In this document: one piece after another, positions 1 through 64,000 of the stretch
Layout: every line of letters starts with the position of its first letter
Numbering within the stretch: the stretch's first letter is position 1
Assembly (NCBI RefSeq): GCF_016917355.1
Contig: NZ_CP070304.1
Coordinates: forward strand, 4,898,001-4,962,000
DNA length: 64,000 nt
From: Glaciimonas sp. PAMC28666
GTDB taxonomy: Bacteria; Pseudomonadota; Gammaproteobacteria; Burkholderiales; Burkholderiaceae_D
Direction of reading: 5' to 3'
Translations under genes and position numbers: made by a program
The notes under the pieces: model-generated
What the model saw: only the letters and a program-made list of their open reading frames with translations
Told to the model about the DNA's origin: nothing
Database searches by the model: none

Positions 1-311
1 GTCGTTTCTCCGGTGGTTCATCCGGCCTGGTGATTGGTCACGCTTCTCCAGAAGCGGCAGAAGGCGGCGCAATTGGTCTGGTCGAAGATGGTGACACGAT
101 CGAAATTGATATCCCTAATCGCCGTATTCACCTGGCGATCAGTGATGCACTGCTAGCGGAGCGCCGCGTTGCCATGGATGCTAAAGGTAAAGACGCATGG
201 AAGCCGATTGGTCGCCAGCGTTACGTCTCCCAGGCGTTGCAGGCATATGCTGCGATGGCCACATCGGCAGATCGCGGTGCGGTACGAGATATCAGCCAAT
301 TGAAACGCTAA
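1..311 (+). CDS. ilvD: Dihydroxy-acid dehydratase, C-terminal part (5' end outside window)
   Basis: The reading frame is open from the window edge (codons start at base 3) and encodes about 102 residues ending in ISQLKR. The start of the visible part, RFSGGSSG followed by [11 protein letters not shown], is the conserved C-terminal signature of IlvD/Edd dehydratases, the region around the active-site serine. The enzyme is a cytosolic Fe-S protein that converts 2,3-dihydroxy-3-methylvalerate or -isovalerate to the 2-keto acids in isoleucine/valine synthesis. Edd (6-phosphogluconate dehydratase) shares this fold, but the match in this segment is to IlvD. A clear terminator follows 80 bases downstream, so it is probably the last gene of its transcript. 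Confidence 0.93.
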
Positions 312-390
312 GCCACGAAGCCACTACGCCACTAGGCCACGCAAACAACTGAGGCTGGTCTAAGGTTTTAACACCCGTAATATGTTGAAG

Positions 391-415
391 AACGCGCCTT
401 TCGGCGCGTTTTTTT
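391..415 (+). terminator. Rho-independent terminator after ilvD
   Basis: A perfect 8-bp GC-rich stem (aacgcgcc/ggcgcgtt, 391-398 and 403-410) with a 4-base loop runs into a tract of seven T. It lies between ilvD and the Bug receptor gene and reads on the plus strand. Confidence 0.9.
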
Positions 416-578
416 ATGTCCAAACACAAGCGCTGAAAGCATCAGAGCTATAAGAGAAATTTGTATTCTTACAATGAAAACGATTTATTGCTGTATGGTG
501 TTATTCTTGGAATACGAATTAATTTTCTATATTTCGAAAATTAATATTAGGTTCAACCACCCTAAAAGCAGGCTCACG

Positions 579-1535
579 ATGAATCGTTGCAAACGCGTAT
601 TGGTTTTTTTACTGTGCATGGGATTGGGCGCCTCAGCGCAAGCATTTCCTGATCATCCTGTGCACATCGTCGTTGGTTTTGCGCCGGGTGGAGCTGATAT
701 TTCCGCCCGTTTGGTAGCACAAAAGCTTTCCGTACTCTGGGAGCAGCCCGTCATTATTGATAACCGTGCAGGCGCAGCCGGCAACATTGGAGCCGCCTTG
801 GTCGCTAAAGCCGCGCCTGACGGTTACACGATTCTGCTGCTGGTAAACTCGTACACCATCAACACCACGGTTTACCGCAATTTGACGTGGGATTTGCTGC
901 GCGATTTTGCACCGATCGGCAGCTACGCAAGCACGCCGATGGTGGTCTTGGTTAACGATCAGTTACCAGCTAAAACCTTCGCCGAGTTTGTGGCCTATGC
1001 AAAAGCGAATCCCGGCAAGATCAATTATGGATCGGCCGGCTCCGGCACCACGACGCATTTGGCGGGCGAAATGTTTGACATGCGCTCCGGCATCCAGATG
1101 ACACACGTACCGTACAAAGGCTCCGGACCTTCTGTAGTTGCCTTATTGTCAAATGAAGTTCAACTGTCGTTCGGCTCCATGGCAGCGTTCGACGGCTTAA
1201 TCAAGCAAGGTCGGGTCCGTCCACTGGCGGTGACCACCGCGACCAGATTTCCCGGTCTTCCCGACGTGCCAACCGTGGCAGAAAATGGGATGCCGGGCTT
1301 CGATGTCAACGTCTGGTACGGCCTTCTCGCGCCTGCAAAGACTCCTCCAGCGATCATAAAGAAGCTTAGCGACGATCTGGCTAAGGTGATGGCAGACCCC
1401 GACCTGGCACTAAAACTTCGAGCGACCGGCCTTGAGCCGACCTACCTGGATAGTCAAAAAACGGCCGAACTGTTGAAGCAAGATGTAGCCCGCTGGCGCG
1501 AAGTGATTAACAAACTCAAGTTTTCTATCGATTAG
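579..1535 (+). CDS. Bug-family (TctC) tripartite tricarboxylate transporter substrate-binding protein
   Basis: A 318-residue periplasmic solute receptor. From the ATG at 579 the protein begins with a typical signal peptide (MNRCKRV, hydrophobic core, ASAQA then FPDHPVHIVVGF). An ATG at 474 in the same frame would add 35 residues unlike the family and hide the signal peptide, so it is rejected. Family marks are FAPGGADISARLV, IIDNRAGAAGNIG, GYTILLL, and VPYKGSGPSV in the second lobe. Bug receptors bind carboxylates or other small anions for TctAB-type carriers. No tctA or tctB lies nearby, so this is one of the orphan Bug receptors that are abundant in Burkholderiales. The ligand cannot be told from sequence. 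Confidence 0.9.
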   Translation: MNRCKRVLVFLLCMGLGASAQAFPDHPVHIVVGFAPGGADISARLVAQKLSVLWEQPVIIDNRAGAAGNIGAALVAKAAPDGYTILLLVNSYTINTTVYRNLTWDLLRDFAPIGSYASTPMVVLVNDQLPAKTFAEFVAYAKANPGKINYGSAGSGTTTHLAGEMFDMRSGIQMTHVPYKGSGPSVVALLSNEVQLSFGSMAAFDGLIKQGRVRPLAVTTATRFPGLPDVPTVAENGMPGFDVNVWYGLLAPAKTPPAIIKKLSDDLAKVMADPDLALKLRATGLEPTYLDSQKTAELLKQDVARWREVINKLKFSID

Positions 1536-1784
1536 CGCCATCCAGCGCATCCTTCAAGCAAGGTCGTCCGGAATCAATCATCGCACGCGTCAGCATGCAT
1601 GTTGCTATAACGAAAGCTTATAAACCTAAATTACCGCATTGCGTACTTCAACTGGCGCCCCCAGTTACCGTTATTGTTTGATGATGTGTGCGGGTTAATT
1701 ACTGATTGGAGATTGGCAGCTGACCGCCCTCAGCGTAGACTTACGCCCTCTGTCCGTTTCAGGACGTCCGTCTCTTACATTGCC

Positions 1785-3101
1785 ATGACCTCTTTGCCGC
1801 AACCCAGCAACTCCACAGTCGCCATTATAGGCGGCGGTCCGGCCGGCTTGATGGCGGCAGAAATATTGTCCGCCAACGGCATCCAGGTTGACCTGTACGA
1901 CGCGATGCCGTCGGTTGGACGTAAATTTCTGCTAGCCGGCAAAGGTGGTATGAATATCACGCACTCGGAGCCCTATGCCGATTTTTTGTCCCGATACGAT
2001 AAACATGCGGACGATATCGCGCCGCTGCTTCACCAGTTCGGTCCTGAAGCCTTACGGCACTGGGTGCAATCCCTTGGCATAGAAACCTTTGTCGGATCGT
2101 CAGGACGCGTGTTCCCGACCGACATGAAAGCTGCACCGTTGTTGCGCGCCTGGTTACATCGTCTGCGCATGGCAGGGGTGCGCTTTCATATGCGGCATCG
2201 TTGGATCGGTTGGGATGTTGACGGACATTTAGCATTTTCAGTACCGGAGGGCAGTACCTCGGTCATGGCCGATGTGACCATATTAGCGCTCGGTGGCGGC
2301 AGCTGGGCCCGTCTGGGTTCCGACGGTGCCTGGGTCTCAATGCTGGAACAACGAAAAGTCGCCGTTGCACCATTGTTACCGTCGAACTGCGGCTTTAATG
2401 TCGGATGGACGCCCCATTTCATAGAGCGATTTGCGGGGGATCACCTAAAATCAGTGGCTATAGCGTTGCCGGATTTACATGTTCAGGGGGCCGACCATTC
2501 GAACGATAGTCACAACGAAAGCCATCAAGAAGCGCCGTTTCGCAAACAAGGGGAATTCGTGGTTAGTGCGAACGGTGTCGAAGGAAGCCTCATTTACGCC
2601 ATTTCCGCCCGTCTGCGCGACCACATTTCCCGTCAGGGCAGCGCCCGACTTCATCTCGATTTACTACCGGACTGGACTTACGAGCGGGTGCTACGTGAAG
2701 TCAGTCACCCCCGCGGTGCGCGTTCATGGTCCAGCCATTTGCAAAGCCGCCTCGGCCTTAAAGGCGTCAAAGTCGGGTTACTAAGGGAATTTGCATCCAC
2801 CGCCTTTACCGATGCGACCGAACTCGCGCTTGCGATCAAAGCGCTGCCGATACCTCTTGAGTCATCCCGACCAATTGACGAGGCGATCAGCAGTGCTGGC
2901 GGCGTCATGTTTAATGGACTTGATGGCAACTTAATGTTATCAGCACTTCCTGGCGTATTCTGCGCCGGTGAGATGCTGGATTGGGAAGCACCAACCGGTG
3001 GTTATTTATTAACCGCTTGTTTTGCCTCCGGTCGAAGAGCAGGGCTGGGTGCACTCAATTGGGTAAAATCGCAGGGCCCGAAATGCCGTGCCGATTCCTG
3101 A
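1785..3101 (+). CDS. HI0933/YhiN-like FAD-dependent oxidoreductase (aminoacetone oxidase-like family)
   Basis: A 438-residue flavoprotein. The N-terminal dinucleotide-binding motif is VAIIGGGPAGLMAAE (about residues 12-26), followed by GRKFLLAGKGGMNITH, a signature of the HI0933/YhiN/BaiN family. Near the C-terminus, ISSAGGVMFNGLD and FCAGEMLDWEAPTGGYLLTAC complete the FAD site. The ATG at 1785 is chosen because it places the Rossmann motif near the N-terminus as in the family. An upstream ATG at 1674 would add 37 unconserved residues. Physiological substrates of the family are poorly known; some members oxidise aminoacetone. The gene sits alone between the Bug receptor and mutS. Confidence 0.85.
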   Translation: MTSLPQPSNSTVAIIGGGPAGLMAAEILSANGIQVDLYDAMPSVGRKFLLAGKGGMNITHSEPYADFLSRYDKHADDIAPLLHQFGPEALRHWVQSLGIETFVGSSGRVFPTDMKAAPLLRAWLHRLRMAGVRFHMRHRWIGWDVDGHLAFSVPEGSTSVMADVTILALGGGSWARLGSDGAWVSMLEQRKVAVAPLLPSNCGFNVGWTPHFIERFAGDHLKSVAIALPDLHVQGADHSNDSHNESHQEAPFRKQGEFVVSANGVEGSLIYAISARLRDHISRQGSARLHLDLLPDWTYERVLREVSHPRGARSWSSHLQSRLGLKGVKVGLLREFASTAFTDATELALAIKALPIPLESSRPIDEAISSAGGVMFNGLDGNLMLSALPGVFCAGEMLDWEAPTGGYLLTACFASGRRAGLGALNWVKSQGPKCRADS

Positions 3102-3280
3102 GCGACAACCCCGTTACCCTTGAAAACGTTTAAAATTCATTTAGCTTTGCCGGACCAGTGCATCAGCACAAAGCAACAATCTTGTCGGACCGCAATCGCA
3201 TCAGAAATGTACTTGTTTTGAAAGACAAAAATGTTAAATGTAGTGAGCACTATTTTAGTTGATATGCGAGTGACAGCCGG

Positions 3281-6181
3281 ATGACAGTTGAAAAGGTAAA
3301 AATTTCCCCCGGTACTGCCCAATACCTCAGCATAAAAGCAGATTATCCGACCACGCTGGTCTTCTTCAGAATGGGAGATTTTTACGAGCTGTTTTTTGAG
3401 GATGCAGAAAAAGCCTCACGCCTGCTTGGGATTACGCTGACTTCCCGCGGAACTTACCAAGGCGCACCAATCAAAATGTGCGGCATCCCTTATCATGCCG
3501 CCGACCAGTATTTAGCGAAGCTGGTCAAGGTCGGAGAATCCGTCGCGCTGGCCGAACAAGTTGGCGATCCGGCCACCAGCAAAGGTATCGTAGAACGCAA
3601 AGTCGTGCGGGTCGTCACACCCGGCACGTTGACCGACTCCAATCTGTTGCCGGAAAAACTGGAACAGCCGCTGCTGGCACTTTCCTTCACCCAGCACAAG
3701 CAACGCAAAACAGCAACGGTGGGCCTCGCGTGGCTGACGATGGCAAGCGGTGCGTTAAAAATGATGGAATTCAGTGGCGATATCAAAGCCCTGGACATTC
3801 GGCTCAAGCAAGAACTGGAGCGCATCGCCGCGGCAGAGATTTTGATGGGTGAATTGGTCAGTCCGCTGCTAAATAGTTCACACGGGACGACCCTCATTAA
3901 CAAGGCAACATCCGTTCCCGACTGGCATTTCGACATTCCGAATGGTGAGAAGGCGCTGCTTGAACAACTGGCCGTCAGCACACTGAGCGGCTTTGGTGCC
4001 GAGGGCCTGAGCACCGCTATCGGTGCCGCTGGCGCGCTACTGCGTTACGCACAATCGACCCAGGGAAAAGGCTTGCAGCACGTGCGCGCCCTGACCGTTG
4101 AAACAGAAAACGAATTTGTCGGCCTGGATGCCGCCACCCGCCGCAATCTGGAACTGACCGAAACCATTCGCGGCGAAGATGCCGCCTCTGGCGCACCGAC
4201 CTTATTCTCGTTATTAGACCATTGCCGCACCGCAATGGGTTCCCGCCTGCTGCGTCATTGGCTGCACCACGCGAAACGCGAGCAATCAGTGGCCCGCGGT
4301 CGCCACGCTGCGATTGCCTCGCTGCTCGCTGCCGATACCGGCAAAGACCTGTCCACCACGCTCGCTGAAATACCGGATATCGAGCGTATTACCACGCGCA
4401 TCGCATTGTTGTCGGCACGACCACGTGATCTAGCCGGTTTACGTGACGGATTGCAGCAGTTGGATGCGATTCGGCCTAACGTCGCACTTTGTTTGGTTGA
4501 TAGCGCTGTTTCCGGCACGCAGGGTGTGGTTAAGGCAGATGAAGCCATACCTGCTCAAGCTTGCGATGAAGATCAAAGCGCGCCCGAAAGTGCGCATCCG
4601 GTGCCCTTGTTGCGCACGCTTTACCGCGCACTGGCGACACCGGAGGCCTGCCTGACGCTGCTGCAACGCGCCGTTGCGACCGAACCGGCAACCATGATTC
4701 GTGACGGCGGGGTCATTGCCGCAGGATTCGATGCCGAATTGGATGAACTGCGAGGACTATCTGAAAATGCCGGGCAGTTTTTAATCGATCTCGAAACCCG
4801 GGAACGGGCACGTACCGGCATCGCTAATCTGCGCGTTGAATACAATCGGGTCCACGGCTTCTATATCGAGGTAACGCATGGTCAAACCGACAAAGTACCT
4901 GATGATTACCGACGCCGCCAGACCCTTAAAAATGCCGAGCGTTACATCACCCCGGAACTTAAAGCGTTTGAAGATAAAGCGTTGTCCGCCCAGGAACGGG
5001 CGCTTATTCGCGAAAAAATATTGTATGAGCAGTTACTGCTCGATCTGGCACCACACATCGGTACGTTGCAAACCATTGCGCAAGCTTTGGCGCAGATCGA
5101 CACGTTGGTTGCCCTGGCCTCTCACGCGGCACGCCATGACTGGTGTGCGCCCCAACTAATCGCGGAACCTGCGATTCAGATTGAACAGGGACGGCATCCG
5201 GTTGTGGAAAAACAGATTGAACACTTCATCGCCAACGATTGCATGCTGTCGGCCGAGCATAAATTACTGTTGATCACCGGCCCCAACATGGGCGGAAAAT
5301 CGACCTTCATGCGGCAAATCGCATTGATTACCCTGCTGGCTTATGTCGGCAGTTACGTCCCTGCAACCAGCGCAGTCATCGGTCCGATAGATCGCATTTT
5401 CACCCGGATTGGAGCTGCAGATGATCTGGCTGGGGGCCGCTCTACCTTTATGGTTGAGATGACCGAGTCCGCCGCAATTCTCAACGGCGCGACTGAAAGT
5501 TCGCTGGTACTGATGGATGAAGTTGGTCGCGGCACGTCGACTTTCGATGGACTGGCGCTGGCGTGGGCAATCGCAAAACAGTTGATTGACGTCACCCGAT
5601 GTTTTACGCTTTTTGCTACGCATTATTTTGAACTGACGCAATTGCCGGATATCCACGCATCAGCAGCAAATGTGCATCTTTCTGCGGTCGAGCACAAAGA
5701 CAGCATTGTGTTTTTACACGCTGTCCAGCCCGGCCCAGCGTCACAAAGTTACGGCCTGCAGGTCGCGCAATTGGCTGGTGTGCCAACGGCAGTCATTAAA
5801 GCCGCCCGTAAGCATCTGGCGCTTCTAGAATCGCAATCGGTACAAGCCACACCGCAATTCGACTTGTTTTCCCCTCCACAGGCGGACTATAGCGATAGCG
5901 AATTTGACGATCTGGATCCGGCGACCGACGCTTTGGCGGCTGGCGACCCGGCGGCCGGCGTCCCGGCGGCTGTTCAAGCGGTTGGACATGCGTTGGCCGA
6001 TGCGTTGGTCGATGCGTTGGTCGATGCTTTAGCGATGATTGATCCGGACGCCTTGACCCCACGCGAAGCATTGGACCATTTATACAAGCTTAAAAGCTTA
6101 AGCAAGGTGCAAAACCCCGATAGTCACACCGAACCCACTGCGAAAATTGCGCGCACAAACCAAGCAGTCAGAGCCGCATGA
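3281..6181 (+). CDS. mutS: DNA mismatch repair protein MutS with an expanded C-terminal linker
   Basis: A 966-residue mismatch-recognition ATPase, about 80-110 residues longer than typical MutS. The mismatch-reading Phe-x-Glu motif is F34-Y-E36 (RMGDFYELF). Connector, lever and clamp domains follow. The Walker A motif GPNMGGKST lies at about residues 667-675, with [25 protein letters not shown] and the [10 protein letters not shown] motif behind it. Extra length comes from an insertion in the lever region (around [16 protein letters not shown]) and from a repeat-rich linker after DLFSPP. The C-terminal helix-turn-helix ([16 protein letters not shown]) is intact. The very N-terminus is short before AQYLSIKAD and lacks the usual TPMMQQ. 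The stop codon overlaps the next start (ATGA). Confidence 0.97.
5936..6034 (+). repeat. Tandem repeats in the mutS linker
   Basis: Two 15-base units (5936-5950 and 5951-5965, plus 6 bases of a third) encode AAGDP and AAGVP. Four 12-base units (5987-6034, core gatgcgttggtc) encode the DALV series. Unit lengths are multiples of three, so copy-number change keeps the frame. Confidence 0.85.
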
Positions 6182-7179
6182 ACCACGCGTTCTCGTTGGC
6201 TCGCAAGACAACTATTTTCGGCAAAGCTGCGCGCGATATCGGTTGTGCCAGGCTGAGACTTATGACGGCAGGACTGCTCACATTGATGTGCTTATCCTCA
6301 GTGGCGTTAGCGGATGATCTGTCCGAAATGAACAGTTTTAGTTTCGGCGTTATCGGACATCCTTTTCGAACCACAACTGATGAGGCCACCTTGCGTGCCG
6401 CGATCAGTCAAACCGATGATGAAAATCTGGCCTTTGTCGTCACCAACGGCATAAAGTCGGAACAAGAGCCTTGTTCCGACAAGTTATACCAACAACGCAA
6501 AGTGCTATTGAACGGCGCAAAAAACGGTCTGATCGTATCGCCTTCTGCCAGCGATTGGGTAGGATGCAAAAATGAGAGCGGCCGCTCAACTTCATTTGAA
6601 CGGCTTAATCGCTTACGCGAACTATTTTTCGGGGATGATTTCTCTCTGGGCGACACCAGAATTCCATTAAATCGTCAATCCACTTCACCAAAGTTTCGCA
6701 GCTATGTCGAAAATGCACGTTGGGAGATTGGCAATGTCACGTTTGCCACGATCAATCTACCTGCCCGAAATAACCACTACACGTCAGAAGGCGGTCGCAA
6801 TAGCGAATTCGAAGATCGCCTGATTGCTAACAAGGAATGGTTGCAACGTATTTTGATCATTGCCGAGCAAAAGAAATCGGACGGAATCGTTTTGTTTTGC
6901 GATGGAGATCCACTAGCCGTGCAACGGCGGCGCGTATTCGATTTCAACGTTAAGCGCGATGGCTATGTTGAAATACGTCACGCGATTACGGCCTTGGCAG
7001 CCAAATTTTCTGGCAAGGTGCTAATCATACATGGTCCTCCCTCGAACAATATCCCCTCAGCCACGGACGTCGTCTGGAAAAAAAATCTGGGAGACATGGA
7101 AATTGCCGCATCTTGGGCGAAGGTGACGGTCAATGCGCAAAATCTATACTATTTCGCCATTGATAAAACCCGCAACTAA
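6178..7179 (+). CDS. Secreted calcineurin-like phosphoesterase-fold protein with degenerate active site
   Basis: A 333-residue protein overlapping the mutS stop by 4 bases, so probably co-transcribed. It has an N-terminal hydrophobic export segment (residues about 28-45, ending ALA-DD). The body resembles exported calcineurin-like metallophosphoesterases: [10 protein letters not shown], the [11 protein letters not shown] stretch and the [19 protein letters not shown] stretch align by eye with that family. The metal-binding blocks are altered: VIGHPF (58-63) where the family has a GD motif, VTNGIKSE (88-95) in place of H-x-GDIK, SPSASDW (121-127) in place of PGDNEW, and IIHGPPS (283-289) in place of HGDxH. 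The family call rests on recalled motifs, not a search. It is probably a catalytically dead or repurposed paralogue. Its function is unknown. Confidence 0.6.
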
Positions 7180-7257
7180 TTTCCAAAAACGGATTACCAA
7201 ACTGCAGTGATTTTAAGAAGCGTGGACCGGCCGTTATCCAACTGCCCGGGCGCGTCA

Positions 7258-7303
7258 AAAAAAAAGCCGCGAACATCGCATAATCGACGTTCACGACTTT
7301 TTC
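7258..7303. terminator. Bidirectional terminator between convergent genes
   Basis: An imperfect stem (about 14 of 17 positions pair) around the loop cataat is flanked by a run of A on the left (nine T read on the minus strand) and gacttttt on the right. It lies between the plus-strand gene ending at 7179 and slyD, which ends at 7344 on the minus strand, and can serve both. Confidence 0.75.
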
Positions 7304-7343
7304 ATTAGTGGCAGCCAATAACAGCCGCCAGACACCCTTTAGC

Positions 7344-7886
7344 TTAATGAATCGGATGACTACGGAATTCGTCCGCTGACTCGTCATCCTCGTCATCATG
7401 ATGGCCGTGGCCGTGAGCACCATGAACATGTTGATGAACGATTTCTTCGTCCGTTGCTTCGCGCACGTCCCCGACCGTCAGGTCAAACCGCAGAGCGATA
7501 CCGGCTAACGGATGGTTGCCGTCCAATACTACTTTATCGTCGGCAATATCAGTCACTGTGAAAACCAATGCTTGCTCGTCGTCGTCTTCACCATCCGGCG
7601 TGCCTTCGAACTGCATTCCGACTTCTAGCGGTGTCGGCAGGCGATTACGTGCCTCAATTTTTACCAGATTCGAATCATATTCGCCAAAGGCGTCGTCGGG
7701 TTCAACCTGCAGCTCAATATGGTAACCAACTTCCTTACCATCCAGCGCTTCTTCGATCTTCGGCAATGTGCCTTCGTAGCCACCGTGTAGGTATACCATC
7801 GGCTGGCTACTCTCTTCGATCAGGTTGCCTTGGGCATCCGACAATTTGTAATCCACCGTCACTACGGTATTCTTGGCAATCTTCAT
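7344..7886 (-). CDS. slyD: FKBP-type peptidyl-prolyl cis-trans isomerase SlyD
   Basis: A 180-residue cytosolic prolyl isomerase/chaperone. The start is the ATG at 7886 (MKIAKNTVVTVDY), which has a GAAAGGA ribosome site 5 bases upstream. An ATG five codons earlier lies before that site and is rejected. The FKBP core is split by the insert-in-flap domain (DDAFGEYDSNLVKIEARN to NHPLAGIALRFDLTV), as in SlyD. The tail is rich in His and acidic residues (HQHVHGAHGHGHHDDEDDE), the metal-binding tail that in SlyD binds nickel and supports hydrogenase maturation. No hydrogenase genes are in the window, so general folding or metal storage is likely. Confidence 0.93.
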   Translation of the reverse strand: MKIAKNTVVTVDYKLSDAQGNLIEESSQPMVYLHGGYEGTLPKIEEALDGKEVGYHIELQVEPDDAFGEYDSNLVKIEARNRLPTPLEVGMQFEGTPDGEDDDEQALVFTVTDIADDKVVLDGNHPLAGIALRFDLTVGDVREATDEEIVHQHVHGAHGHGHHDDEDDESADEFRSHPIH

Positions 7887-8213
7887 GATCATTCCTTTCA
7901 TATAATATCCGCTCAGATTATACCCGCCGAATTCCTTCGCTCTGCGTAAGAAGAAAAATTTATCCTTGCGCCTTTATAAAATAATATCGAATTAACACAG
8001 CATGCGGCCAAAGGCAGTAAAAAATAAGCAACGGAGATCGCCATTTAGAGGAAAAATCCAGTCAAAAGACCACGCGGATACACATTGATTTTCACGTATT
8101 GGATGGGTTTACGGTCCACATCGAAAGTTGGGAATCGGTCGGTAGCGGTAGTTTTCAATTCGCTGGTGCGGGCGATTCATCAAGTACAGTCAACTGGATA
8201 TCAACCCGATATA
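7887..8213. other. Divergent intergenic region slyD / ribosomal oxygenase gene
   Basis: 327 bases carrying the promoters of two divergent genes. The slyD side is AT-rich (tataatatcc near 7901-7910 covers its Shine-Dalgarno). An open frame runs through on the plus strand upstream of the oxygenase gene, but its peptide is not conserved-looking. No further feature seen. Confidence 0.4.
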
Positions 8214-9344
8214 ATGCAGCCTATGAAAAATTTCACCTTGTTGGGCGGCCTTTCGCCTGCGCAATTCTTGCGCGATTATTGGCACAAAAAACCTTTACTC
8301 ATACGTCAGGCTTTTCCTGATTTCAAGCCGCTGCTGTCGACCCAGGCGTTATTCGACATGGCGTCGAAAGATGACGTCGAATCACGTCTGATCACGCATT
8401 TCAAAAACGAATGGAAGGTTGAAAACGGACCATTTACAGCATTGCCGGAAGCTGACAAAAAGGATTGGACGCTGCTGGTACAAGGCGTCAATCTGCACGA
8501 CGACGCCATTAATGGCTTGCTAAGAGAGTTTCGCTTTATTCCAGACACACGGCTGGACGACCTGATGATCAGCTACGCCACTGATACCGGTGGTGTTGGG
8601 CCCCACTTCGATTCCTACGATGTGTTTTTGTTGCAAGCACATGGCCAGCGCCGCTGGAAAATCGGTGCAGCGCAAGATCTGACCTTAGTGCAAGGTAGCG
8701 CGCTCAAGATCCTCAAGAACTTTTCCCCGGAACAAGAATTTATTCTCGAACCGGGTGACATGCTGTATCTGCCGCCGCAGTACGCCCACGAGGGCAATGC
8801 AATCGGTGAGTGCATGACCTACTCGATCGGCTTTCGCGCACCCGCGTTCCAGGAGCTAGGAGAAGCCTTTTTGCAGTTCATGGCCGAATCCATTGATTTG
8901 CCAGGACGGTATGCAGATGCAGACTTGACGCCAACCAAAAACCCGGCAGAAATTAGCCGCAATATGCTGACGCAAGTGTCAAATGCCCTCAACAAGGTAC
9001 GTTTTACCGACGACGATATCGCCATTTTCCTGGGTGAATATTTGTCGGATCCAAAAGCGACTGTATTTTTTGAATCGCCAAAACGGCCATTAACATTAGC
9101 GCGCTTTACCGCCTCCATCGCCAAACGCGGCGTAAGCCTGTCCCGCAAAACGCAGATGCTCTATCGCGGCAAGCACGTGTTCATTAATGGCGAGTCCTTC
9201 GCGGCTGGTCGCGAAGATAAAGACTCTCTGTGTACATTGGCAAATCAACGCAAATTGGATGGCGCGGAGGCAAGTCTGGTGTCTACCGACGTACTTGAGG
9301 CGCTTTATACGTGGTACGAGGACGGCTGGATTACGCTTGGTTGA
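8214..9344 (+). CDS. roxA: Cupin/JmjC ribosomal protein oxygenase (RoxA/YcfD-like)
   Basis: A 376-residue Fe(II)/2-oxoglutarate oxygenase, about the length of E. coli YcfD (RoxA), which hydroxylates an arginine of ribosomal protein L16. The JmjC fold shows the metal triad H131-x-D133 (GPHFDSYDVF) and H192 (PPQYAHEG). AHGQRRWKIG and EPGDMLYLPP are family signatures, and a winged-helix region follows near the C-terminus. The start is the ATG at 8214 (MQPMKNFTLLGG); the ATG at 8223 is equally possible. An upstream ATG in the same frame (8085) would add 43 unconserved residues. L16 as the target is known for the family and inferred here. Confidence 0.88.
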   Translation: MQPMKNFTLLGGLSPAQFLRDYWHKKPLLIRQAFPDFKPLLSTQALFDMASKDDVESRLITHFKNEWKVENGPFTALPEADKKDWTLLVQGVNLHDDAINGLLREFRFIPDTRLDDLMISYATDTGGVGPHFDSYDVFLLQAHGQRRWKIGAAQDLTLVQGSALKILKNFSPEQEFILEPGDMLYLPPQYAHEGNAIGECMTYSIGFRAPAFQELGEAFLQFMAESIDLPGRYADADLTPTKNPAEISRNMLTQVSNALNKVRFTDDDIAIFLGEYLSDPKATVFFESPKRPLTLARFTASIAKRGVSLSRKTQMLYRGKHVFINGESFAAGREDKDSLCTLANQRKLDGAEASLVSTDVLEALYTWYEDGWITLG

Positions 9345-9514
9345 TAAACGCAATCCAATGAATGAGAAATTGTTTTCGACGGGCAAGAATAGGTGAATAA
9401 ACAAGTAAATTACTTTTCCATACGGAAATAGTTTCAATGTTGTTGACGCTGCCGATTAGACGATTTAAAAGGATGTTGCATGGATACAAATCCTTACTAA
9501 AAAGCAAACCTGCC

Positions 9515-9543
9515 ATGTCATTTTAAACAAAATCCGCTATAAT
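9515..9543 (+). promoter_or_regulatory. Sigma-70-type promoter for the repeat lipoprotein
   Basis: A perfect TATAAT at 9538-9543 is preceded at 17 bases by ATGTCA (4 of 6 to TTGACA, 9515-9520). Transcription would start near 9550, giving a leader of about 125 bases before the ATG at 9676. The leader contains the palindromic stretch ataattaccggtaattat (9618-9636). Confidence 0.65.
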
Positions 9544-9675
9544 TCGCAGCTGGAAAGTTTTTGTTGTGTTGCGATGCACGCATTTAGTGCAGAGTGCTGC
9601 AAAGGCATCCTATAGAGCGATAATTACCGGTAATTATTCATCGCAAAAAATTTTGAATCTACTGAAGGAATATCC

Positions 9676-9927
9676 ATGAAAAAAACACTATTGATCGCTT
9701 CCCTGTTGGCTTTGGCTCTGGCTGCTTGCGGTAAAAAAGACGACGCTGCTGCTCCTGCTGCAGACGCACCTGCTGCTTCTATGACTGCTCCAGCTGCTTC
9801 GACACCTGACGCTACTGCGCCAGCTGCTTCGACACCTGACGCTGCTGCTCCAGCTGCTTCGACACCTGACGCTGCTGCTCCAGCTGCTTCAACACCTGAC
9901 GCTGCTGCTCCAGCTGCTTCTAAGTAA
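9676..9927 (+). CDS. Small Ala/Pro-rich repeat lipoprotein
   Basis: An 83-residue protein starting at an ATG with an AAGGA site just upstream (ctgaaggaatatcc). It has a short lipoprotein signal (MKKTLLIAS, then LALAAC) with the lipidated cysteine at residue 18, followed by GKKDDAAAP. The rest is a low-complexity Ala/Pro/Ser/Thr/Asp chain built from a 10-residue unit, APAASTPDAA. There is no folded domain. It is flanked by its own promoter and terminator, so it is monocistronic and probably well expressed. Such chains may act as extended surface or periplasmic linkers. The role is unknown. Confidence 0.85.
   Translation: MKKTLLIASLLALALAACGKKDDAAAPAADAPAASMTAPAASTPDATAPAASTPDAAAPAASTPDAAAPAASTPDAAAPAASK
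9790..9921 (+). repeat. 30-base tandem repeat, four copies plus a partial
   Basis: Units begin at 9790, 9820, 9850 and 9880, with 12 bases of a fifth at 9910. The core is ccagctgcttc-acacctgacgct. Copies differ at only a few positions, which indicates recent duplication. Because 30 is divisible by three, copy number changes protein length without a frameshift. Confidence 0.95.
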
Positions 9928-9941
9928 TATTTGCTGTACTG

Positions 9942-9970
9942 AAAAAGCCGACCCAAGGGTCGGCTTTTTT
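9942..9970 (+). terminator. Rho-independent terminator after the lipoprotein gene
   Basis: Perfect stem aaaaagccgaccc/gggtcggcttttt (9942-9954 and 9957-9969) with a 2-base gap and T tract, 15 bases after the stop codon. The A-rich left arm also gives a T run on the minus strand, so it may serve the MBL gene as well. Confidence 0.93.
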
Positions 9971-10123
9971 GTTGTAAAAGCACCAAAAAGAAGTGCAATT
10001 ACGAAGTAAACACCCCTATTTTTGGCATCGTTTTGTAACCAGATGTAATAGCCGGAAAGCGTAAGTTTTAGGGAAAACGCGCACGAAACCATTGTCTGCC
10101 GATCTGCAGCCGACCTTCTGCCA

Positions 10124-10924
10124 TCAAATATCGATCCAATCGAACCCATCATCCTGGCAGGCAATCGTTAATTCTGTGGTCGGATTAATTCTGCCCCGCT
10201 GTAATGCAGCCAGTGCAAGCGCCGGCGCGTTATTTCTTGCGCTTAAATGTGCACCGATGACCTTACGCAGCAATGACTGATCCAATGCTGCCAGGATGTC
10301 CGCAGCAGCGTCGTTTGAGAGATGACCGTATTCGCCACCGATGCGGCGTTTAAGAGACGGCGGGTAGGCCGAATCGCGGAGCATCTGTTGATCATGATTG
10401 CACTCCAGCACAAGGGCATGGCAACCACCTAAAGCACGAATCAAATGATCTGTGGATTTACCTGCATCCGTCAGCACGCCCAATCGCGAGTTACCGTCAC
10501 TGGCGACATACTGCACCGGTTCACGCGCGTCGTGAGGCACAGTATACGGGGTTAATTGGAGATCACCGATACCAACAGTTTCCCCATCACGACAAAAGTG
10601 CGTCTGTACCGCGCTATGGAATTTGGGAGAGTTTAAGACCGCTTGGTAGGTCCCATGCGTAAGCCATACAGGTAATGCATAACGTCGTGCCAATTTGAAG
10701 ACACCACCAATGTGATCCTGATGCTCATGGGTTACGACAATCGCTGTTAAGTCACTCGGTGCCAGAGCGAGTCTGGCCAGGCGACGTTCAGCCTCTTTAA
10801 TGCCAAAGCCACAATCCAACATGACGATGGTTGTGGCTTTGGTATCAATAGAAGGAACAGTAGTAGCACTGGAAATCAATAAAGCGTTTCCTTCGCTACC
10901 ACTTCCAAGGCTGGCAAATTTCAA
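10124..10924 (-). CDS. MBL-fold metallo-hydrolase (YycJ/WalJ-like)
   Basis: A 266-residue metallo-beta-lactamase-fold enzyme with the metal-binding motif H66-E-H68-Q-D70-H71 (VVTHEHQDHIGG). Later ligands lie in VPHDAREPV, GVLTDAGKSTDHL, ECNHDQQML and GEYGHLSNDAAAD. These blocks match the YycJ/WalJ-type subfamily, linked elsewhere to nucleic-acid or phosphodiester hydrolysis. The best start is a TTG at 10924, which gives MKFASLGSGSEGNALL as in relatives and has a taggat ribosome-binding region upstream; there is no earlier ATG. It is the last gene of the dapA-bamC-MBL run, a conserved order in Burkholderiales. Confidence 0.85.
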   Translation of the reverse strand: MKFASLGSGSEGNALLISSATTVPSIDTKATTIVMLDCGFGIKEAERRLARLALAPSDLTAIVVTHEHQDHIGGVFKLARRYALPVWLTHGTYQAVLNSPKFHSAVQTHFCRDGETVGIGDLQLTPYTVPHDAREPVQYVASDGNSRLGVLTDAGKSTDHLIRALGGCHALVLECNHDQQMLRDSAYPPSLKRRIGGEYGHLSNDAAADILAALDQSLLRKVIGAHLSARNNAPALALAALQRGRINPTTELTIACQDDGFDWIDI

Positions 10925-10995
10925 CGACTAATCCTAAATCGCAGTTACCTCGCAGAAAGATAGCGAGGTAACCGCAGAAACTGCTATCCAGACAA

Positions 10996-12168
10996 TTACT
11001 TAAGTTGCTCGTTCAACAAAGCAAGAATTTTGTCGCCTGCTGGTGAAGTTTCAGGTTGACCAGCATTGTTCTGCACTGCCACTTGACTGGCGGTTCCATC
11101 AGCCTTAACCGCTACCCGATAACGCGCAGCCGTCTTGTCATCCTTCTTGGAACTGGTGAACATTTTGGAAAAGAAACCAGCTGATTTCTTGTCTTTAGCA
11201 TCTTCACTTTGATCAACGTAGCGAACAAAATAAACACCTTGTGTACGATCACGGTCTTCTACGGTGAAGCCAACCCGATCAAGTGCCAGGCCAACACGTC
11301 GCCATGCACGGTCAACGCTCTCATCGACCGCAACATAACTAGTACCGGCAGGGCCTTTAACCAGTTTGGAGCGTGCTTGCAACGAAGGTGTGCTTGCGAT
11401 TGCCGCTTTCGCTTTCTCCTGATCCGCGCCGAGGCGCAACATCAAACGCGACAGGAACTCGGCCTCCAACTGTGGATCTTCAGGACGCGCAGTCCATATA
11501 CTGGTTTCTTTCGATGAACCAGTAAGCACTTCTTCCGCGCCGCGGTGACTGATGTACACCTCGGTCGTGCCGTTTGGACCGCGCTCAAGGCGCGTACGGA
11601 ACTTGTCACGTTCGCCCGTTGAGTAGATTGAGTCGAATACTTTTCCCAAAGTGTTACGCAGAAAGTCTTGCGGAATCTTGGCGCGATTTTCAGCCCAATC
11701 GGTTTCCATCACACCCGTTTCAGAATTCTCTGTGTTAATCAAGAAGCCTGAATCTTGCCAGAAGTCTTTCACCTTTGGCCACAACTTCTCAGGAGTGGAC
11801 TGTACGACCAACCAGCGCTGGGAACCGTCGCGCTCAATGCGCATGTCCGGCGTACCGTTCGGTGCAATCACAGCAGCATCGGCTGCAGGCTTAACGCCCT
11901 GTTGCAAGTTATACCCTGAAGCTGTGGCTGTTCCTTGATTTGATTCCGGAATTGCATAGCGATTTTCGCGCTGCAATTGGGTCAAGTCAGGTGGAATATC
12001 GAGCTTTGGCGTTTTGACCTTATCAGCGCTTTTATAGTCGATACGATCTGGCTCCATCATCGAATTGATCGAGGAGCAACCTGCCAAGCTGGTCAAGGCC
12101 AGAGTGAAAACAAGATTACGTTGAAAAACACTGCGTGATGTCGAAGGAATGTTCTTGCGAATAGTCAT
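10996..12168 (-). CDS. bamC: Outer membrane protein assembly factor BamC
   Basis: A 390-residue outer-membrane lipoprotein of the BAM complex. The signal peptide ends in the lipobox LAGC, with Cys at residue 31. The unstructured BamD-binding segment follows (DYKSADKVKTPKLDIPPDLT and RENRYAIPE). Two helix-grip domains then appear, the first around GSQRWLVVQSTPEKLWPKVKDF and the second around SYVAVDESVDRAWRRVGLALD, with VEDRDRTQGVYFVRYVD. The linker is lysine-rich (KDKKSAGFFSKMFTSSKKDD). It lies directly downstream of dapA, the order also seen in E. coli (dapA-bamC), so the two are probably co-transcribed. Confidence 0.95.
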   Translation of the reverse strand: MTIRKNIPSTSRSVFQRNLVFTLALTSLAGCSSINSMMEPDRIDYKSADKVKTPKLDIPPDLTQLQRENRYAIPESNQGTATASGYNLQQGVKPAADAAVIAPNGTPDMRIERDGSQRWLVVQSTPEKLWPKVKDFWQDSGFLINTENSETGVMETDWAENRAKIPQDFLRNTLGKVFDSIYSTGERDKFRTRLERGPNGTTEVYISHRGAEEVLTGSSKETSIWTARPEDPQLEAEFLSRLMLRLGADQEKAKAAIASTPSLQARSKLVKGPAGTSYVAVDESVDRAWRRVGLALDRVGFTVEDRDRTQGVYFVRYVDQSEDAKDKKSAGFFSKMFTSSKKDDKTAARYRVAVKADGTASQVAVQNNAGQPETSPAGDKILALLNEQLK

Positions 12169-12225
12169 GTGAATGCAGAATGAAAGGAACGAGAAAAATT
12201 CTAGAGAAACGCCTGTCAGCGCAGC

Positions 12226-13104
12226 TTATTTTAATACACCTGATTCGTGCAATGCGGCACGAACCGGGGCGTGAAATTCCGGAGACAACGGCACCAGAGG
12301 CAAGCGTACGCCCGGTGGAATTAAACCCATTTCACACAATGCCCATTTAGCGGCGACCGGATTAGGTTCAACAAATAATTGCACATGTAACGGCAACAAT
12401 TTATTGTTTAATTTGATTGCCTCAGCAACATCGCCTTTAATTGCCGCTACGCATAGCAGGTGCATATCACGCGGAGCAACGTTAGCAGTGACTGAAATAT
12501 TTCCCTTGCCACCGCAGAACATCAGGGCCATTGCGGTCGGATCATCACCGGAATACACCGCAAAATCCGCTGGTGCCAAACGCAGCAAGTCGGTTCCACG
12601 AGCAATATTACCGGTCGCATCTTTAACACCGATAATGCCCGGAATCTGCGCCAGACGCAAAATGGTTTCATTGCTCATATCGGCAACTGTACGGCCGGGA
12701 ACGTTATAGAGAATAACAGGAAGATCCACCGACTCGGCGATTTTCTTAAAGTGTTGGAACATTCCCTCTTGCGTTGGCTTATTGTAATAAGGCACAACCT
12801 GCAACGAGGCATCCGCACCAACCTCTTTCGCATAGCGCGTCAGATTGATGGCTTCAGCGGTAGAGTTACCGCCGGTGCCTGCAATGATCGGAATACGTTT
12901 GGCAGCATGTTCCACTGCAACTTTAATTAATTCACAATGCTCTGCGACCGGAAGCGTTGGCGACTCACCCGAAGTGCCGACAATAACAATAGCGTCGGTA
13001 CCTTCAGCAATGTGCCAGTCAATGAGCTTACGTAAGCTTGGCAAATCAAGGCTGCCGTCCGAATGCATGGGAGTAACGATTGCAACGATGCTACCTTGGA
13101 TCAT
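12226..13104 (-). CDS. dapA: 4-hydroxy-tetrahydrodipicolinate synthase
   Basis: A 292-residue enzyme, the standard DapA length. It condenses pyruvate with aspartate semialdehyde, the first committed step to diaminopimelate and lysine. The Schiff-base lysine is K161 (GVKDATGN) and the catalytic tyrosine is Y133 (LYNVPGRT). GTSGESPTL and GTGGNST are further signatures. The start is the ATG at 13104 ([13 protein letters not shown]); an in-frame start at 13200 would add 32 hydrophobic residues foreign to the family. bamC follows 57 bases downstream. The asd gene for the preceding step lies at 39499-40632. Confidence 0.96.
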
Positions 13105-13303
13105 GATAGTCAATACGAAAGAGATAAAAACCTGATTGTAGCGGATCGCCGCAATTATGGGGAAATTCCGCTTGCAATTCAAATTAAAAAATAAATTCAA
13201 TTACGCGCCTGCTTGCGAGGGATTTACCCCTCAGCAAATCAATCGCCAATGAAAACCCTGATACGACTTGTCTGATTCCGCGCAAACTGCAGCGCAAATA
13301 GTC

Positions 13304-13927
13304 TTAATCGAGTTGTAGACCGCCAAGAGAACGACCAGTTCCTTTTACCGCAAGAATGCGCTGAATCATTGCCGGTTTGGGCCGCGTAACATAACCTTCC
13401 TCGTATGCCAGAACATGCCAGCTATTCATGGTATCGGCCGCTAACCATTGCAACAGCTCTCCAGTCATCAACAAGAACTCGGGATTACTCGGCCTGCCAA
13501 ACTGTTGATTGCCGTCGGCAAAGGTCTCGTATAGCAAGACACCCTGATCGGCAATACTATTGAGTAACAAGGAAACTAACGGGCGGTGCAGGTAATTTGT
13601 CACCACGACCCCGGAAAACCGGGCTGGTTGAAACAACTCGGCGAGCGCAAGATCATCGCCCGCTTCCAGATCAATCAGTTGCGTGGTGATCCCTTTTGCC
13701 GAGATTTCTGCGAGCACGCCTGGATTACGATCAACGGCCAACATATTTTTGCCCGCCGCAGTTAGATATTTACTGTGGCGACCGTCCCCACAGGCCAGAT
13801 CGAGCACCTGCGCAGCTGGAATTACCGCCCCAAAACGGCGGACCCAGCTGGATACAGGCATCACCATCGTCGTTGTTGTTGTTGTTGTTATTGTTGTGGT
13901 CATTGTCGTTGCCGGCTTAACCGTCAT
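13304..13927 (-). CDS. Class I SAM-dependent methyltransferase
   Basis: Up to 207 residues. The SAM-binding motif I is VLDLACGDGRHSKYL, followed by MLAVDRNP (motif II acidic end) and a region ending VVTNYLHRPL. The substrate cannot be named. The protein resembles small tellurite-resistance TehB-like or UbiE-like methyltransferases. The N-terminus is uncertain: from the ATG at 13927 the first 20 residues are MTVKPATTMTTTITTTTTTT, encoded by a trinucleotide microsatellite. A start at the ATG after that tract (near 13867 or 13861, MVMPVSSWVRRFG or MPVSS) would give about 185-187 residues. It starts 25 bases after trpS ends and is probably co-transcribed with it. Confidence 0.78.
   Translation of the reverse strand: MTVKPATTMTTTITTTTTTTMVMPVSSWVRRFGAVIPAAQVLDLACGDGRHSKYLTAAGKNMLAVDRNPGVLAEISAKGITTQLIDLEAGDDLALAELFQPARFSGVVVTNYLHRPLVSLLLNSIADQGVLLYETFADGNQQFGRPSNPEFLLMTGELLQWLAADTMNSWHVLAYEEGYVTRPKPAMIQRILAVKGTGRSLGGLQLD
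13869..13910 (-). repeat. Trinucleotide (GTT/AAC) microsatellite at the methyltransferase 5' end
   Basis: About fourteen near-perfect triplets (cgttgttgttgttgttgtta on the plus strand, continuing imperfectly). On the minus strand this encodes the poly-Thr N-terminus or lies in the 5' leader, depending on which ATG is used. Confidence 0.85.
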
Positions 13928-13952
13928 CGTTTAAGCGCCTTAAGGCTAGATA

Positions 13953-15155
13953 TCAGCTATAGCTCAGCCCCATAGCCTCACGCACGTCGCGCATCGTATC
14001 CTGCGCCAATTTGCGAGCGTGATCTGCACCGTCCGCGACAATCGCCCGTACCAGGGATGGATCGTCCAGATACTGTTGGGCGCGTTCATGCATCGGCTCT
14101 TGCTCCTGGACGATCGCGTCAATTACCGGTTGTTTGCATTCCAGACAACCAATACCAGCCGAACGGCAGCCTTTTGCGGCCCACTCTTGCGTCGGAAGAT
14201 CAGAATACACCAGGTGAAATTGCCATACCGGACACTTGGACGGCTCGCCTGGGTCAGTGCGCCGTACGCGGGCCGGATCAGTCGGCATTGTCCGCACTTT
14301 CTTGGTAACGATGTCTTTATCGTCTCGTAAAGCGATGGAATTGCCATAGCTCTTTGACATCTTCTGCCCATCAAGACCTGGCAGACGGGAAGCGTCTGTC
14401 AACAGCGCTTGAGGCTCGGACAGAATCAATTTCCGGCTTCCTTCGAGAAACCCAAACAACCGCTCGCGATCAATCATGGAGAGATTTTGGGCATCGTCAA
14501 GCATGGCTTTGGCTTGCTCCAAGGCCTCTTCGCTGCCTTTTTGCTGAAAATCGACCCGCAATTCGTTGTATAGCTTGGCACGCTTGCTACCCAGCTTTTT
14601 CACCGCATCCTGCGCTTTTTGTTCAAAACCCTTCTCTTTGCCATAAAGATGATTGAAGCGACGCGCAATTTCTCGCATCATTTCAATATGCGGGACCTGA
14701 TCGTCACCTACTGGCACTTGCGTAGCGCGGTAAATCAGCACATCGGCAGCTTGTAGCAAGGGGTATCCGAGGAAACCGTAAGTTGCCAGATCCCGATCGG
14801 CAAGCTTCTCTTGCTGATCTTTATAGGTTGGAACCCGTTCCAACCAACCGAGCGGTGTCGCCATTGATAACAACAGATGCAGTTCTGCGTGTTCCGGCAC
14901 TTTTGACTGGATAAACAATGTTGATTGCGAAGGGTCGACGCCTGCGGCAAGCCAATCAATCAACATATCCCACGTACTGGTTTCGATCTGGCTAGGATCG
15001 TCGTAATGCGTGGTCAACGCGTGCCAGTCAGCGACAAAAAACAAACAAGGCAATTCGGATTGCAATCGAACCCAGTTTTTCAAAGCGCCGTGATAATGGC
15101 CCAAATGCAAGGCGCCAGTGGGGCGCATGCCAGATACAACGCGATCAGGATACAT
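13953..15155 (-). CDS. trpS: Tryptophanyl-tRNA synthetase
   Basis: A 400-residue class I aminoacyl-tRNA synthetase that charges tRNA-Trp. The HIGH-type motif is LHLGHYHG (about residues 16-23) and the KMSKS motif is GQKMSKSYGN. It is longer than the ~334-residue E. coli enzyme because of a lysine-rich insertion (LYGKEKGFEQKAQDAVKKLG) and a C-terminal region with several Cys (GCRSAGIGCLECKQ). This longer form is common in Burkholderiales. The M50 protease gene ends 48 bases upstream and the methyltransferase gene follows, so it is part of a minus-strand run. Confidence 0.95.
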   Translation of the reverse strand: MYPDRVVSGMRPTGALHLGHYHGALKNWVRLQSELPCLFFVADWHALTTHYDDPSQIETSTWDMLIDWLAAGVDPSQSTLFIQSKVPEHAELHLLLSMATPLGWLERVPTYKDQQEKLADRDLATYGFLGYPLLQAADVLIYRATQVPVGDDQVPHIEMMREIARRFNHLYGKEKGFEQKAQDAVKKLGSKRAKLYNELRVDFQQKGSEEALEQAKAMLDDAQNLSMIDRERLFGFLEGSRKLILSEPQALLTDASRLPGLDGQKMSKSYGNSIALRDDKDIVTKKVRTMPTDPARVRRTDPGEPSKCPVWQFHLVYSDLPTQEWAAKGCRSAGIGCLECKQPVIDAIVQEQEPMHERAQQYLDDPSLVRAIVADGADHARKLAQDTMRDVREAMGLSYS

Positions 15156-15203
15156 AATTAATGTGAGAAGTCAGAGTAGCAAAATGAAACAAAAGGAACT
15201 GCC

Positions 15204-15893
15204 TTAACGCAGCAGCATTAGCAACGGTGTCACGATCCATTGTAAAACACTCGAGGCAATATGCATCAATGGCGTAATCCATACCGCATATAGCGTAGGT
15301 TGATCACCGAATTGTGGCAATTTTATTAACAGTAGCGCCAACACGATGAAGAAACCGTACGGCTCAATTTTGGCAAGCTTATAGGCATACTTGTGCGGCA
15401 ATATGCTGAACAAAATGCGACCGCCGTCCAACGGGGGCAGCGGAAACAAATTCAGGGCAAACAAGACCAAATTAATTCGGATACCAGCTTGCGCCATCAT
15501 GACAAAGAAATTCTTGGTTTCTGAACCTGAGGCCGCCAACCCAATCAACAACAACATCCAGCCAAGCGCCATGACCAAATTGGCGGCCGGCCCGGCCAGC
15601 GCCACCCACGCCATATCCCGCTTAGGCTTACGCAATCCGCCGAAATTAACGGGAACCGGCTTTGCATACCCGAACAGAAACGCTCCGCCAGTTGAAAAAT
15701 ACATCAACAACGGAATCAGAACAGTACCGAAGGGGTCGATGTGTTTTATCGGATTGAGACTCATGCGTCCAAGCATGTACGCAGTCGAGTCGCCGAAGTA
15801 CTTGGCGGCGTAAGCATGGGCCGCTTCGTGCAGCGTTATGGCGAAAAGCATCGGTAATGCAAGTACGGCGATTGTTTGAATTAGTTCGTTCAT
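15204..15893 (-). CDS. Site-2 protease family (M50) membrane metalloprotease
   Basis: A 229-residue integral membrane zinc protease with no PDZ domain. The zinc motif H22-E23-A-A-H26 lies in the first membrane segment (ITLHEAAHAYAAKYFGD), and the third ligand is the Asp of LFPLPPLDGGR. LGRMSLNPIKHIDPFGT is the conserved loop between them. At least four further hydrophobic segments are visible. This minimal M50 type is conserved next to trpS and a YciO-like gene in Burkholderiales. The substrate is unknown, and this is not RseP. Confidence 0.88.
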   Translation of the reverse strand: MNELIQTIAVLALPMLFAITLHEAAHAYAAKYFGDSTAYMLGRMSLNPIKHIDPFGTVLIPLLMYFSTGGAFLFGYAKPVPVNFGGLRKPKRDMAWVALAGPAANLVMALGWMLLLIGLAASGSETKNFFVMMAQAGIRINLVLFALNLFPLPPLDGGRILFSILPHKYAYKLAKIEPYGFFIVLALLLIKLPQFGDQPTLYAVWITPLMHIASSVLQWIVTPLLMLLR

Positions 15894-16004
15894 TAGCAGA
15901 ATTTTAACAGAGAGGCACAGACGCCCAACAGATTCGGAACAAATGACCGGTTAAAATCATTTGCTAAAAAAGGGTAACACGGATTAATTGTATTTTGGCA
16001 TTAC

Positions 16005-16631
16005 TTACGCCAGGCCAAATACCTTAATATCGCCGCGTCCCTGCCGAATTAACATCGGTTCATCGTCCGTTAAATCAATTACCGTGGTGGGCTCAAGGCT
16101 ACAAGCGCCACATTCAATGACCAGTTCGACCTGTTTTTCCAGCTGATCACGAATCTCGTCGGCTTCAGTCAGCGGCAATCCACTACCCGGCAAAATCAGT
16201 GTGGTGCCGATCAGCGGCTGTCCTAATTCTTCCAGCAACGCTTGTACCACTACGCTTTCCGGCACGCGCAGGCCGATGGTTTTTCGTGACGGGTGGCTCA
16301 AGCGGCGCGGCACTTCTTTGGAAGCCCCAAGGATAAACGTGTAAGGGCCCGGTGTTCCGCTTTTCAGGAGTCGAAATTGACGGTTATCGATCTTGGCGTA
16401 TTCCGAGATTTCGCTCAAATCTTTGCACAACAATGTCAAATGATGTTTGTCGTCCACCCCACGAATCCGGCGCATGCGTTCGACCGCATCTTTGTTATCA
16501 AGCTGACATACCAAGGCATAACAGCAATCTGTCGGCAAAGCGACGATGCCGCCGGACTGAATAATCTGTACCGCCTGCTTAATCAAACGCAGTTGCGGAT
16601 TTTCAGGATGAATGTGAAAAAATTGGCTCAT
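16005..16631 (-). CDS. YciO/YrdC/Sua5-family protein
   Basis: A 208-residue protein of the Sua5/YciO/YrdC fold (RIIKQ-type N-terminus; SGGIVALPTDCCYALVCQ; KHHLTLLCKDLSEISEYAKI; GPYTFILGASKEVPRRL; KTIGLRVPE). These match the YciO branch. TsaC/YrdC of this fold makes threonylcarbamoyl-AMP for tRNA t6A, but YciO has weaker or no such activity, so the role is uncertain. The C-terminal Sua5 domain is absent. It lies between the M50 gene and htpX with an htpX terminator in front, so it has its own promoter or shares with the downstream genes. Confidence 0.88.
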   Translation of the reverse strand: MSQFFHIHPENPQLRLIKQAVQIIQSGGIVALPTDCCYALVCQLDNKDAVERMRRIRGVDDKHHLTLLCKDLSEISEYAKIDNRQFRLLKSGTPGPYTFILGASKEVPRRLSHPSRKTIGLRVPESVVVQALLEELGQPLIGTTLILPGSGLPLTEADEIRDQLEKQVELVIECGACSLEPTTVIDLTDDEPMLIRQGRGDIKVFGLA

Positions 16632-16650
16632 GGCTCGCTAACTCTCTAGA

Positions 16651-16683
16651 TATAAAAACGGCGATAGTCGATAGACTATCGCC
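16651..16683 (-). terminator. Terminator downstream of htpX
   Basis: Perfect 10-bp stem ggcgatagtc/gactatcgcc (16660-16669 and 16674-16683). Read on the minus strand it is followed by gTTTTTATA. It lies 48 bases past the htpX stop. Confidence 0.88.
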
Positions 16684-16730
16684 GCCCTGTTCCATTCCTT
16701 CGACGGCGGTTCGCCGCCCTATTTGAATGT

Positions 16731-17615
16731 TTACAGTGCTGTAACGTGAGGATTGCGTAACGCTGCAATCCGCTGTTCGATTGGGGGGTGACTTGAAAAC
16801 AAGGCCATAAAGCCGGGCTTGTCGTTAATCCCCATTGCTGCCATTGATTCCGGTAACGAAACAGCAGCACCACCACCGAGACGAGCTAATGCACGTTGCA
16901 TCGGCACGCTGCTACCCATTAATTTAGCCGAACCGGCATCAGCCCTAAATTCGCGGTGGCGGGAGAACCACGCAACGATTATCGAAGCGCCAATTCCCAG
17001 CACAATTTGCGTAACGATCACAGAAACGTAATAGCCAATCCCGGGACCGTCATTATTACCACGTGACATGGCGCGATCGACAGCATAACCAATAACACGA
17101 GACAAAAACACCACGAAAGTATTGAGAACACCCTGAATCAGCGTCATGGTGACGATATCGCCGTTCGCGATATGCGCAATTTCATGACCCAGCACCGCTT
17201 CAACTTCTTCCTTAGTCATGCTCTCAAGCAGACCGGTAGAAACCGCTACCAACGCAGAATTTTTAAAAGCGCCTGTGGCGAATGCGTTAGGGTCGCCTTG
17301 AAATACCGCCACCTCCGGCATGCCAATGCCTGCACGTTGCGCCAACTTGCTCACCGTGTCGACCAACCACACCTCGGTGGAATTGGACGGTGTCACAATC
17401 ACGTGGGCTCCGGTTGAGCGCTTCGCCATCCATTTACTGATTAATAATGAAAAGATGGAACCAGCGAACCCGACGATGAGCGAAAACACCATCAATTTAG
17501 GAATATCGAGACCACTACGCGTCAGAAAACGGTCCACGCCCAACAACGATAGGACGACGCTCAACACCAGCATTACTGCAATATTTGTGGCGAGGAACAG
17601 GAAAATTCGTTTCAT
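16731..17615 (-). CDS. htpX: Protease HtpX (M48 family, inner membrane)
   Basis: A 294-residue heat-shock membrane zinc protease that degrades misfolded membrane proteins alongside FtsH. The zinc motif is H144-E145-I-A-H148 ([13 protein letters not shown]). Two hydrophobic segments precede it (about 4-25 and 38-62) and two follow (around [12 protein letters not shown] and [23 protein letters not shown]). [12 protein letters not shown] supplies the third zinc ligand (Glu/Asp region), and [13 protein letters not shown] is the conserved end. The ATG at 17615 has a taggag site 8 bases upstream; the TTG two codons earlier is less likely. A strong terminator follows. Confidence 0.95.
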
Positions 17616-17824
17616 GCGCAAGACTCCTAAGTGGGGTTGTTATGTAAATGAGACCGTTATGATCAATTTCAAGGGACGCCCCTTCGACAGCGACCTCGTA
17701 ACAACGTTCTCTATTTTTTAACTACCCTGCCTCGGATTTTTCCAGGCAATCGATTTTCCAGCAACTTTGATCACACGCTGGGCGCATCGCCCCACATTAG
17801 AAATGCGGCCAGACCAATGCTGCG

Positions 17825-18673
17825 CTAGGATTGTGCTTTCAACGCCCAATCGTGCCAGACCGGCACTACGCTATCAGGTAACGGCGGCAACGCTCCCAAG
17901 TCAACACGCGACTCCCCGGGGCTATGGAAATCAGAGCCCCGTGAGGCCAGAAAACCGTAGGTCGCGGCCACTTTGGCATATTCGACATATTGATCTGGCG
18001 AGTGACTGCCGGTGTTGACTTCAATCGCCTTCCCGCCCAATTGCTTAAACTCGTCGAAGAAAGCGCCAAACGCGACGTCGCTGAGACTATAGCGGCCCGG
18101 ATGGGCAACCACCGCAATGCCGCCGGCCCCGCGTATCCAGTTAACCGCCTGCGTCAGACTTGCCCACCGATGCGGCACGTAACCTGGTTTTCCTTCGGTT
18201 AAATAATGACGAAATACCTCATGCGTATCAGCGCAACGTCCAATTTCGACCAGATGACGAGCAAAGTGGGTGCGTGAAATCAGATCAGGATTACCCACAT
18301 GTTTGAGTGCTCCCTCAAAAGCATCCGGAATACCGATTGCGGCTAACTGCGCTGCCATGTCGCGGGCACGGCGTTCACGACCGCCGCGGGTTGCCGCTAA
18401 GCCTTCCAGTAACGTTTGATTGGTTTCGTCGATTTTTAATCCCACGATATGGATCGTATGATTCGCCCAAGTAATCGAAATTTCGACGCCCGTGACAAAC
18501 TGCAGGTCGAGCGCCTGCGCGGCAGCGCGCGCTTCGGCGATACCACCAACCTCGTCATGATCGGTCAATGCCCAGACATCGACGCCATTGGCTTTGGCGC
18601 GTGCCGCGACCGCCGCTGGCGTTAAGATACCGTCGGAAATATTCGAGTGGCAATGGAGGTCTATATTTAACAT
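17825..18673 (-). CDS. PHP-domain phosphoesterase (YciV/TrpH, RNase AM-like)
   Basis: A 282-residue PHP metal-dependent phosphoesterase. Metal ligands are visible in order: IDLHCHSNISDG (H7, H9), ALTDHDEVGG, FVTGVEIS, the HFARHL region, VVAHPGRYS, and SRGSDFHSPGE near the end. These match the YciV/TrpH family, in which E. coli YciV (RNase AM) matures 5' ends of rRNA and hydrolyses 3',5'-nucleoside bisphosphates. The ATG at 18673 is chosen because it gives the family N-terminus MLNIDLHCHS; the frame extends to a TTG at 18688. No neighbour is close enough for a clear operon. Confidence 0.88.
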   Translation of the reverse strand: MLNIDLHCHSNISDGILTPAAVAARAKANGVDVWALTDHDEVGGIAEARAAAQALDLQFVTGVEISITWANHTIHIVGLKIDETNQTLLEGLAATRGGRERRARDMAAQLAAIGIPDAFEGALKHVGNPDLISRTHFARHLVEIGRCADTHEVFRHYLTEGKPGYVPHRWASLTQAVNWIRGAGGIAVVAHPGRYSLSDVAFGAFFDEFKQLGGKAIEVNTGSHSPDQYVEYAKVAATYGFLASRGSDFHSPGESRVDLGALPPLPDSVVPVWHDWALKAQS

Positions 18674-19091
18674 TAAGAAACAGTTCAAAAATCCGAGTTA
18701 AGAATATATTGTACGCCCGATATCCACAATTTGCTGCAGATGCACAACGGGCTTATTCAAACCTGGGCCACCGGCTTCGTGTTGCTTCTGCGTACTTTCC
18801 GCACTGTCTTCGCCCACACTTTGCCCGAACAAGTTTGCGTAAGCCCAACTTAAGCCAAATCCCTATCTTGACTACTTTTGGAGGCCGAATCTCCATTGAT
18901 GCCTACCTGCTGGCTTATACTCTTTCGATCCCTGATGCAGGGAAACGGGCTTAGCCCCTTTGTCAACTACAAGGTGCACAACAGCACAATACCGTTTTAT
19001 TCGCTACTTACGGAATCTATAACATGCTCGACACCGCTGCATTTACACGCAATCCCCTAATACCTTTGCTGTCAACGTTCAAGGTCCAATC
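18674..19091. other. Intergenic region between the PHP gene and a small unknown gene
   Basis: 418 bases without a convincing gene. It should carry the divergent promoters for the PHP gene (minus) and the 104-residue protein at 19092 (plus). TTGACT occurs at 18868-18873 and TATACT at 18916-18921, but their spacing does not form a standard promoter. Nothing else recognised. Confidence 0.4.
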
Positions 19092-19406
19092 ATGAGCAAC
19101 CAAATCATTCCAACACAATCGCCCGCGTCCGAAAGAGAAGCATTCCATAAGTCATTTTCATGGGTGCGGCCTCAACATCGAGGTGACAGGCATGCGCAAT
19201 TTTATGCGCTTACGGTCGATGTCTGCCAAGGTATAGCAACATCCATTGATCTGGCGCATTTTAGCAATACGGATAGGGACAACGGGACGATGCCAACGCT
19301 CGACATCAAGGATACTGAGCACTTGTTACGCTTGGCATTGGCATCATCCTATATGCTGGCGGAAATGGCAGCCGCTCGTATCGATAAAATCAATGACCAC
19401 AATTAG
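19092..19406 (+). CDS. Uncharacterised 104-residue protein
   Basis: Not recognised. The protein has a polar, Ser/Gln-rich start (MSNQIIPTQSPASEREAFHK), a middle part with RPQHRGDRHAQFYALTVDVCQGIATSIDLAHF, and an amphipathic helix near the end (TEHLLRLALASSYMLAEMAA). There is no signal peptide or membrane segment. The overall look, with a small DUF-like domain followed by a helix, suggests a cytosolic protein that may bind a partner. No clear Shine-Dalgarno precedes the ATG (aaggtccaatc gives a weak AAGG). It is isolated, with 418 bases before and 205 after, so the call is tentative. Confidence 0.5.
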   Translation: MSNQIIPTQSPASEREAFHKSFSWVRPQHRGDRHAQFYALTVDVCQGIATSIDLAHFSNTDRDNGTMPTLDIKDTEHLLRLALASSYMLAEMAAARIDKINDHN

Positions 19407-19611
19407 GACACGCCCGAAAAATGCCTGGCATTGACTGCTAATGTCGTTTGGTTACCCATAGCGGTCCTGCGAGAGGATATTTTGGGGAACCGGGTGGCTG
19501 TCTGAACCGGTCCGCTGCGCCGACGTTGTGCCCGACCGCCTCATAGACCATGCGCAGCGGCCTGCCGATAAACACGGCCGCTCGCACGAACATTTCACCT
19601 ATAAAAATCCG

Positions 19612-20526
19612 CTACACGGCAGACGCAACCGGCAGAGTAAGCACAATTGGCCCCCCAAAAAACTCCTCGATCATCGCGGCCAGCAATTGGGGCTGATCAT
19701 GATGTAGCATATGCCCCGCGTCAGCGACGGTGACAAAGCGCACATTATTGATGCAGGCGATCCGTCGATCAATCTCTGCACGCATCACTGCCATTCCGCC
19801 CGTCCACTGCCAGATATTGCTCTCCGCTGCTTCGACACATAAAACCGGCGCGGTGATACGCCGCCAGCATGCCAGCATTTCATCCACTTTTGACAAAACG
19901 GGATTGATAAGCTTGTGGGCCGGATCGCCTAAAATCTCCCACTTCCCCGGCGCTGTTTCAGCGGCCCAATAACGGGACAGGTAATCGGCACGCGCTGCGG
20001 TTAATCTGGGATTATTCTTTTGCAACCGCGCAGCCACTGCCGCCTGCGTGGGATAAGACTGCATTGTGGGCCGGGTCTGTAACGCATCTAACCAATTGGC
20101 GTACCGCAGAGGCGCCTGATCGGGCTGCGTAATCGCTAGTCCGAATCCCTCCAGGTTTATCAATTTACGGATGCGATCTGGTCGCACGCCTGCGTACGTG
20201 CCCGCAACGTTCCCACCCATGCTGTGACCCAGCAGGTTGACGGGTTCGTCCCCCGCGTAGTGCTGCAAAATGGCATCCAGATCTGCCAGATAATCAGGAA
20301 ACCAATACACATCGGCCGGGCCTTGTTGGGTCAGCCCAAAACCGCGCCAGTCCGGCGCAATCACCTGCCACTCTTGCGACAGTTGATCGACCACAAATTG
20401 AAAAGATGCAGAGACGTCCATCCAGCCATGCAGCATGAATAACAGCGGTGCGTCGGGCGCACCCCATCGCCGAATATGGTAGCGTAAGCCGCGAATCTGG
20501 ATGAACTCCGATTGAGAATTTTTCAT
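19612..20526 (-). CDS. Alpha/beta-hydrolase (epoxide hydrolase/haloalkane dehalogenase-like)
   Basis: A 304-residue cytosolic alpha/beta-hydrolase. Visible marks are the oxyanion loop FMLHGWMDVS, the region APDWRGFGLTQQG, the nucleophile elbow LLGHSMGGNVAG (Ser) and the catalytic His near the end in DAGHMLHHDQP. The cap domain lies between about residues 130 and 220. The ATG at 20526 gives MKNSQSEFIQIRGLRYHIRRWG, which starts the fold directly; the longer in-frame start at 20619 adds 31 unconserved residues. A Ser nucleophile favours an esterase/lipase-type rather than a true epoxide hydrolase. The substrate is unknown. Genes on either side are unrelated. Confidence 0.85.
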   Translation of the reverse strand: MKNSQSEFIQIRGLRYHIRRWGAPDAPLLFMLHGWMDVSASFQFVVDQLSQEWQVIAPDWRGFGLTQQGPADVYWFPDYLADLDAILQHYAGDEPVNLLGHSMGGNVAGTYAGVRPDRIRKLINLEGFGLAITQPDQAPLRYANWLDALQTRPTMQSYPTQAAVAARLQKNNPRLTAARADYLSRYWAAETAPGKWEILGDPAHKLINPVLSKVDEMLACWRRITAPVLCVEAAESNIWQWTGGMAVMRAEIDRRIACINNVRFVTVADAGHMLHHDQPQLLAAMIEEFFGGPIVLTLPVASAV

Positions 20527-20906
20527 AGTCTTTTTATAGTTGGTTTCTGCTTCCGATCCTGTTGCGCTAACTTGGGCTGCTCTAGATTGCTTCAGGCTGC
20601 CTGAGGTGCGCTGACCCATTATGGCTCAGCGTTACGCCTATGGGAGAAATTGATTAATATCGAAAGAGGAATATGTTTCACGAATCATCAAATTTTCCCG
20701 TGAGCCACGCACCCGTTTGGGACGCCGCGCATCACGCGAGGCATTGATAAGGATGCCTATAATCCCCCGCCCTCAACCGGTCGATCCTATACTCCCCACG
20801 TGAAGGCTCCATGCGATCTCCGCTCAGCAATGCCAAATGTGACGCTTTTGTTTTTGCATGATGTACGGCGCCCCTGAGGGGCCAAGCCGTGATACAGCGC
20901 GTCCAA
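20527..20906. other. Intergenic region between hydrolase and putative effector
   Basis: 380 bases with no convincing gene. A short GC-rich hairpin (gcgcccctgaggggc, about 20868-20882) lies just past the stop of the effector gene (minus strand) but lacks a T tract, so it is not called a terminator. The remainder should hold the hydrolase promoter. Confidence 0.35.
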
Positions 20907-22313
20907 TTAAAAAAATAGATCGCCGCCCGAGCGATTTTGGTTTATTTCCGATCCTATTTTGGGGGAAACGGGATGCGTCCACAAAGCATTGTTCAACGGC
21001 TGTAGATCTACCGCTAATTTAGATGAAAGGTCTTCTCTGATCGAATATGAAAGCTCGGGATTATGCCTCTCCCAATCGTAGATTCGGTCGTTTCCACCAC
21101 ATTGCTCATTGATCAGGGCGTCGATGCGGGCATTCATCGTTTCAATCAGAACTTCTTTCGTTTTTAGCCCTGGACCAAGTTCGGCCTCATCAATTAAGAC
21201 ACGCCGGATAATGTCCCCAATAACATTTTGATTGTGTGCTTGTCGTTTTAAGAGTGCGCACCGATAGGCGATTTGGAACCGGGTCGACTCAGCCCACTCA
21301 GTCTTTCCTGCGATAGATTTTGCGTAATCAGCATAGGGAAGTTGATCAAGTTCTTCCACTAACTGCGGCAGTTTTTTTGAAAACACGGCATTTTTTTCCG
21401 CGAATGCGTGTACTAACTCAGGGAACACAGCAGGACGCTGATTGATTGCAGTTTGAAAACCAGTTTCCTTTGGCTCATAATTGAAGCCCACATCGAAGCA
21501 GCTGCCAAAATCGAGTCGCATGACGTGTTGAGCACCGGCCGCCTCCGTAACGATTCCCATGTTCCGGTAAAAAGCATTGATCGGGTCCCAATCACCGATC
21601 AGTTGCGATACGGCGAGATGTACTTGCATTTCTTTCCGATGCTGTTCGGGCAACAAGGAAAATTGCTCCTTCATAATAATATCCAGGCGCGACGCTTTAG
21701 GCCGATATTGATCGACTAATGCGCGATTCGGCGTCCTCATCTCCGGGGCAAGGAAAAAATTGGTTCCGCTTTTCCACCAGTCACCCGGATTTTCCTTACG
21801 TAAGCTTTCTAACTCCGCGCATAATTCTTTTGCTTCGTTTGCATTGCACTTAAAGGCAGCAAAACTTTTATCAGGAAAATCCGAATATTGCCGCTTCAGC
21901 GCATCAGCCGAGTCCGCCTCAGTCATCCAATCGCCGAAATCCTGATAATCCACCACCTTGGATGCGATATAGACATCTTGACTATCGGCGTTTTCCATAA
22001 AAAAATGGCAATGATCTGCCAGGAATTGTTCTGGCGCGGGCGCGAATAACTGATAGATTTCAGCAGCGATCACTTCTCGCGAAGCGAACGGACGCGCGCC
22101 GGCATTTTTTACATAAAAATCTTTTCCTTCTAAATGAACGAACTTTCCAGCATTAGCACTAGTAACTTTATTGCTTTTTCTTAAAACCACTGTGGCATGA
22201 CTAAAATTCAGAATCTTCGGCGCTATCTGTAGATTTGAAAGCGATGCAGATTTTACGGGTTGAGCAACACGGCTAGTACAAGTTATAAATGATGTCGCTC
22301 CAGATATTGGCAT
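20907..22313 (-). CDS. Putative kinase-fold protein, possible secreted effector
   Basis: A 468-residue protein not matched to a named family. The N-terminus (about 30 residues) is rich in Ser/Thr/Ala with no Sec signal, like type III/IV effector leaders. What follows looks like a divergent protein-kinase-like fold: a candidate ATP lysine at K69 (DFYVKNAG), a helix with E80 or E85 (SREVIAAEIYQLF), a catalytic-loop-like GDWDPINAFYRN (240-251, D241/D243, N246/N251) and RLDFGSCF (DFG at 268-270). The order resembles atypical effector and phosphoinositide kinases. The start is the ATG at 22313 with AGGA 4 bases upstream. It is flanked by unrelated genes and looks lower in GC than its neighbours. 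No secretion-system genes for it are in this window. Confidence 0.5.
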   Translation of the reverse strand: MPISGATSFITCTSRVAQPVKSASLSNLQIAPKILNFSHATVVLRKSNKVTSANAGKFVHLEGKDFYVKNAGARPFASREVIAAEIYQLFAPAPEQFLADHCHFFMENADSQDVYIASKVVDYQDFGDWMTEADSADALKRQYSDFPDKSFAAFKCNANEAKELCAELESLRKENPGDWWKSGTNFFLAPEMRTPNRALVDQYRPKASRLDIIMKEQFSLLPEQHRKEMQVHLAVSQLIGDWDPINAFYRNMGIVTEAAGAQHVMRLDFGSCFDVGFNYEPKETGFQTAINQRPAVFPELVHAFAEKNAVFSKKLPQLVEELDQLPYADYAKSIAGKTEWAESTRFQIAYRCALLKRQAHNQNVIGDIIRRVLIDEAELGPGLKTKEVLIETMNARIDALINEQCGGNDRIYDWERHNPELSYSIREDLSSKLAVDLQPLNNALWTHPVSPKIGSEINQNRSGGDLFF

Positions 22314-22452
22314 ACGGTCCTGATTCCTCTTTTTACTAACGCGTGAATGTGGAATGAAATAAAACCTGAAACATCAACTGCGTCGTTTTTCGATGGCAGG
22401 CAGTATACTGAGACCCTTTTATGGCTACGGGGTTTCCCGGACAGACAACATC

Positions 22453-22797
22453 ATGATGACTTTACCAGCATGCCCAAAATGTAATTCTGAATTTACCTAC
22501 GAAGATGGCGAGCTGAACATTTGCCCGGAGTGTGCTCACGAATGGCCAGCGCATTCCAGTGCCGATGCAGCCGAAGATAGCGCCAAAGTCTATCGGGACT
22601 CTGCAGGGAATATTTTGCAGGATGGCGATACGGTGAGCATCATCAAGGACCTGAAACTAAAAGGCTCTGGTGGAACCCTCAAGATGGGAACCAAAGTAAA
22701 AAATATCCGTCTGGTAGACAGCGACCATGATATCGACTGCAAAATTGATGGTTTCGGTGCGATGAGTCTTAAATCGGAATTTGTAAAAAAGGTGTGA
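22453..22797 (+). CDS. yjdM: YjdM/PhnA-family zinc-ribbon protein
   Basis: A 114-residue protein very close in layout to E. coli YjdM (formerly PhnA, 111 residues). An N-terminal zinc ribbon ([21 protein letters not shown], four Cys) is followed by an SH3-like domain ([50 protein letters not shown]). Despite the old name it is not required for phosphonate breakdown; its molecular role is unclear. Two adjacent ATG codons at 22453 and 22456 could start it. The reading frame extends upstream to 22393, but those residues are not conserved. Confidence 0.92.
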
Positions 22798-23103
22798 TTT
22801 TATTGCACCCGGCCGAACCAGATTCCGTCGGTTCGGCCAATTGGGACAAATCCTCATATTCATACCTGCCGACATTTGCCCTACGGTGCCTTGATGAAAG
22901 ATCGCTTGGAGTTGGCGCAAAATGCAGACTTCAGTACTTTTCGAACCATCGCGTTGCATCGCGAAAACTCGCATAAAACCTTATAAATTCGCGAATTTAC
23001 TTTCTATTTAAATATCCTTACGGAAACACTATACAATCTTTCATACGCCTAATTTTTGCAGAGTTGGATCGTCCCCGCATAGAAATTTTCGGAAAGAAAA
23101 ATT
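22798..23103. other. Intergenic region before the TetR gene
   Basis: 306 bases without a gene. The half next to the regulator is AT-rich (22970-23035) and should hold its promoter and, if autoregulated, its operator. No clear inverted repeat was found by eye. Confidence 0.35.
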
Positions 23104-23790
23104 ATGGAACAAAAGGTGCCACGCCGCACGCGGGAAAAAATTCTGGCGCTATCGTTGAAACTGTTCAATGAATTTGGCGAACCGAATATCACAACAACGA
23201 TCATCGCTGACGAGATGAAAATTTCGCCAGGAAATTTGTATTATCATTTCCGCAATAAAGATGACATAGTCAATTCGATTTTCGTGACATTCGAAGAAGA
23301 AATGAGTCGCATGCTGAGCGTTCCGGCTGGAGGTCGCCCGACAATGCAATACGTCTGGCAGTATCTGCATTTAATGTTTGAGCTCATTTGGCGCTACCGT
23401 TTTTTTTATCGCGACTTAAGCGACTTGCTGTCACGGAATCGGACGTTAGAACTGCACTTCAAAGAAATTTTCGGTCACAAAATCAAGCTAGTAAAGCAAC
23501 TCTGCAAAGCCTTGCAGGAAGATGAGGCCCTGGCAGTGAATGTGATAGAAATCGATACCCTATCGACAAATATGGTGGTCACTGCAAGCTATTGGCTATC
23601 CTATCAATATGTGCTTAACCCGCGTAAATATACCGAACAAGCGGTCGTGGAAAAAGCGTTGGCGGGCGGCTGTTATCAGGTTCTGTCATTGATGCATCCG
23701 TATTTGCGAGGCGAAGCCCTCGCACAATTCGAGGAACTCACGGCAAAATACTTGAAGGAAAAAAGTGAAATTGCTCAGCCTGCCCAATAA
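23104..23790 (+). CDS. TetR/AcrR-family transcriptional regulator
   Basis: A 228-residue repressor-type regulator. The N-terminal helix-turn-helix is residues about 8-58: TREKILALSLKLFNEFGEPNITTTIIADEM followed by the recognition part SPGNLYYHFRNKDDIVNSIF, a classic TetR signature. The C-terminal ligand domain is mostly helical with many aromatic residues (LMFELIWRYRFFYRDLSDLL, SYWLSYQYVLNPRKY). This domain resembles the TetR-type found with fatty-acid or polyhydroxyalkanoate genes in betaproteobacteria, but ligand and targets cannot be read. The ATG has GGAAAG about 8 bases upstream. It is followed 60 bases later by the LOG-family gene on the same strand. Confidence 0.9.
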   Translation: MEQKVPRRTREKILALSLKLFNEFGEPNITTTIIADEMKISPGNLYYHFRNKDDIVNSIFVTFEEEMSRMLSVPAGGRPTMQYVWQYLHLMFELIWRYRFFYRDLSDLLSRNRTLELHFKEIFGHKIKLVKQLCKALQEDEALAVNVIEIDTLSTNMVVTASYWLSYQYVLNPRKYTEQAVVEKALAGGCYQVLSLMHPYLRGEALAQFEELTAKYLKEKSEIAQPAQ

Positions 23791-23850
23791 AACGCATCAA
23801 CTTCCGAATAAAAAACTCTCTTAAATCTCTCAATCTCGTATTTGAAAATA

Positions 23851-24432
23851 ATGAAATCACTTTGTATCTATTGTGGCTCTTCACCGGGCGCTTCTCCTCT
23901 CTATGCGCAAGGAGCACGCACGCTGGCCCGGCACATGGTCGACGACAACATTGCGTTAGTCTATGGCGGTGGCAACGTGGGACTAATGGGCATCGTTGCA
24001 GATGAAGTTATTCGTCTGGGCGGCATTGCCACCGGCGTGATTCCGATGGCCTTAATGGAAAAAGAACTAGGGCATAAAGGCCTGACAAAGCTCCATATCG
24101 TTAAGGACATGCACGAACGCAAGGCGATGATGGCGGAGTTATCGGACGGCTTTATCGCGATGCCAGGCGGTATCGGTACGCTGGAAGAATTATTTGAAGT
24201 CTTTACATGGGCCCAGCTCGGCTTCCATCAAAAACCTATCGGGCTGTTAAACGTGTCCGGTTTTTATGACGGTCTGATTCAGTTCATTCAACATATGGTC
24301 ACGCAACGTTTTCTTAAGGCGGAACAAGCAGACATGCTGATCAATGCACCTGATAGCGCCGAATTGCTGGCACGGTTTAAATCGTTCGTTCCAACCAATG
24401 TACCGAAATGGCTGGATCGCGCATCTATATGA
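23851..24432 (+). CDS. LOG-family nucleotide phosphoribohydrolase (TIGR00730)
   Basis: A 193-residue Rossmann-fold protein with the LOG signature PGGIGTLEELFEVFTW (PGGxGTxxE) and LVYGGGNVGLMG, plus CIYCGSSPG at the N-terminus. Family members cleave nucleoside 5'-monophosphates to base and ribose 5-phosphate; plant and some bacterial members release cytokinin bases. In most bacteria the physiological role is nucleotide turnover. The ATG at 23851 (MKSLCIYCGSSPG) matches the family start; a TTG lies three codons upstream. The stop codon sits at the edge of a hexanucleotide repeat. Confidence 0.9.
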   Translation: MKSLCIYCGSSPGASPLYAQGARTLARHMVDDNIALVYGGGNVGLMGIVADEVIRLGGIATGVIPMALMEKELGHKGLTKLHIVKDMHERKAMMAELSDGFIAMPGGIGTLEELFEVFTWAQLGFHQKPIGLLNVSGFYDGLIQFIQHMVTQRFLKAEQADMLINAPDSAELLARFKSFVPTNVPKWLDRASI

Positions 24433-24466
24433 GTTTGAGTTTGAGTTTGAGTTTGAGTTGGAGTGG
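24431..24466 (+). repeat. Hexanucleotide (GAGTTT) tandem repeat at the 3' end of the LOG gene
   Basis: Four perfect gagttt units and two variant units (gagttg, gagtgg) begin within the LOG stop codon. Because the stop is at the repeat edge, copy-number change would not alter the protein. Confidence 0.9.
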
Positions 24467-24604
24467 GAAGTCAAAAGGAACGTTTCCGGTGCCAACACTT
24501 CAAGCATAAATGCGGCCGACTGCTGCGGCATTCGTGGCGCAAGGGTAGCTGAGGTGATGCTCTTATCCGGGCATGCGATTTGCCTTACCAGATTAAACTT
24601 TCAA

Positions 24605-24650
24605 CGCGCAACAAAAAAGCCACAAAACCGAATTGGTTTTATGGCTCTTT
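24605..24650. terminator. Bidirectional terminator between LOG gene and the PLP enzyme gene
   Basis: Stem agccacaaaacc/ggttttatggct (one G-T pair) around gaatt. The left flank aaaaaa gives six T on the minus strand for the PLP-enzyme gene; the right flank ctttta gives a weaker plus-strand tract for the LOG gene. Confidence 0.8.
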
Positions 24651-24701
24651 TATACGTTATGGGAAAGATATTCGTTTTCAGCATACACGCTGGAGGATCA
24701 A

Positions 24702-25952
24702 CTAGTTATCCAGCGCCTGCCTGAAGTCAGAAACCAAATCTTCGGTATCTTCAATCCCTATTGAGACCCGAATAAGCGACTCCGAAATGCCCATCCGTGC
24801 ACGTGCTTCAGGACCCATTTCATAAAAAATCGTGTGCGCTACGGGTAATACCAAGGTGCGATTGTCACCAAGATGGGTCGCCGAAATACCTAATTTCATG
24901 CGGTTTAAATAGTCAAAGCAATCAATTGTCGGTTGCAACTCGAAGCTGAGCAAATAGCCGAATGACCGAAATAATTCGCTTGCCAGCGCATGCTGCGGAT
25001 GCGATTTCAAGCCCGGGTAATGCACCACGGCCACCCGCGGGTCCGCTTCCAACATTTGTGCTACAGCCAACGCGTTAGCACTGCTACGATCCATGCGCAG
25101 TGCCATGGTTTCGGCACCGACAGCAATGTGATGCGCAGCTTCCGGACCTATCGCGGCCCCAAAGTCACGCAGACTTTTTGCACGGATTTGAGCCATGCCC
25201 CATTGCGTTGTTGGAAATTTTTTATAGCTGCCAAGTATGTGAGGATATTGACCCCAGTCAAATAAACCTGTGTCGGTTAACGCCCCCCCGAGCGCATTGC
25301 CATGGCCACCAATCGATTTGGTCAGCGAATTCACCACCAGACTGGCGCCCACCCGCTTCGGCTGAAACAGATAAGGCGAAGTCATCGTATTATCGACCAC
25401 AAATAAAATGCCTCGAGCACGACATAGCTCGCCGATGCGTTTCAAATCGGCAATCTGCGTGCGAGGATTGGCAACAGTTTCAACGAATACCATGCGGGTG
25501 TTGGCGTGCAATGCGGATTCAACCTGGTTGACATCAGTGACGTCAACCATCGAAACGTCGATACCCTGCCCTTGAATCGTTTGCCAGACACTGGCAGTAT
25601 TACCGAACAAGAATGCCGTCGACACCACGTGATCGCCCGCTCGCAATAAGCCTTGAACCACGGCACCGATAGCGGCCATGCCGGTAGCGAAGCAGATGGT
25701 GGCGACACCGCCTTCCATTACATTAACCTTATCCTCCAGGGCCGCCACCGTAGGATTGCCCTGACGACCATAGCGATAACCTTGCGCCCGACCCTGAAAA
25801 ACTTCGGCCAGCTGGCGCGCGTCTTGATAACCGTAGGTAACCGAAGTATGTACCGGTTTGTGTAAAGAACCATGTTCGATGGTTTTTTGTCGATCGCCAT
25901 GCACCACCGTTGTGGTGAAGCCGTAGGCGCTTTTTTGATCTGTTTTAGTCAT
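24702..25952 (-). CDS. Cystathionine gamma-synthase family PLP enzyme
   Basis: A 416-residue PLP-dependent Cys/Met-metabolism enzyme. The cofactor lysine is K212 (NSLTKSIGGHGN), the pyridine-nitrogen aspartate is D187 (VVDNTMTSPYLF) and the phosphate-binding region includes YGRQGNPTV and ATGMAAIG. In Burkholderiales the position after cvpA-purF is usually occupied by metZ. This protein instead resembles the separate cystathionine gamma-synthase-like group with the N-terminal GFTTTVVHGDRQ and KPVHTSVTYGYQDARQLAEVFQGR. It likely acts on an activated homoserine or on a related thiol substrate, which sequence alone does not fix. purF lies 88 bases upstream. Confidence 0.82.
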   Translation of the reverse strand: MTKTDQKSAYGFTTTVVHGDRQKTIEHGSLHKPVHTSVTYGYQDARQLAEVFQGRAQGYRYGRQGNPTVAALEDKVNVMEGGVATICFATGMAAIGAVVQGLLRAGDHVVSTAFLFGNTASVWQTIQGQGIDVSMVDVTDVNQVESALHANTRMVFVETVANPRTQIADLKRIGELCRARGILFVVDNTMTSPYLFQPKRVGASLVVNSLTKSIGGHGNALGGALTDTGLFDWGQYPHILGSYKKFPTTQWGMAQIRAKSLRDFGAAIGPEAAHHIAVGAETMALRMDRSSANALAVAQMLEADPRVAVVHYPGLKSHPQHALASELFRSFGYLLSFELQPTIDCFDYLNRMKLGISATHLGDNRTLVLPVAHTIFYEMGPEARARMGISESLIRVSIGIEDTEDLVSDFRQALDN

Positions 25953-26004
25953 TATCTAAAATCATTTCCCGTTTATTCTCGGCCTCATCATTGTCGAACG
26001 AAAA

Positions 26005-26032
26005 CTGCCCGCCGATGCGGACAGCTTTTTTT
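26005..26032. terminator. Hairpin with T tract after purF
   Basis: Stem ctgcccgc/gcggacag (one G-T pair on the minus strand) at 26005-26012 and 26017-26024, followed by seven T on the plus strand and by ttttc on the minus strand. It sits 8-35 bases past the purF stop. The T tract is stronger for the plus strand than for purF. Confidence 0.55.
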
Positions 26033-26039
26033 ATGTTCT

Positions 26040-27551
26040 TCAGTCGAAATTGGCAAGATTAAGTTGCGAATGCACGCCGTCTTCGATTTCAGCCTTTGGA
26101 TTATTCCGCACGTATTCGATGTGGTCCAAATAATCGCGCGAGATATCACCAGTAATATAGTGACCATCAAAACAGGAAGCCTCGAAGTTTTTCAGCGCTG
26201 GATTGACATCCGAAATAGACCGTTTCAACGCGTCGATGTCCTGATACACCAATGCATCTGCAGTGATTTCACGACATACTTCTTCATCCGTACGACCATA
26301 GGCAATTAATTCTCCACGCGTCGGCATGTCGATACCATACACATTTGGAAATTTTACCGGCGGCGCAGCCGAGGCAAAAATCACCCGTTTTGCGCCAGAG
26401 TCACGCGCCATTTGCACGATTTCACGGCTGGTAGTGCCACGTACAATGGAGTCATCGACCAGCAACACGGTTTTGCCTTTAAATTCCGATCCGATTGCAT
26501 TCAGTTTTTGACGAACCGATTTTTTACGAATCGCTTGTCCCGGCATCAAGAAGGTACGTCCGATATAACGGTTCTTGATAAAACCTTCACGGTATTCAAT
26601 GTTCAGTTTCAGCGCCAACTGAATTGCCGCAGGACGCGATGAATCCGGAATTGGCATCACCACATCGATGTCGCCGCTGGAGAACTCACGCTTGATCTTG
26701 TCTGCCAGATATTCGCCCATTTTCAGACGTGTCGCATACACAGAGGCACCATCAATGATCGAGTCAGGGCGGGCCAGATAAACGAACTCAAAAGCGCACG
26801 GATTCAGTGTTGGATTGTCCGCACATTGCTGATTGTACAAATTTCCTTCTATATCGATGAAAATCGCTTCGCCCGGCACAACGTCACGCAGGAAGCGAAA
26901 TCCCAAACCTTCGAGCGCAACTGATTCGCTGGCGATGACGTATTCGGTACCTTTTTCGGTCTCATTAACACCGATACATAACGGACGGATGCCGTAAGGA
27001 TCACGGAACGCCAATAAACCATGTCCGGCGATTTGTGCCACCACAGCATAAGAACCACGCACTCGCTGGTGAACGATAGCGACTGCCTTGAACAACGCGT
27101 CGGGATCAAGCGAGTAGCCGATAGTTGCTTGTTGTATTTCGTGCGCCAACACGTTCAGCAAAACTTCGGTATCGGACTCGGTGTTGATATGCCGACGATC
27201 ATTTTTGAACATCTCGATTTTGAGTTGTTCAGCGTTAGTCAAATTGCCGTTGTGGGCCAAAATGATACCAAACGGGGCATTGACGTAAAACGGTTGCGCT
27301 TCTTCGGCGCTAGCGCTGCCGGCGGTTGGGTAACGCACCTGCCCTATGCCGAAATTACCTGGCAAAGAGCGCATGTTTCGGGTCCGGAAAACATCACGCA
27401 CGAGGCCGTTGGCCTTATGCATAAAAAATCCGTTACCCTGGTTAGTTGCGATTCCCGCTGCGTCCTGACCACGATGCTGCAACAGCAGCAATGCATCGTA
27501 AATCAGCTGATTGGCGGGGTTGTGAGAGGCGATACCGACTATGCCACACAT
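26040..27551 (-). CDS. purF: Amidophosphoribosyltransferase
   Basis: A 503-residue enzyme for the first step of de novo purine synthesis: PRPP plus glutamine gives 5-phosphoribosylamine. The N-terminal nucleophile Cys2 is exposed after Met removal (MCGIVGIASHN). The glutaminase half carries LLQHRGQDAAGI and HNGNLTN, and the PRPP site is VLLVDDSIVRGTTSREI. The Fe-S/propeptide type of Bacillus is not seen. cvpA lies 89 bases upstream, as in E. coli and most proteobacteria, so cvpA-purF is an operon. Confidence 0.97.
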   Translation of the reverse strand: MCGIVGIASHNPANQLIYDALLLLQHRGQDAAGIATNQGNGFFMHKANGLVRDVFRTRNMRSLPGNFGIGQVRYPTAGSASAEEAQPFYVNAPFGIILAHNGNLTNAEQLKIEMFKNDRRHINTESDTEVLLNVLAHEIQQATIGYSLDPDALFKAVAIVHQRVRGSYAVVAQIAGHGLLAFRDPYGIRPLCIGVNETEKGTEYVIASESVALEGLGFRFLRDVVPGEAIFIDIEGNLYNQQCADNPTLNPCAFEFVYLARPDSIIDGASVYATRLKMGEYLADKIKREFSSGDIDVVMPIPDSSRPAAIQLALKLNIEYREGFIKNRYIGRTFLMPGQAIRKKSVRQKLNAIGSEFKGKTVLLVDDSIVRGTTSREIVQMARDSGAKRVIFASAAPPVKFPNVYGIDMPTRGELIAYGRTDEEVCREITADALVYQDIDALKRSISDVNPALKNFEASCFDGHYITGDISRDYLDHIEYVRNNPKAEIEDGVHSQLNLANFD

Positions 27552-27640
27552 GGTGGACTCCTAAACAAAACATTTCGAGGAAGCAATACAAGCTATGCAA
27601 ATAAAACAAATAGTACAAATTACAAATTCAAAATTGGTGT

Positions 27641-28129
27641 TTAAAACTTCACGTGCTGCGCAAATGCGCTGGGCAAAAACGGTAACGCGGTCATCGCCGC
27701 GCTTTCCGCGATCGGACTAAACATCGCGTGTCGCCAGAACAATTGCTGCGGAATCGCGGTAGTGCCACAGACCAATACTACCGCTATTACGATTGCCATC
27801 CCTTTCGCCAGCCCAAACAGACCGCCCAAACCACGATCGGCGACACTAAGGCCACTTGCCTGGATCAATCCTTGTAATACCATGCTTAACAGCATCATTA
27901 GGAATCGGACACCGATAAATAAGGCGATGAAGGCAACGATCAACCGCGTCATCGCACCTGGGATCATCTCGGGTAGCAATGCAGCCAGACTTTCGCCATA
28001 CATGTTGGCAACGAAGAGAGCAATGACCCAACTTGCCAGGGACAGGATTTCTTTGATCAATCCGCGTAGCATACTGATAAGTATTGAGCAAATTACGACA
28101 AACAATACCAGGTAATCAAAAATCGTCAC
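27641..28129 (-). CDS. cvpA: Colicin V production protein CvpA
   Basis: A 162-residue inner-membrane protein with four predicted membrane segments (residues about 5-25, 28-45, 62-85, 100-120). MTIFDYLVLFVVICSILISM, the motif RGLIKEILSLASWV and DRGLGGLFGLAKG are typical. CvpA is needed for colicin V export and, in other bacteria, for envelope integrity under bile or deoxycholate stress. The start codon is GTG at 28129. The gene sits between the SPOR-domain gene and purF in the conserved order. Confidence 0.93.
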   Translation of the reverse strand: MTIFDYLVLFVVICSILISMLRGLIKEILSLASWVIALFVANMYGESLAALLPEMIPGAMTRLIVAFIALFIGVRFLMMLLSMVLQGLIQASGLSVADRGLGGLFGLAKGMAIVIAVVLVCGTTAIPQQLFWRHAMFSPIAESAAMTALPFLPSAFAQHVKF

Positions 28130-28243
28130 GCTGTCTCTGCACCATTCAAGTGTGGTTAATCTGGAACTTGTTAATCCAACTTACTGTTAAGACTTCTTTA
28201 GGTTCATCCTGTTCAGTCTATATGATGTTGCTTTGCAGGAAAA

Positions 28244-29275
28244 TCAAGCTGGAACCAAACTTCCGGACAAACCGAGCGGGGCCAATCTGGCACGGGCCTT
28301 TTCAGCTTCCTCTTTGCTGGCAAAAGGGCCGACCCGTATTCTGATCCGCTCACCTGCCGAGGTCTTTACTTTTTGGGTATAAGACCGAATTCCTGCATCG
28401 TTCAACTTTCCCTGCAGCTCATCGACTTTGTCCTGCGATGCTAAAGCCGCAACCTGAATGACAAACTTTCCCTGCTTTTTTTCAACAGACGGAGCAGGAC
28501 TGCCGCCATTTAAAATCGCCGCTGCCCTGGCTGAGTCATCTTGCGATGCATTCGTGGCAGGACGCTCTTCAGCTTTGGCCTCAAGTTTGGGTTCGGAACG
28601 GCTTTTTCGCTCTTCCCTGACCTCGGCTTTGGGCTTGTTCTCAACCTTCGGCTGGGTGACAACTTTTGCCTCGGGCGGAGTCGGCGATAAGGACCCGGCG
28701 CTATCGGACGGACTTGCGCTGTCAGTTGACGGCAACGATGGTGTTACCGGTGTCGCCGTTGCGATGGGTGCTACGGGTGCTATCGGCGAGGCACCAGCGG
28801 CGCTCTTTCCAGCGCTTTGCGGCTGGCCTGAAGAGATCGGACTGCTCTCGGAGGGGCTGGCTGGCTCAATAATTTCTTCCTGCTTGTCGAGGCCACTGCC
28901 CGCATTGGCGGCATTCGGTACTGACGCAGATGCAGACGTACTTGCAGACCCAGACGCAGATGCAGATGCGGGCTGGTCGCGCGGGGGAATCTGGATCGAG
29001 ATATCGCTAACAAGCGGCTTAGGCTCCGAGTCCAGCACCATCGGCAATACGATGACCACAGCAAGCACCAAAGCAACGGCGCCTACCAGACGCCGCCGGG
29101 CGCGTTTTTTTTCCGGTAGAACCGGATCGGCTGGATCGTTGGTCTGATTAGGAACGGTTTTGCGTTTCCTGCTGGCGCGAATAGCACTGGTGTCATCCGC
29201 AGCACGCGAGTGATAGGCGCTCTGCTCTGAGCCAGGCTTTTGCTTATTTTTACGGAAGAGTGAGAACAAACCCAT
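28244..29275 (-). CDS. SPOR-domain protein (DedD/FtsN-like)
   Basis: A 343-residue inner-membrane protein. A short basic cytosolic part with RRRL is followed by one membrane segment (VGAVALVLAVVIVLPMV, about residues 64-82). A long low-complexity periplasmic region rich in Ser, Ala, Pro and Lys/Glu follows. The C-terminal SPOR domain (about 265-343) contains GKFVIQVAALAS and IRIRVGPFASKEEAEKARARLAPLG; it binds denuded septal peptidoglycan. The ATG at 29275 (MGLFSLFRKNKQK) is preferred; the frame extends to 29335 without family similarity. It sits between folC and cvpA, the usual dedD position. Confidence 0.88.
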   Translation of the reverse strand: MGLFSLFRKNKQKPGSEQSAYHSRAADDTSAIRASRKRKTVPNQTNDPADPVLPEKKRARRRLVGAVALVLAVVIVLPMVLDSEPKPLVSDISIQIPPRDQPASASASGSASTSASASVPNAANAGSGLDKQEEIIEPASPSESSPISSGQPQSAGKSAAGASPIAPVAPIATATPVTPSLPSTDSASPSDSAGSLSPTPPEAKVVTQPKVENKPKAEVREERKSRSEPKLEAKAEERPATNASQDDSARAAAILNGGSPAPSVEKKQGKFVIQVAALASQDKVDELQGKLNDAGIRSYTQKVKTSAGERIRIRVGPFASKEEAEKARARLAPLGLSGSLVPA

Positions 29276-29416
29276 GCGATATCGATTTAATTTTAAAGTG
29301 CAATACCAGACTTCCTTCGAAACCGTTACCGACACTGCGTTCGCGCGGTGTACAGGAGGCTCCGAAAAAGTCTACTAAATATGGACTGAGTTTGTACGCT
29401 ATGGCAGCGGACAACT

Positions 29417-30751
29417 TCAATGAAATCCGGATTTCCTAGCTTTCATTACATCAGCAACTGTCAGGAACGATCCGAAAACCACAATTCTATCATTCTCGCC
29501 TGCTCTACTCAGCGCATTTGCATAGGCATCTGCAGGTGTGCTGAAATTTTGAATCGTGGACTCTGCTTTTTGTCCTATTTGTGCCTCGACGCCAGCCTCT
29601 TGCAAATACGCTCGAATCTGCTCAGCAGAGGCCGCGCGCGGTAGCGGCAAATCGGTGACGCACCAGTGGTCAATCTTGCTTTTTAACTGCGCAATGATGC
29701 CGGGGATATCCTTATCGAGCATGACGCCAAATATGCCGAATGTATAAGGATGAAAGCCCATGTTTTCCAAGTTTTGCCCCAGTGTCGCCGCTGCGTGCGG
29801 ATTGTGCGCAACATCCAATACAACCAGTGGTTGTCCAGGCATTACTTGAAAGCGCGCTGGCAATTCGACGGTCACCAGGCCGGTTCGAACCTCTTGCGCG
29901 CTCACGGGCAATTGATAACGCAACGCCTCCAATGCCGCCAATGCCGCCGAGGCATTTAACAACTGATTGGCGCCGCGAAGGCTTGGATAGCCCAGGGAAT
30001 TGCGACGTTGGCTACGTCCGCCCCAGTTCCATTGCTGCTTGTCGCCAGTGTAGTTAAAATCACGTCCTAACAACCAGAGATCAGCGCCAATTGCGTTGGC
30101 ATGATCGATAAGTGATTGCGGTGGCACCGGGTCGCTGCAAATAGCAACTTTTCCGGCGCGGAAAATACCGGCCTTCTCGAATCCAATTTTCTCTCGCGTA
30201 TCACCAAGATAATCGGTGTGATCGATATCAATACTGGTAACGATAGCAATATCCGCATCGATCACGTTGACGGCGTCGAGACGACCACCTAGTCCGACCT
30301 CAAGTATGACTACTTCGAGATCAGCCGCAGACAGTAAATGCATTATCGCCAGCGTCGTAAATTCGAAATAAGTCAATGAAACATCACCACGTTGTGCTTC
30401 AACTGCCTCAAAACTGGCAATAAGGGCCTGGTCCGAGGCCGATTCACCATTTAATTGTGCGCGTTCATTGAATTCTAAAAAATGCGGTTTGATGTAAAGA
30501 CCAACTTTGTAGCCAGCGCGCAACAACATTGACTCCAGCATTGCACAAGTTGAGCCTTTGCCGTTGGTGCCAGCGACCACGATCACTGGACAAGAGAACG
30601 CCAGATTGAGTCGCTCTTTAACCAACTTGACACGATCCAGACCCATATCGATGGTTTTAAAGTGGCGCGATTCGAGCAGTTCAAGCCAAGCATTTAACGT
30701 GGTGGGTGCAGCGGTTGGCGTAATCGACGATGTAGGCATGGAATTAATCAT
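29417..30751 (-). CDS. folC: Bifunctional folylpolyglutamate synthase/dihydrofolate synthase
   Basis: A 444-residue Mur-ligase-family enzyme adding glutamate to dihydropteroate and to folates. The P-loop is VVAGTNGKGSTCAMLES, with YIKPHFLEFNERAQLNG, FEFTTLAIMHLLS, EVGLGGRLDAVNVI and the Mg/ATP motif TSIDIDHTDYLG. The C-terminal domain begins at LPARFQVMPGQPLVVLDVAHNPHA. The ATG at 30751 is used; a second in-frame ATG lies four codons later. accD lies upstream behind a terminator, and the SPOR gene follows. Confidence 0.95.
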   Translation of the reverse strand: MINSMPTSSITPTAAPTTLNAWLELLESRHFKTIDMGLDRVKLVKERLNLAFSCPVIVVAGTNGKGSTCAMLESMLLRAGYKVGLYIKPHFLEFNERAQLNGESASDQALIASFEAVEAQRGDVSLTYFEFTTLAIMHLLSAADLEVVILEVGLGGRLDAVNVIDADIAIVTSIDIDHTDYLGDTREKIGFEKAGIFRAGKVAICSDPVPPQSLIDHANAIGADLWLLGRDFNYTGDKQQWNWGGRSQRRNSLGYPSLRGANQLLNASAALAALEALRYQLPVSAQEVRTGLVTVELPARFQVMPGQPLVVLDVAHNPHAAATLGQNLENMGFHPYTFGIFGVMLDKDIPGIIAQLKSKIDHWCVTDLPLPRAASAEQIRAYLQEAGVEAQIGQKAESTIQNFSTPADAYANALSRAGENDRIVVFGSFLTVADVMKARKSGFH

Positions 30752-30756
30752 TTAAC

Positions 30757-30794
30757 AAAACGATAGCCCGAACAGCAAGCGCTTCGGGCTATCG
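30757..30794 (-). terminator. Terminator between accD and folC
   Basis: Perfect 12-bp stem cgatagcccgaa/ttcgggctatcg (30761-30772 and 30783-30794). Read on the minus strand the stem is followed by TTTTG. It lies about 110 bases past the accD stop and just in front of folC, so some folC transcription may be read-through. Confidence 0.8.
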
Positions 30795-30901
30795 GGTTTT
30801 TGGCAATCATGGTCGCGCAAATTTCTCGATCTTACGCAAATCGCCTCAACGGCGTTGGGCTATCCGCACCGCTGAAGTGAGCGTGGTGAGGACCATCAAT
30901 A

Positions 30902-31774
30902 TCAGGCAAGCGTTTCGGCCGGTTGATTTTGCAATAAGGCTAACAGGCGCGCAATCTCTTCACGCATCTTGCGGCGATCAACAATCATGTCTACTGCGCC
31001 TTTGGTGACCAGAAACTCTGCCCGCTGGAATCCCTCAGGCAGTTTTTCGCGCACCGTGTTTTCAATCACGCGAGGACCCGCGAAACCAATCAGCGCTTTC
31101 GGTTCAGCGATCACTACGTCGCCCATAAACGCAAATGAAGCGGACACGCCGCCCATGGTCGGATCAGTCAGGACGCTAATAAACGGCAACTTCTTTTCCG
31201 AGAGCTTAGTCAGCATTGCCGTGGTTTTTGCCATTTGCAATAACGACAACAAACCTTCCTGCATGCGTGCTCCTCCAGTTGCCGTTATACAGATGAAGGG
31301 CACCTTTTGTTCTAGCGCCGCTTGGGCACCGCGAACAAACCGCTCACCGACAACAGAGCCCATCGACCCGCCCATAAATTCAAACTCGAAGCAGGCGACC
31401 ACAACCGGCAATGTCATGATGGCACCGCCCAGAACGATCAGCGCGTCCGTTTCACCGGTAGCTTCCATAGCCGCTTTCAGGCGGTCAGGGTATTTTTTGC
31501 TATCTTTGAATTTAAGCGTATCAATCGGCAATGTTTCCTGACCGATTTCATAACGACCGCCTGCATCCAGCAGCGCGTCAAGACGGTCGCGCGCGCGAAT
31601 TCGCAGGTGATGACTACATTTTGGGCAAACATGTATGTTTGATTCCAGATCAGTTCGATACAACACCGCTTCACAGGACGGGCATTTAACCCACAGTCCT
31701 TCGGGAATCGATTTGCGTGTTGCCGAGTCGCTGCGCTGGATACGGGGCGGGAGTAGTTTTTCAAGCCAACTCAT
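30902..31774 (-). CDS. accD: Acetyl-CoA carboxylase, carboxyltransferase subunit beta
   Basis: A 290-residue subunit of the acetyl-CoA carboxylase complex, which makes malonyl-CoA for fatty acid synthesis. The N-terminal zinc finger has Cys at 31, 34, 50 and 53 (CPSC/CPKC). The crotonase-like core includes the [19 protein letters not shown] stretch, [20 protein letters not shown] and [13 protein letters not shown]. The start ATG at 31774 has a strong AAGGAGGT site 6-7 bases upstream. It is downstream of trpA, the conserved trpFBA-accD-folC order. Confidence 0.97.
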
Positions 31775-31822
31775 AGAGCGACCTCCTTCATATTTTTTAC
31801 TTGCCGAATTGTACCTTCAACC

Positions 31823-31846
31823 AAAAAACGGCGATAGTATATCGCC
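31823..31846 (-). terminator. Terminator between trpA and accD
   Basis: Stem ggcgata/tatcgcc (31830-31836 and 31840-31846) with a three-base loop. Read on the minus strand it is followed by gTTTTTT. It lies about 120 bases after the trpA stop. Confidence 0.75.
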
Positions 31847-31968
31847 ACTTCTTTGTCGTATGGATACATTGACACTTATTGTACATTCGCAGTTCTTCGC
31901 CGGGCCGCGCATCCCCGAACTGCCCGGCGGAAGCCATGCCCTTTAAGCGAGGCTCCGTGCGATTGCGA

Positions 31969-32766
31969 TTATTCGTCTAATGCTTTACGTATGCCGCTGA
32001 TAAAGGTGCGTACCGCTGCAACGGCGTGCTCACGTGGTGTATTTTCCAATTCCTGAATAATCCGGCTACCGATGACAACCGCATCCGCCACTTGGGCTAC
32101 GGCCCTGGCGGTGGCAGCATCCCGAATCCCAAAACCGACCCCAATTGGCAGATTGACATGCTTTCGAATGGCTGCGATACGCTTCGTGACTTCTTCGATA
32201 TCGATATTGGCCGCACCGGTAACCCCTTTTAGAGACACGTAATAGGCGAAACCGCCGCCTACGTTGGCGACCTGCTTGATGCGTTCCTCAGTAGAAGTCG
32301 GCGCCAGCAAAAAAATAGGGTCCATGCCGTTGAGCCGCATTTTTTGTGCAAAATCTTCGCATTCTTCTGGCGGATAATCCACCACAATGGTGCCGTCAAT
32401 GCCCGCCTCTTTCGCAGCACTGATAAAAGCGTCCACACCCATCCGTTCTAACGGATTGGCGTAACCCATTAAAACCACTGGCGTGTCAGTGTTGGTATGG
32501 CGGAATTCCCGCACGTAACCTAACACGTCCTGTAAGCTGACATTAAATTTGAGTGCGCGTTCGCAGGCGCGCTGGATAACTGGACCTTCAGCCATCGGAT
32601 CAGAGAACGGGACGCCAAGTTCAAGAATATCAGCACCACCAGCCACCAGGGCGTGCATCAACGGGACGGTCAATTCAGGATGCGGATCTCCTGCAGTAAT
32701 AAACGGGATAAGGCCTTTTTTGTTATTTGCGGCCAGTGCGGCGAACGTGGTCTGAATTCGTGACAT
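31969..32766 (-). CDS. trpA: Tryptophan synthase alpha chain
   Basis: A 265-residue TIM-barrel subunit that cleaves indole-3-glycerol phosphate to indole, channelled to TrpB. Catalytic residues lie in [19 protein letters not shown] (Glu and Asp-rich loop) and [11 protein letters not shown] (catalytic Asp). The phosphate-binding end is [14 protein letters not shown]. The first residues ([23 protein letters not shown]) match the family start. trpB lies 182 bases upstream on the same strand. Confidence 0.97.
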
Positions 32767-32914
32767 AGTTGTCTTAATAAAATATTCTTGGTCTATTGGT
32801 TAAGCATAGTAACAAACCGGCCTAACGCGTTATTCGAAGCCAGTTTTGAAGCGTGATAACAATCTATTCGTACGATTGACACAAATAATGATCATGATCA
32901 CGACAGGCAGCGGG

Positions 32915-32948
32915 AGACCACCAATGGTTTTTGCCATTGGTGGCTTTT
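32915..32948 (+). terminator. Strong hairpin with plus-strand T tract at the trpB 3' end
   Basis: Stem ccaccaatgg/ccattggtgg (32918-32927 and 32934-32943) around tttttg, followed by ctttttt on the plus strand. It directly abuts the trpB stop codon. On the minus strand, the direction of trpB, there is no T tract, so it could stabilise the trpB mRNA 3' region or stop antisense transcription. Confidence 0.6.
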
Positions 32949-34220
32949 TTAATGTTTTTCCGACTTCAAACGCTCAGCGACCGTATGCATGTCTTTGTCA
33001 CCGCGACCAGACAAATTGGCCAGAATGATTTTATCTTTCGGCAGTGTGGCGGCCAGTTTAGCCGCATAAGCCAGCGCATGACTCGATTCCAGAGCGGGAA
33101 TAATTCCTTCAATCAGACAACAGGTATGAAATGCATCCAAGGCTTCATCGTCGGTGATCGTTTCATAGGTTGCGCGGCCGCAATCCTTCAACCACGCGTG
33201 CTCAGGACCGACGCCAGGATAATCCAGACCTGCCGACACCGAGTGAGTTTCAATAACCTGCCCATTTTCGTCCTGCAACAAGTAGGTACGGTTGCCGTGC
33301 AAAACGCCTGGCGAACCTGCGGTCAGGGAGGCTGAGTGCTTGCCGCTTGCCAGGCCCTCACCGGCAGCCTCAACACCGACCAAACGTACATCATGATGGT
33401 CGATGTAGGGGTAAAAAATACCCATCGCATTGGATCCGCCGCCGACGCATGCAACGACATAATCAGGTTGTCGGCCAGTCATTTCCGGCATTTGCGTTAA
33501 ACACTCGTCGCCAATCACCGCCTGAAAATCACGGACCATCATCGGGTAAGGATGCGGCCCCGCAACGGTTCCGATGATATAAAAAGTATTCTCGACATTG
33601 GTCACCCAATCCCGCATCGCCTCATTAAGCGCATCTTTCAGGGTCTTTGATCCCGACTCAACGGGTACGACAGTCGCGCCGAGCAGATTCATCCGATAGA
33701 CATTTTGCTTCTGCCGCTTGACGTCCTCGCTGCCCATATAAACTACACATTCCAGACCGAAACGCGCACAGATCGTCGCCGTTGCCACGCCATGCTGGCC
33801 GGCTCCTGTTTCGGCAATGACGCGTGGTTTCCCCATGCGTTTGGCCAGCAAAGCTTGCCCGATCACATTATTAATTTTGTGGGCACCGGTATGGTTCAAG
33901 TCCTCACGCTTGAAGTAAATTTGTGCACCGCCCATCTGCTCGGACCAGCGCTTGGCGTGGTATATCGGGCTAGGACGACCTACAAAATGCTTTAGCTCGC
34001 TCTCGTATTCAGCGACGAACTCCGGTTGATGCTGGTAATGCGCGTACGCTTCAGTCAGCTCTTTGAGGGCTAGCGTCAGGGTTTCTGAGACGAAGCTTCC
34101 GCCATACATACCAAAATGGCCTTTTGCATCCGGCAAATTGTAATGTGCGGATTGTTGCAAAGTGGCGGTAGCTTGGGGTTGACGCTCGGCATAATGCGCA
34201 AGCGGGTTTAATTCTTTCAT
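32949..34220 (-). CDS. trpB: Tryptophan synthase beta chain
   Basis: A 423-residue PLP enzyme that joins indole to serine. The PLP lysine is K115 ([11 protein letters not shown]). [26 protein letters not shown] (phosphate loop) and the C-terminal [11 protein letters not shown] are conserved. The start ATG at 34220 ([10 protein letters not shown]) is preceded by AGAGAG; the frame opens earlier (34385) but those residues are not conserved. The N-terminus is slightly longer than in E. coli TrpB (about 25 residues before [13 protein letters not shown]). It lies between trpF and trpA. Confidence 0.97.
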
Positions 34221-34456
34221 ATTTAATTCTCTCTGAAAATGGCTAATTGGCTGCCGATTAACTTTTATTGAAGGATTTCTGTCCGCAACAGCCAATATGA
34301 CGTATGCGAAAGAACCTGCGCTATCAATAAAATTGTCAAAGCGCGTGTCAGAAGCCGTAGCGAACGCTGGACGCGAAGCTGGCAAGTAGGAACACCAACC
34401 GTCTTGAACAAACTAAACTCGCCCACCGACGACTGGCGGCGACGAACGAAATTTAG

Positions 34457-35119
34457 TCAGACTGCATCCGCTTGACGTACGGCTTCAATAAAGGCACGAA
34501 TCCTGACAGGATCTTTTATGCCCTTTTCCTGCTCGACACCACTGCTGATGTCGACGGCAAAAGGGCGTACGCGTACCACCGCGTCAGTCGCGTTTTGTAC
34601 GCTCAAGCCACCACTTAAAACGACCTGAGGCGCGAGTTCTTTTGGAATGAGAGACCAATCAAAAACCTTTCCGCTGCCGCCATAACCATCTACAAAGGTA
34701 TCGAGCAATAAACCGGCGAAGAGCCGACTATTAGTTCGATATCCGTGATTGTACTCTATCAAATCGGCCGCGACCGTTGTGAGGCCCACCCGCATGGCAC
34801 GAATAAAAGGTCGATTCACGCGATTGGCTGCTTCATTGCAGTCCGAAACCGATTCGTCGCCATGAAATTGCAGTAAAGATAATGGAGCGACGGCAAGCGT
34901 TGCGGCAATTTCATCAGCAGTTGCATTGACGAACAAGCCTACTGCAGTCACAAAAGGCGGAAGCGTAGCAATCAGCTGGGCCGCCCGCTCGGGTGAGACG
35001 GCCCGTGGGCTTTTAGCATAAAAAACAAAGCCGATAGCATCTGCGCCAGCCGCTACCGCTGCCGCAACGTCTTGTTCACGTGTCAAACCACAGATTTTGA
35101 TTCGGGTACGCTGGATCAT
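34457..35119 (-). CDS. trpF: Phosphoribosylanthranilate isomerase
   Basis: A 220-residue TIM-barrel enzyme of tryptophan synthesis. RTRIKICGLTREQDVAAA holds the catalytic Cys (KICG). GADAIGFVFYAKSPRAVSPE, LLQFHGDE and LLLDTFVDGYGGSGKVFDW are family motifs; the last gives the catalytic Asp. VDISSGVEQEKGIKDP is the phosphate-binding end. The ATG at 35119 is used; a TTG five codons upstream is less likely. trpB starts 236 bases downstream, so it may have its own promoter. Confidence 0.95.
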   Translation of the reverse strand: MIQRTRIKICGLTREQDVAAAVAAGADAIGFVFYAKSPRAVSPERAAQLIATLPPFVTAVGLFVNATADEIAATLAVAPLSLLQFHGDESVSDCNEAANRVNRPFIRAMRVGLTTVAADLIEYNHGYRTNSRLFAGLLLDTFVDGYGGSGKVFDWSLIPKELAPQVVLSGGLSVQNATDAVVRVRPFAVDISSGVEQEKGIKDPVRIRAFIEAVRQADAV

Positions 35120-35258
35120 ATGGTTAGATAACAATAGGATAAGTAAGGGGGCCGCTTGCTTCTGATGAAGGACGCAGACAAGACCATTATCATAGAGCGT
35201 TTTCTGTTTTAGGGTTCGGCTACGTTCTTAAAAAATGGCTTATTACGACCGGAAGCAA

Positions 35259-36077
35259 TCACAGCCAAGGTAATATTTTACTTTGTTGTTGTGGCAAATT
35301 CCATTTTTCGCCGTATTCCACCTTTGCCAGATATAAGCCATCCGGCATAAAAGTCGGCGCCGCGCGGCTTCGATCTTTTTGCAAAAGTAGATCCGCGATC
35401 CAATCAGGCGGTTGCTTTCCGATACCCACAAAGACTAAGGAACCAATCATATTGCGCACCATATGATGCAGAAAAGCATTAGCGCGTAAGGTAAACACGA
35501 TCAATTCACCGCTGCGTGCGATATCGACTTCATACATGGATCGCACCGGGGAACGGGCCTGACATTCAATAGCCCGGAAAGCGGAAAAGTCGTGCGTACC
35601 GACAAAGTGCCGAGCGGCCTTTTGCATCAACGCGAGATCCAACGGACGGAACGCCCATCCTGCCTTGTTCACCAATAAGGGAGACCGGACTGGACTGTTG
35701 TATAGAAGATAGTTATAAGTGCGCGCAGTTGCGCTAAAGCGTGCATGAAATTGCTGATCTCCATCCACGTGCGCAGAGACTTCCGCGTGGGGCACCTCGC
35801 AAGCCCAACGTACTGCGATGGAGGTGGGTAAAAAGGCGTTTAGTCCGCGTACCCAACTTGATGTGTCACGCGCCAACGGCGTATCAAAATGGACCACCTG
35901 TTCTAGCGCATGCACGCCGGAATCGGTGCGTCCCGCGCAAATCGTCGACACTTTCCCCTGAGTGAATTTTTGCAAGGCGAACTCTAATCGGTCCTGAACG
36001 GTCTTCCCGTCAGGCTGAGTCTGCCATCCTTGCCAGGGAGTACCGTCATATTGGACCCCGAGAACGATTCGCTTCAC
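35259..36077 (-). CDS. truA: tRNA pseudouridine(38-40) synthase TruA
   Basis: A 272-residue enzyme that modifies uridines 38-40 in the tRNA anticodon stem. The catalytic aspartate is D52 in ICAGRTDSGVHALEQ. VDGDQQFHARFSATARTYNY and FTLRANAFLHHMVRNMIGSLV are conserved. The start codon is GTG at 36077, with GGAG 5 bases upstream. It lies between trpF and fimV; this position is conserved in Burkholderiales. Confidence 0.95.
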   Translation of the reverse strand: MKRIVLGVQYDGTPWQGWQTQPDGKTVQDRLEFALQKFTQGKVSTICAGRTDSGVHALEQVVHFDTPLARDTSSWVRGLNAFLPTSIAVRWACEVPHAEVSAHVDGDQQFHARFSATARTYNYLLYNSPVRSPLLVNKAGWAFRPLDLALMQKAARHFVGTHDFSAFRAIECQARSPVRSMYEVDIARSGELIVFTLRANAFLHHMVRNMIGSLVFVGIGKQPPDWIADLLLQKDRSRAAPTFMPDGLYLAKVEYGEKWNLPQQQSKILPWL

Positions 36078-36096
36078 ACCTACTCCACTGAATAAA

Positions 36097-36187
36097 AATG
36101 CCAGTTAATATGGCCAACTAAGATTGCCAGCTAAGATTGCCAACTAATATTGCTAATTAATATTGCTAACTAATATTGCTAATTAAT
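36097..36187. repeat. 13-base tandem repeat, seven copies, between truA and fimV
   Basis: Seven consecutive units (36097, 36110, 36123, 36136, 36149, 36162, 36175) follow the pattern attgcyarytaak. The last four are the most alike. The array is AT-rich and lies just upstream of the truA start codon (20 bases), so it is in the truA leader/promoter region. Confidence 0.92.
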
Positions 36188-36234
36188 CTCCAGCCAACCT
36201 GGCGACAAATCCGTCATCTCACAAGCGCTGCGAT

Positions 36235-36272
36235 CAAATACAAACGGGCGTCAGCATAACGCTGCGCCCGTT
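36235..36272 (-). terminator. Hairpin downstream of fimV
   Basis: Stem aacgggcg-t-cagc/gctg-cgcccgtt (one bulge) around ataac. Read on the minus strand it is followed by TTTGTATTTG. It lies about 50 bases past the fimV stop. Confidence 0.7.
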
Positions 36273-36320
36273 ATTTGCCAAATGTTGCCGACACTTACAT
36301 AAAAATGCCGGCCATCATTT

Positions 36321-39197
36321 TTACGCCAGTTTGCCCAACAACGTTTTTGCGGTGGCTATTTGCGCGACGTCGCCGCCTTTTAGTACCTCTTCCAGTAATT
36401 CGCGGGCGCCTTCATCGTCGCCGATTTCCTGATAAGCGACCGCGAGATCGAGCTTGGTTGTCATTTCAGGATTAGCACCGCCCAAAGAATGGTGCGTTGT
36501 TTGGGGCGAACCCCGCTTGTCGTCGAGGTTATCGAGATCAAGGTTCATCCCTGCAAATTCGAAATCCAGAGGGGCAACCGCTAATGCTGGCGAAACTGTT
36601 GAAGGATGAGTAACGGGCACCAGTAACGTGGGAACGCCTTCGAAATTTTCCTCAATTGGTTCTGCTGGCGTGTATTTATGCGGTGTTACAGTTTGGACAG
36701 GAGAACCCGGGGCACTGAAATCCACGGCAGCCGGTGATTGATGATCGAGGTCAAAATCAAGCGATTCCATCAGGTTTTTTGCGGATTCTGGAATCGGCAT
36801 CATCGCTGGCCTGGGTTGCGCCACGGGACTTTTTACCGGGGTAAAATCGAAGTCAAAATCCATATCGGGCCTGACAACCGCAGGCGACGCTACCTTTAAA
36901 GGCGGTAACGTGGTTTCTATCGGAGTGGATAGAATTGGCATTGCAACGTCTTCTACCTCCAGCGGGCGTTCTTGCGCGTGCAAAAATTCGACGGAGCCCG
37001 GTACCACATCGGCGTCAAGTCCCGTCACCGGCATCGGCATCGGCATCGGCATCGGCATCGGCACAGCATGGGATGCCGCTTTCGCGACGATGGTTTCTGG
37101 CAAATGCCCGCGTCCATACAAGGGATTAGAAGGATCAATCATCGATCCTAACGCCGCTGCTTGTTGCCAGTCTTCGCCTGCGCCCGCGGTTAGGCTATAA
37201 AGTTCACGCGCCGTTGCTTCAAAAGCCCGATCATCTTTACGTGCGGCATAAATCTCCAACAGTTTCACACGAATTGCATTGCGAGACGGTTGATTGCGCA
37301 ACGCTTCTTTTAGAATCTCTTCGGCCTGTACATCGCGTCCGTAAGCGATATAGACATCAGCCTCGGCAACCGGGTCAACGTTGGTATCGAGACTACTCAC
37401 CGACGGTTCAAAGTAGGTATTGAAAGCACTATTTTTTTCGGCACTTTGCGCGCCCGTAACTCCCTGTAGTGAATTGGTCTTTGAACCGAAAACACTTCGG
37501 GACTTTCCGCCATCAGACAAAAATCCTTGTCTTTTCTTCCGACGTAATTTATTGATACCAAGAGCGGCAAGTAACAATGCCAATATTCCAGCCCCTGGCA
37601 ATAACAAAGGATTATCGGCCAGGTCACTCAATACGCCGCTTTGAGCGACTGGAGCCGCAATCGGTGCTTGTCCTGCTAGTTTTACCGCCTGGCTGGATGA
37701 AGCCGGTACAGGGGGTGTCGTAGCCTTAGCTATCATAGCTTCAGGTGACGCTGGCACAGGAGTTTCCACTGAGGCGGCATTAAGCGCACTTCCAGCTGCA
37801 ACAGGAACGCCGGCTGTCGTTACCGGTAATGCCGAGGACGCTACTGAGGATGTGGGCGTCGTCCCGGTCGCTCCCGGTGCCAGAGCGACAGCCGTCGCTG
37901 GGGCAGCAGGCGCAACAGGCGCAACAGCCGAAGCTTTGCCACTACTATCCGCTTGCTTTTGCAGTGCGTCTAGATTTTTACTTTTTTGATCGAGAACTTT
38001 TTGTAAATCATTAATATTTTTTTCTAATAACTTGACGCGTTCATCGGCCTCAACGCGCGCTCTTTCACCGGCCACTTGTTCTTCAGTAGCAGCAACTGAC
38101 TTGGCATCTGCTTTGGCGGCACCACCGGCACGTGATAATTTCAGTTTGTCTTTGGCGTCATTGGCAGGGTTGGCTGATTCTTCAACCTTAGTGGTAATTT
38201 TACCGCCGCCGCTTTGTTTTGCCTCATCTCCGTCACGCGGCGCGGCCGTTGCCAATTGACCGGCCAGCGTGTTGCGATATCCATTGAAGTCTTTGGAAAT
38301 AGCCAGAATCACCGTTTTTGCTTCCGATGCGGACACGGAACGGGCTTTGTCTGCATCGGGAATCGAGAGAATCTGGCCGCTGCGCAAACGGTTGATATTT
38401 TTATTAGTAAAAGCGTTTTGATTGCCGCGATACAAGGCAACCAACATTTGATCAATCGAAATGCCGCTCGGCAAATTATTGCCCGCTATTTGATAAAGGG
38501 TATCGCCCTTCTTCACACGGTAGTCTGTGGCAGCTAATTTATCGCTTGTGGCTACAGCATTCGCTGTTTTAGTTGAGCGGCGCTCGCCTCGTTCAGCTTG
38601 ACTGGTTTTTTTCTCAGTGTAACGCGGGAACGATCGGTCATTTCGGGCGCCAGGTAAAAACGCTGTGGCATCCCCCGCGGAAGGCGCCGATGCTATCGCA
38701 GAAACTGCTGATGGTGGTTTGCGCATTGGCGCAGTCACCTGAGGACTTTGCGGCACCAGAGAGGTGGCAGGATCCAGCAAGACATTATACTCACGCAAAA
38801 CGCGGGTCTTGGTGCCGCCGAGCTCCATTAATACAGCCACAAATGGCTCGTTGATCGGTTGGGTAGAGGTAACCCGTACAAACTTTCGGGAACCACGCTG
38901 GTCTATCGAAAATTGCAATGACAACAAAGCCGGATTAAACTCAATATTTGCCTGTTTGTAAGCATCCACGGACGCGAGTTTCGCAACTAGTTGTGATTCC
39001 TCATCCCTGGCGACCGAAACTAGTTCGATTTCAGCCCGGAGCGGTTGGCCTAACGACGATAAGATCGTTAATTTTCCGAAACCGGCGGCGTGCGCTCCAG
39101 CCATTATCACCATGGAAGTCATCACTGCTGACGTGATTGTCTTCAAACCGGCAGACATCAATTTGTTCGATGAATGTAAATTTTTGTTTTGTGACAT
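36321..39197 (-). CDS. fimV: FimV-family protein with LysM domain
   Basis: A 958-residue inner-membrane hub protein related to Pseudomonas FimV, which organises type IV pilus and secretin assembly at the pole. Order: signal peptide (VMTSMVIMAGAHA-AGF); an N-terminal FimV domain (GKLTILSSLGQPLRAEIEL, MELGGTKTRVLREYNVLLDP); a LysM domain (DYRVKKGDTLYQIAGNNLPSGISIDQMLVALY); a coiled coil (VAGERARVEADERVKLLEKNINDL); Ala/Pro-rich stretches; a membrane segment (LLPGAGILALLLAALGI); an acidic cytosolic part with TPR-like C-terminal FimV domain ending (LDLAVAYQEIGDDEGARELLEEVLKGG). A MPMPMPMPMP run comes from a microsatellite. The ATG at 39197 is used. Confidence 0.92.
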   Translation of the reverse strand: MSQNKNLHSSNKLMSAGLKTITSAVMTSMVIMAGAHAAGFGKLTILSSLGQPLRAEIELVSVARDEESQLVAKLASVDAYKQANIEFNPALLSLQFSIDQRGSRKFVRVTSTQPINEPFVAVLMELGGTKTRVLREYNVLLDPATSLVPQSPQVTAPMRKPPSAVSAIASAPSAGDATAFLPGARNDRSFPRYTEKKTSQAERGERRSTKTANAVATSDKLAATDYRVKKGDTLYQIAGNNLPSGISIDQMLVALYRGNQNAFTNKNINRLRSGQILSIPDADKARSVSASEAKTVILAISKDFNGYRNTLAGQLATAAPRDGDEAKQSGGGKITTKVEESANPANDAKDKLKLSRAGGAAKADAKSVAATEEQVAGERARVEADERVKLLEKNINDLQKVLDQKSKNLDALQKQADSSGKASAVAPVAPAAPATAVALAPGATGTTPTSSVASSALPVTTAGVPVAAGSALNAASVETPVPASPEAMIAKATTPPVPASSSQAVKLAGQAPIAAPVAQSGVLSDLADNPLLLPGAGILALLLAALGINKLRRKKRQGFLSDGGKSRSVFGSKTNSLQGVTGAQSAEKNSAFNTYFEPSVSSLDTNVDPVAEADVYIAYGRDVQAEEILKEALRNQPSRNAIRVKLLEIYAARKDDRAFEATARELYSLTAGAGEDWQQAAALGSMIDPSNPLYGRGHLPETIVAKAASHAVPMPMPMPMPMPVTGLDADVVPGSVEFLHAQERPLEVEDVAMPILSTPIETTLPPLKVASPAVVRPDMDFDFDFTPVKSPVAQPRPAMMPIPESAKNLMESLDFDLDHQSPAAVDFSAPGSPVQTVTPHKYTPAEPIEENFEGVPTLLVPVTHPSTVSPALAVAPLDFEFAGMNLDLDNLDDKRGSPQTTHHSLGGANPEMTTKLDLAVAYQEIGDDEGARELLEEVLKGGDVAQIATAKTLLGKLA
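37030..37059 (-). repeat. Hexanucleotide (GGCATC) microsatellite in fimV
   Basis: Five perfect ggcatc units on the plus strand, encoding the Met-Pro dipeptide repeat on the minus strand in the cytosolic acidic part of FimV. Gain or loss of units keeps the frame. Confidence 0.95.
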
Positions 39198-39498
39198 GGA
39201 AGACGTTCCGTTGGCGTAAGTTGAAAGACAAATCTTGCGTTTTATCAATGTTATTCCCAAAGTTTCAAAACATGAACCCCGCTTAATCAATCAAGCGAAG
39301 CTGATCCAGGAAATAGGTCGCGCCGTAAACATGTATCAATCAGATATCTACGGACTGAATCTTAAGCCGCACTAAACGGTGCTACACAGAACGTTTTATA
39401 AATCACATACAACAAATGTCTTCATCCGCTTTCAAGGTTCCTCAGAAAGGAATCAAAAAAGCGGACGTTTTCCCCGCCTTATTCAGACCAATAAACAC
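39198..39498. other. fimV-asd intergenic region with asd terminator
   Basis: 301 bases. A small stem gcgg/ccgc (39461-39464 and 39474-39477), followed on the minus strand by TTTTTT (39455-39460), lies about 20 bases past the asd stop and is a probable asd terminator. The remainder should hold the fimV promoter. No gene seen. Confidence 0.5.
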
Positions 39499-40632
39499 TT
39501 AGGCATCCAGCACAATGCGCAGCATGCGGCGCAATGGCTCTGCAGCGCCCCATAGTAATTGATCCCCAACCGTAAATGCCGACAGATATTCGCCGCCCAT
39601 TTCCAGTTTCCTCAAGCGACCAACTGGAATCACGAGGCTGCCGGTGACTGCAGCCGGTGTCAAATCGCGCATTGAAGCTTCACGATTATTGGCCACCACT
39701 TTTACCCATTGGTTGTTACTGGCGATGATGTCGTTAATTTCGTCAAGTGGGACATCTTTCTTGAGTTTGATAGTCAGCGCCTGGGAATGGCAACGCATAG
39801 CACCAACGCGGATACACAAGCCGTCAACAGGTATCGGCTTCTTACCCGCACTAAAACCTTCGCCGCGACCAAGAATCTTATTGGTTTCTGCTCCGGCCTT
39901 CCACTCTTCTTTGGACATGCCGTTACCCAAATCCTTATCAATCCATGGAATCAGATTGCCAGCGAGTGGCACCCCAAATTGCTTGGTTTCGTCAGCTGAA
40001 AAACTATGCTGACGGGCCAATACTTTTCGATCGATTTCCAGAATTGCAGCGGCAGGATTGTCTAGCAACGATTTGACTTCTGCATTGATCGCACCAAACT
40101 GGGTCAGTAGTTCGCGCATGTGCTGCGCTCCTCCACCTGACGCAGCCTGATAGGTCATCGATGTCATCCACTCGATCATGTCATGCTGGAACAAACCGCC
40201 CAGAGCCATCATCATGCAGGAGACGGTGCAGTTACCGCCCACGTAATTTTTGATACCACGGGTCAAGCCGTCTTTAATGACGTCCAGATTGACGGGGTCC
40301 AATACGATGATCGCCTCATCTTTCATACGCAAGGTTGACGCGGCATCGATCCAGTAACCGTTCCATCCGGCGGCACGCAACTTCGGAAAAATCTCGCTGG
40401 TGTAATCGCCACCCTGACACGTAATAATGATCTCGCATTTTTTTAATGCTTCAATATCATTGGCATCTTTTAACGTTTTTTCATTTTTCGCCAATGCGGG
40501 CGCAGTGCCACCGGCATTTGAAGTTGAAAAGAATACCGGCTCAATATGGGCGAAATCGCCCTCTTCCTGCATGCGCTGCAACAGGACCGAACCCACCATG
40601 CCACGCCAACCGACTAAACCAACCAGCTTCAT
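39499..40632 (-). CDS. asd: Aspartate-semialdehyde dehydrogenase
   Basis: A 377-residue enzyme that reduces aspartyl phosphate to aspartate semialdehyde, the branch point to lysine/diaminopimelate, threonine and methionine. The NADP motif is [12 protein letters not shown], the catalytic Cys is C135 (GGNCTVSCM) and [16 protein letters not shown] and [14 protein letters not shown] are conserved. The gene begins with three consecutive ATG codons (40638, 40635, 40632); the last is spaced best from the TAGGGA site. It lies between leuB and fimV, as is usual in Burkholderiales. Confidence 0.96.
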
Positions 40633-40745
40633 CATCATTCCCTAAGACATAGACGGGAAACTCCCGTAACGTAAATAAACACACTCAAAATACAAATTGC
40701 AATGAAAACACAGAAAATAGGTTATGCCACCGAAATCGATGAAAC

Positions 40746-41816
40746 TTAAGCTAAAGCCTTACGTACGGCTTGCCCCATTTCCGTTGTACTGACCTTCGTG
40801 GTGCCCGCTTCGTAGATATCACTAGTACGCAAACCTTGTGCCAGAACGCTCTTGACTGCCGCTTCAACCCGGTCAGCCTGTTCTGGCTTATTCAAAGAGT
40901 AACGCAGCATCATCGCAACCGACAAAATGGTCGCTAATGGATTGGCAATCCCTTTACCGGCGATATCCGGCGCAGAACCGTGCGAAGGTTCGTACAAACC
41001 TTTATTATTGGCATCAAGTGAAGCAGACGGTAGCATCCCGATTGAACCGGTCAGCATCGCAGCGGCATCGGACAGAATGTCTCCAAACATGTTGCCGGTC
41101 ACGATGACATCGAATTTTTTTGGTGCGCGCACCAATTGCATCGCTGCATTGTCAACATACATGTGCTCAAGCGCGACGTCTGGATATTCTTGATGTACAT
41201 CGGTCACGATGTCACGCCAGAATTGGAAGGTCTCAAGAACATTGGCTTTGTCGACACTGGTTAAACGCTTATCGCGTTTTTGCGCAGTTTGAAAAGCCAC
41301 GTGCGCGATCCGACGAATTTCTGTCTCGGCATAGCGCATGGTATCAAACCCTTCGCGCTCGCCTTTAAACGCACCATCAGGCGCAGTCCGGACGCCACGT
41401 GGCTGACCAAAGTAGATGTCACCGGTCAATTCGCGAATGATCAGGATATTTAAACCCGATACAACTTCCGGTTTGAGCGTTGAAGCGCCGGCCAGTTCCG
41501 GATACAAGATCGCTGGACGCAAATTGGCAAACAATCCCAGGTTTTTACGCAGGCCCAGAATAGCCTGCTCAGGGCGCAATGAACGTTCAAGGGAGTCGTA
41601 CTGGTAATCACCTACAGCCCCAAACAAAATGGCATCGGCTTCTTTGGCCAGTTTAAGCGTGGCTTCAGGCAAAGGATGACCATACGCAGCATAACCGGCA
41701 CCGCCCACAGCAGCGGTCTCGAGCTCAAAGGTTTCGCCGAGTGCGTTTAGAACGGTAACGGCTTGTTCCACGATTTCAGGGCCGATGCCATCGCCGGGCA
41801 AAATTGCAATTTTCAT
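40746..41816 (-). CDS. leuB: 3-isopropylmalate dehydrogenase
   Basis: A 356-residue NAD-dependent enzyme for the third step of leucine synthesis. [16 protein letters not shown] is the standard start. [75 protein letters not shown] (metal and substrate site) and [18 protein letters not shown] are present. The order leuC-leuD-leuB-asd is read on the minus strand, with gaps of 57-170 bases, so an operon is likely. Confidence 0.97.
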
Positions 41817-41986
41817 GTTTGTAATTAGATAAGTTCAAAGAAACGTTCAAATAATGACTCACAACTGGGGCTCCGCCCAGCGCCGTGCTCACAAATAGAG
41901 GCACCTGACACACGAAAGTCATCGAATAATTTTATTGAAAGCATACTGCCGGTAGCCTCGGCGTCCGCCGAGCTGCCACTAAAGCA

Positions 41987-42634
41987 TCATATCGTATTTG
42001 ATAACCACGGCTGCTCAAACAGATGCCGCTCTTCAAATGCGTGAATTTTATCAGCCTGACGCAGTGTCAATCCAATGTCATCAAGACCATTTAGCAAGCA
42101 ATATTTACGAAACTCGCCAACTTCAAATGGATAAGTCACGCTGCCATTCGACGTTGCGACCAGTTGTTTTTCGAGATCAATGGTCAGGCGATAACCAGGA
42201 AACGCTTTGACTTCGTCAAACAGACGATCAATTTGCGTTTCAGGCAAAACAATCGGGAGTAATCCGTTTTTGTAGCAGTTATTAAAGAAAATATCAGCAA
42301 AGCTCGGCGCGATAACAGCGCGAAAACCATATTGGTCCAGTGCCCATGGGGCGTGTTCGCGTGACGAACCACAGCCAAAGTTCTTACGCGCCAAAAGAAT
42401 TGATGCACCTTGATAGCGCGCCTGGTTCAGTATGAAATCTGGATTGAGTGGGCGCTTTGAATTGTCCATACCTGGCTCGCCGTGGTTCAGATAACGCCAC
42501 TCGTCGAACAAGTTCGGTCCAAATCCCGTACGCAAGATCGATTTCAAAAATTGCTTAGGAATGATGGCGTCGGTATCAACATTGGCACGATCCAGCGGCG
42601 CCACCAAGCCATCTAGTACAGTAAATTTATTCAT
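41987..42634 (-). CDS. leuD: 3-isopropylmalate dehydratase small subunit
   Basis: A 215-residue subunit that pairs with LeuC to isomerise isopropylmalate. [41 protein letters not shown] and [21 protein letters not shown] are the swivel-domain signatures. The ATG at 42634 is used; the codon before is GTG. An entericidin-like gene lies between it and leuC. Confidence 0.96.
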
Positions 42635-42723
42635 CACATTATTCCAAAATAAAACGCTTCAGGCCACAGGCTTAAGCAAAGTAAAAATACCGCATAAGGT
42701 CACTCACGCAACTTTGCCGGAAA

Positions 42724-42846
42724 TTACTTGCCTTGCATTTTTTCGCCTACATGTTCGACATCTTTGCCGAAACCATGAAATGTATTACAGCCGGCTGCCA
42801 TGATCGTAACGACAGCAACCAGACACACAGTAAATATTTTTTTCAT
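42724..42846 (-). CDS. Entericidin A/B-family small lipoprotein
   Basis: A 40-residue peptide that is easily missed because of its size. The sequence starts MKKIFTVCLVAVVTIMAAGC and continues NTFHGFGKDVEHVGEKMQGK. The lipobox MAAGC places the lipidated Cys at residue 20, and NTxxGxGKDVExxGEKxQ is the entericidin signature. E. coli EcnA/EcnB form an antidote/toxin pair linked to programmed lysis; in many proteobacteria a single copy exists with unclear role. It sits in the leuC-leuD gap, a position also recalled from other Burkholderiales. Confidence 0.9.
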   Translation of the reverse strand: MKKIFTVCLVAVVTIMAAGCNTFHGFGKDVEHVGEKMQGK

Positions 42847-42902
42847 ATTCTCAACATTAAAACGCAAAGGTAATGTTTTTGCTATCCGGTCCGCAATGTG
42901 AA

Positions 42903-44303
42903 CTATAGTGATCGCACGTCAACAAAGTGACCTGCGATGCCAGCTGCGGCGGCCATTGCAGGGCTCACAAGATGGGTACGCCCACCGTTACCCTGCCGAC
43001 CTTCGAAATTGCGGTTTGAAGTCGATGCGCATCTTTCACCTGGTTCCAGACGGTCAGCATTCATCGCCAGACACATTGAGCATCCTGGCTCACGCCATTC
43101 AAAGCCAGCATCTTTGAAAATTTTGTCCAGACCTTCGCGCTCGGCCTGCTCTTTAACCAGACCAGAACCGGGCACGACCATCGCCAACTTCACATTTGAT
43201 GCGCGGAACTTACCGCGCACGACTACCGCCGCTGCGCGCAAATCTTCAATGCGAGAGTTGGTGCACGAACCGATAAATACTTTATCAATGCGTATGTCTT
43301 CCATCGCTGTATTTGGCTTAAGTGCCATATACGCCAGGGCTTTTTCCATGCCGTCGCGTTTGGTTGGATCTTTTTCTTTGTCGGGATCAGGGACGCGACC
43401 GTCGATCGGCACGACCATCTCAGGCGACGTACCCCAGGTAACTTGCGGCTTAATTTCCGCAGCATTTAACGTGACCACCATATCGAATTTGGCACCAGCA
43501 TCAGAGTGCAGCGTGCGCCAGTAACTAACAGCCCGCTCCCAGTGTGGCCCGACCGGAGACAGCGGCCGTCCTTTGACATAGTTGATGGTGGTGTCATCAA
43601 CGGAGATCATACCGGCGCGCGCGCCTGCCTCAATCGCCATATTGCACACTGTCATGCGGCCTTCCATCGACAATGATCGAATCGCAGAACCACCAAATTC
43701 AATCGCATAGCCTGTTCCGCCAGCGGTACCGATCTGACCGATGACAGCGAGTACCAAATCTTTTGCTGTGACGCCATTCGGAATCACACCGTCAATTTGA
43801 ACCAACATTGATTTGGATTTTTTTGTCAACAACGTCTGGGTTGCCAATACGTGCTCAACCTCGGACGTGCCAATACCTTGCGCCAGACAACCAAACGCAC
43901 CGTGCGTAGAGGTGTGCGAATCACCGCAAACAACCGTCATACCGGGCAACGTAGCACCTTGTTCAGGTCCGATCACATGAACGATCCCCTGGCGCAAATC
44001 GTTCATGGCGAAGTAAGTCAGGCCGTATTGTTTAGCATTTGCATCCAGGGTTTCAACCTGCAACCGGGATACCGGATCAACGATACCGTGCGCACGGTCA
44101 GTGGTAGGCACGTTATGGTCGGCCACAACAAGATTGGCGGGAACCCGCCATGGGGTCCGTCCAGCTAGTTTGAGTCCATCGAAAGCTTGAGGGCTGGTCA
44201 CCTCATGTAAAAGATGGCGATCAATGTAAAGAATGACGGTGCCATCTTGTTCAGCATGGACAACGTGAGATTCCCATAATTTGTCGTATAGCGTTTTTAG
44301 CAT
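42903..44303 (-). CDS. leuC: 3-isopropylmalate dehydratase large subunit
   Basis: A 466-residue Fe-S aconitase-family subunit. The cluster cysteines appear in [31 protein letters not shown] and [32 protein letters not shown] (each written here in part). [19 protein letters not shown] is the N-terminal signature. The ATG at 44303 ([15 protein letters not shown]) is used; a TTG two codons earlier is unlikely. It begins the minus-strand run leuC-entericidin-leuD-leuB-asd. Confidence 0.97.
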
Positions 44304-44785
44304 GATCAATCTCGTATCGTGACGCGTTAAATACAGTGAAAACAGTCGAATTAGCCCTTAATTATGCCATAGTTGGCCTCATCAAATTTAGCTCAACGTC
44401 ATTGCGGTATCAGAAAAACATCAGGCGTCAGCCAAAAAGAGGGGATATCCAATCCGATATTGTTTTTTTAATATGCAAACTTAAGGAGCCGCTTGGTTTT
44501 TCTGGTTTTTTGGTTTTTTACAAGCATTTCATTTCAGCCTTATCTGGCAGCTAATCAGCTGCCAGATGCCCGCCACCGCGATCGCCGCATAAATGACAAA
44601 ATATTAACTAAATAATTAACTAGTATTTGGTGGCTGGTGCGCTTTGTTTGATGATGTCCGTCGTTCTATGACTTCGCCCGAACCTCAGTCAGTCGCCCAT
44701 TAGAAGCTTAAGAAGCGTTTTCAAAGCCAGCGAAGTGTCGAGACCGCTATCTTTTTGGATTATCTGATTTGTTGAATTCTCTGAT
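44304..44785. other. Intergenic region upstream of leuC
   Basis: About 480 bases, AT-rich in parts (T tracts at 44490-44520). It should hold the leuC promoter. A perfect 11-bp inverted repeat atctggcagct/agctgccagat (44542-44552 and 44557-44567) lacks an adjacent T tract in either direction; it may be an operator or a stabilising stem. No leucine-rich leader peptide was found by eye. Confidence 0.5.
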
Positions 44786-45460
44786 TTACTTTGCAATTTC
44801 AGGCGGCGCGATGTTAGTCAGCCCGACTTGGGAGTTAAGCTGGAAAAGTTCAGCATCGTTAGCACAAGCAAGCTTTTGCATCCCCATCCGTTTTTGATTG
44901 CTGATGGTTTTGCTACTGCGCCGAAAATGTTCGGCGATTGCCTGAACCGACATACCACCCAGAAACATGCGGATCACTTCCAGCTCTTTTTTGGAAAGCA
45001 ACGCGATTTTGTCGACTTCGGGGCGCGTGCTCTGTTCCGCAAGCATGGCAGTAAGGCTGCGACTTAAATATTTGTAACCGTCGGCCACCCGCTTAATCGC
45101 TAATGGTATTTCGTTCAGGTCGCTGCCTTTATTGAGTAATCCCTGCACACCTATCTGAACAATCTTGCTCAACAACGCTGGATTGGTCAGTACGGTCAAC
45201 ACGACTAATGTCACCTTCGGAAAGCGACTTTGTAGTCGGACCAACATTTCCATGCCATCGCCGAATGCGCCGCCCGGCATAGCGTAGTCGGTCAATACTA
45301 TATCGACCGGTGCGCTGTTAAGGATTGCAAACAGTTCAGTGGAATTGGCCGCGGTACCGACGATGTTTACCTCGGGAAGCGCCTGTAGCAGCGACTTTAT
45401 CCCAAGAAGAACGACCGGGTGATCGTCGGCCAGGACCAAATTGACTTGTCGACCATGCAT
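44786..45460 (-). CDS. LuxR/NarL-family response regulator
   Basis: A 224-residue two-component regulator. Receiver domain: acidic pair in LVLADDHPVVLLGIKSLL, phosphorylation Asp in VDIVLTDYAMPGG, switch Thr in LVVLTVLTNP and Lys in GLLNKGSDL. The C-terminal LuxR helix-turn-helix is LLSKKELEVIRMFLGGMSVQAIAEHFRRSSKTISNQKRM (shown in part). The DYAMPGG and FRRSSKTISNQK blocks resemble the RcsB/BvgA branch. It is 181 bases downstream of the pseudopilin operon on the same strand and may be its last gene or its regulator. No sensor kinase adjoins it. Confidence 0.9.
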   Translation of the reverse strand: MHGRQVNLVLADDHPVVLLGIKSLLQALPEVNIVGTAANSTELFAILNSAPVDIVLTDYAMPGGAFGDGMEMLVRLQSRFPKVTLVVLTVLTNPALLSKIVQIGVQGLLNKGSDLNEIPLAIKRVADGYKYLSRSLTAMLAEQSTRPEVDKIALLSKKELEVIRMFLGGMSVQAIAEHFRRSSKTISNQKRMGMQKLACANDAELFQLNSQVGLTNIAPPEIAK

Positions 45461-45641
45461 GCGCTTATCCTATGGAATGTGTCACTCTCGTCGCTATACG
45501 CTAAATGCAATCGGCCATTCAGGCCGCGTAACTATTTTAATTATAGCGCGTAGTTCCACCCAAGAAACAAACACTGCACAATCAGACCCGCAACTTGAAA
45601 TTGGATCGCAACCAGGCGGGGACAGGGCAGATTTAACGGCG

Positions 45642-46181
45642 CTATTGCCCGCAAGCCCCAGGCGAAGCTGGCTTAACGGCACTCCCCTTCGCAATAAATT
45701 TCCAATCCGCGTATTGCGATTTTCCTTCGAACTCTTTGCGGCCGTCGGCAAATTTTATTTGCTTAAACGGTGTTGCCAGACTTTCACTTGAAACGCCAAC
45801 GATGCGACCACTTTCCTCTTTTATCAGGTGCCATCCACCATCGTTGACGGGTTGCGCATCCAGACTACCGTCCGGAAGGCTGACCCGGGCATGCATCGGA
45901 TCGGGAAATATTTTCCGCAAATGTCGCAATACGTGAAAATCGCGTCGATCTTCAAGTAATACCTCCAGATTAGGCGGATAACAGCCGCGCACCGGGCCAT
46001 TTTCGTAATAACCTCTAATCGCTCGCGCAACCTGATCGCCATTAAATAGCAGATCAGCTTCCTTTCCCCTAGCGAGGCGAACCGATACATCCTCGGAAAG
46101 CTTAAAGGTCATAATACTCATCACTGCGACAATAATGAGGACGGAAAGATAGGCAAATCCGTGCTGCTTACCATGTTGCAT
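45642..46181 (-). CDS. Atypical minor pseudopilin (lacks Glu5)
   Basis: A 179-residue type IV pilin-like protein. After a short basic leader (MQHGKQHG) comes FAYLSVLIIVAVMSIMTFKL, a pilin-like hydrophobic helix. Position 5 of the mature protein is Ser instead of the conserved Glu, as is typical of the tip pseudopilin GspK class. The periplasmic part has GYYENGPVRGCYPPNLEVLLEDRR and HLIKEESGRIVGVSSES, and two Cys that may pair. The ATG at 46181 has GAGAGG upstream and overlaps the preceding gene by 14 bases. Last gene of the secretion operon. Confidence 0.7.
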   Translation of the reverse strand: MQHGKQHGFAYLSVLIIVAVMSIMTFKLSEDVSVRLARGKEADLLFNGDQVARAIRGYYENGPVRGCYPPNLEVLLEDRRDFHVLRHLRKIFPDPMHARVSLPDGSLDAQPVNDGGWHLIKEESGRIVGVSSESLATPFKQIKFADGRKEFEGKSQYADWKFIAKGSAVKPASPGACGQ

Positions 46182-46548
46182 ATGCCTCTCCCGCAAGCGA
46201 ATTTCCGGGTGCGCCGCTGCGAACCTCGTTGATTTCAGCATCATCGTTCACCTCCGTCAACCAGGAGTCGCGCCGCCCTGTAACCGGGTCAAGCGGGACT
46301 TCTTTTAGATAACGCCGACTGACCAGATCTTCTAGGGACTGTGGTCCGACTGCCAGATCTTGCCGATAGTGATCGACCGCTTCGCGTAATCCGCGGATGT
46401 TATGTTGCAGCACAACTTCTTTGGCACGCTCGGTTTGTTTAAAGTATTTAGGTGCCACGAGTGTCATTAAAGTGGCAATAATCGCCATTACCACCAGCAG
46501 CTCTATTAACGTAAATCCTTTTTTACCATTGGTTATATGGAATGCCAT
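46168..46548 (-). CDS. Pseudopilin (GspG/GspH-like)
   Basis: A 126-residue protein with the prepilin motif KKGFTLIELLVVMAIIATLM (G before F, Glu5 present). Its C-terminal part has VDHYRQDLAVGPQSLEDLVSRRYLKEVPLDPVTGRRDSW, resembling the beta-sheet region of GspG-like proteins (DPxTGxxW). The ATG at 46548 is used. It overlaps the upstream pseudopilin gene by 26 bases and the downstream one by 14, so translation is coupled. Confidence 0.82.
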   Translation of the reverse strand: MAFHITNGKKGFTLIELLVVMAIIATLMTLVAPKYFKQTERAKEVVLQHNIRGLREAVDHYRQDLAVGPQSLEDLVSRRYLKEVPLDPVTGRRDSWLTEVNDDAEINEVRSGAPGNSLAGEAYATW

Positions 46549-47047
46549 TGAGACCCTCTTTCGTATTCTTTGACATAACGTCAAACACATCATCCCCTTC
46601 CTGCGGTGCATCGAAGGCACTGTCATAACTGCGCAATTGCCAGGTTTCGGCAGCAGCCGTATCCGCACAATTACAAATCGGATCGCGTGGCAATCTTCTT
46701 AGAAAAACGCGCTTGCCACCATTCAGATTCTTTTTATCCGGGACCCCGGACACCAATACCTCTAAATCCGGAGGATATCCGGACGCACCCAAAACCTTGG
46801 CGATCTCACCGTCGTCCGATGCTTGCTTGTAGGCGTCAATCGCACTGCGGATTTCACGCAATCCCTCCTTTAAAGCTTGCTCCTGACTGCGCCGCGCGAT
46901 TAATTCCGTCATCGGCAACAAAGCTGCAGCCAGAGACGCCAGAATGGCTAGCGAAACCATGAGTTCGATCAAAGTAAAGCCATTTGGTCGGACCGCTCTG
47001 CGGGTTGGGCTACCGGAGATACTCAGACGTTTTAGCCTGAATATCAT
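46523..47047 (-). CDS. Pseudopilin with CxC motif
   Basis: A 174-residue protein with a basic leader and prepilin motif NGFTLIELMVSLAILASLAA (Glu5 present). The periplasmic part contains YPPDLEVLVSGVPDKKNLNGGK and RLPRDPICNCADTAAAETWQLRSY, again the DP-x-x-W-type sheet of GspG relatives, with a Cys-x-Cys pair. The ATG overlaps the stop of the secretin gene by 4 bases (ATGA). Third of the three pseudopilin genes downstream of the secretin. Confidence 0.82.
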   Translation of the reverse strand: MIFRLKRLSISGSPTRRAVRPNGFTLIELMVSLAILASLAAALLPMTELIARRSQEQALKEGLREIRSAIDAYKQASDDGEIAKVLGASGYPPDLEVLVSGVPDKKNLNGGKRVFLRRLPRDPICNCADTAAAETWQLRSYDSAFDAPQEGDDVFDVMSKNTKEGLNGIPYNQW

Positions 47048-49296
47048 GACCTTCTCACGGTTTTATTTCCTAATTCGGTATTGGTAAGGGCTGACTTCAC
47101 CACCGGTTCCTGTGCCAAGGGCGTAGAGCCAGTTGCCAGGTACGTGGCGGAATCGCTATTTTCGGACAGAGAGCCAGGTGCAGAAAAATACGCTTTCGAC
47201 ACCGCGAGTACGGCGTTCTTTCCTATCTTTTGCTCTTCCTTTGTCAGGCCTGATGTTGGCGCATCCGGTGCCGCCCCCTTGGTCTTTTCAACGGAGAGCG
47301 GCGGAGTTCGGAGCGTCTGTCCAACATCAACCGAATTCTGGCGCACTGGCGGCGGGACCGCGGATTCAGGCGTTCCCTGGTCAGCCGGTTGCTCCAGTTG
47401 TGGCAATTCTTCGCTCTCGTCAGGCTCTTCTCTGTGGCTTGGTCGACTATCATGTCGCGCCGCCGAGGAGGTATTACCACCAGCGCTTCCTCCAGCAGTT
47501 AAGCGCGCACCTTCCGTGTTACGCAATACCAGACTATCCTGGCTCACACGCGATTCTGTACCGGAAATGAAGGTCGTCACATGGGCACCCGGCAACTCAA
47601 GTTTGCGTTCGATGCGCGGTGTGATCACCAGCACAATTTCGGATTTTGACTTGCTTCCGTCTCGATTGCCGAACAAACGATCAAGCAACGGCAACTGACT
47701 AAGGCCAGGCAAGCCTGATTTATTGTCCTCATCAATGCGATTAATCAGTCCGGCCAGAATCTGTGTTTCGTTATCTTTTGCCGTTAAGGTGGTTTTGGTT
47801 TTCCGTTGATTGACACGATAATACTTAGCGCCCTTGGGTGAGACTTCTGAGGCACCCAGGCTGGACACAGTGAGATCGATGTCAACACTAATTTCGCCAT
47901 CCAGACTAATCGACGGCAACACATCAAATTTCAGTCCCACGTCCAACATCTCAACTTTTTCTGAAGTCGCGCCAGAATCAGTCATCAAATTGGTAATGAC
48001 CGGAATTTTTTGACCAATCTCTATTTGTGCTTTTTTCCCGTTCTTGACACGAATTTTTGGATTCGCCAAAACTTGCATGTGCGTCGCTTTTTGCAGCATA
48101 TTTAGGGTAACGCCTTTTTTGCCGCCAAGGTCCACAAACAGATTGTTTTTGGTTAAGCCAGACAATAAGTTCAACGGAATCTGACTACTTCCGTCAACCC
48201 CGCCGTTAATCCCGACACCGACGGAACCGGGGTATTGAACTCCCAGATTGAGCAGATCGTTACTACTGATTTCAAGGACCTGAACATCTAACGTCACTTC
48301 AGCCTCCGGGCGATCAAGTGCCTGGACCAAACGACTCGCCAGTTCCAACGTTTCCGGAGCATCGCGGACAACAATGGCGTTAATGCGCTCGTCAACATAA
48401 ATGTCTCTGGTTTTTAGTGTCATTTTCAGGGCACTGCTAACCGATTTTGCATTGGCATGGCTCAAAAAGAAGGTCTTCACTGCCATGTCCCGATACTCTT
48501 TGTCCTTGCTCCCGCTCGCTGGATAAATCAACAATGTGTTGTGATTCAGGACTTTCTTGCGTAAGCGATTTGTCGCGAGCAACAAGTTGATAGCGTCTTC
48601 GGCTGTGGTTTTTTTGGCTGAAATACTCGCCACCGCGGACTTTGATACGTCGGCATCAAAAATGAAATTAACCCCGGCAAGTTTTGAAATCGTATCGAAA
48701 ATGCTCATCAGATTATGCGAGCGAAACGTCAACGACACCGGTTTTTGCAGCGATGCATCAAGCGTTGGCGACAGTGTTTTCGATTCGGCAACGCGGCGCA
48801 TCAGAGTATCGCGCAGCTTGATCGCATCGGTGCGGCCAGGATGTTCTTCCAGCACTTTCCAAATCAGCTGAAGCGCGTCTTCCGGTCGGCTTTCAGCAAT
48901 CACACGCGCTTCAGCCATCGATTCCCGTAAATGTTTACGGCTACCAATCTGCCCGATCGCCTGACGCGCCCGCATGTTGCCGCTGTCGTATTTCAGGACT
49001 GTTTCAAGTCGCTCAAGGGCGGTCTTTTCGTCATCTTGGGCGAGCGCTTCCTCCGCCTCCTGATAATAACGCCCCACCAATTTATCAACTTGCTTATACA
49101 TGGCGCTATCGAGTCGCATATCCTCTGGATTCTCTTTTCGCGCTTCCTGTAAAACGTTGATAGCCTCTTCCAAATGGCCTTGGTTGGACAGATCCTGGGT
49201 AGTTTGAACAGCCCGCGGAACAGCACATCCCGCAACTATCGAGGCAACCGCCACCATCAAAAGGCTCTTCGCCGCACGGCATTTTAAATTTAACAT
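47044..49296 (-). CDS. Secretin (GspD/MshL/PilQ-like lipoprotein)
   Basis: A 750-residue outer-membrane channel protein. It starts with a lipoprotein signal ending VAGC (Cys24), unusual for GspD but found in MshL-like secretins. Residues about 30-130 are TPR-like helices (LEEAINVLQEARKENPEDM, DEKTALERLETVLKYDSGNM). An STN/N0 domain follows (LTFRSHNLMSIFDTISKLAGVNFIFDADV), then one secretin N-domain (FFLSHANAKSVSSALKMTL, INAIVVRDAPETLE) and the channel (VTLDVQVLEISSNDL, VLANPKIRVKNGKKAQIEIGQ, LPGLSQLPLLDRLFGNR, EIVLVITPRI). A Ser/Pro/Glu-rich tail of about 150 residues follows and is not typical. The domain order is nearer MSHA/type IV pilus secretins than GspD. Confidence 0.88.
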   Translation of the reverse strand: MLNLKCRAAKSLLMVAVASIVAGCAVPRAVQTTQDLSNQGHLEEAINVLQEARKENPEDMRLDSAMYKQVDKLVGRYYQEAEEALAQDDEKTALERLETVLKYDSGNMRARQAIGQIGSRKHLRESMAEARVIAESRPEDALQLIWKVLEEHPGRTDAIKLRDTLMRRVAESKTLSPTLDASLQKPVSLTFRSHNLMSIFDTISKLAGVNFIFDADVSKSAVASISAKKTTAEDAINLLLATNRLRKKVLNHNTLLIYPASGSKDKEYRDMAVKTFFLSHANAKSVSSALKMTLKTRDIYVDERINAIVVRDAPETLELASRLVQALDRPEAEVTLDVQVLEISSNDLLNLGVQYPGSVGVGINGGVDGSSQIPLNLLSGLTKNNLFVDLGGKKGVTLNMLQKATHMQVLANPKIRVKNGKKAQIEIGQKIPVITNLMTDSGATSEKVEMLDVGLKFDVLPSISLDGEISVDIDLTVSSLGASEVSPKGAKYYRVNQRKTKTTLTAKDNETQILAGLINRIDEDNKSGLPGLSQLPLLDRLFGNRDGSKSKSEIVLVITPRIERKLELPGAHVTTFISGTESRVSQDSLVLRNTEGARLTAGGSAGGNTSSAARHDSRPSHREEPDESEELPQLEQPADQGTPESAVPPPVRQNSVDVGQTLRTPPLSVEKTKGAAPDAPTSGLTKEEQKIGKNAVLAVSKAYFSAPGSLSENSDSATYLATGSTPLAQEPVVKSALTNTELGNKTVRRS

Positions 49297-49298
49297 GA

Positions 49299-49853
49299 TT
49301 AATTTCCTGTTCCTGTGAAGACTTTGTCCAGGTTGACTGTTTGTTCAAGCTTCAACGGCAAATATGTAAAAGTGATACGTTCTTTTTCTATTTTTTCAAG
49401 GCGGTAATGTTGATCAATCACATCACCGATATTCGGAGTTACCGACTTATCACAACCTTGGCAAAGAATGATCGTCTCATTCTGTTTATCGCCTTTGGTT
49501 AGAATGATCTTCCGATGGACGCCGTCACTCCAAACGCCGCTAACGTGGAACGGAAGGGGCGGAGCGCGCAACGGTTCCGGAGCCGGTGTTAATGTGGGTC
49601 TGCTCACCGCACTCCGGGCGGTTACGCTCGGGAGAATGATCGGCGGTCCCTGATAGGGAAACAAATTGCGGGGCGCCAATGCCGTCATTTGAGACAGCAG
49701 CTGATTTTTTTCGACCACCGGTCCGCGCTTGGATTTGACTGATTTCGACGGAACCGCCATCGGTTCCTCCGGGATTGCATCGGTCCACATGGCATATCCG
49801 CAAGCGGCAACAGTCACTGGCAAAATGATTCTTAAATAAAGAGGAATCTTCAC
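49299..49853 (-). CDS. PilP/GspC-like assembly-platform protein
   Basis: A 184-residue inner-membrane protein that starts with GTG at 49853, with a GGGAG site 6 bases upstream and a 4-base overlap with the preceding stop. A membrane segment (about 7-23) is followed by a Pro-rich linker and a C-terminal domain (FHVSGVWSDGVHRKIILTKGD to ERITFTYLPLKLEQTV, shown in part) like the homology region of PilP/GspC, which contacts the secretin N0 domain. A CQGC pair (C131, C134) could be a substrate of the DsbC-like protein made by the same operon. Its place just before the secretin gene supports the role. Confidence 0.65.
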   Translation of the reverse strand: MKIPLYLRIILPVTVAACGYAMWTDAIPEEPMAVPSKSVKSKRGPVVEKNQLLSQMTALAPRNLFPYQGPPIILPSVTARSAVSRPTLTPAPEPLRAPPLPFHVSGVWSDGVHRKIILTKGDKQNETIILCQGCDKSVTPNIGDVIDQHYRLEKIEKERITFTYLPLKLEQTVNLDKVFTGTGN

Positions 49854-50452
49854 CTTGTTCTCCCTTTTTGCGCCTGCGTTACTGCGGATTTATCTTTGAC
49901 AGGCTGCTTGACTTCATCCCCGGCCACCGACAATCGCATTTCGATTGTTAGCATCTCTTCGGATGGATTTTTTCTGGTCAGAGAGAACGTTTCAACTGCG
50001 CCGCCTGGCGTTGCCGCCAATTCTTCCATCAATCCTCTGAACTGCGGATAACGCCCTACAGTCGGTAAGGTGATCAAAATTCGACTTTCTTTCTGCATGC
50101 CTTTTCCACGTTGCATCTGCTGGTATTTCACCTCCCGCGTATCCAGCTGGAATGTGTGCGCAAGGTCCAAAATAGTTTCTTTCCCATAAACGAAAGCAGA
50201 GGTCGGCACAGAAGCCGCTAACAAGCCACTTTTTAATTCCTTTGTCCTCGCCATCTGAAGCGAGGCGTTCTCTTTTAATGCGGCATCGAGTTGAATGATC
50301 GATTGATCCAAAAAAAATGTATGCGCAACGAGCGCGACGATCAGCACCGCAAGGCCAGTCAAACCGGGCAGTCCGCATACACCGGCGATGCGATACCATT
50401 CCCATTGCAAGCGTTTGGAAACTTTACTGAGGCGAATTGTCTGGTTAGTCAT
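49850..50452 (-). CDS. PilO-like assembly-platform protein
   Basis: A 200-residue bitopic membrane protein. A short basic N-terminus (LSKVSKRLQWEWYR) is followed by one membrane helix (about 22-46) and a coiled-coil (DQSIIQLDAALKENASLQMARTKELK in part). The periplasmic ferredoxin-like domain (LPTVGRYPQFRGLMEELAATPGGAVETFSL, shown in part) is characteristic of PilO/GspM. The ATG at 50452 overlaps the previous stop (ATGA). An alternative GTG at 50488 is less likely. Place in the M-N-O-P series. Confidence 0.75.
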   Translation of the reverse strand: MTNQTIRLSKVSKRLQWEWYRIAGVCGLPGLTGLAVLIVALVAHTFFLDQSIIQLDAALKENASLQMARTKELKSGLLAASVPTSAFVYGKETILDLAHTFQLDTREVKYQQMQRGKGMQKESRILITLPTVGRYPQFRGLMEELAATPGGAVETFSLTRKNPSEEMLTIEMRLSVAGDEVKQPVKDKSAVTQAQKGRTR

Positions 50453-50958
50453 TTCCACCCCAAAACCAGACTTGCGTCCATGCGCCACGCGTCGTCACCG
50501 GATTCATTTTTGGTATGCTGCTGTAAAAAAACATCGTTTCCAAATTGTTGTTTAAGACGCTCTACAAAAATAAATATTGCCTCTCTGGAGGTCGCATTGA
50601 TATGCATCTGCATACGACCTTTTGTGACATCCGTTTCCATTCGAAGCAGACTAATATCATCTGACCAGGCAGCCTCAACCCGTCCCAGCAGATTGATAGC
50701 CGGCTCAGTTGCTGAAACGCTTTCGGTAGATTTTTTTGCAATCTGAATTGCTTTTCTTTTCTTATCAACGCCTTGCTGCAAAGTCGCGAGTCGGTTTTTT
50801 TCCAAGTGCAATTGCGCATTTTTTAAGTTCAAGACACCGATGTCTTGCGATAAAATAATGACCGCCGCGAGGAAAATCGACATTGCGACAGAAATAAACA
50901 CAGGTCGAAAGCGATCTGTGGTGTCGATAGGAACGGCGTTCCGTTTAAAGATGGACAT
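50449..50958 (-). CDS. PilN-like assembly-platform protein
   Basis: A 169-residue bitopic membrane protein. One membrane helix (about residues 20-38) is followed by a coiled coil (LHLEKNRLATLQQGVDKKRKA) and a ferredoxin-like domain (LLGRVEAAWSDDISLLRMETD, VERLKQQFGNDVFLQQH), the PilN/GspL-C-terminal layout. The ATG at 50958 has AGGAG 8 bases upstream and overlaps the preceding gene by 14 bases. The cytosolic part is only about 18 residues and contacts the PilM-like protein encoded just upstream in related systems. Confidence 0.75.
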   Translation of the reverse strand: MSIFKRNAVPIDTTDRFRPVFISVAMSIFLAAVIILSQDIGVLNLKNAQLHLEKNRLATLQQGVDKKRKAIQIAKKSTESVSATEPAINLLGRVEAAWSDDISLLRMETDVTKGRMQMHINATSREAIFIFVERLKQQFGNDVFLQQHTKNESGDDAWRMDASLVLGWK

Positions 50959-51721
50959 GCGTTTTCTCCTGCACTTTTGGGGCTTCGAGGCCGGATAACT
51001 GCGTATCGGAACCCGTGATCGTGGCCGGTGAAAACAGGTCTGCACCGGATAAATCGCTTAAATAAATATTAGTTGGAAAAATATTTGCCATAATCGAGGC
51101 AGACTTCAGACTATCCTCAGCACTCTGGCCATTCCCGGGCAACGCGAAGGCATAGCGCCAACGACCATCCTGCCTGAAGCCGAATTCATAGCCGTCAGCC
51201 TGCTGAACAACAAATACTGCGTCCGCATGTAACACGTCCGGATGGCGATCAATGGTATCGGATAGTAATGTCTGTACACGCTGGACACGTAGTTTTTGGT
51301 TGTTGCATGCCAGGAGAATTTCGTCAACGATGTCGCGACGAATGGCGCTGGCAATCGCAGGGCGGCCGAACTTTTCCTGGGAAATCTCACAATACCAATC
51401 AGAACGTACCAAACCGTAATGTTGCTGCAGCATCGACTCCGCATACGCAAGGCGATCTGCGGGTGCGATGATTTCATCTTGCCATGGCAAGATCATGTGG
51501 TTGACGTAGGGATAGCCTATCGCTAATTCGATCCCATCGAGTATCGACAACTGGCTGCGGGGCAGCGCGGCGATCAAAGTATCAAAATGGGCGCTGCGCT
51601 CCACGACGCTCTGGGCCGGCGACAAGACGAGTTTACGGGTTAGCGCCTTCGGCTGGCGAGATGACGTTATTGTGACCTCCGTGCCAATGACAGCCCTATA
51701 TTTATTCCATCGCAATGACAC
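50945..51721 (-). CDS. PilM/GspL-cytosolic-domain-like protein
   Basis: A 258-residue soluble protein that begins with GTG at 51721, preceded by a perfect GGAGG at 6-7 bases; no ATG exists near the start. It looks like a reduced actin-like PilM or GspL cytosolic domain (RAVIGTEVTITSSRQPKALTRKLVL; ADAVFVVQQADGYEFGFRQDGRWRYAFALPG) but lacks the clear ATP-binding motifs of full PilM, which is about 350 residues. In related platforms this protein docks the GspE/PilB ATPase, whose gene overlaps it by 20 bases. The assignment is based on position and weak fold similarity. Confidence 0.6.
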   Translation of the reverse strand: MSLRWNKYRAVIGTEVTITSSRQPKALTRKLVLSPAQSVVERSAHFDTLIAALPRSQLSILDGIELAIGYPYVNHMILPWQDEIIAPADRLAYAESMLQQHYGLVRSDWYCEISQEKFGRPAIASAIRRDIVDEILLACNNQKLRVQRVQTLLSDTIDRHPDVLHADAVFVVQQADGYEFGFRQDGRWRYAFALPGNGQSAEDSLKSASIMANIFPTNIYLSDLSGADLFSPATITGSDTQLSGLEAPKVQEKTHVHL

Positions 51722-53459
51722 GTTGCACCTCCGTTAATGTCGTTTTTCCTTCTAGCACGGCAGCCATTGCCACCTCACTCATCGAAACGAAGCCCTCGGC
51801 TTTGGCGATCGCCTTCAGTTCCCGCATCGGAACTTTTTGCATGACAGCGTCTTTGAAGCTTTCGCTGCAACGTAAAATTTCGGCCAATGCAATACGACCG
51901 TGGAAACCGGTGAAGCGACATGCTTCGCACCCGGCACCCTGCATAAGATTCACGGCAGCGGCGCCAGCCGAAAAATGCTGTGGATGCGATTGCGCTACCG
52001 CCATGCGCGCAGCGTCCGAGACAACGCAGGAGCAGGCGGGACAATTGCGTCGTACCAGGCGCTGTGCTACTACCCCGTTCAGGGCCTCTAACAAACTCGC
52101 AGGCTCGACGCCCATGTAAAGGAAACGCTCAAGCACGCTAAACACGCCGTTTGCATGCACCGAAGACAGCACCAAATGGCCGGTCAGCGCTGCCTGCACT
52201 GCGATACCTGCGGTTTCCGTGTCGCGTATTTCACCGACCAGAATGATGTCCGGATCGTGACGCAAGATTGAGCGCAGTCCTTTGGCAAAGGTCAGCCCTT
52301 TCTTGTCGTTGACAGGTATCTGCAACACCCCTTGCAATTGATATTCAACCGGATCTTCAATAGTGATGAGCTTCTCTTCCCCACTGTTAAGTTCCGATAG
52401 CGTCGCGTACAAGGTGGTCGATTTCCCGCTTCCTGTTGGGCCGGTGACCAGCACCATGCCGTGCGGAATCTTCACCAGACTGCGAATCCGATCAAGGGTA
52501 CGGTTATCAAAACCCAACGTCTCCAGTTTGATCGCCTGGTTTTGGCTCGATTTGTCAAGCACGCGTAATACCGCGTCTTCACCGTGGATACTCGGCATAA
52601 CCGATACGCGGAAATCGATATTCCGGGACTGTATACATGCTTTGAAACGCCCGTCTTGCGGAATCCGACGTTCACCGATATCCATTCCGCCTAACACCTT
52701 AATGCGCGAAATGGTCTGTTCAGCGAAATCACAACCCTGCACCTGCGTGATGGCTTGCAACACGCCGTCGATACGATATTTCACTACCAGCCCATCCTCT
52801 ATACTTTCAAGATGGATGTCGCTGGCGCGTGATTGAAGCGCATCGAAAAGCGTCGAATTAAGCAGCTTCACGACCGGACTTTGATCTTGTGAAATGGTGC
52901 TTAACGAAATTTCTGCTACGTCGTCAGTCTGTCGCTCCGATTGCTCTTGCTGAAACTGATCGATCGCTCGTTCCTGCGCCTCAACTAATTTTAGACGCTG
53001 CTTGACTGCATCAGGAACCGTAATTGCTAACACGGCGTTATGTTGCTTGTCCAAAAGCTGGATCCAATGTTGCGCCCAATTTCGTGCTGCGATTGAACCG
53101 GGACGTCCCATTACCAGATATACAATTCCATCGACGCGGATTGGCAAAATTTGTTTATCCAATACGACCGCTAACGGCAAGATGTCGAAATCGCAGTCCG
53201 CATCCAGGACGATATCGCCCGCAATGGATCGCACCCCGATAAGCGCTGCGAGCTTGTCCAGTCGCTCTGGATGGGTATTGAGCATGTGCTCAATTGCTGC
53301 ATCACCATGCTCTGCCATGGCGCTTGTAAGCCAGGCTGGTACTTCGCACTCCACGCAGAGCGTATCGGGGATACCGTCTGCCGCGTTTTTGATCGCGGCA
53401 TCCCTCACGTCGTCGCGGCGATGCATCTTGTCGCTGTCATTGGTTAAGTCATTACTCAT
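51702..53459 (-). CDS. Secretion/pilus assembly ATPase (GspE/PilB/MshE family)
   Basis: A 585-residue hexameric ATPase that powers pseudopilus growth. N-terminal GspE-N domains (residues about 30-150) precede the core. Walker A GPTGSGKSTTLYATL lies near residue 340, then an Asp box (LITIEDPVEYQLQG), Walker B (DIILVGEIRDTETA) and the His box (LTGHLVLSSVHANG). A tetra-Cys zinc site (CPAC, then CEAC about 45 residues later) is present, as in GspE and PilB. The ATG overlaps the end of the gspF-like gene (ATGA). Confidence 0.93.
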   Translation of the reverse strand: MSNDLTNDSDKMHRRDDVRDAAIKNAADGIPDTLCVECEVPAWLTSAMAEHGDAAIEHMLNTHPERLDKLAALIGVRSIAGDIVLDADCDFDILPLAVVLDKQILPIRVDGIVYLVMGRPGSIAARNWAQHWIQLLDKQHNAVLAITVPDAVKQRLKLVEAQERAIDQFQQEQSERQTDDVAEISLSTISQDQSPVVKLLNSTLFDALQSRASDIHLESIEDGLVVKYRIDGVLQAITQVQGCDFAEQTISRIKVLGGMDIGERRIPQDGRFKACIQSRNIDFRVSVMPSIHGEDAVLRVLDKSSQNQAIKLETLGFDNRTLDRIRSLVKIPHGMVLVTGPTGSGKSTTLYATLSELNSGEEKLITIEDPVEYQLQGVLQIPVNDKKGLTFAKGLRSILRHDPDIILVGEIRDTETAGIAVQAALTGHLVLSSVHANGVFSVLERFLYMGVEPASLLEALNGVVAQRLVRRNCPACSCVVSDAARMAVAQSHPQHFSAGAAAVNLMQGAGCEACRFTGFHGRIALAEILRCSESFKDAVMQKVPMRELKAIAKAEGFVSMSEVAMAAVLEGKTTLTEVQRVIAME

Positions 53460-54628
53460 GCAACGCTCCCCGCCAACTCAAAAATCGGCATATACAATAA
53501 AAAGACGATGGTTCCGATAAGACCGCCAACAATCAGCATCAACACCGGTTCGAATATTTTGCTAAACACTTCTATGGCACGGGCCAGAGCTTCGTCATGA
53601 AATTGGGCGATCCGTTCGCACATACCGGCCAGGTCGCCACTTTTTTCACCGACGCGTAATAAGCGCGCTGCAACCGGCGTCGTCAAATTTGCGTCAACCA
53701 ACGCCCCGGCCACGCCACGCCCTTCCTGCACGTGCCGGAGAACCTGTTGCAGATCAGACTGGCGGTCTGCGGGAAGAAGCTTGCCGGTGAGCTTTAATGC
53801 ATCGACGACCTGCATTCCCCCCAGCAGCAATAAGCCGAAGGTTCGGTAGAAGCGCGCCAAAACGAATAACACACGTTGTTCGTTCAGACGCTTGATGCTC
53901 CATACCATTTTCCATAGTGCAGCCTTCGCAGTTGCCGTACGCAACACCAGCACGGCGGTGACGACGCTGACGATTAAACCCAGAAGAAGTTCGCCACCAC
54001 GTTCGGTGACCATCCCAGCCCACCACACCATTAACAGGGCAGTACCATTCAGGTCTTTCATCCCGCTAAAAACGGTGGCAAACCGCGGAATGACGAACAC
54101 GACTAAAAATCCTAAAATCAGTGCGCCGACCGCCACCACGATGAGTGGGTACATCAAGGCACTCCAGACTTTCTTTTTCAAACTGGCAATCTGTACTTCA
54201 TAATGATGGAACCGACGTAATGCCTGAGGTAATTGACCGCTATGCTCTGAAGAGGCAACGCTGGCGATCAAGAGCGTCGGGAAAATTTCGCCCTGTTGCT
54301 CCATCGCTTGTGACAGGGGCTGCCCGCGATACAAAAAGGTCAGCAGGCCATCCAATACTTCCTTGTGTTCCTCATTTGCCGATTTTTCGGCTAAAGCTTC
54401 GATCGCCTCAACCAATGCCAAACCAGCGTCGAGAAGCGCAATCAGCTCCTGGATAAACAGACCGAGCAGAAATTTACTTCGACGTTTTGCGCGCTGGCGA
54501 ATCTCTCTCACACGTAATACCTGCCCCTGTTTGGCGCACTGACTGGCAGCATCATCCGCATTCTTCGCCTGTATTAATTGATGCTCTGCTTCTCCACCAC
54601 GCATAAGGAGTACGTCGAACTGTTTCAT
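53456..54628 (-). CDS. Inner-membrane platform protein (GspF/PilC family)
   Basis: A 390-residue polytopic membrane protein with two T2SF domains. The first is around FIQELIALLDAGLALVEAIEALAEKS with LTFLYRGQPLSQAMEQQGEIFPTLL; the second around FYRTFGLLLLGGMQVVDALKLTG and VGEKSGDLAGMCERIAQFHDEAL. Membrane segments lie near 165-190, 205-230 and 355-380. It anchors the ATPase to the pseudopilus base. The N-terminal start (MKQFDVLLMRGGEAEHQLIQAKN) resembles GspF. Overlaps of 4 bases exist on both sides. Confidence 0.92.
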   Translation of the reverse strand: MKQFDVLLMRGGEAEHQLIQAKNADDAASQCAKQGQVLRVREIRQRAKRRSKFLLGLFIQELIALLDAGLALVEAIEALAEKSANEEHKEVLDGLLTFLYRGQPLSQAMEQQGEIFPTLLIASVASSEHSGQLPQALRRFHHYEVQIASLKKKVWSALMYPLIVVAVGALILGFLVVFVIPRFATVFSGMKDLNGTALLMVWWAGMVTERGGELLLGLIVSVVTAVLVLRTATAKAALWKMVWSIKRLNEQRVLFVLARFYRTFGLLLLGGMQVVDALKLTGKLLPADRQSDLQQVLRHVQEGRGVAGALVDANLTTPVAARLLRVGEKSGDLAGMCERIAQFHDEALARAIEVFSKIFEPVLMLIVGGLIGTIVFLLYMPIFELAGSVA

Positions 54629-55161
54629 GGTGCCGTCGTACCAAGCTGTAGCTGTAGCTGTAGCGGCGGCGTCTGCCTGCCAGAGGAATTGGCCGACGGA
54701 ACCTGAGATCGACTTTTTTCCTTGAGTTTCAGAACCCGATATTGACCGGCGACTTTCTTGATATACCGGCCGCGTGCAGCCTTTCGGTTGCGACCCGTAC
54801 CAGCGTTATAAGCCCCTACCGCGTTCCAGTTATAACCAACGCGCTGAACAAACTCTGCCAAAATCCATGCGCCAACCATGACAGAAGTACAGGGTTCGGC
54901 AATCAAGCGTTTTTCGGTAATTCCTAACGGCGCGAGCCGTGGAAAATGTAGCTTATTGATTTGCATCAAACCGACGTCATAGGAACCATCATTGTTATAG
55001 TTACGGGCAGCAACGTTCATGCCCGATTCGACATGCGCTATTGCCTGGAGCAGCATGGGATCAATGCTATAGCGGGCGCCGGCTTCATCCCAGCAGGCCG
55101 CCTGAGCAGGGGCTGTTGCAGCGATACATAAAGTGAGCGCAACTGAGGATAATTTCATCAT
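54625..55161 (-). CDS. Lytic transglycosylase, SLT domain (IagB-like)
   Basis: A 178-residue exported muramidase. A signal peptide (ALTLCIAATAPAQA-ACWDEAG) precedes the SLT domain: catalytic Glu in AIAHVESGMN, then YDVGLMQINKLHFPRL and WNAVGAYNAGTGRN. Two Cys (CWDE and EPCTS) may pair, as in IagB/PilT-type enzymes that open peptidoglycan for secretion machinery. The C-terminal Gln/Leu repeat (LQLQLQLG) comes from a short repeat in the DNA. The gene starts right at the gspG stop and ends overlapping gspF, a position that supports a role in building this apparatus. Confidence 0.9.
   Translation of the reverse strand: MMKLSSVALTLCIAATAPAQAACWDEAGARYSIDPMLLQAIAHVESGMNVAARNYNNDGSYDVGLMQINKLHFPRLAPLGITEKRLIAEPCTSVMVGAWILAEFVQRVGYNWNAVGAYNAGTGRNRKAARGRYIKKVAGQYRVLKLKEKSRSQVPSANSSGRQTPPLQLQLQLGTTAP
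54642..54664 (-). repeat. Hexanucleotide repeat at the 3' end of the transglycosylase gene
   Basis: About 3.5 units of agctgt on the plus strand, encoding the Leu-Gln repeat at the protein end on the minus strand. Confidence 0.75.
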
Positions 55162-55599
55162 TCAAAATCCCCGCGTAATGTCTTTGTTCTTCCCTGATCC
55201 GCCGGGTTGTCCATCGGCACCCAAAGATAAAATTTCAACCTCATAGGCAGCGTCGGCGTCACGCGCGGGGTTGTGCCAGACGTAGGTGTTGTCCCACGGG
55301 TCTTTCGGCAAATCGTTGTTCAGGTAAGGACCTTTCCAGTGATTTTCGCCGGCAGGCTGGATTATTAATGCCTCCAACCCCTGCTCTTCGGTCGGATAAG
55401 TGCCAGTATCGAGACGATATTGACCGAGCACGTCGGCCAGCGTTTTCATTTGTGCCGCCGCGGCACTTTCTTTTGCCTGTTCAATTTTTCCGAACAATTT
55501 TGGCCCGACATAGCCAGCCAACAGTGCGGTAATCAACAGAACCACTAATAATTCAAGCAGCGTAAAGCCGCGCTCAGAATGGTGTTTAAGGTTCATCAT
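55162..55599 (-). CDS. gspG: Major pseudopilin GspG
   Basis: A 145-147-residue type II secretion major pseudopilin. The prepilin motif is RGFTLLELLVVLLITALLAG (Glu5 present). YRLDTGTYPTEEQGLEALI, WKGPYLNNDLPKDPWDNTYVW and LGADGQPGGSGKNKDI are GspG signatures; the last includes the calcium-site loop. Three candidate ATGs (55605, 55599, 55596) lie close together; 55599 is best spaced from AAGGA. This is the most canonical T2SS part of the cluster. Confidence 0.93.
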   Translation of the reverse strand: MMNLKHHSERGFTLLELLVVLLITALLAGYVGPKLFGKIEQAKESAAAAQMKTLADVLGQYRLDTGTYPTEEQGLEALIIQPAGENHWKGPYLNNDLPKDPWDNTYVWHNPARDADAAYEVEILSLGADGQPGGSGKNKDITRGF

Positions 55600-55693
55600 T
55601 TTCATTTCCTTGAATCGAATTGAGTCTGCCAGGTCATTACCTGCCGGGAGACTTCTTAAATGGTTACAACGTAGGTCTGGGACAATCCGGCCT

Positions 55694-56389
55694 TTAAAAT
55701 TGCACCGGGGTCGCCTTCTTCAATCTTTTTTCAATTTCATCCGCAGGGATAAACCCGCTCACACGGGAGCCATCAGAAAAAATTAAAACAGGCGTTCCAC
55801 GGATATCAAAACTTCGTCCGATATCGAGGAGTTCTTGCGTAGCCGCTGAACAAGCTGCATTCTTTGCTGGCGCTTTTCCTTGCAGCATCCACGCTTCCCA
55901 CGCTGCGGAAGGATTCTTTGTGCACAGAATATCGCTGCCTTTATCTCTTGAGTTTGCCGATAAAAACGGAAAGATAAACGTATGCACAGTCACGTTATGG
56001 AGTGTCGCCAACGCTGCTTCAATACGATGGCAATAACTGCAATTCGGATCGGAGAACACCGCAACATGGCGCTCCCCTGTCCCTTGTACTCGCTTGATCG
56101 ATTTTTCCAATGGAAGACGATTCCAGAGGTTATCGCCGACAGATGATTTGCTAATCTGAAGAGCCGCCTCAGGTGAAAAGGTGGTACGAACATTTCCAAA
56201 TTGACCGTACCCTGCTGGCGCCTGCATACCGATTGTGCGGTTGGCATCGGTGGTTTTAGACAGTCCCAGTCCGAATAAATGTTGCGATTGATCGCGCTGC
56301 AATCCATCTGCGACGTTGGCACCAAGTGCAAATGGCGCTATGAAAAAAATAGAAAGTGCAGAGGCGACAACAAATTGATTTACGCGCAT
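55694..56389 (-). CDS. DsbC-like thiol:disulfide interchange protein
   Basis: A 231-residue periplasmic thioredoxin-fold protein. Signal peptide (VVASALSIFFIAPFALG-ANV) is followed by a dimerisation-like N-terminal part, then the active site FSDPNCSYCHRIE (CSYC) and a cis-Pro loop in DIRGTPVLIFSDGSRVSGFIP. A second pair of Cys (ILCTKNPS and AACSAATQ) matches the structural disulfide of DsbC/DsbG. The ATG at 56389 has AGGAG about 10 bases upstream; the longer frame to 56563 is not conserved. First gene of the secretion operon; it probably isomerises disulfides in the operon's Cys-bearing pseudopilins and platform proteins, or in secreted substrates. Confidence 0.85.
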   Translation of the reverse strand: MRVNQFVVASALSIFFIAPFALGANVADGLQRDQSQHLFGLGLSKTTDANRTIGMQAPAGYGQFGNVRTTFSPEAALQISKSSVGDNLWNRLPLEKSIKRVQGTGERHVAVFSDPNCSYCHRIEAALATLHNVTVHTFIFPFLSANSRDKGSDILCTKNPSAAWEAWMLQGKAPAKNAACSAATQELLDIGRSFDIRGTPVLIFSDGSRVSGFIPADEIEKRLKKATPVQF

Positions 56390-57210
56390 TTTATAAGGCT
56401 CCTGTTGATAGAGGGGAGGATGAAAATGAATGCCTTTATCACCGCACTCGTTTTTCTTTTTCCAAGTTGATGACGAAGTTTCACAGAGAAGCAGTGTTGG
56501 GGAAATGGGATTTATCCCAAAAAAGAAGCGCATACAGAAGATTCTTCGTATGTTCACTGTCACGCAGATAAATAGTTTTCAAAATAAATAACGTCGGCTT
56601 TCGTCGACCAAGCCGGGCATTAATCGCAGAAAAAAATTACCAATAACAATTCGAAAGTTAAAAGAAGAGTCGCCAATAAACCAAAAACAAATTAATGAAT
56701 TTTTTTCGATCAGGTTGTCGTTATGATTATTTAATTCGCGCTCAAAAAATATTTACGAGGATAGTAAATGGCGCAAGAAAAAACAATGCGAATACTCTCG
56801 AATGCATCTAAGAATATTCTATAAAATCGGAATTTAGCGCGCTAAGGTCGTGCGCCGTCATAGCGTAAAAACAGTTAATACGAGATAAAGCGCATGACGA
56901 TGGCGCTTCCTTCATCGCCCACTGCCAGGCCGGCGCATGCGCCACCGGTGCGATTTATCTGCCTCAGATCCAGAATTATCTTCCTTATATCTAGTACTTA
57001 TCTCGTATTTTCATTTGGCAATCTTGGCCACACTGTGCGCTGCTAAATCGATCCGACCATACGAAAACCCGGTGCCTTGACGGCGCGGCTTTTTCCTCGG
57101 TGCCATCTAACCCAAAGTCTATCGTGAGCCATGTTTGTATCACCCGCATAGCGCCAACACCAGCGCCGCCGAACATAGCCGCGAGCCACTTTTCAACCAA
57201 CAACTTCCCT
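56390..57210. other. AT-rich divergent intergenic region
   Basis: About 820 bases without a convincing gene between the secretion operon (minus) and the copper receptor gene (plus). 56570-56830 is markedly AT-rich. It should contain both promoters and probably regulator sites for the neighbouring two-component systems. No hairpin terminator or known box stood out. Confidence 0.45.
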
Positions 57211-59277
57211 ATGACGAATCGCCTTAAACTCACTCCAGTCGCTTTCATTCTGGGCGCCCTCTTTCTGACGAATGTTCAGGCCAATTCTCTGGCGGACTCT
57301 CTGAATACCGTTCGCACCGCGGAACAAAGTACGCCGCTTCCGGAAGTCGTCGTGACTGCGCCGCAGATGTCGGCACCGCTGACTGTTGTCACCGATCCAA
57401 AAGCACCCCGGCAGCCGGTTCCAGCACACGATGGTGCCGATTACCTTAAAACAATTCCAGGCTTCTCGGTGGTGCGTAAAGGCGGCACCGATGGCGATCC
57501 TGTATTGCGCGGCATGGCTGGTTCACGTTTGAATATTGCAACGGATGGGCAACAGATCTTAGGTGGTTGTGGTGGCCGCATGGACCCGCCGACGGCGTAT
57601 ATATTTCCTGCAGAATACGACAAAATCACGGTTATCAAAGGCCCTCAAACTGTCTTGTATGGTCCTGGAAACTCTGCTGGAACGGTACTTTTTGAGCGCG
57701 ATACGCGTCGTGCGCAACCGGGTATCAAATCGAATACCAGTATCATGACTGGTAGCTTTGGACGCCATGATGAAGTCGCAAGCGTACGCTATAGTCTCTC
57801 CGATTTTTATGCTGAAGCGGGTGCCACCCGCTCGCATTCCGATGATTACCGCGATGGCAATGGAAATTCCGTACACTCATCGTATACGCGCTGGAGTAGT
57901 CGGGCAGCGTTTGGATGGACGCCCGACGACAATACCTTGCTCGAGCTATCTGTTGCCAAAAGTGACGGACAGGCTGCCTATGCAGATCGCGGTATGGACG
58001 GTGCGCGCTTCGCACGATCCAATATCGGACTCAAGTTCCAGAAACGTAACTTGTCCCCGATGGTAAAGAAAGTCGAAGCCCAAATTTATCGTAACTATAT
58101 TGATCATGTGATGGACAATTATAGTGTACGTTCGCCACTGCCAGGTAGCATGTTAAAGGCAATGAATCCTGATCGCACGACAGAGGGCGGTCGCGCGGCC
58201 ATTACATTAAATCTCGGCGACACGACGCAACTGGTAACTGGTTTCGATATGCAGCGAAATGCGCATACGACTCGCATGGGGATGGGGTCGAATCCCAATA
58301 CTGTCTCTTACAAAAATGGCCCAAGGGTGCCTGACGCACGGTTCGAAGATATCGGCTTGTTTGGAGAACTGACTCAGCATATGGGAAAGAATGAAAACAG
58401 TCGCATCATCACCGGCCTGCGTACAGATTTTTGGCGCGCCGTCGACGAACGGAAATCCAGTGCGAATACCGGCAACGTCACCCACAGGAATGACATGTTA
58501 CGCAGTGGATTTACCCGCTATGAGCAGGATCTTACGACGATACCAATGACGCTATATGCGGGTGTTGGCATCGTAGAACGATTTCCGGATTATTGGGAGT
58601 TGATTTCAAAGCAAAGCGCAAACAGCACCAGCGCCTTTGGTACCAAGCCAGAAAAAACCATGCAGCTTGATATTGGTGGTTTGTACCAGTCGGGCCCATG
58701 GAATGTGACAGCTTCAGCCTTTTACAGTCAAGTGAAAGATTTTATTTTGATTCAGTCGAACGTCAATAAAGGCTCCGCAACCGGTATCTCGATTGCACGT
58801 AATATCGCAGCAACCACATGGGGCGGCGAAATTGGTGCCGCTTACGCGTTGAATAAAGACTGGAAACTGGACGGATCACTCAACACCGTTCGTGGCAATA
58901 ACCGAACCGATAACACACCGCTGGCACAGATGCCGCCATTGGAAGGTAAATTTGGTCTTACTTTCGACAATCAAATTTGGTCGCTGGCCACCATGATGCG
59001 CACTGTCGCTGCACAAAAGCGTTTCGATCTTAACAAAGGTAATATCGCAGGGCAGGACCTGGGTGCCAGTGCGGGCTTTACCGTATTTTCTGTCAATGTC
59101 GGCTGGAAGCCTCGTAAGGATCTTCTGATTACAGCCGGTATCGATAATATTGCCAACAAGGTATATGCAGAACATTTGAGTCGTCGGGGTGCGGTTCTGC
59201 CGGGATATGACCAGACTGCACGAATTAACGAGCCAGGCCGCACCATTTGGCTAAAAGCGCAATTTGAACTGAAATAG
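57211..59277 (+). CDS. TonB-dependent copper receptor (OprC/NosA-like)
   Basis: A 688-residue outer-membrane receptor. A signal peptide (VAFILGALFLTNVQA-NSL) is followed by a TonB-box-like stretch (LPEVVVTAP) and the plug (HDGADYLKTIPGFSVVRKGGTDGDPVLRG, DGQQILGGCGGRMDPPTAYIFPAEYD, VIKGPQTVLYG). The GGCGGRMDPPTAY motif is specific to the copper receptor group (TIGR01778). The 22-stranded barrel ends with GRTIWLKAQFELK, a standard terminal strand ending in aromatic/charged residues. The ATG at 57211 is used because upstream in-frame codons do not give a signal peptide. It lies 560 bases upstream of the LPMO gene, with a terminator between. Confidence 0.9.
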   Translation: MTNRLKLTPVAFILGALFLTNVQANSLADSLNTVRTAEQSTPLPEVVVTAPQMSAPLTVVTDPKAPRQPVPAHDGADYLKTIPGFSVVRKGGTDGDPVLRGMAGSRLNIATDGQQILGGCGGRMDPPTAYIFPAEYDKITVIKGPQTVLYGPGNSAGTVLFERDTRRAQPGIKSNTSIMTGSFGRHDEVASVRYSLSDFYAEAGATRSHSDDYRDGNGNSVHSSYTRWSSRAAFGWTPDDNTLLELSVAKSDGQAAYADRGMDGARFARSNIGLKFQKRNLSPMVKKVEAQIYRNYIDHVMDNYSVRSPLPGSMLKAMNPDRTTEGGRAAITLNLGDTTQLVTGFDMQRNAHTTRMGMGSNPNTVSYKNGPRVPDARFEDIGLFGELTQHMGKNENSRIITGLRTDFWRAVDERKSSANTGNVTHRNDMLRSGFTRYEQDLTTIPMTLYAGVGIVERFPDYWELISKQSANSTSAFGTKPEKTMQLDIGGLYQSGPWNVTASAFYSQVKDFILIQSNVNKGSATGISIARNIAATTWGGEIGAAYALNKDWKLDGSLNTVRGNNRTDNTPLAQMPPLEGKFGLTFDNQIWSLATMMRTVAAQKRFDLNKGNIAGQDLGASAGFTVFSVNVGWKPRKDLLITAGIDNIANKVYAEHLSRRGAVLPGYDQTARINEPGRTIWLKAQFELK

Positions 59278-59328
59278 CCAAGCCACGGCAGAGATTTATC
59301 GATAAACCTATTGCACTACACTTCACCC

Positions 59329-59357
59329 AAAAGGTGGCGACCCTGTCGCCACCTTTT
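59329..59357 (+). terminator. Terminator after the copper receptor gene
   Basis: Perfect 12-bp stem aaaaggtggcga/tcgccacctttt (59329-59340 and 59346-59357) followed by more T, 50 bases past the stop. Confidence 0.93.
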
Positions 59358-59601
59358 TTTCTTCGTACTGGTCGACGCATTGTCCGGGATTGCTCAAGCT
59401 AATCGCAACAGTGCAGGCACTTCTGCAAAACCGCCTGAAACACCGTTAATGAGACACGCCTGTTCATTCAGATCGATACCAATAAATAAGACGGAGAAAC
59501 CACGTAATCGCCCATCGATATAGCGCCGTCCTGCGTTATCGGTGCAGAGTCACCGTACAGATTGATGACTCTTCCTCGCCTGGGATATTTTGGGCGACAC
59601 A

Positions 59602-59617
59602 GATAATTCTCATTATC
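59602..59617. promoter_or_regulatory. Fur-box-like inverted repeat
   Basis: The stretch gataattctcattatc contains GATAAT and ATTATC halves and matches the 19-base Fur consensus at about 12 positions. It lies 220 bases upstream of the LPMO start. The match is partial and the spacing is shorter than in a full Fur box. Confidence 0.3.
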
Positions 59618-59765
59618 TCAGGCATTTATCTTATTGAAACCGCGCACTTGTCAGCTGTTGCGGATCATTTCAAAACCCCACAATGATGCTCATCAACAGT
59701 AACCGGGCAGTGTCACTTAGCGGACCGCAAGGCGTACCGATTGAGATTCTTAATTCAATCCAATT

Positions 59766-59795
59766 GAATTGAATTGAATTGAATTGAATTGAATT
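59766..59795 (+). repeat. Pentanucleotide (GAATT) repeat upstream of the LPMO gene
   Basis: Six perfect gaatt units (plus a partial one before) end 41 bases upstream of the LPMO start codon, in its promoter or 5' leader. A change in copy number shifts spacing by 5 bases per unit. Confidence 0.97.
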
Positions 59796-59836
59796 ATTTA
59801 ATGCATTTTCATCCACTAACAAGAAGGTTTTATTCA

Positions 59837-61399
59837 ATGTCTACATCATTGTCATCAAAAAATTTCGGCAAATTATCTCTGGGTTTAACATTAGTTCTCG
59901 GTTCGATATTTGCCCAGCAAGCTTCAGCCCATGGCTATGTCGAATCACCAATGAGCCGTTCACTGGCTTGCTACAAAGGTTTGAATGCCGGTTGTGTTGC
60001 TCCTTACGAGCCACAAGGCGTTGAGTTCGGCGGCGGCGGTGGCGCTTTTGGCGTGCTGCCACCTGGCAATGAAGCGTTTCCAACCAGCGGCCCTAAAGAT
60101 GGTGACATCGCAGCCGGTGGCCTTACTAGCAAATACGGCAACCTGAACCCGCAAACAGCGGATCGTTGGTCGAAGACTAAAGTCAATACTGGTAAAAATA
60201 CCTTCAAATGGCATTACACCGCTGCGCATCAAACAGCCTATTGGCAGTTCTTTATTACCAAAAAAGACTGGAACCCAAATATGCCTTTGTCACGTAGTTC
60301 GTTTGAATCCACACCAATCGGTGAAGAAATTCATAACGGCGCAAACGCAGACAGTAAACTAGGCGGCATGAAATCGGCACATTCGCTGACTATCCCGTCC
60401 GACCGTAGCGGATATCACGTTATCCTGGCGACATGGAAAACCTCCGATACTTCGGCAGCTTTCTATCAAGTCGTCGATGTTGACGTTCAAAATAATGGCG
60501 TTGACGTGCCGTTGCCATCTAAATGGTCTTCCATTGGTTCGATTCAACCAAGCCAGACAGATTTGAAGGCTGATTCAATCGTTACTGCACGGGTTATGGT
60601 AGCTGGCGCTGAAGATGTTTCTAAGCAAACTGTTCTCACAATCGACAGTGATGCTGACGGTAAGAGTAGCCAGTGGCCACATCAATTGGCGACAAAAATC
60701 AATGCGGAAAATCATGGTTACCAAGCGGGTCAATTGAACAAAAACGATCAAGTTGTTCCTGCTTATGGTGCAAATACTGCCTATGTTCTAAAAGACAGCA
60801 ACGTTTCGGGACTGATCATTGATATTCAACGCGCTTCTCCTGCATTTTCGATGGATGTCAGCGGTCTGAATTCAACCTACAAAATCGAAAACGGTAAAGT
60901 AACACTGCATTTCGACGTTAAGGCTATTGGTGATTCAAGCCACGTTCAAAACATTGTGTACAACGCTCAACGCGAAGAAGTAGCGCGTGGCGAAGCTGAT
61001 GTCAACGACGGTTCAGAACATTTCACTATCGACGTTCACAACGCAGTTGTAGGTAGTTACGATCTCGTGACGATTGGTAAAGCTAAATCAGGCAAAGTAG
61101 TGCAAAAAACTTCGAGCTTCAAGATGCTCGGCGCAGACGTCATTGATCCAGTGCCGCCGAAACCTGATCCAGTACCACCGAAACCTGATCCAGTACCTCC
61201 TGTGAATGACAACTATGACTTTGTTTACCCTAACGGTAGCGCTTCATATGACGCAGGTACTCGGGTATTGCAACCGAAAGACGGCGGCATTTATGAATGT
61301 AAAGCACTTCCAGCCGGCTGGTGGTGTGCACAAGGTGCGTATGCACCGGGCAGCGCAAATGGTTACTGGACCGAAGCATGGACAAAAGTCAGCAACTAA
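59837..61399 (+). CDS. gbpA: GbpA-like chitin-binding lytic polysaccharide monooxygenase (AA10)
   Basis: A 520-residue secreted copper enzyme that cleaves crystalline chitin oxidatively. The signal peptide ends QQASA, so mature residue 1 is H32 (HGYVESPMSR). The second histidine-brace residue is H131 (WHYTAAHQTAYWQFFIT). AFYQVVDVDV marks the end of the AA10 domain (to about residue 215). Two further GbpA-type domains follow (about 225-430), then a Pro-rich linker with DPVPPKP repeats and a CBM5/12-like domain (YDAGTRVLQPKDGGIYEC to GYWTEAW). The ATG at 59837 follows AGAAGG; an upstream TTG frame is rejected. GbpA of Vibrio is exported by type II secretion, which fits the nearby secretion-like operon. 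Confidence 0.93.
   Translation: MSTSLSSKNFGKLSLGLTLVLGSIFAQQASAHGYVESPMSRSLACYKGLNAGCVAPYEPQGVEFGGGGGAFGVLPPGNEAFPTSGPKDGDIAAGGLTSKYGNLNPQTADRWSKTKVNTGKNTFKWHYTAAHQTAYWQFFITKKDWNPNMPLSRSSFESTPIGEEIHNGANADSKLGGMKSAHSLTIPSDRSGYHVILATWKTSDTSAAFYQVVDVDVQNNGVDVPLPSKWSSIGSIQPSQTDLKADSIVTARVMVAGAEDVSKQTVLTIDSDADGKSSQWPHQLATKINAENHGYQAGQLNKNDQVVPAYGANTAYVLKDSNVSGLIIDIQRASPAFSMDVSGLNSTYKIENGKVTLHFDVKAIGDSSHVQNIVYNAQREEVARGEADVNDGSEHFTIDVHNAVVGSYDLVTIGKAKSGKVVQKTSSFKMLGADVIDPVPPKPDPVPPKPDPVPPVNDNYDFVYPNGSASYDAGTRVLQPKDGGIYECKALPAGWWCAQGAYAPGSANGYWTEAWTKVSN
61145..61201 (+). repeat. 21-base repeat in the LPMO linker
   Basis: Two full 21-base units and a partial third encode the DPVPPKP linker between the GbpA core and the C-terminal chitin-binding domain. 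The unit is in frame. Confidence 0.85.
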
Positions 61400-61440
61400 T
61401 TTCGATCATTAATTGCCGCTAAATGTTCATTGCTTTGACC

Positions 61441-61513
61441 CCGGTGCCAGAGGTTCCATAAAGGCACCGGACCAATAATTAATAAAAAACATCCTGATTT
61501 TGGGATGTTTTTT
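61441..61513 (+). terminator. Double hairpin and terminator after the LPMO gene
   Basis: First stem ccggtgcc/ggcaccgg (61441-61448 and 61463-61470) has no T tract. The second, aaaaaacatcc/ggatgtttttt (61484-61494 and 61503-61513), is a typical terminator. Both lie within 115 bases of the stop codon; the first may protect the 3' end of the mRNA. Confidence 0.8.
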
Positions 61514-61814
61514 TGTTTGTATCTCCATTTTTTTGGTACAGGCAATGTGATGCAATACATCGCAACATTACCAGGCAAACCCAATGCAGAGGTCGTGTTT
61601 ATACCGAAGCACGTCTCAACCACCCAAATCAGCGTTGACGTAGCCGGTCCGTTAATTGGGAAAAATCCCATTCTCATAGCTCGATGTTAAGAATATTCTT
61701 TGCTCTAACAAACCGGGACTAATCTTTTGCGCTTAGTAGCTAGTCTCCTTCAGATAACCGTACGGCGTCTCGATCAGCGTTATGTCGAGAATCCGCAGGA
61801 ACGGAGTTTTCCAT

Positions 61815-62495
61815 ATGCCTTTCAATATCATTATCGTCGAAGATTCCACATTGGTCCGTAAAGGTCTGGTCTCAATCATCAATAATTTGCCGCTACCCGA
61901 TGCGATTCAACCTGCATCTTCCAGTGAGCCGGCCCCCTATCGCGTGGTTGCCGACGTGGCCTCACCTAAAGAACTATTAGCGGCCCTGACGGAGCACAAC
62001 CCTGATCTGCTGATGCTGGATTATTCATTGCAAACCGATGGCGAAGAGACCCATCCGCTACATATGCTGGACGGGCAAAATCTGATTCGCCATATACGCA
62101 AGAATTTCAGCACCAACATATTGGTGGTGTCCCACCATCACTCACCGATTATCATCCGCGCTGCGTTAGAAGCCGGGGCCAACGGCTACGTCACTAAAAA
62201 TGCTAACGAAAAAGTGTTGGGATTAGCCATACAGGCGGTTATGAAAGGCGACACGTTCGTGGAGCATCATCTACTAAGAACGATGCTGCATCGAAATCCG
62301 AACGCAGCCGTCATCAGTCCAAAGGAGATAGAAGTGTTGCGCTTGATGGGGAAAGGCAGCCGCCTTACCGATATCGCGCAACGCATGAGTCTGAGCATCA
62401 AAACTGTCAGCGCGCACAAACTACGCGCAATGGAAAAACTATGCATACGCAATGACTCAGAACTGTACCGCGTTATTACCGGGATGGCTCTTTGA
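61815..62495 (+). CDS. LuxR/NarL-family response regulator
   Basis: A 226-residue regulator. Receiver: IIIVEDSTLVRKGLVSII (acidic pair Glu-Asp), phosphorylation Asp in DLLMLDYSLQTDGEE, Lys in GYVTKNANEK. An insert (PASSSEPAPYR) and the DGEETHPLHMLDG loop are longer than usual. C-terminal LuxR helix-turn-helix ISPKEIEVLRLMGKGSRLTD and IAQRMSLSIKTVSAHKLRAM. It resembles the RcsB/EvgA/BvgA branch. The ATG at 61815 has GGAG 8 bases upstream; an in-frame ATG at 61782 adds 11 residues. A hybrid kinase gene with HPt domain lies nearby on the opposite strand and is its likely partner. Confidence 0.9.
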   Translation: MPFNIIIVEDSTLVRKGLVSIINNLPLPDAIQPASSSEPAPYRVVADVASPKELLAALTEHNPDLLMLDYSLQTDGEETHPLHMLDGQNLIRHIRKNFSTNILVVSHHHSPIIIRAALEAGANGYVTKNANEKVLGLAIQAVMKGDTFVEHHLLRTMLHRNPNAAVISPKEIEVLRLMGKGSRLTDIAQRMSLSIKTVSAHKLRAMEKLCIRNDSELYRVITGMAL

Positions 62496-62571
62496 TAAAA
62501 AATTTTTCACGCGAAAAAAATTTGGGCAACGCCCCAGCAATGACAATTAATTACTTTTATGAAGGTTTTCT

Positions 62572-63120
62572 ATGACAACGACTAACAACAATATTGCCAA
62601 CGAAGTGAGAGTACCAACTCGCTATGACGTCTTTACCCGCGGCGTGCATTGGCTCGCAGCTGGAATTATCAGTTATACGATGATTGCGGGTTATTCTCTT
62701 CAATTTTTGGTCGACACAATTTACTTCGATTTCTTTTCAGTCCTGAACATGTCGCTCGGCACGCTGGTTATACCGCTGACGGTGGTTCGCTATTTGTGGA
62801 AATTCTTCCGTCCTTCGGTTCCATACCCGGTCGATCTTTCCCGACCAAAAATAAATATGGCACATCTGGCGCATGAAATGTTTTATCTGGTAATTTTTAT
62901 CATGTTAATTAGCGGTGTTTTGATGTTGACACATGGCTTCACATTCTTTTGGCTAATCGACGTCCCCCATCCATTGGATAATCCTGATGTCAACGCATTC
63001 TTTTTTGAGGTGCATAGAGTGGCCTGTGCCGCGGTTGCCCTGACATTAATGCTGCATGTGGCGGCAGTCGTGAAGCATCAGGTTATGGATCGTCGAAACA
63101 TTCTTGGTCGGATGCTTTAA
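62572..63120 (+). CDS. Cytochrome b561 family membrane protein
   Basis: A 182-residue inner-membrane diheme cytochrome. Four membrane segments (about 25-48, 55-78, 95-120, 148-170) carry His residues: RGVHWLA, HLAHEMFY, FFEVHRVA and LMLHVAAVVKHQ. CybB-type proteins oxidise ubiquinol and can pass electrons to periplasmic acceptors or superoxide. The start ATG at 62572 follows GAAGG. It sits 76 bases after the response regulator gene and is probably co-transcribed with it. Confidence 0.88.
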   Translation: MTTTNNNIANEVRVPTRYDVFTRGVHWLAAGIISYTMIAGYSLQFLVDTIYFDFFSVLNMSLGTLVIPLTVVRYLWKFFRPSVPYPVDLSRPKINMAHLAHEMFYLVIFIMLISGVLMLTHGFTFFWLIDVPHPLDNPDVNAFFFEVHRVACAAVALTLMLHVAAVVKHQVMDRRNILGRML

Positions 63121-63188
63121 CACTGAATGAGTACGCCTGCCGGGTCGCATAAAATCAAGCAGAACCTTAAATAGGTTTCGTGATTCGG

Positions 63189-64000
63189 CTAGTCATCCTC
63201 TGGATCAATATCCTGGCGAATCTGGAGGAGCATCTGTTGCAGGACTGGTGCCAGTCGGAATGCCTCTTCCTGCCATTCGTACTCTACGCTCTCCTCAATC
63301 GTGTGGCAGAGCGCGGTTGCAGGTCGCATATCCAAAGCAGCCATGCCACCGTGAATACGATGCGCGACTTCGCCCAGATACACCAGATCAGAACGTCCGA
63401 TTGCTGCCTCTAATAAGGCAAGATCTTCTGTAATGCTGATCACTGCGGCTCGCAACATGTCTGGCCGCCACATCTGTGAAGCGATCGCAGAGGCCGCAGC
63501 AATGGCTTCTTCACGATCAGACTCATCAATCATCATAGCGGCAGGCGGTCCAGTCGGTGGCGCTGTGCCGAAGCCAACATGCCGCTCCAACAATTTCTCC
63601 AGATCGTCCATCGCAAATGGCTTGATCATATACCCGTTCATGCCAGCAGCCTCCCCTCGCTCTCGCTCGCCCGCTAACAGGCTTGCGGTGACAGCAATGA
63701 TAGGGCACGAAACAGCCAGCGCTCTTAACGCGTGCGCGAGTTCGTAACCGTTCATTAATGGCATATTCAGATCAGTTAAAATCAGATCAAAATGTTCCCC
63801 TGCCTTAATGAGTTCTAACGCTTCCGCCCCGCTGCCGACTGCACTGATACGGCCACCGAAATAGGCTAGTTGTTTTTCCAGCAGGAGCCGGTTAATCGCC
63901 TGATCGTCGACGATCAGTATGTCTGCATCCAGCCTGCGCAGGCTTCCCGTCATCGCGGACTGTTCCGCTTCCTGAATAAATTCTTTGCGCCCGGCGACCA
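63189..64000 (-). CDS. Hybrid sensor kinase, C-terminal part (receiver and HPt; 5' end outside window)
   Basis: The frame is open to the window edge, so the N-terminal sensor and kinase domains lie beyond. About 270 residues are visible. A receiver domain has DILIVDDQAINRLLLEKQLAYFGG, the phosphorylation Asp in DLILTDLNMPLMNGYELA, Thr in IIAVTASLL and Lys in GYMIKPFAM. A linker leads to an HPt domain with the phosphotransfer His in GEVAHRIHGGMAALDM. This is the layout of BvgS/EvgS/RcsC-like phosphorelay kinases. It is convergent with the LuxR-type regulator and cytochrome b561 genes and is the likely cognate kinase for the regulator at 61815-62495. Confidence 0.9.
   Translation of the reverse strand, partial: VAGRKEFIQEAEQSAMTGSLRRLDADILIVDDQAINRLLLEKQLAYFGGRISAVGSGAEALELIKAGEHFDLILTDLNMPLMNGYELAHALRALAVSCPIIAVTASLLAGERERGEAAGMNGYMIKPFAMDDLEKLLERHVGFGTAPPTGPPAAMMIDESDREEAIAAASAIASQMWRPDMLRAAVISITEDLALLEAAIGRSDLVYLGEVAHRIHGGMAALDMRPATALCHTIEESVEYEWQEEAFRLAPVLQQMLLQIRQDIDPEDD

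What the first reader, a model, noticed from the sequence alone, without database searches (positions are those of the whole stretch)
45642..56389. Hybrid secretion operon: type II secretion parts on a type IV pilus-like platform
Twelve minus-strand genes with 4-26-base overlaps encode, in transcription order, a DsbC-like isomerase, GspG, an SLT transglycosylase, GspF, GspE, PilM-, PilN-, PilO- and PilP-like proteins, a lipoprotein secretin with TPRs and a long Ser/Pro tail, and three pseudopilins. The last pseudopilin lacks Glu5. Canonical gspC/H/I/J/K/L/M/N are not present as such, and no prepilin peptidase is encoded. Known systems (T2SS, T4aP, MSHA, Tad) each match only part of this. The DsbC gene with several Cys-bearing products (CQGC, CxC, others) suggests disulfide handling is built in.
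Basis: partly seen in the sequence, partly recalled or inferred. Interest (0 to 1): 0.72.

Follow-up and report, generated by a model that had tools for sequence, protein, structure and literature searches.

The report
Variant of Xcm-type unorthodox secretion system
A cold-loving bacterium carries a compact gene set for an under-studied protein-export machine that is widespread in related bacteria, here beside a copper-dependent chitin-attacking enzyme that it may export.

Summary
It is not a unique hybrid. GspG-F-E-M-N-O-P-secretin-pp1-pp2-pp3 recurs in exact order in 31 of 79 loci from other named genomes, and E-M-N-O-P-secretin-pp1-2-3 in 46 of 79. GspE falls in a 100/100 clade apart from the T2SS, PilB and MshE references. 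That clade holds a P. putida-group cluster beside mnxG-like and csgG-like genes, with gspG/gspF as a separate pair, which fits Xcm (de Vrind 2003, recalled). Ralstonia papers report 'unorthodox T2SS'. The missing Glu5 is a family trait (0 of 76 rows).

New is the subtype: an IagB-like transglycosylase after gspG in Glaciimonas and Rouxiella, DsbC in Glaciimonas only, a cysteine pair in pp3, and an island with a TonB copper-receptor homologue, a GbpA-like LPMO and response regulators. Most likely function: pseudopilus-driven export of folded periplasmic proteins, the LPMO being the leading, unproven cargo. Copper cargo is not family-wide (0 of 20 loci in the window's own taxonomic family).

The parts
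55694..56389 (-). DsbC-family thiol:disulfide protein (Thioredoxin_2, CSYC); ORF could start at 56563
   Evidence: Pfam PF13098 4e-20; NCBIfam DsbC below cut-off; profile hits only in the 4 Glaciimonas loci
55162..55605 (-). GspG major pseudopilin
   Evidence: TIGR01710 145.6 bits, cut-off 88.85
54625..55161 (-). IagB-like lytic transglycosylase
   Evidence: PF01464 3e-26; IagB model 2.4e-50, below cut-off; same type between gspG and gspF in 4 Glaciimonas and 2 Rouxiella loci; another SLT type sits there in L078, and this type lies after pp3 in L044
53456..54628 (-). GspF-like inner-membrane platform protein
   Evidence: PF00482 9.8e-45
51702..53459 (-). GspE-like assembly ATPase (Walker A GPTGSGKS, CxxC...CxxC)
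   Evidence: PF00437 7.2e-124; below GspE and PilB equivalog cut-offs; trees
50945..51721 (-). PilM-like actin-fold protein
50449..50958 (-). PilN-like (ORF could start at 51045)
   Evidence: 18 of 29 relatives match PF05137; start
49850..50452 (-). PilO-like (ORF could start at 50488)
   Evidence: 11 of 28 relatives match PF04350, 11 match T2SSM_b; PilO 3jc8 E 3.8e-10
49299..49853 (-). PilP/GspC-like: N-terminal helix plus HR-like domain, CQGC
47044..49296 (-). Lipoprotein secretin (VAGC lipobox, TPR, STN, Ser/Pro tail)
   Evidence: PF00263 2.7e-37; tree
46523..47047 (-). pseudopilin pp1 (E5, CNC)
   Evidence: PF07963
46168..46548 (-). pseudopilin pp2 (E5; ORF could start at 46668)
   Evidence: PF07963
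45642..46181 (-). tip-type pseudopilin pp3 without Glu5 (ORF could start at 46244)
   Evidence: GspK N-terminus E 0.0023; alignment A5; 0 of 76 rows with E5
44786..45460 (-). RcsB-like response regulator RR1
   Evidence: PF00072, PF00196; beside pp3 in all 4 Glaciimonas loci
57100..59277 (+). TonB-dependent copper-receptor homologue, divergent
   Evidence: TIGR01778 717 bits, cut-off 472.45; 44-45% homologue beside the Rouxiella clusters
59789..61399 (+). GbpA-like LPMO (AA10); signal peptide then HGYVESP (by eye), C-terminal tail resembling a chitin-binding module (by eye)
   Evidence: PF03067 4.7e-39; GbpA model 429.9 bits, cut-off 481; sequence
61782..62495 (+). response regulator RR2
   Evidence: PF00072, PF00196; homologue downstream of pp3 in Rouxiella silvae
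62572..63120 (+). cytochrome b561
   Evidence: PF01292 2.2e-20; homologue in both Rouxiella loci

Best explanation
This is a subtype of the Xcm-type 'unorthodox' type II secretion machines. GspE (ATPase), acting through GspF and a PilM-N-O-P-like platform, builds a short periplasmic pseudopilus of GspG tipped by pp1/pp2/pp3, which pushes folded, Sec-exported protein through a self-anchored lipoprotein secretin. The transglycosylase opens peptidoglycan for assembly and DsbC repairs disulfides in machine parts or cargo. Prepilins are processed by a PilD encoded elsewhere. The leading cargo is the adjacent GbpA-like copper LPMO. Shown: gene content, order, family membership, co-occurrence of the island parts. 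Inferred: that it secretes, the cargo (about 0.4), the roles of LT and DsbC, the use of PilD.
For: The same 11-gene order recurs in 31 of 79 loci; the GspE clade is 100/100 and the window-Rouxiella-L002/L005 group recurs in the secretin tree. Family HMMs for PilM/N/O/P and the three minor pseudopilins score nothing over 30 bits in 20 canonical T2SS loci. Pseudomonas members sit beside an mnxG-like operon: beta-propeller, SCO1, PPIase and, in P. inefficax, a 1949-aa protein with multicopper-oxidase motifs, before CsgG, with gspG and gspF as an adjacent pair about 70 kb away. Likely exoprotein genes next to family loci differ by lineage: multicopper oxidase, LTD-nuclease in 6 of 20 family loci vs 0 of 20 T2SS loci (p 0.02, uncorrected for 11 probes chosen after the fact), proteases (L003 M4; L041 subtilase), RHS (R. 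solanacearum rhsB). TonB receptor, LPMO and system are all present in 4 of 5 Glaciimonas genomes and all absent from the fifth. Precedent: the Txc T2SS exports CbpE, a GbpA homologue.
Against: No secretion data. The same genome has two T2SS with GspE over the T2SS cut-off that could export the LPMO, and a second LPMO elsewhere. Rouxiella badensis (G195) has no LPMO match and R. silvae only distant ones (32%), so the LPMO is not essential to the subtype. Co-absence in one congener may be loss of one block. Xcm gene layout is recalled, not read. PilP evidence is weak.
Confidence: 0.75

Rival explanations
1. It is a pilus or adhesin (MSH/T4P-like), not a secretion system; GspG builds a surface fibre.
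For: PilM/N/O-like parts are pilus-type; MSH loci also lack a peptidase (Denise 2019 passages).
Against: Major subunit passes the GspG equivalog; GspE lies apart from MshE; no PilT-type retraction ATPase in the operon; likely exoenzyme genes sit next to family loci.
Confidence: 0.12
2. The island is a copper-acquisition system: the machine exports a copper-binding protein and the TonB receptor takes the copper back.
For: The TonB copper-receptor homologue is the partner shared by Glaciimonas and Rouxiella; LPMOs bind copper; an azurin/LPMO copper link is reported (PMC7902821 passages).
Against: No copper carrier recognised in the Rouxiella stretch held; the TonB family name does not prove copper; the SCO1, multicopper-oxidase and LPMO probes hit none of 20 family loci in the same taxonomic family.
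Confidence: 0.1
3. A decaying or cryptic relic that is not expressed.
For: In congener G077, IS30-like (my label) and IS21 elements interrupt the operon between genes.
Against: All 13 window frames are open and all 13 families are found in all four congener loci.
Confidence: 0.06

Closest known systems
Xcm system of Pseudomonas putida GB-1 (de Vrind et al. 2003; title seen in reference lists, gene layout recalled)
   Same: P. putida-group loci L071/L072/L079 have GspE-M-N-O-P-secretin-pp1-2-3 in the same order; L071 and L072 lie in the same GspE and secretin clades
   Different: In P. inefficax gspG/gspF form a pair about 70 kb away, CsgG follows and an mnxG-like operon precedes; no LT or DsbC hit in the stretch held
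'Unorthodox T2SS' of Ralstonia solanacearum (PMC6428702 passages)
   Same: Reduced T2SS (7 core genes) beside rhsB; RHS genes also lie near family loci
   Different: Sequences not compared here (see referred step)
Pul/OxpG 'atypical T2SS' of Geobacter (PMC3543383 passage)
   Same: Atypical T2SS needed for a secreted multicopper oxidase; a Desulfuromonadales ATPase sits near the base of the clade
   Different: Identity with this family not tested
Txc T2SS of P. aeruginosa PA7 (PMC8623646 and PMC12051241 passages)
   Same: T2SS with the GbpA-type cargo CbpE and two-component control
   Different: Described as a third Xcp homologue, so orthodox; not compared by sequence here
MSHA pilus
   Same: PilM/N/O-like platform, peptidase elsewhere
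   Different: MshE and MshL reference rows lie outside the clade (reference secretin over the MshL cut-off)

Membership tests
Xcm-type / unorthodox T2SS | GspE, PilM/N/O/P-like, secretin and three pseudopilins in one order | tested here: met
   46 of 79 loci exact for the nine genes; the window, a further locus, has the same order
Xcm-type / unorthodox T2SS | ATPase and secretin inside the same clade as the P. putida-group cluster | tested here: met
   100/100 GspE clade; secretin clade SH-aLRT 92
Xcm-type / unorthodox T2SS | Tip pseudopilin (pp3) without Glu5 | tested here: met
   0 of 76 rows with E5; GspG 64/64, pp1 80/80, pp2 70/70 with E5; only rows matching my motif, a few loci held twice
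Xcm-type / unorthodox T2SS | Secretes proteins | not testable with these tools
   needs a secretome comparison
Xcm-type / unorthodox T2SS | The reference locus really is xcm as described for strain GB-1 | tested here: inconclusive
   CsgG neighbour, mnxG-like operon and a separate gspG/gspF pair fit the recalled layout; the 2003 paper could not be read
Orthodox T2SS | gspC/H/I/J/K/L/M as such | tested here: not met
   no such model over its cut-off; only weak N-terminal prepilin hits (GspH/I/J/K)
Orthodox T2SS | GspE and GspD over curated cut-off | tested here: not met
   475.5 vs 630.25 and 160.9 vs 351.35; the genome's own T2SS GspE proteins score 702.8 and 701.9
MSHA/MSH pilus | Secretin over MshL cut-off; ATPase groups with MshE | tested here: not met
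   107.8 vs 250.2; MshE rows outside the clade
Type IVa pilus | ATPase over PilB cut-off | tested here: not met
   445.7 vs 675.65

The most novel reading that the evidence does not exclude
A separate branch of the type IV filament superfamily that carries its own PilMNOP-like platform, moves as a cassette (conjugative plasmid, Rouxiella island) and is re-tooled for whatever exoprotein is encoded next to it. In Glaciimonas/Rouxiella it gained a conjugation-type transglycosylase, and in Glaciimonas DsbC, and became part of a copper-enzyme (LPMO) and copper-receptor island.
Probability: 0.35. Interest if true: 0.62.

Novelty: new variant of a known kind. Interest (0 to 1): 0.42.

Why it matters
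The family is common in beta-proteobacteria and Pseudomonas, yet I found little experimental work on it in the papers searched. One annotated example carries only generic 'type II secretion' and 'hypothetical' names. Cargo genes next to the machine, differing by lineage, give a direct way to find what it secretes, and the Glaciimonas/Rouxiella subtype offers a compact, portable test case.

Tried and rejected
Copper export as the family-wide purpose: suggested by multicopper-oxidase probes (12 loci) and SCO1 (18 loci, 17 distinct since L075 repeats L126) among the 127 loci then held plus the window, but 0 of 20 family loci and 0 of 20 T2SS controls in the window's own taxonomic family had either; rejected as general. 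The multicopper oxidases are not one family: the probes do not find each other, and the 713-aa fragment in L071 has no Cu motif, though the full 1949-aa protein has. The 2847-aa protein beside the second Glaciimonas cluster (L128) looked like a giant multicopper oxidase but lacks the His motifs; the two genes next to it carry them. A DsbC-driven surplus of cysteines: not shown. Pfam scan of PilM relatives: 3 chance families, one member each, of 29. PDB sequence search for PilM: none. Promoter/terminator scan: fewer sites than shuffles, and no promoter-like site just upstream of DsbC. Literature for xcmX/xcmT1: nothing relevant among the ten papers listed of 5,697.

Full report
Observation. The window is C1:4898001-4962000 of a 5.23-Mb single-contig genome. 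The genus is probably Glaciimonas: congener G054 has a contig of 216,964 bases, the length of the Glaciimonas immobilis contig behind L075.

How common it is. Iterated profiles show the order G-F-E-M-N-O-P-S-1-2-3 exactly in 31 of 79 (L075 dropped as a duplicate of L126), E-M-N-O-P-S-1-2-3 in 46, and all nine genes in any order in 57. Some of the rest are cut by contig ends. Five loci have the operon circularly permuted (L030, L037, L043, L062, L074; L043 also moves pp3). By my count of the table, 81 of 195 genomes of the window's taxonomic family, the window's own included, have a secretin match at E 1e-70 or better. Of 20 such loci that I chose for genus spread, 17 have all nine core genes over 30 bits. 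In 20 canonical T2SS loci the same profiles find only GspG, GspE, GspF and secretin relatives. A conjugative Burkholderia ambifaria plasmid carries LT-G-F-E-four small genes-S-1-2-3.

Trees. A careful GspE tree (50 rows; 37 of the 79 named loci plus window, congeners, plasmid and reference rows) gives the family clade 100/100, apart from the two T2SS of this genome, E. coli GspE, PilB, and MshE. For that tree I left out two PilT rows, HofB, L077, L119 and L120 as long branches; the quick tree with them also gives a 100 clade. Caution: one search warns that long branches meet at the root fork, and the root is a choice. Window plus three congeners (100/100), plus Rouxiella (100/100), plus Janthinobacterium/Andreprevotia (98/94), plus Parachitinimonas (97/95). 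The secretin tree agrees on the first three nested groups; its family clade has support 92. The MSHA reference secretin passes the MshL cut-off (281.3 vs 250.2).

Link to known systems. In Pseudomonas/Halopseudomonas loci and an Azoarcus MAG, the cluster follows genes resembling the mnxG operon: beta-propeller, SCO1, PPIase (the PPIase was not seen in L028 and L047) and a large protein that in P. inefficax is 1949 aa with multicopper-oxidase motifs. This fits the operon drawn for P. putida GB-1 (PMC8218464 figure legend). In L071 the cluster is followed by CsgG, and gspG (48%) and gspF (42%) form an adjacent pair about 70 kb away on the same contig. That is the Xcm layout as I recall it: xcmT1/xcmS apart, xcmX before csg-like genes, needed for the Mn-oxidising factor. 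I saw only the 2003 title in reference lists and a mention of Xcm (PMC4509608 passages). Ralstonia 'unorthodox T2SS' with an adjacent rhsB is reported (PMC6428702 passages). I did not compare those sequences.

The subtype. The IagB-like LT sits between gspG and gspF in the four Glaciimonas and two Rouxiella loci. A different SLT sits there in L078, L044 has an LT of this type after pp3, and a second SLT type lies near 15 of the loci held, so a transglycosylase near the machine is a recurrent theme. Plasmid relatives of the LT and of DsbC are mostly on conjugative plasmids (4207 of the 5000 records kept, limit reached; 392 of 466). The collection's own share of conjugative plasmids was not measured, so recruitment from conjugation modules is only an inference. 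DsbC is in the four Glaciimonas loci only. Beside the operon stand the TonB copper-receptor homologue, LPMO, RR2 and cytochrome b561. TonB, LPMO and RR2 recur in all four Glaciimonas loci; b561 in three (not found in the G096 stretch). Both Rouxiella loci have TonB, b561 and an A24 peptidase divergent to gspG, and R. silvae has an RR2 homologue after pp3 (the R. badensis contig ends soon after pp3). The Rouxiella genes lie after a yihI-like gene and, in R. silvae, before a hemN-like gene (identified by eye); these are neighbours in E. coli K-12, so the block looks inserted. In G014, the congener without the system, TonB and LPMO are also missing and collinearity with the window ends at leuC.

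Cargo. Neighbours differ by lineage: multicopper oxidases (L056 PF07731; split pair beside the second Glaciimonas cluster), an M4 metalloprotease (L003), a subtilase (L041), LTD-nuclease, RHS. In matched loci of one taxonomic family: nuclease 6 of 20 vs 0 of 20 (p 0.02), RHS 4 vs 0 (p 0.11), SCO1/multicopper oxidase 0 vs 0, the TonB probe 0 vs 1; 11 probes, chosen after seeing the other loci, p not corrected. For the window the LPMO is the best candidate: signal peptide then His1 (by eye), an extracellular enzyme type. CbpD is T2SS-secreted (PMC7902821 passages) and the GbpA homologue CbpE goes through Txc (PMC8623646 passages). Against: two T2SS in the genome, a second LPMO elsewhere, and no close LPMO in Rouxiella.

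Verdict. A well-read operon that belongs to a recurrent, under-studied family; a new variant with two added parts and an interesting island. Interest 0.42.

Noticed in passing
L126 with L128:3827-15614 (G. immobilis) and L125/L129 (G077): A second, distinct family cluster in Glaciimonas lies beside SCO1, an SLT, a split multicopper oxidase (547 + 525 aa, Cu motifs read in L128) and a 2847-aa protein with a cupredoxin-like start but no Cu motifs.
   Followed up: partly
L122:2379-4762 and 11604-12620: In G077 an IS21 pair sits between pp1 and pp2 and an IS30-like transposase gene between gspE and gspF.
   Followed up: partly
L001:3096-16115, L004:3101-17112: Rouxiella carries the system as a block with TonB receptor, cytochrome b561 and its own A24 prepilin peptidase, at a site that in E. 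coli is yihI-hemN.
   Followed up: partly
L030, L037, L043, L062, L074: The operon is circularly permuted (OPS123GFEMN or S123GFEMNOP types).
   Followed up: no
L026, L027, L029, L038 and six of 20 family loci: An LTD/endonuclease gene near the cluster recurs in Duganella-type genomes: a likely cargo.
   Followed up: partly
L156 (NZ_CP086300.1:175-19641): Conjugative Burkholderia ambifaria plasmid with the whole cluster, a lytic transglycosylase, cytochrome c peroxidase and RHS.
   Followed up: partly
window genome G000: Seven large GspE/PilB-class ATPases among 12 PF00437 matches: two T2SS, T4aP, MSH-like, TfpB, one unassigned, and this one.
   Followed up: yes
window 63189-63998, L130:6738-14511: Two large hybrid sensor kinases (HisKA, HATPase, receiver, Hpt, in the congener) with a further response regulator lie next to the island.
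   Followed up: partly
G000:C1:3652454-3653848: A second LPMO, 70% identical, far from the island.
   Followed up: no
G197:C123:108063-109678 (P. inefficax): Family gspF and gspG as an adjacent pair about 70 kb from the rest of the cluster.
   Followed up: yes
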